Source: Chromera velia | Lineage: Eukaryota > Sar > Chromeraceae | NCBI GenBank assembly: GCA_018398765.1 | Contig: JAHBMJ010005775.1 | Span: 43,476-65,724, forward strand | Direction: 5' to 3' | DNA: 22,249 bases | Part shown: positions 1 to 22,249 of the stretch, in pieces | Numbering within the stretch: the first letter of the stretch is position 1 | Layout of the letters: each line of letters starts with the position of its first letter | Made by a program: the position numbers and the translations under genes | The notes under the pieces: generated by a model | Databases searched by the model: none | What the model was told of the DNA's origin: nothing | The model's input: only the letters and a program-made list of their open reading frames with translations

Positions 1-263
1 CTTTTTTCCCCTACTCATTTTGTACAATGTATTTATTTATGACTTAATTAGTTTTATGACTATGACTATGATCGACGCGCCATCGTTATTTATATCTAGA
101 GCTAGATTAAGCTAGATCCAGAGCTATAGCTGGATACGTCTAACGTTAAGCAAGTTAAAAAAAAAACACTTGACGCTAGACTTCGTATAGATAATACGGT
201 AAATTTCATTTATTTCAAAAACTAATTTGAAGATATCTAGGAAAATATGCAAAACCCATACTA
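1..263. other. AT-rich intergenic DNA, left edge
   Basis: No coding signal is visible. The stretch is strongly AT-rich and has several short CTAG/AGCT-type palindromic words around positions 95-135. It ends at the TA dinucleotide (262-263) that flanks the first copy of the inverted-repeat element. Confidence 0.6.
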
Positions 264-639
264 CCGTATGTTCAATAATTCACCACAAAATTTCAAAAGA
301 TATAACTTTGCAACGATGAAGAGTTAGAAACTGAAACTTTTTGTGTGTAAACTCCCACTGATATACAACTAATCCTTGAAAAATATATCTATTGACATAG
401 CGAAGTCATAAGCAATCTTTTTTAATGCTTTGTGAAAAACTTAGGTTTTTTGTTTGGAAGTCCGATTTTGCATTTTTTTTTTTTCTGACTATCTAAAGAT
501 TGTGAAGCGCTCTGGAGAGCAAAAGTATGAATTCTAACCCCCGGCTGTATGTTTCTTTGTACGGCTATTTTAGAGCATCCTTTTTGAACATGTGAGATTT
601 TTTTGAAATTTTTTCAAACTCTATTTATTAAACATACGG
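264..639. mobile_element. MITE-like element, copy A
   Basis: This is a 376-bp non-coding unit whose ends are inverted repeats. The left end reads CCGTATGTTCAATAA, and the reverse complement of the right end reads CCGTATGTTTAATAA, so the termini match at 14 of 15 bases. A second copy lies exactly 950 bp downstream with no indels and 10 differences. The left flank is TA and the right flank is AA. Small size, terminal inverted repeats, no ORF and a TA flank are typical of miniature Tc1/mariner-type elements; assignment to that superfamily is inference. The AA right flank would mean one side of the TA duplication has mutated or that a neighbouring rearrangement occurred. Confidence 0.75.
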
Positions 640-1213
640 AATGCATGCTCGTAAAAAAATTAAAATAAAATGTTTTAACGTACATTCAGAGTTTCTTTCT
701 TATAAATAAAGGCAAACTACTCTTAGCTTTTATATATTATTAGAAAAGAATACTGGGGCACTTTTTTTTTAAAAAATGTGTTTTTAATTAAAATGACTAA
801 AAATGACTAAAATTATATACTGATCAGCATACATACCTAGATCGAATTCTTTTAAGATATTAGATCGCACTAAAAGGCTTAAAAGAAAGAAAAGTATCAT
901 AGTATGAAAAGATGTAATTGTTATATAGCGGGAAATTGTTTACAATCTGTTTGCAAGTCTGTGCTCATGTGAAGTTTAATCACTAAGGTGACGGTACCCT
1001 AATGCCTCTACCACCCGCTTTGCCCTTCCCTGGACCACCCCACAGATAGACCTAATATAACTCTCTTAGAGGGACTGGATCAGATGAATGATGCGATTTT
1101 GATACTGCAGGGTGCTCTTCTGCAGGCTGACAGCATGCATGCATGCAAGTTTTGACCGGTGCGCGGCCCCGTCTTGTCCCAGCGTGCGCTGAGGCCCGCT
1201 GCGGCCCAGTATA
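640..1213. other. Spacer between the two MITE-like copies
   Basis: The first part (640-970) is AT-rich with A/T runs and no coding signal. From about 975 the composition changes abruptly to GC-richer sequence, including a triple overlapping GCATGC run at 1133-1146 and a very GC-rich stretch near 1155-1208 just before copy B. I recognise no gene in it. A minus-strand frame is open across part of it but has no recognisable domain and runs into copy B, so I do not call it. Confidence 0.5.
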
Positions 1214-1589
1214 CCGTATGTTCAATAATTCACCACAAAATTTCAAAAGATATAACTTTGCAACGATGAAGAGTTAGAAACTGAAACTTTTTGTGTGTAA
1301 ACTCCCATTAATATACAACTAATCCTTGAAAAATATATCTATTGACACAACGGAGTCATAAGCAATCTTTTTTAATGCTTTGTGAAAAACTTAAGTTTTT
1401 TGTTTGGAAGTCCGATTTTGCATTTTTTTTTTTTCTGACTATCTAAAGATTGTGAAGCGCTCTAGAGAGCAAAAATATGAATTCCAACCCCCGGCTGTAT
1501 GTTTCTTTGTATGGCTATTTTAGAGCATCCTTTTTGAACATGTGAGATTTTTTTGAAATTTTTTCAAACTCTATTTATTAAACATACGG
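1214..1589. mobile_element. MITE-like element, copy B
   Basis: Second 376-bp copy of the element at 264-639, in the same orientation. It has the same inverted-repeat ends and is flanked by TA on both sides (1212-1213 and 1590-1591), as expected of a TA target-site duplication. Identity to copy A is 366/376. All 10 differences are transitions. No transposase is encoded, so the element would be non-autonomous. Confidence 0.78.
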
Positions 1590-2154
1590 TAGATTGGGTA
1601 ACTTAGGCCTGTATATGGACTACCAGAACTATACATCAAAATTAAATCTTTTACGTAATATAGGTGGTTAGGGCTAACTCAACCTAGCGCTAAACCAATC
1701 AATCAATTGACCTAGAGCTATCACTGAACAAGGCCTTTTGAGAGGTGATCCTACAGAGGTGATCGTATTTAAATGCATTCACAGTTTTTTTTTTAGGTTT
1801 TTTTACATGTTTTTCAACATTCTAATTGAATTTAACATCAATTTACTCCTAATGAATTGGGAGTTGAATTGGGTGTCGAATTGGTAGTACTACCAATTTT
1901 TTACCGCCAGTAACTCCCAATTTTAAAAAATTGGTACCTAGTCTAGTGAAAGAAGTATATGGAGTTTGAAGCTAAAATTTTATGTAGGGGCTAGACAGGG
2001 GCTCACTAGTCTCTAGCCGCAGTCATTAGACTCTAATTCATTACTAAGAACAAATTCTATGAACACTTAGAGTCACCTAAAAATTGGGAAGAAAGACGAC
2101 ATACTGAGGTCGACTTTGAAGTCGGACTTCGAGTGAGACAAAGTCTGTAAGGAG
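1590..2154. other. AT-rich intergenic DNA with palindrome cluster
   Basis: No coding signal. The notable content is a nested inverted repeat at 1855-1922, listed separately, followed by another near-palindromic CCAATTTT/AAAATTGG-type stretch at about 1916-1933. Confidence 0.5.
1855..1922. repeat. Nested palindrome
   Basis: An 18-bp perfect palindrome, ATTGGTAGTACTACCAAT, lies at 1880-1897. It is enclosed by an 11-bp perfect inverted repeat, AATTGGGAGTT at 1855-1865 and its complement at 1912-1922. The whole could extrude as a cruciform or fold as a two-tier hairpin in RNA. It may be a terminus of an unrecognised element; no function is assigned. Confidence 0.7.
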
Positions 2155-2212
2155 CCTGCTCTCTCCTCTTCTTTCTCCTCTTCTTCTTTCTTTTCTTCCT
2201 CTTTTTTGTCCT
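2155..2212. repeat. Polypyrimidine tract
   Basis: Almost pure CT sequence made of TCTTCC/TTTCTC-type units, within otherwise non-coding DNA. The rest of 2213-2960 is AT-rich to mixed with no supported gene. It includes a short GGTGTA/TACACC hairpin near 2825 and a CACCAG repeat near 2881-2896. Confidence 0.55.
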
Positions 2213-2964
2213 CCGTTGTCATTTTATGTGGGGGGGTGAGCTAGGGGGTGAGTGAAGAAGAGAGCTAGGGTATGATGGGGCTGGGCTCTGAGCCTTGAGA
2301 TCAAGCCCTCACTTATCCTCACTTGCCCTTGCTCAGAGGAAAAATGCAAATTAAAAAAAGCCTTCTTTTGTTTTATTCTTTCTTCTTTTTCTTTTTTATG
2401 AAAATGTACCATTTGTGGTTGCTTTCTTCATGAGTTTGCTCCAAAGGGGCATCATGCAGTTTGAAGGTTTTATGAACCGTATAGGGACAGAACTGGACTA
2501 CAGTGCAGCACACAACTGGCGCCAAACATATTCAAACATTGGACAGCTGAAAAACGTTGCTTAAATTGAGAAAAGAAACTCAGAAAGAGACCGAAGTTAT
2601 GAGACAGTCAAAGACATATAGTCTTTAATTGTCATATTTTTTATTTTTGCTTTTTATCGCCTTTTCACTGATATTTCTAGTGATATTTTAAGTTGTTTCA
2701 TATAGTAAAAATCAATGTAGCAAATCTATATCATAAAAAGCTTTTAGGCCTTCATTGAGGCGCCTTTTGGCCGTTAAAAACACTAGAAATCAACCCTAAA
2801 ATCCTAGCTTTTATAGGGTAAACGGTGTACCTTATTTTACACCTGTTTTGCACTTGATTTAAGGTGCAAACTTGTTTTTGCACCAGCACCAGCACCTTAT
2901 GCACCTTTTCTCAGCCTTAGTATATGGGTATGTCTATATGTTTGTGTACGTCTGTATGTGTTAC

Positions 2965-3137
2965 AGTGTGTGTGTGTGTGTGTGTGTATGTATGTGTGTG
3001 TATATATATGTGTGTGTGTGTGTGTGTATGTGTGTGTGTGTATGTATGTGTATGAGTGTGTATATATGTGTGTGTGTGTGTGTGTGTATGTGTGTGTGTA
3101 GGTGTGTAGGTGTAGGTGTAGGTGTGTAGGTGTGTTC
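2965..3137. repeat. Long TG/TA microsatellite
   Basis: About 170 bp of (TG)n interrupted by TATG and TATATA units and ending in GTAGG-type units. The open frames over it on both strands (Cys/Val-rich on plus, Thr/His-rich on minus) are products of the repeat and not genes. It sits between the AT-rich left arm and the 3' flank of the minus-strand ATPase gene. Confidence 0.9.
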
Positions 3138-4602
3138 ATGTTTATGTCTATGTTTGTGTTTGTTGTTTACATGCATCAATGTTTCGATTTATATGGTCGT
3201 TCGCGGAGACGCCAGAAGCGAAAATAGAGTATGTACACGCGCGGATGCAACATAATTTGATTAATCAGTGTATTCGTCCATGTTGGTGTCTGATCAGAAA
3301 GATGGAATTGACCAAGTCATTCCTTCTTTTAGCGAAGTGGTGCTTGTCAATCAGTCTTCCTAGAAACAAACGACCATAAAATCATGTCAGCGTACTGAAG
3401 ACTACTTGAATCTAAAAGACTACAATTTTTAGTGTAAAAACTAGAATAATATAATTTCAAATTCTAGTAGTCTAGAAAACTTAGCTAGCTGGTAAGGCCT
3501 TACATATATATACTTTATACTTTGTAGTGCATGGCTTCTCTGCATGCACCCAGCTAGCCCTGCACCATGCATATTAAACTCATTCTCAAAGATCTTTCCC
3601 TCTCCATCATTCACTCCCGTCGTCTAGCCCGTCGTGAGGCTTGCAAGGCTCGTTCACGGTTGGAAGGCACGGAAGAATCAGAGGAGAGATTATCAAAACA
3701 TTGAAGGACTGTCCTTCAAACTGAGCGGCTCCTGCATGCATCTAGCTCTCGACTTACTTCCAATATGCATGAATGCAGGATCACGGGTCCTGTCCACCGT
3801 ACACGGTCAGGTTGAACCTCCCTCCCACTCATCGCCCTGATCCTTTCATGAATCAAAATTGTCTATGCTGCAAGCAACTTTCAACACAAATTCAGCCGAT
3901 GCAACTCAACAAAACCAAGGACACATTTGTAACCTTCTTTTGAAACTCTCATTGAACCTACTTATTGTAGCAGGAACAGCCCCCCCTATTCAATTTCTGT
4001 CTTCAATCCCCTTGTCACTTGAAGACCAGCACATATTCTCAAACCAACACGGCGAAGGGTAGCTAGCTCACCTCACGGGAGTCGATCAAGTCTTGACACA
4101 CGTTGCATGCAGAAGACACACATGCAGACAAAGCTCGAAAGAGAGAGAAAGACATGAAATACAGACACTGACAGGCACGATAACAGACTAGCTGAAAAGT
4201 CAATCTCCTTCACGACCGACCCATCCATCAAGAGACTTACCACGCCAACACGGAGGTGCGCAGGGAAGAAAGGAAGGAAGGGAGGCAGGCAGGAAGAAAG
4301 AAAGCGCAACACAGAGAAACAGCGACAAGACAGAACAGAAGAGACGCACGAACACATGATTTATCTTTGACCCTTTTTTGCTTGTTTGTTCCCCTTTGCA
4401 CGTCACCAGTTGAACAGACAGTCATGAAGAAGCACATGCAGGCACGCAAAATCCCTTCGCACCCCACCCCCCATCCCTCCACAAGATTTTGTTTGCTCCT
4501 TAAATGTCTGTCGGCGTTCCATTCACTGATCAGTCAGCATATCCATTCACTGATCAGTCAGCATACCATTTGAGAAAAACAAAAAAAAAACCTTCATTCG
4601 AT
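3138..4602 (-). other. 3' flank of the P-type ATPase gene
   Basis: I find no supported coding region here. On the minus strand it begins directly after the ATPase stop codon, so its right part should hold the 3' untranslated region, but I see no decisive polyadenylation signal. The plus strand is purine-rich at about 4256-4345 (GGAAG/GAAAG units), so the sense strand of the ATPase transcript would be pyrimidine-rich there, like many introns of this window; a 3'-UTR intron or longer pyrimidine tract is possible but unproven. Several GCATGC words occur (3543, 3735, 4104). Confidence 0.45.
4518..4565. repeat. 24-bp perfect tandem duplication
   Basis: Two identical 24-bp units, 4518-4541 and 4542-4565, each containing the palindrome ACTGATCAGT. 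They lie 38 bp downstream of the ATPase stop codon, so they are probably in its 3' UTR. The palindrome gives each unit a short hairpin. Confidence 0.85.
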
Positions 4603-5304
4603 TCAGGCCCCCCTCTTCCCGTACAGGAAGGGACCCGTTCCTCCCACACCTTCAAACTGCTGAACCCCCTCAAAATTGGTCGGCCGCCGTCCACCCTCAC
4701 CTCTGGCGGCGTTGTCAAGATCATCGAAGAAATCGATGTCCCTCCCCCCCTCGTTTTCTCCCTCTTCGTCAGTCGTACCGACTATTTTGGAGAAAACTGA
4801 ATCAACATCGTCATCCGCTGTGTCTTCAGATGAGGGGGTCAGCTGCTGAATCTTTTCAAGCGATGTCTTTGTCCCCCCCCCAATCACTTCAGGAGCAACA
4901 TCTAGCCCAGACTCTAAGTCAAGGATATTGGTAGGAACCACTTCGACCGACCTCTGGTTTTTCAGACAGCAACAACAGCGACGAGCGACAAAAGGGAGAA
5001 CCCCTGTGGCAGTCACCCACTTCAAGAAATCGGTGGTGAGGAAGGCCAAGATAGAGTAAAACCAGACAACCCCCCCCTTTTCCCAACCACAGCCCGACAT
5101 GGGAGCACCGCCCCCCAGCCGAGCGCCCGCAGGCCACAGAACTGCCACCAGAGTGGATGTCAGCAGAGCACAGCCCATAACCACGAGCACCGGGAGGGAG
5201 GCACCCCGCGTGCAGAGGTCTATAACTGCAAGCCTCTTTGTGCGAGCTGAGAGGAAGTTCAGCTGAAGGAAAATGGAGAGATTCAAGAAGAAACAAGCGC
5301 GCAC
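4603..5304 (-). CDS. ATPase last exon: TM region end and acidic tail
   Basis: Residues 796-1028. It follows a GCAG acceptor and opens with VRACFFLNLSIFLQLNF, matching the family's TM9 region, followed by a TM10-like segment LPVLVVMGCALLTSTLVAV. A cluster of cysteines (RRCCCCL) follows the last helices and could be a palmitoylation site. The tail is acidic (for example DEEGENEGGRDIDFFDDL) and ends GKRGA. It does not end in the plant YTV-type 14-3-3-binding motif. Tail function cannot be read from sequence alone. Confidence 0.88.
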   Translation of the reverse strand: MRACFFLNLSIFLQLNFLSARTKRLAVIDLCTRGASLPVLVVMGCALLTSTLVAVLWPAGARLGGGAPMSGCGWEKGGVVWFYSILAFLTTDFLKWVTATGVLPFVARRCCCCLKNQRSVEVVPTNILDLESGLDVAPEVIGGGTKTSLEKIQQLTPSSEDTADDDVDSVFSKIVGTTDEEGENEGGRDIDFFDDLDNAARGEGGRRPTNFEGVQQFEGVGGTGPFLYGKRGA

Positions 5305-8300
5305 CTGCAAGACAGAGAAATGAAGCAGTCAGTCTTCAAGAAACTCCAAGACTTCAGTGCTTTCTACAAGAGAAAAAGCGCGGCAAACAAGGAACGATGA
5401 ATTCAAAGAAGACAGAAAGAGCAGAGGGACGGGGCGCTCGAACAGACAGACAGACTGCCATCCGACTCAGAAACAAACGAAAGTAGACTCTCCCGAGTTC
5501 AGTAGAGAACATAAATGATCATCGGGTATGAATGAGCAGGTGTGTAGGAGATCTGAGTCAGTCGCTCTGTGCATCGCCACACAATTGTCGCGCTCTCATG
5601 TGATGGTGTCTGCCTCTCTCTCACCTCTGGGGTATCCGGCTCTTGGATGTGCCAGCCAGGCCACCAGCTGGAGTTGCCTGGAATCGAGCAGAAGAGCATC
5701 AGGAAGGAGAGGATCGCGGAGGAGAGACCGATCAGAAGCCCAACGGCCGTCGAGCTCGCAGTCTGCCAGGTCAGAGGCTTTTCAGACTTTGGCACCTTGT
5801 CAGTGCCTGAAGTCATGAGGGTGAAGTCATTCACACACGCGAGGAGCACAAGAGTCCAGATGGGCATGTCAAAATTGTCGTGCATCGAGGCGGCGAAGTA
5901 CGCAATGGCAATCACGCACGAGGAAGCGACTCGGTAAATTACGTACGCCTCGACTCTGAGGAAAATCTGCCGCGACACTTCGAGAGCGGTAACAATAGGG
6001 GCCAGCCCCTCTCCGAGAAGGAGAATGTCAGAAGCAGCCTTGGCTGCCTCTGTAGCCCCCTTGACAGCAACGCCCACGGTGGCAAGCTTCAGGGCGGGTG
6101 CGTCATTGACCCCATCCCCCGTCATGCCGACCTGGCGGCCTGTTGACGCTAGGGCTTTCACGACTCGAAACTTGTGCTCTGGAAACACCCCTGCCAACCC
6201 GTCTGCATTCACACACGCATGCGCAAGCGCATCGTCCACTGCCCCCGCGTCTCCATCCACCCCCCCATGCTCTTCCCAAAATTCAACCCCCTTAATGTCT
6301 GAACCCATACCCAGTCTCTTGGCAGTCTCTATAGCAATCGCCCTCTGATCCCCTGTGATCATCTTGACCTCTACACCCAGCCGCCTGGCAGACTCGATCG
6401 TTTGCGCACTGTCAGAACGGGGGGGGTCAGAAATGCAAAGAAAACCGACGAGCCGCCATGCTTCAGCCTCTTGGCTTGCAGGCGCACCTGTTTTGGGGAT
6501 GTGCCTCTTGTTTGCTGGGGTGGTGGCAGGACGCACGCACACCCCGAGGGTTCTGAGACCGCGTGAGGCTTTCTCATTGATGAGAGTATTCAAACGAGCA
6601 CTCATCACAGCGTCACCCTCACACACCATGTCACGAACAATATGTGGGGCTCCCTTTGCTATTTGAATGTGTTGACCTTCCGGGGTCACTGCCGTGGCAA
6701 TGGCCCGCTTGCTGACAGGGTCAAACGGAATGAAGTCAGTTACTGTGATGGCCTGCCTTTTTTCTTCGTCTGCAGACTCAACAATGGCAGTGTCAAGGGG
6801 ATCTCTGTCAAGACGCGCAGTCGCAACGCTTGCCAAGACCAGCAACTCCTCTGTGGAGACGCCCTCCTCTGGGGCGCACTCCTCCTTGTCGATCAACAGC
6901 TTATTCGCTGTCAGCGTGCCTGTCTTGTCAGAGCAGAGCACAGAGAGCCCTGCCATTTCCTCGATGGCAGAAAGCCGGGAGACCACTGCCTGCTCAGCAG
7001 CCATCCTACGTGCCCCCAATGCCAGCACAGAAGTCACGACCACAGGCATTGCTGCGGGGACGACGGAGGCCAGGATGATGGCTGAGACCTTCAAGCAGAG
7101 AAAGAATCCCTGCACGTCTCGGGTGTTGTTGGGGGAGGTCCACAGCTTGAACCAGATCGCGACCGCAAAGATGAATCCAACCAAAGTGATAATCCTGCAA
7201 ACAACATGAGCATGTCAGTATTGAATGGATACTCGGAACAAGAATCCCCGGTTCAGAGGCAACACAGACAGAAGTCCAAAGAGAAATCCGTCCATGGGAC
7301 GCGCAAGGGAGTCAGGGCAGGCAAACACAAGAGCAGCGGGAGTGAGGGACACGCGAAGGGAGGGATTCATGGCAGGCAGACACAAAAAAAAACGCATGGC
7401 GTAAACAGACTCATTATTTCGATTAGCGGCAGAGACTCACTCACTTGGCTATTTTGGCGAGAACAGTGCGAAGTGAATGCCTGTCCTTATCTGAATCAGG
7501 ACCGCAAGCGCGCCCGACGAGAAGAATAGCCTTGCCAAGGAACGATCGTTCACCAGTTTGCGTCACCCTCACGAGCGCCTCGCCCCTGACGACAGTTGCA
7601 CCTGCCATGACGCTCTGCCCAGCCCACTTGCATGCCGGGAGAGATTCCCCTGCACGCACAAGCAGATAGATCAATGAATGAAATGAAAAACTATACACGG
7701 CACGATAGGCAAACAAGACGCACACCTGCTCACCCATCCAGACGCCGGCGAGCCCCTTCGCCCACCCCCCCTTCAACACACGCGCGCGCACACTCACACA
7801 CACACACAAGCACACATTCTCTCTCTCCCTGTGTGAGAGAGAGAGAGAGAGTCGATCGAACAAAAGATCCAACAAACAAACCAGAGCGAGGTGGAGTCCA
7901 ATGGACTGAAAGAGGAGATGAGCAGGGAAAAAGGGAGGAACAACGAGCAGGAATCAGAAAGAGTGAGAGATGGAGAGAACAAGCGAGAAAGAGGTGGAGG
8001 GGTAACGATGAGAGAGAGAAAGAGAGAGTGAAAAGTTACAGACACATCCCCAAAGGACACAGTGCCTCAAAAAGGCGAAGAGAACAAACGGAATGGAGAT
8101 CTGACAAAAAAAAAAGCTCAGCAGAGACTTTGAGGTCTTCTCTCTCCCTCCCTCCCTCCCTGTAGGGCCACTCCAATTGCCCACCCAATTATTTACCTGT
8201 GAGTGCGGACTCGTCCAGGTCGAGGGAGTCTCTCTGAGGATCACCCAGGACAATGGCATCCGCAGGGACTCGAGCTCCGGGCTTCAGACTCAACTGAATG

Positions 8301-9776
8301 CACCGAGGGCGGAAAGGAGGGACATATTAATATTCTTTCAGCGAGAAACGATGCATGGATCCATGGGAGAACCACTTCACTTAAACAGAGGAACGAGTCT
8401 GATGCATGAATGACCTTGAATTCAAGACAAACAAACACCTCGAGAGATGCGTTGCCGAGAGAAAAAACATCCGCCAGTCTCCGCCTTCCCTGTGCCTCTC
8501 TCTCTCTCTCCCCCTCCCGCCCTCCCCCCCTCCCCCTGTGCCTGCTTTTCTTTCCAATGATCCCATTATTTTTTGAATGACCCAAGTTGTCTCTCGATAC
8601 AAGCCGACAAACTCCATCTTCTGGTGGCTATTTGCTCAGTGGGGAGCGGACGGGGTCCACGACATGTCGGCTCGATGCTCAGAGAATTCTTAGCTGTCGA
8701 TGATGAACATGCCAGACTCCTGATCGAATCGATGCATTGACTGACTGACTGACTCACTGACCAGATCTGCTGGGACAATCTCTCGGGCCGGGATAGATTC
8801 CCAGTTCCCATCTCGCTTGCAGTAGGCAGAGGGCGCAGCCATCGCTTCCATTGCTTGCTGCAAGGATTCACGCAGACAGGCCCGTAAGAGAAGGCGCATC
8901 AATCAAGGCTTGCATGACGGATGGCGATGTGTCAGAGAGCAGTTCTGATATTACTGTCGAAGTAAGAAGAAGGGAGCGGAAGCGGACACACAGGAAAGGG
9001 AGACGGGAGCTAAAGTGCATACACGCAAGGGGCATTCTGATGCGCGGTACAACAAAATGAGATTGGACAAGAAATGAGATGGAAAAAAGCGATACCAAAC
9101 TTCATCTAGGCGTATAAAAGCAAAAGGAGGTCTGCAAAATTGACAACTGCTCTTTGCGCGTTTCTTTCGCTGAAAAAGTCGGCGAAGACGACCAGGTTCA
9201 CCAAAAACAGGAGACAGCCAAAGGAAATCCAGTCGCATCTCCCAGACCTATCGGGAACAGATGCCGACAAAAGCGCAGCAAAAAGCAGAATCAGAGGCAC
9301 AAGTCCCAGGTAGCGACGCGCAATCTGACGCCACACCGGCTCGTCTTTGGCACACACCTGCATGCACGCACGCACAAAAAAAAAGCCATAAAAGCCTGAA
9401 TACTGTACACAAAAAGAAAGGATGCGGAAAGGAGAACAGAGTCACAAATGAAGACGAATCCCTGGGTACCTCCCATTCCAAGCAAATGATCTGTACATCC
9501 CAACTATACAGGCAATTCAATGTGCGCACATAGAACCGGCCGGACAGTGTACCACATCTAGCACTGACTGACTTCATTGAATCCGAACCTCTCCAGCTGT
9601 GCTTGTGCCTCACTAGAGCTCAAACCCCTCTCCGAGCTCCAATCAAGAAAGGAACTTGGAGAAAGAGAGGCATCGGGTGCTTCAGCTCGAAGTTTGCCGC
9701 CCATGGATTCTGTACGTGATTCTTGCACTTCAACGTCCTTTCCCTGACGAGGAGCAGCAGATGGGGCCGTCGACAT
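4603..9776 (-). CDS. Plasma-membrane-type P3A H+-ATPase, 7 exons
   Basis: Joined exons, in transcript order: 9776-9573, 9357-9145, 8857-8762, 8293-8197, 7649-7445, 7194-5625, 5304-4603; total 3087 nt, 1028 residues. It is predicted to pump H+ out across the plasma membrane using ATP. Landmarks: two hydrophobic helices around residues 88-135 (TM1-2); A-domain TGES at 203-206; TM4 with VVPAAMPVVV; phosphorylation motif SDKTGT with Asp361; nucleotide-domain KGAP at 452; DPPR at 528; TGD at 552; TGDGVNDAP around 630-638; TM6 VND with Asp728, the position of the essential carboxylate in P3A pumps; further helices, then an acidic C-terminal tail. The M4 and SDKTGTLTANK signatures separate it from Ca2+ and Na+/K+ pumps. 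TM5 reads VIYRVASS, as I recall for protist pumps, and lacks the Arg seen mid-TM5 in plants. The ATG is the first in frame after a stop at 9894-9896. The weakest junction is the donor at 9144 (GTCAAT), chosen by alignment. H+ specificity is inferred from family. Confidence 0.93.
5305..5624 (-). other. ATPase intron 6
   Basis: 320 nt, donor GTGAGA, acceptor TTGCAG, phase 0. No repeat array at the donor beyond GA-rich sequence. Nothing else is recognised inside. Confidence 0.85.
7650..8196 (-). other. ATPase intron 4, microsatellite-rich
   Basis: 547 nt, donor GTAAAT, acceptor GTGCAG, phase 1; it splits the Gly codon of the TGES loop. On the plus strand it contains (CA)n at about 7787-7815, (CT)n at 7818-7829, a short GTGTG link and (GA)n at 7835-7851, then a long purine-rich stretch (7900-8030) and a CT/CCCT run at 8139-8161. 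No coding potential is supported. Confidence 0.85.
8294..8761 (-). other. ATPase intron 3 with donor array
   Basis: 468 nt, phase 0, acceptor ATTCAG. Read 5' to 3' on the minus strand it opens with six consecutive GTNN units (GTCA GTGA GTCA GTCA GTCA GTCA). The plus strand has a CT/C-rich run at about 8496-8539. The flanking exons give a continuous DLLSLKPG A-domain segment, which fixes both splice sites. Confidence 0.85.
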
Positions 9777-10633
9777 TGCGTTCGCACTGTTCTCGCGGCT
9801 CCTTGAAGATCCTTGCAATTCACGTCGGGAGTGTTCTTTCCAGTGCTCAGACGACTCGGCGCGAGACGGGAGGAGTTTGCAGTTTATTTGCTGTCACAAC
9901 TGGTGGCTGGAGAGATGTAGTGTACACACTGATGAGCTGACGCTCACTTTTATATGAATAATAATACCCCCCTTTCTTCTCAAGTTTGAAGAACCGAATC
10001 ACCGGCCGTTTTTCAAAATTAACGGACGGCATGCAAGTGGCAGAACAGTAACGATTGAACAGCTATATAGCTAGCGCACGGGTAGCCGCGCGCGGTGCGC
10101 CGCGGGTCCGGCCGGGCCGCTCGGTCGGCGCGCCGCGGTCGGCCGCGGCCCGCCGCCCGCCTTCCCAATGTTCCCATATATGTCTTCGATCCCGCGCGCG
10201 CGCGGGCGGCCGGGGCCACGGTCCCCGCCGCGCACATGCATCCATAACATATCGATAACGCATGAAAGCCAGGCCATGGTCCGTCTCCATGGAGAGAGAC
10301 TGACATAGACTGACAGAGCGAGCCATTCGATCCGAAAAATAGAAGTCGGCGACAGTGAGCAATTCTCCTGTTGAAATATACGTGTGCAATCAAATGCGGT
10401 CTAATTTATTGATCGACATTCCAAGCAGTAACCCGACACACATGTCTTGGTAGGTAAGACCGCAACAGTCAGTGTGGCGAGAGGTACTTGTGGAGCGTGA
10501 ACTGTACAGATTTCCGGCCCGCCCAGGGGATGAGCTGTGCCGTGCACTGTGTAGCCCTGCAGCCACTCACCTTGCTGGACTCGACTTCTGCCCCCTTTTA
10601 GCATTCTGCAAGTACAGATAAGCCAGAATCTCA
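9777..10633. promoter_or_regulatory. Divergent promoter region, ATPase and VPS35
   Basis: The two start codons are 857 bp apart and face away from each other, so both promoters and both 5' UTRs should lie here. Visible landmarks: a 12-bp palindrome AGCTATATAGCT near 10060 containing a TATA-like core, a CCAAT word and a CATATATG word in the AT-richer gap at 10164-10180, and the GC-rich block listed separately. In-frame stops upstream of both ATGs (9894-9896 for ATPase, 10619-10621 for VPS35) limit N-terminal extension unless a 5' intron exists. Transcription start sites cannot be placed from sequence. Confidence 0.7.
10073..10240. promoter_or_regulatory. CpG-dense GC island in shared promoter
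   Basis: Between 10081 and 10160, 73 of 80 bases are G or C by my count, with very dense CpG. A second block at 10190-10233 contains a CGCGCGCGCGCG run that could adopt Z-DNA. An AT-richer gap of about 30 bp separates them. The island is flanked by ordinary sequence and lies about midway between the divergent starts. It encodes nothing recognisable: the open frames over it are Arg/Ala/Pro-rich in all directions, as GC-rich sequence gives by chance. Confidence 0.75.
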
Positions 10634-12874
10634 ATGGCTCAGAGACCTGTTGAACAGGAGCAGGAGAGGCTGCTCGAGGAGGCGATCGCCGTCGTCAAGG
10701 AGCAGGCATTCTTCATGAAAAAGGCCATCGTAAGTCAATTCTCTGGACCCGCTCGAAGTATCGGTGCTCTGCTTCAGCCAGCCCCGACACGCCCTTTCTC
10801 TGCCTCCCCTCCCCCTTCCGCTGCAGGATAATGACAATTTGCGAGACTCGTTGAAGCACGGAAGCAATATGATCTGCGAGCTAAGAACCTCCCTCCTATC
10901 TCCAAAAAACTACTACGAACTGTGTTAGTCCCTTCTCATGCATCGTTGTCCCTTTGTTGCAGTGCATGCCGGGTCTTGCTCTGATTCTGGGCCGAAAGCA
11001 TGTAGAAAATGCGCCAGCCGTCTCCAGTCCTTCCTCCTTCAGTGTTTCAGGGCATCAGTACGAAACCGAAACACACCAGAAGACGAGGCAAGACGATTCT
11101 GTTAATCTCTTTCTAAGTGTGCCGCTGCCCCGAGCACCTTCATTCGTTCTTTTGCTTCTCTCCTCCGCTGCCGTCTATGACTCCCCATCTGCTTTGTTTT
11201 GCCTCACACTCTTCCCTCTCTACTTCCTCGTTCTTCTCATACTGCCATTCCTTTCCCTCTTTCTTCCTTGCCTCCTGGCCTCGCTTGTCACTTTTTCTCG
11301 GCAGTGCCTCATCTCGATCTCCCTGTCCCCCCCGGTTTCTACTTCCTCCTTCGATGTCTCATTTTTTTCCGCAAGTAGCGCTTTGTCTGGCTCGCACGTG
11401 CATGCGNGGGGGGCGGGGGGCGGGGGGCGAGAGAGAGAGAGAGAGAGAGAGGACGTGCGTATGTGCGTCAAAGCGGACTTTCGTGCGTTTGTGTGTGTGG
11501 TGTGGTGCGTACCAAACCTTTCCTTCTCGACTACTGGCTCGAGTAAAATTAATTCGTGCGGGGGAAATTTATGGCCTTCTTTCTGTGTATGCTCTGCTGT
11601 TCTTTTTTTGTTTTCTTTCAGACATGCACGTTTTCCAGGAGCTCCAGCACCTCGGAAGCTTCTTTCAGGAACCGGCGAGGGTGAAGAGGAGAATGTCCGA
11701 GCTGTACGAGTCCGTGCAACATGCGGGGAATATTCTTCCGAGGCTCTACCTTCTGATTACAGTAGGGGCAGCCTACATCAAATCCAGGGAGGCCCCGGCA
11801 AAGGACATTCTGGCCGACATGACAGAACTGTGCAAGGGAGTGCAACACCCGATGAGAGGCCTCTTCCTGCGGTCCGTCAAGCAACGACGCACTCTCTTTT
11901 GTTTTACCTGCATGGCAGGGGCGACATGGGTAGGAAGAACTCTGGAAGAACCTTCCCTCCGTCCCTCCCTCTGTTGGGCGTCTGTCTGTCTACCCATGCA
12001 GTGAGTGTGGCACGAGTGTGTCTCTGATTTCTTTCCGTACTGAGTCTCTCTCTTTCCTTCTTTCTTTCTCTCTTTTTTCTGCAGTTACTACTTGTCGCAA
12101 ATGTGCAAGGACAAGCTGCCAGACGTAGGATCCGAGTTTGAGGGGTGAGTGGGTGGGAGGGTGGGAGGGTATGTCAGTGAAGTATCTGATGAGGCAATGG
12201 ATACGCAGAACAGATTTTAACTCCCCCTTCCCCCATCTCCATCAGGCTCAGCCATTTGTCCTGCATGCGGTATCTTCTCTCGTCTTTTACTTTCTTCTGA
12301 TTTCCTCTTTGTTTGCCCCCCTTCCCCCTCCCTCCAACAACTCTATTTTTTCTTTCTTGTCTCTCTCAGTTGTCTTGTTGCCTTTTCTTCTCTCTCGGGG
12401 CGGGTCCGTCCTTTGCTTCCTCCCTCCCAAGATCCCCTTCCCCCGTCTTCTTCCCCGCTCACTTGCCTGCTCCTCTCGCTCCCCCCTCCCTTTCTACTGC
12501 ACTCTGTTCGTTCTCTTATCTTTCCCTCACGTTTTACATTCCTTTTTGGACGGGGTCGATCTCACCGTGTGTCGAATTGTTTGTCCAAGCGCCGGCCGTC
12601 TCTTCTTGTTGGTCTTTGTTTTTTGTTTTGGGCAGCGAGCTTTGAAGTTTTGCTGTCTGTCCCGTCCTTTGTCTGGCTCAAAGCGAGTGCACAGGTACGT
12701 GCATGCATTTATGCAACAGGTAGGTTTTCAATTCATTCTGCATGTTGTCTGTCTGTCTCGCTCAAGGCCTGGAGCTCTGGTACCCTTCCACTGAGAGAGC
12801 GCGCCAAAAGAAGAAAGGAAAAAGTAAAAGAGAATAAAGAAAGAGAAAAAGGAAAAGAAAAGACGATATAGTCT

Positions 12875-12911
<37 letters not shown>

Positions 12912-15900
12912 AATTTTGCCTTTCTTTCTACAGGGAAGACAGCGGGTCTTTAGAGGACGCCTTCGACTTCCTTCTGACCAACTTTGCCGAGAGCACAAGG
13001 CTCTGGGTAAGAATGCAGCACCAAGGAGCTGTGAAAGACCGGGTTCGCAGGGAAAGGGAGAGACTGGATCTCCGGGTTCTCGTGGGTGCAAATCTGGTCG
13101 GTCAGTCAGTCAGTCCCTTTTTTGAGAAGGAAGCCTCCAAATTTGTTGTTTGAGTCGTGCGTGCTCCAGTCTTCCTTTCGGTGATTGATACATTCTGTAG
13201 CGCTTGAAGAGGGGGGGGATTCAATCTTGAACTTGGCTTCTGTGTGTTACAAAATCAATGGAAAACAAACGTAGATTGACGTTCCTCTTTCCTTCAAGAA
13301 CGAATTTTCTCAAGAGGTTTTTTTTCTGCATGACAAAAAGGCCAGGCAGTAAAGAGTGGCATGGGTGGGTTATGCTAGGTGGCTTTAGAGGTCTTCTGCA
13401 TTCTCTCTCTCTCTCTGAATGCTTCCCCGCCTTGCTTTCCTGCTTTTCTTCCGTTCCTTCCCTCCATTCCTTCCCTCCTTCTGTCCCTGTTTCCATTGTT
13501 CTTCCCTTCGGCCCTTTCCTTCCTCTCTCCCTACCTCCATCTCCCCCCCAGATTCCCCCCTTCCTTCCTTGCCTTCCTTCCTCCAACCTCAGTCTGCCTT
13601 TGGCATGTATGCATGCACGTGAGAGCGATAGAGGATGTTCTCATAAATGTACTCGGACCTCTTTGTTTTCCTTGGGTGATCTGGTTTCTTTCTTCAGGTG
13701 AGGCTGTCTCAACTGGAAGGGATGACGGTCGAGTACTACAAGGACACCGCGCTGCCCAAAATTGCGGAACAAGTCGTTGTGTGCAAGGACGCTCTCGCAC
13801 AGCAGTATTTGCTGGACTGTATCATTCTGGGTCGGTCGGTCGGCTGATCCTGTCCTCCCTCCTTCTGTCTTGCCGCCCACGAATTCTGCCCCGCTACCTC
13901 TGTCGGGATCAGACCGTTGAATCGCTTGCTCTGCTTCCTCGGTCCCTTCATGAGTTGAAAGAAAACAGTGCTGTGCCTGCTGTCCTTCGCACCAGGCGTC
14001 TCTCTCTTTTACTCTCCCCGCTGCTTGTAAATGTTGTCTGAAGAAAAGGGGGGAAAGAAACCAGAAAAGTCTGACAGACGACAGAGAAGAGAAGAGACGG
14101 TGTCGTCCATCAGTCAGAATGTAAGGGTGTAGCAACGCGCGTCAAAGTGATCCAAAAGGATTTGAGGAAAGAAAAAACGAACGAGGATTTGCCCCCACAC
14201 ATTTTTGTCCCCCTCTTCTTTTCGTCGATTGCGCCACGCGTGATTGATTCATCCTCGACATTTGTGACTGTCGGTCTTCTTTCAGTGATGCTTTTGTACG
14301 TACCTTCTTTCTTTCTTTCTTTCTTTGTTGGCTCCTCTCTCTCTCTCTGGGTTTCATTCAGTGTTCTCCGACGAGTGTCACCTCGCGAGCCTGGATCAAT
14401 TTCTCTCCCTGGCAATGAAGGTCCAGCCTGGAGGTAGGTCGGTCAGTTAACTCAGTTCCTCCCTCCCTCCCTTCCCTGTCTGTCTCTGCTCCCTCCCGTT
14501 CGAGGGTCTGCCTGCCTGCCTGCCTGCCAAGTTGAGTTTCGAAGTGTTCGAAGAGAGCGAAGGCGCTTAGATGTGCATCGTTTTTTCAGTGTGGGTACTG
14601 AACGCCTGTCTGTGGCTGTCTCTGTCTCCCGCAGGAGTCTGTATGTCTGTCTCTGTCTCTGTTTTTCACCTTTTGCTTCTCTCTCTTTTCCGCACAGGGC
14701 TCCTCATCCCAGTTGACTGACTGCACAATTTGTTTTCTTTGTGCCTCCACGTTTTTTCGACGACTGCATCGGCGCGTTTTTGATTTTATTCTCTTCCTAT
14801 ACTGTCAATCCCTGTCGGCCTCTCTTTCCTGCCTTCAGGCTTTTTCCGCTTTCAACTCAGACACTCACTTTACTCTCTTTCCACTCCCCCCCTCTCTTCT
14901 CTTAATTGCATTGCATGGTGGGTAAAATGCAGTCGACCTGAATCCCGTCCTGGTCAACTTGATGACTAGGCTGTGCAACTTCTTGAAACAAAATCCTGAG
15001 GTAGGTAGGTAGGTAGGTAGGTAGGTGGGTGTGTCATTCAAATCTGTCATTCTTCAACTTTCGAAGAGGGCTGCTCGAGGGTAAACTATCGATCGGGTTC
15101 AAATCGGAAGAAGGGGAAGAGTTTGCAGCCACAAACGATTAGAAAGAAGGTCAAGGTCACAATCTTTCTGTCGCCGCAAAGCCTCTTTTCCTTTCTCCCT
15201 CCTTGTGTTCCCGATCCGGTTTGCGCGTCACTTTTTTGCAGGCTCTTCCCGGGGGGACCGATCTGTTTGATCTCTTTCGAACGCACATAGATGAGGTCGT
15301 CAGCAGGCCCCTCTCCACAGGGGCAACTGCTGGATCCTCCCCGCTGGGCCTCGGTGACTCCTCAACCTCCTCTGCAACTGCAAGTCAGTAAGTAAGTAAG
15401 TCGACGAGCAGCGCGTGAAGAAAGGATGGATTGAGACACAAAAGCGCGTTTATTTGCGCGTGATGAATTCTGGGTCGGGTTCCGTCCCTTCGACTCTTCT
15501 TTCCCTCCCCAACTTGTCATACCTTTGAAGGAGTCTGTTGAACCGTTTTGATTCACTGAGCTTCTTTTCTGCTGTAAGCCGACAGTAGCATGAATGAGCT
15601 AGAGGCAGACCACATGGTTACAGAGAGGTGCTTCTCTCCTTCCCCGTGCAGACGGTGCGGGTGGGTCTAACCCCATGACGCTTCCTGCGCTTCTTGAGCT
15701 TCTCTGCTCGTTCCTTCACTTTTGCCTGGAACTTTTCCCGGAGAGGACTGAGTACATCGACCATGTGCTAGGATCTGCAGCCACCCTTGTTCAGAGAAAC
15801 AAAGCAGCGTTAGAGGCCGAGGAAGAAAGCGACCCTGATGGACCAGCAGAGGGGAGGGGAACTGCAGTCGGAGCGGTTGTGGAGCTGTTGGCAGCCCCCT

Positions 15901-16686
15901 TGAGTAGGATCTCCCTGTCGATTGTCGATCTTGCTCACTACCCTTCGCTGATGAATTGCCTCTCCTTGAGAGTCCGGAAGAAGGTGGCTGCCTCTATGGT
16001 CGCCGGTGTCGTCGCATCGGAAGCAACGTTGTCGGAGCCTCGCCCGGTTGAGAGATTCTTCTTATTTGTGTCCCCTTTGGTTTCCGATGAGAAGGAGGCA
16101 GGAGCGCCTGCCGCCCCCCCCCAGACAGAGGCGGATAAAGAGGCGTTCGCAAAGGAGCAGGAACAAGTAGCGCGGGTTGTTCACCTGATCAAGGTCGGTC
16201 GCAGGACCTGCAGTCGTCCAACACGTATGAAAGCATGCCTGAGGCTCCCAGGCAGGAAGCCGATTGATGCGTGCGTCAATTCAGACTGAGCCTTCCCGTG
16301 CAACCCCTTCCGTCCTGTTCGCACTGCACTGTATGACGACGGCCCTGCCTTCTCTGTCATGTTTTGTGGAATCAGAGTTGGCTGGTAAAATGCATAGTCA
16401 GCATGTTGTTCCTCCCCCTTTCTCCTGCCTGCAGCACGAAGACACGGATGTGTGCTTCCAAATGCTCAGGACCGCGGCAAATGCCTTCAAGAAAGGAGGA
16501 CCCCACAGGCGGACGTTTGTGCTCCCCCCTTTGGTCACGAGGGCCCTGCAACTTGTGCCGTTGGTGCATGCTCGAGAGCTGCACGCTGCGCAAGGAGGCG
16601 GTGTGCAAGCACCAGCGTCGAGCGTCAAGAAAGTTCTCCAGTTCGCACACACGGTGGGTGGTGGGCAGCTGTCGGAATAAAGCATT

Positions 16687-16770
<84 letters not shown>

Positions 16771-17082
16771 TGAGTCTGTAGCTGCTGCCCTCAATTCGCA
16801 GTCGGAGGATCCATCACACACAAAAAGACTCGATCGGTCTTTCAGATCTCTCCTACTTCTCTGGCTCGCGTTTTTGAATACTCTCCCCTGGCACTTTGCT
16901 TCATCACGCGATTCATTTCTTGGATTCCCTTCCCTTGCAGACATGCACGGAGTTGGTGCAGTGCAATGCTGAGTTGGGGCTCCGGTTCTTTCTCCACTGC
17001 GCCATCACGGCAGACAAAGCGGACTTGGCACAACCTGGGGCCTTCGAGCCGATCTGCTACGAGGTCTGTTGAAGCACCCACC

Positions 17083-17115
<33 letters not shown>

Positions 17116-19736
17116 CAGAGAAGCAAAGCGCGGCAAACGGATTCATTGATTCATGCCTGATTCCTCTAACCCATTCCGCTTTTCCTTTTACAGCTCCTCG
17201 GGTTGTAGCCCCGCCCCCTTTTTTTCTTTCTGTAGCTTGTCTCCTTTCTCTGTCACCCCGCTACTGTCTCTTCCTGTCTGTTTTTCCTATCGATCCTGTT
17301 GTTCGCATTATCCCTCCTCTCCCTATCTCCTGCAGTTCCTCACTCAGGCTTTGGTGTGCTACGAAGAGGAGCTCTCGGATTCACGGGCCCAGTTTCAAAG
17401 TCAGTTTGTTCGGAAGGTCCCCAAAGGTCTAGCTGGTTTGAGAAAGAGTCCCTCTCATCTCATCAACCCAACCCAAGCTTTACAAGTGTAACGTGCAGGT
17501 TTTCTGACTGAAAATGTGAGTCTCACAACTGAGGGCTGTGCCTTCCTGTAGCGTGACGGCTGGTCGGTGGTAATCTGCACAAAAGACTGTCTGGACGTCC
17601 AGAGATCTACGCCAAAAATGGATGCGCTTAGCTTCGTCCTTTCATTCTGTCTGCAGGCCTGACCCTCTTAGTGGGCACAATGGTGTCTGCAATCCACTGC
17701 CTCGAGAACGATAACTGGGACACAATGGTCAGTCAGTGCGCTGAAGGAGACTGTCAGTGCGCTGAAGGAGACTGTCGATTCATTTACCGGTCGCCTGTTT
17801 CCGCTCTTCCTGCTGTTCGCCTGAGTGGCATTTCCTCTTTTCTCTCCTATCATGAGAGAGACCCAAATCTTTTTTTTTTAGTCTGGCGAGCTGATTTTCA
17901 TTTGCTCTGCCTCAATTGGCCATGTCACTCTGTGCTGCAAGCAAACTCGATGTGTGGTCCGCTTCTGCTCTTTTTGGTTGATCTTCACAGGCAGCGAAGA
18001 TGGCCCAACACTCGACAAAGCTCTTGCGGAAACAGGACCAGTGTAGGGCGCTTCTCATGGCGAGCACCGTCTTCTGGGGAAACGTAAGAGGGGGTGGTCG
18101 GGGAGGGGAGGGTGCTGCAGTTAGGGCTTGCTTGATATCTGGATTTTCAAATCTGTTTGCTAGCGCGTGTGTTCTGATCATTGCTGAGGAGAGAAAGGAA
18201 AAGTCAAGCAAAAAACAAGTTCTCTTTGGCCTGGGTGGGTAACCTTTGGTATCATTCCATCAGTTTCTCTCCCCTCACAAATTGAAATTCATGCGCTCTT
18301 CAACCCCGATTGCTCTTTGATTCTGTAAGTCTCGCCCGCTTGCTTACTTGCTATGTCCTTCCTGTGCAGGCCCAGAGACGAGACGCTGTGCGAGTGACCG
18401 AGTGCCTTCAGAAGTGCCTTCGCATTGCGGGTGAGGCAACCATGTACACGTCTGTGGTTTTCTGCTGCTTTCCATGTGCTCTTGCATGCTTACCCTTGGC
18501 GCTCGCTCCAAACTGCTCCTGGCAATTTCTCCTTCTTTTTCCGTACTCCCAGTGTTCCTTCTACTCACTCTTTTCTCCCTCCAGTTACCCTAGCTGCTCG
18601 GCTTTCTGACGCACAGCACACGCAAAACTCCTGACGACATGCATGCAGCATCCTGTGGAGCCTCTGTCACTTTTAGTTTAGCACTCTGTCTGTTGCAGAC
18701 ATGGGAATGTTGAACGAAAAACCGAAGGCGACAACAGAGGCCTAGGTGTGTCCCGAGATTCCCTTGAGAAAAGAGAACTGCATGTCCTGTCCTGTCCTGT
18801 CCCCTCTTTGCAGATGTCGCCATGCAATCGTCCAACGCCCATGCAATCCTCTTCGTGGACATTCTGGACAAGTACATCTTCTACGTAGAGCAGAAGTGTG
18901 ATGCTGTCAGTCGATTTGTCGATTCGTTTCTGTCACACACGCGTTCACTTTTCTTCTACAACAAATAGTATCATTTGTGGAAGACAACGTATCATTGTGT
19001 TTTTAAGACTAAGATGCTACACGCGTGTCTTTTGAACAGAAATAATGCTGGGAGCTCGACACTTCTTCTCTTGGTCCTCATTGTGTACGCTTTCTTGGAA
19101 CCTGCATGCTGTCTGTGTGGTTTGATGTTTCTTTGCAGATCGACCCCCAGGTTGTGGGTCAATTGATCTCTCTGTGTGCGGAGAACTTGGCCTTCTGTGA
19201 TTCAGGTGCATGGGAGGGGGGGACATTGGTAGTAAGGCTTTTTGCCTTCATCTGTCATTCTTCGCCTCTGTCCGTCTCCTCTCTTCAGCTGTCTGCCTCG
19301 ACTCCTCCCATGGGTCCCGCCAAAAGCGCCCGAATGGTGCGCGCCGAAGGAGGCACGAGGCGCATGGAAGAGAATGGACAGAAAAAACAGGAACAAAGGA
19401 ACGGAAGGAAAAGAGAGAGGGGGGGGGGGAAGAAAGAAACCTCCCTCGCTTGCTCGTGGCGTGCTTGTGTGTGCGAATATTCGCAATGACTGAGCTGACA
19501 GAAGGTTTGACACTCCTCTTTGACTGCCTCTTTCTTTTTTGTTTTCACTCACATTTTCTGCCTTGGATAGCGTTGTGCTGTCGCGAGGCTTGGTATCCAA
19601 AAAAGGAACCAGCTAGCTGTTTGAATCTTGTGTGTCTGCAGAAACCGCAGAGGATGCCCGCAGACAATTCAAGGCTGCGCTGACAGACGTACAACGGGCC
19701 AGTGGGGATCCGCAAAATCCATTTTACGGTTGGTAG
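10634..19736 (+). CDS. VPS35: VPS35, retromer core subunit, 19 exons
   Basis: Exons: 10634-10729, 10827-10923, 11622-11871, 12085-12144, 12934-13096, 13698-13830, 14362-14433, 14933-15000, 15242-15383, 15652-16193, 16435-16653, 16941-17063, 17336-17399, 17657-17727, 17991-18083, 18370-18430, 18814-18905, 19139-19205, 19642-19736; total 2508 nt, 835 residues (human is 796). VPS35 is the alpha-solenoid that binds VPS26 and VPS29 and selects cargo for recycling from endosomes. Family landmarks in order: [19 protein letters not shown] (residues 50-70), the VPS26-binding PRLYLL at 104-109, [42 protein letters not shown], a central helical region, then [23 protein letters not shown] and YIFYVEQK. 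A low-complexity Ser/Thr/Gly linker at the exon 9-10 junction adds length. Unlike human, the C terminus ends NPFYGW. The ATG is the first after an in-frame TAA at 10619-10621. All junctions are GT-AG, phase-consistent and supported by alignment. Confidence 0.96.
10924..11621 (+). other. VPS35 intron 2, Y-block then G/GA-block
   Basis: 698 nt, donor GTTAGT, acceptor TTTCAG, phase 1; it splits the Tyr codon of YYELYM. It has a long CT-rich stretch (about 11110-11380), then an ambiguous base, three G6 tracts and a GA repeat. An open frame runs through it into exon 3 but is a pyrimidine-tract artefact. Confidence 0.88.
11407..11452. repeat. Ambiguous base, G6 tracts and (GA)n
   Basis: Position 11407 is N, the only ambiguous base I noticed. 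It is followed by three G6 runs separated by single C (11408-11413, 11415-11420, 11422-11427) and then a GA dinucleotide run to 11452. The G tracts could form a G-quadruplex on the plus (sense) strand, and such sequence is hard to read, which may explain the N. It lies inside VPS35 intron 2, so coding is unaffected. Confidence 0.85.
12145..12933 (+). other. VPS35 intron 4, Y-block, R-block, CTGT repeat
   Basis: 789 nt, the longest intron; donor GTGAGT continued as GTGG GTGG, acceptor CTACAG. A CT-rich block (about 12270-12560; 52 of 60 bases are pyrimidine at 12301-12360) is followed by a purine-rich block (12793-12866) and a (TCTG)n repeat at 12875-12912 just before the acceptor. No exon is supported inside. 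Confidence 0.87.
13097..13697 (+). other. VPS35 intron 5 with donor array
   Basis: 601 nt, phase 0, acceptor TTTCTTCAG. It opens with five GTNN units (GTCG GTCA GTCA GTCA GTCC). A CT-rich tract occupies about 13398-13590. The exon join restores [10 protein letters not shown], so the donor must be the first GT. Confidence 0.87.
13831..14361 (+). other. VPS35 intron 6 with donor array
   Basis: 531 nt, phase 1. It opens GTCG GTCG GTCG, has a purine-rich stretch at about 14038-14102 and a (TTCT)n run at 14305-14326, and ends ATTCAG. Confidence 0.87.
14434..14932 (+). other. VPS35 intron 7 with donor array
   Basis: 499 nt, phase 1. It opens GTAG GTCG GTCA GTTA and ends ATGCAG. A (CTGC)n run lies at about 14508-14528; the remainder is CT-rich. 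Confidence 0.87.
15001..15032 (+). repeat. GTNN donor array of VPS35 intron 8
   Basis: Six perfect GTAG units (15001-15024) followed by GTGG and GTGT, eight 4-nt units in all, beginning exactly at the exon 8 boundary after the Glu codon GAG. Only the first GT keeps the phase needed by exon 9 ([12 protein letters not shown]), so the used donor should be the first unit. Confidence 0.9.
15384..15403 (+). repeat. GTNN donor array of VPS35 intron 9
   Basis: Units GTCA GTAA GTAA GTAA GTCG start at the exon 9 boundary. Reading phase demands the first GT (phase 1), although the second unit GTAAGT would be a stronger match to the usual donor consensus. Confidence 0.82.
16687..16761 (+). repeat. (CT)n-(GT)n-(GA)n hairpin-forming microsatellite
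   Basis: A CT tract (16687-16713), a GT tract (16714-16737) and a GA tract (16738-16761) in direct succession inside VPS35 intron 11. CT and GA are complementary, so the transcript can form a stem of more than 20 bp with a UG-repeat loop. The tract begins 34 nt after the donor. Confidence 0.9.
17084..17112 (+). repeat. (CT)n microsatellite in VPS35 intron 12
   Basis: Pure TC repeat of about 29 nt, beginning about 20 nt after the GTCTGT donor. A CACAG follows it directly but is not used: the correct continuation of the protein is at the acceptor before 17336. Confidence 0.88.
17732..17773 (+). repeat. 21-bp perfect tandem duplication at a donor
   Basis: Two identical 21-bp units (17732-17752 and 17753-17773), each beginning GTCAGTGCG, lie 4 nt inside VPS35 intron 14, whose donor is GTCAGTCAGT at 17728. 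The duplication therefore multiplies the donor-like GTCAGT word: copies at 17728, 17732 and 17753. Confidence 0.88.
18431..18813 (+). other. VPS35 intron 16
   Basis: 383 nt, donor GTGAGG, acceptor TTGCAG, phase 1. It contains a short TGTCC tandem run at about 18783-18801. An alternative CAG at about 18698 was not used because the exon following 18813 joins directly to give a continuous helical segment ([11 protein letters not shown]). Confidence 0.82.
19206..19641 (+). other. VPS35 intron 18
   Basis: 436 nt, donor GTGCAT (the weakest of the gene), acceptor CTGCAG, phase 1. It has a CT-rich part (19245-19320), then a purine-rich block (about 19366-19438) including an 11-base G run at 19419-19429. 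No exon is supported inside. Confidence 0.83.
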
Positions 19737-20250
19737 GCCATTTACCTCGGTGCCCGTCTTCCGGTAAACACGCCTACCCCCAAAAGTTGACTGTTTGCCT
19801 TACTGTGGCTTCGGTGGTCTTCCTTCATCTGTCTCTGGATTCAATTTTTCTTTCTGTATGAACACAAAGCATTGTGCTGCTTCGTGTCGGTCGTCCCGTT
19901 TCCCCTTATACGTGCGTGTGTGCCTTTACATGTGTACAAGCTCCCTCAGAATGTGTGGCAACTCCACAAGCCTCATCACCCTAAGAGCCACCTGCAGAGT
20001 TTGATCTAGCTCTTCCAACAGATACCCTTAGCGACATCGCGACATCATTGTGGGCTTTGCTGCAAGTTTGCAGGAATGTCGGTTGAACGACTACTGGGGG
20101 CGCATGCTTCGATTCTGCGGTAGCGAAGTGCATTTGCGAGGGCACAATGCTGCTACACATTCTGTCTTGAACCTATACTGCGTACGGGGCCGCACAACTG
20201 GATTCATGCTTTGAACAATCTGATCTTTCCGACAGGGCGTCACCCGATTC
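19737..20250 (+). other. 3' flank of VPS35
   Basis: Follows the VPS35 TAG stop and should contain the 3' UTR. It is mixed-composition sequence with no supported ORF and no clear canonical polyadenylation hexamer near the stop. The cleavage site cannot be placed. Confidence 0.5.
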
Positions 20251-20867
20251 TCATTCTAGTTCTCAGAATCTCATTCTAAACTTGAAAGGACCTCAGAAAG
20301 GTTTTTGCTAGGGTTTTTGTTGTTATTACTCCTTTAATATGCATTCTACCAAAGTTGACGTTGTTTCCCAAGCTTTTACGCATAGCATAGCATTGAGTTC
20401 CGCCATGTTAAAGGCATGTTTCCTTTGATAAAAACTCACCGGTAATCTTCTAGGCTAGCTTTTAAGTGAAGATATCTTTTTTTATGATTACAGTGAAATC
20501 ACTTTCACAAAATTGTGTTCTCTATAGTGCGTTTTAGTGCGTTGTTCACAACAACGTGATTGCAAAACTACCCCCCTGTCACTAGCTATCGACTAAAACT
20601 TTTGAGGAGATTCAAGTTTAGCCTAAGTTCTGCGCTTTTCACCTATAAAGTTCAAATCTATAATTCCGAAGTTCTGCACTAAGTCAATCTTTACTAATGT
20701 TCAATACCACAGTATAACCATACCTTGTTACACCTTGTCCGACCTTGTTTTACCTTGTCTTACATGTATTTTCCCACTTAAATGTCATCGTCATGCACTC
20801 TTATCAAGGGCTTCATTCTTAAAAATGCAAATGATGTTCAAATTTGAAGGGCCTTTTCTTGTAGTAA
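20251..20867. other. AT-rich intergenic DNA
   Basis: Non-coding AT-rich sequence resembling the left arm of the window. The only ordered structure I see is the 10-bp-period repeat at 20721-20760, listed separately. Confidence 0.5.
20721..20760. repeat. Four-copy 10-bp ACCTTGT array
   Basis: Four consecutive 10-bp units, each containing ACCTTGT preceded by one variable base and followed by two variable bases. The period is exactly 10 bp, one helical turn, so all copies face the same side of DNA. It may be a protein-binding array or a decayed minisatellite. Confidence 0.8.
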
Positions 20868-21089
20868 CACGAAGACCCCAAGCCTGGCAACGCTCTAATC
20901 TGTTTCTTACTTCTCTTTCTGCATTTTGTTGACTCTCTACGAGATGCAGAAGATAAGATGATGAAGCTACAGAAAAAGAAGAAGATAGAAGAAGAAAAGG
21001 GAGAAGAGACATCAACAACAACAGAAGAAGATTGCGACACTGCAACTGCATTTAAAAAAAGACTTGTACAAGATGAGAAAGAACGCTAG
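20868..21089 (+). other. Possible short coding remnant, Lys/Glu-rich
   Basis: A 222-nt stop-to-stop open stretch with no ATG until two adjacent Met codons about halfway. Its second half reads as a charged Lys/Glu-rich segment (for example KMMKLQKKKKIEEEKGEE, then AFKKRLVQDEKER) ending at TAG. This could be a fragment of a coiled-coil coding exon or just a GAA-rich purine tract. There is no domain, and I cannot assign a gene. Confidence 0.15.
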
Positions 21090-22249
21090 CAAAAATACTG
21101 AAATCTGACAGTAAGGCTTTCTCCAACAATTTGTGCATGTGCGTATGGATGCTTGGAACGCATGTACATGCACAGCTAGAGTATATCCATGCATGTATCG
21201 ATCGCGGATGGCTCGAGCTGCGCGCGTCTCGCGCGTTGACATCGCCGTGCTGTGGCGACTTCGTCGTATTGATGTTTTGCGGCCCTCGGCCACAGTATCC
21301 TTCGAAGTTCTGCACCACTTACCTCAAAGCACACTCCAAAGCTAACTTAAACTTCTACAGCAAAGTTCAAGACTATTCCAAACTTCTGCAACCTCAGTTC
21401 AAGGAGTCGATAGTGACAGGGGGGTATACAAAACCTTATGTAAGACTGACATGACTCAGTGTTGGCCCAAACTCGTTGGCCCTGTTGGGACCGATCGGTA
21501 GGCTAGTTGACAGACAGTTGGAGGTCTGACTCCATACATAGATTAAGAGGAGTGTCAGTCAAGTACCAAGGACAATCATCAGGCGCACACAACGATCACT
21601 GACGGAAACGTTTCCTTTCCTTGCAGCACATCGGTATACACTGTAATTCTATGTGCAGTCAGGGGCGAACGCATACTCAGATAGCATGCAGGCACGGTAG
21701 AAATCGACGCTGACGTTGTGATAGAAAGGTGGGCCCGAATAGCAAATGTTTCATATGTATACAACCGTACCGCATAATCAGTGAAACGCGTGCATGCCGT
21801 GCCGATGCGCGTATCAGCAAAATGACTGACCTATCAGTGTGCACATCCTTGCAGTACAAAGTTTGAGAAGAAACGCCTCAGTCCAGAGGTAGACGGATGA
21901 TGTACTAGCATGTGTTTGACAGACTTACGTGTATGATGTGGGTAACAAACGTAAAAACGTATTGCTAGCCTTTAATTTCATCAATCACACTCTTTGGGTG
22001 TGAGGATTCACATCAATCCATCAATCACTGCACGCTATAGAATGCGATAGGCCTGCACACATGCCGGTCGGGGCCGATTAACAGGCAGTGCAGGGGTGGC
22101 GCACTGCTTGCACCACTACTAAGTCCACTAGGCCCGACTAGGGACGAGGCTGCCCCGCGATACAGGCAAGTCGGATGGTAGGTGTGAACTGAGGTGGTTC
22201 ACAACAAAGACTATCATTGTAAGTTAATTATTCCAAAAAGTTTATTTTT
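21090..22249. other. Intergenic DNA, right edge
   Basis: No gene is supported. The base composition is more balanced than in 20251-21089. Items seen: GCATGC words at about 21685 and 21793, a 13-bp word CGAAGTTCTGCAC near 21304 shared with about 20668, and a 7-bp-stem hairpin at 22085-22107 (GCAGTGC, 9-nt loop, GCACTGC). Confidence 0.45.

Follow-up and report, generated by a model that had tools for sequence, protein, structure and literature searches.

The locus described here raises a simple question: why do so many introns of Chromera velia start with a GT dinucleotide that is repeated every four bases? The window, which is the whole stretch of 22,249 nucleotides that was analysed, contains two divergent genes. 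In each of them the exons join into a single open frame and the ends have been checked:

10634..19736, plus strand: VPS35 gene (retromer subunit), with 19 exons and 18 introns
4603..9776, minus strand: P-type ATPase gene, with 7 exons and 6 introns, 1027 residues

Their identity is clear from Pfam: Vps35 is matched with an E value of 3.4e-128 by the first 303 residues of one protein, E1-E2_ATPase with 2.5e-39 by the first 376 residues of the other. All 24 introns have GT-AG ends. Counted from the exon edge, the consecutive GTNN units in VPS35 introns 1–18 are 2, 2, 2, 3, 1, 3, 4, 9, 5, 2, 2, 2, 3, 3, 1, 1, 2 and 1; in ATPase introns 1–6 they are 3, 1, 6, 1, 3 and 1. Ten of the 24 introns have at least three units and 17 have at least two. 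The longest array, with nine units, is found in VPS35 intron 8. The arrays with three or more units are the following:

12145..12156, plus strand: VPS35 intron 4 donor array, 3 units
13831..13842, plus strand: VPS35 intron 6 donor array, 3 units (GTCG three times)
14434..14449, plus strand: VPS35 intron 7 donor array, 4 units
15001..15036, plus strand: VPS35 intron 8 donor array, 9 units (six GTAG, then GTGG GTGT GTCA)
15384..15403, plus strand: VPS35 intron 9 donor array, 5 units (GTCA GTAA GTAA GTAA GTCG)
17400..17411, plus strand: VPS35 intron 13 donor array, 3 units
17728..17739, plus strand: VPS35 intron 14 donor array, 3 units
9561..9572, minus strand: ATPase intron 1 donor array, 3 units
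8738..8761, minus strand: ATPase intron 3 donor array, 6 units (GTCA GTGA, then GTCA four times)
7433..7444, minus strand: ATPase intron 5 donor array, 3 units

These numbers differ a little from those of the first-pass annotation, which had reported at least 11 introns with three or more units (one too many) and about 18 with at least two. It gave eight units to VPS35 intron 8, where there are nine, and five to VPS35 intron 5, which has a single one. Its counts were right for VPS35 introns 9 (5), 7 (4) and 6 (3), and for ATPase introns 3 (6), 1 and 5 (3 each). The excess of arrays which it had noticed does stand. As a chance control we kept the first six bases of each intron and redrew the remainder from its own dinucleotide frequencies: in 500 runs only 1.2 introns reached three units on average, with a maximum of five, compared with the ten observed.

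Other features of the window are worth a mention. Inside VPS35 intron 4, at positions 12737–12929, there is a repeat of about 150–190 bases, perhaps a SINE-like element; in the rest of the genome it has at least about 40 longer matches, which are 84–94% identical. On reading the sequence we have also seen, next to the genes, a direct repeat some hundreds of bases long, at about 211–640 and 1210–1590, and, between the two genes at about 10080–10220, a short stretch very rich in G+C.

Are the arrays a peculiarity of these two genes? An independent sample was obtained from the kinesin motor and chaperonin genes found in the genome (177.8 Mb in 4040 contigs). Introns were placed with a purpose-written spliced protein-to-DNA aligner, which scores all GT and AG alike, and we retained an intron only when its donor outscored all others tried within 25 bases by 4 half-bits or more. 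An initial 173 kinesin introns, together with those of a second run, were reduced to 117 by flank score and margin, and then to 107 by requiring a YAG acceptor and a length of 80–1500. These 107 introns (86 from kinesins and 21 from chaperonins, identical introns being counted once) come from 38 locus records (L032–L087), which partly overlap, some being the same gene, and which represent a subset of the kinesin and chaperonin matches. Together with the 24 introns of the window they form a pooled set of 131.

In the sample, 81 of the 107 introns have at least two units, 34 at least three and 12 at least five; the longest array has 14 units. The same chance control gives 5.8 introns with three or more units (maximum 15) and 0.07 with five or more. 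The frequency of GT in the register of the array declines with distance: 0.76, 0.38, 0.32, 0.25 and 0.17 at positions +5, +9, +13, +17 and +21. Out of register it is only 0.00–0.07 throughout the same stretch of the 107 introns. On the exon side, GT is found at position −4 in just one of the 107, so that the arrays, as the first-pass annotation had claimed, do not extend into the exon. We conclude that the GTNN arrays at donors are real, and that they are found above chance outside the window in two further gene families.

It might be thought that the arrays are an artefact of misplaced exon ends, which we consider extremely improbable. Exon boundaries are derived here from protein alignment and reading frame. 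Furthermore, the leave-one-out profiles are incomplete, as the same kinesin gene may persist under another overlapping locus identifier, and a common profile was used for L085–L087 and for the comparison of paralogue sites. Against an artefact we have the equal scoring of all GTs by the aligner and the margin by which rival donors were rejected. The share of introns with three or more units is also stable, 26–31%, in six filter settings which range from 170 unfiltered introns to 43 strictly filtered ones, and the chaperonins alone show it in 6 of their 21 introns.

The composition of the arrays gives a first indication of their nature. Arrays of at least three units are present in 44 of the 131 pooled introns. 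In these 44 arrays the most common unit is GTCA (78 units), followed by GTCG, GTCT, GTGG, GTGA, GTAG and GTGC. Only six of them are perfect repeats; the other 38 are mixtures of GTNN units. Their appearance is that of tetranucleotide repeats which are young and in decay. Perfect tetranucleotide tracts of at least 12 nt begin within the first three bases in 14 of the 131 introns, while 0.68 would be expected from their density in the intron interior. The first base of the unit is a point against a purely mutational reading: G is conserved in 30 of 34 cases, somewhat more often than the bases of the three other columns (24, 24 and 22).

We add some observations on the sequence of both intron ends. 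The base at donor position +3 is most often C (69 of 131, T in five), which gives GTCAGT, although canonical U1 genes would prefer a purine there. The acceptor TGCAG is unusually strong: of the 131 introns, 89 have TGCA at −5 to −2 and 15 have TGCATGCAG or TGCCTGCAG at their acceptor end. No array like that of the donor was found on the acceptor side, where 9 of 131 introns end in two identical tetrads, with 6.5 expected.

Repeats of four bases are in fact abundant in this genome. In 214 kb, window included, we have found 302 perfect tetranucleotide tracts of 12 nt or more, together with 131 of dinucleotides and 14 of trinucleotides; a Markov control gives 3.2 tetranucleotide tracts. The same tendency is apparent when each sequence is compared with itself at a lag of four bases. 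Intron interiors have a self-match of 0.38 (34.6% when perfect repeats are masked); near acceptors (0.434) the value is as high as near donors (0.429). Values in other non-coding sequence are 33.7% in positions 1–4500 of the window, 34.1% in 9900–10600, 32.7% in the flanks of the U1 and U6 genes and 33.0% in those of the LHC genes. The coding exons of the window show 0.261 and Markov-shuffled introns 0.270. One non-coding region of the window, 19800–22249, has no excess of four-base periodicity (0.271), which counts against a mutational reading. Thus four-base duplication is strongest in introns and extends to most of the other non-coding sequence examined, but it spares coding exons. It may be noted that LHC proteins are present in this genome.

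In our opinion the arrays are probably short tetranucleotide repeats, i.e. microsatellites, which are born at the splice donor: their origin would be mutational and they would not represent a new splicing signal. Tandem duplication of four bases and slippage would be frequent in introns and in much other non-coding DNA. A donor GTNNGT already represents one and a half units of a four-base repeat. Selection for splicing would hold positions +1, +2, +5 and +6, so that the seed at the donor should never decay, while seeds in the interior would. Duplications of the seed which spare the exon would push the older units inward, where substitutions may erode them. If duplication acts on such a lasting seed, the arrays should begin exactly at the exon edge and fade with distance. 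An array inside the exon should be absent because a four-base insertion there breaks the frame. Slippage of the donor in replication was one of the explanations offered in the first-pass annotation; it is supported by the dominance of tetranucleotides, by the four-base periodicity and by the simulation described below, which gives most of the excess.

The influence of the seed can be followed directly. Leaving out units that start with GTGT, a third GT is found at donors in 23 of 34 cases after a perfect two-unit start, in 18 of 61 after an imperfect one and in 7 of 33 when there is no GT at +5. Interior GT sites rank in the same way, but with lower frequencies: 16 of 44, 32 of 162 and 114 of 1534. 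The donor appears to be special by a factor of about 1.5 to 3 over the interior, in the manner of a better seed. The first-pass annotation had named as a refutation of its observation that donor arrays are no commoner than GTNN runs elsewhere in introns; this is not the case, as donors exceed interior sites.

The same figures bear on a different explanation, according to which the additional GT units are selected: overlapping donors of low grade would recruit U1, or another factor which binds GU, more efficiently, and the first of them would then be chosen. We find it unlikely, even if several observations go in its direction. At an equal seed donors are above interior sites, with uncorrected probabilities of 0.011 for perfect seeds, 0.15 for imperfect ones and 0.011 in the absence of a seed. 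The commonest donor, with C at +3, mismatches canonical U1, so that help could be useful. Long arrays are also more numerous than in our simulations. On the other hand, the majority of sampled introns (73 of 107) have only one or two units. Weak first donors are not accompanied by more units: the mean U1 score is 2.68 in introns with at least three units, compared with 2.70 in those with two (p 0.95) and 2.87 in those with fewer than three (p 0.32). Later GT columns are not significantly better kept than the NN columns: in the third unit after a perfect two-unit start GT is kept in 54 of 68 cases and NN in 46 of 68 (p 0.17). This comparison was restricted to perfect two-unit starts and used instead of one conditioned on the previous unit being GT, which leaned towards GT and was dropped, as it is biased by its own condition. 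Finally, most of the excess is reproduced by a neutral simulation.

How far can mutation at a permanent seed account for the numbers observed? A static model, in which the copy process of the intron interior is run once from the first six bases of each donor, was rejected: it gives 17.0 of the 44 arrays (maximum 30 in 1000 runs). General periodicity without a lasting seed is therefore insufficient, and the result leans on the persistence of the seed. We have carried out a forward simulation with substitutions, small random insertions and deletions, de novo duplication of four bases, and gain and loss which depend on the repeat. Its rates were chosen from a first grid of 12 settings by comparison with the intron interior, without use of the donor counts; this fit is approximate, and the functions used for the rates are ad hoc. 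At the donor the exon was fixed, selection acted on +1 to +6 only and base frequencies were those observed in these introns.

With 17 settings, 12 of which were picked after the first outcome was known, the simulation gives 34.8–43.7 introns with at least three units per 131 (44 observed) and 13.0–20.5 with at least four (19 observed). Introns with two or more units are too frequent, 106.7–110.3 compared with 98, while long arrays are under-predicted: 4.8–10.2 compared with 15 for five or more units, 1.2–3.3 compared with 8 for seven or more. When selection on +3 to +6 is removed, in one setting, arrays of at least three units drop to 7.2. The same models also give too few long runs in the interior (0.7–1.8% of positions, 2.4% observed), so the shortage of long arrays is due in part to a poor fit of slippage. 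In the simulation an ordinary donor under ordinary selection suffices for the bulk of the excess. The longest arrays, from 5 to 14 units, could also be above the neutral model because additional GT registers are useful to a machinery whose commonest donor, GTCAGT, mismatches U1 at +3: they would serve as a landing strip in which the first unit is resolved through its contact with the exon. This is an improbable addition in our estimate.

The splicing machinery appears to be conventional. A search with Rfam gives three U1 matches, of which one is above threshold and the other two are weaker. Two of the three begin with AAACTTACCTGG, and both copies with a complete start have the canonical donor-pairing ACUUACCU; the third (L011) is without that end. 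U6 is found in seven loci above threshold, and the single copy that was read has the canonical ACAGAGA in the sense strand. The idea that U1 and U6 recognise several units at once, also put forward in the first-pass annotation, thus finds no support, either in these genes or in the third-unit columns discussed above.

Within the 44 arrays, the first unit has strictly the best match to U1 (CAG|GTRAGT) in 35 cases; it is tied in eight and worse in one. As the first unit with the exonic bases before it is the best match in most arrays, canonical U1 should prefer it. It had been claimed that reading phase forces the use of the first unit; with the same acceptor this holds for the GTs at +4 and +8, whereas a shift to +12 leaves the phase unchanged. 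As read from the sequence, splicing at +12 would introduce an in-frame stop in two introns, VPS35 8 and 9, but in VPS35 intron 7 and in ATPase intron 3 it would add no more than four residues. We infer that cells use the first unit and that the later units are neutral.

Paralogous genes inform us on the origin of the arrays. We have compared 100 kinesin introns at 73 sites, of which 15 are common to two or more gene copies (one of the 15 is common only to the close pair L088/L089). Introns at the same site differ: 14 units against 2, 8 against 1 and 5 against 1. Sharing of a site makes little difference to the presence of three or more units: 12 of 42 introns have them at shared sites and 17 of 58 at unique ones. 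These results bear on the suggestion that the arrays are a relic of the origin of the introns, left by the insertion of introners or by repair which gave rise to introns with repeated ends. The exact position of the arrays at the intron edge would agree with it, and invasive intronic elements have been reported in Amoebophrya, an alveolate (PMC7789003). Nevertheless the arrays differ at the same site and have a similar frequency in shared and unique sites, and among the 8515 pairs formed by the 131 introns there is not one in which the alignment covers half of the shorter member. Only 25 pairs match at all (E 1e-4), over 21–66 bases among the matches listed. A relic of intron birth, also among the proposals of the first-pass annotation, is not supported and seems very improbable to us.

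The mutational origin which we favour should leave traces in recent insertions and deletions. The two kinesin-like gene copies L088 and L089, in different contigs, are 87% alike including their introns and are useful in this respect. Four bases is the commonest length of their indels (6 of 20), and three of these six are near copies of the adjoining bases. Their donors, read by eye, have equal numbers of units in this one close pair. In the other 11 sequence pairs we have found 56 indels and none of them has four bases, which counts against a mutational reading.

The biochemical cause of the four-base bias may lie in a weak or missing MutS-beta repair, or in TOP2-type breaks with four-base overhangs which are filled in and joined. 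MutS-beta (MSH2-MSH3) is described as the guard of tetranucleotide repeats (PMC13238251), and the overhangs of TOP2 breaks are reported to have four bases, so that fill-in and joining lead to four-base duplications (PMC11477040). There are five MutS loci in the genome. MSH2 (C1317, 59%) and MSH6 (C3611, 57%) are clear; C3485 has 92–99 bits with all four queries, while C2838 and C3475 are weak. MSH3 is the best query for C3475 only, by 0.7 bits. No locus is clearly MSH3 in this assembly, which is possibly incomplete; a loss of MSH3 is only suggested.

If our interpretation is right, any short functional motif whose sequence has a period of its own can serve as a permanent nursery of microsatellites, and mutation bias alone can provide about a third of introns with an array which appears to be designed and phase-locked. 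This reasoning extends to any conserved motif with internal repetition. The genome is in addition a natural experiment on the choice, by the spliceosome, of the first among up to 14 overlapping donors.

Several known systems are related to these arrays. No account of such donor arrays was found among the matches listed from the open-access literature. The closest case are the delta-4 tandem donors (GYNNGY), reported in human for 47% plus 5% of 113,356 constitutive exons (PMC2423196). They share with our introns the second GT exactly four bases downstream, which we find in 81 of the 107 sampled introns and in 17 of the 24 in the window. They differ in that about a third of the introns sampled here have runs of 3 to 14 units, of which the later ones are presumably not used in splicing. 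Introner elements are also a widespread peculiarity at intron ends; in the present case no sequence is shared along the introns and the arrays vary at the same site of paralogues. Tetranucleotide microsatellites and instability of the EMAST type, related to MSH3 and MutS-beta, have in common with the arrays the four-base unit and a mutational origin (PMC13238251). EMAST is a tumour state, whereas the arrays described here are seeded and phase-locked at a selected site, and they are lasting. The end-joining duplications of 2–4 bases initiated by TOP2 are similar in that a tandem copy of four bases arises where none existed; they have been described for yeast and cancer (PMC11477040), while here TOP2 is a candidate cause. 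The arrays can be considered a variant of two known objects, microsatellites and delta-4 tandem donors.
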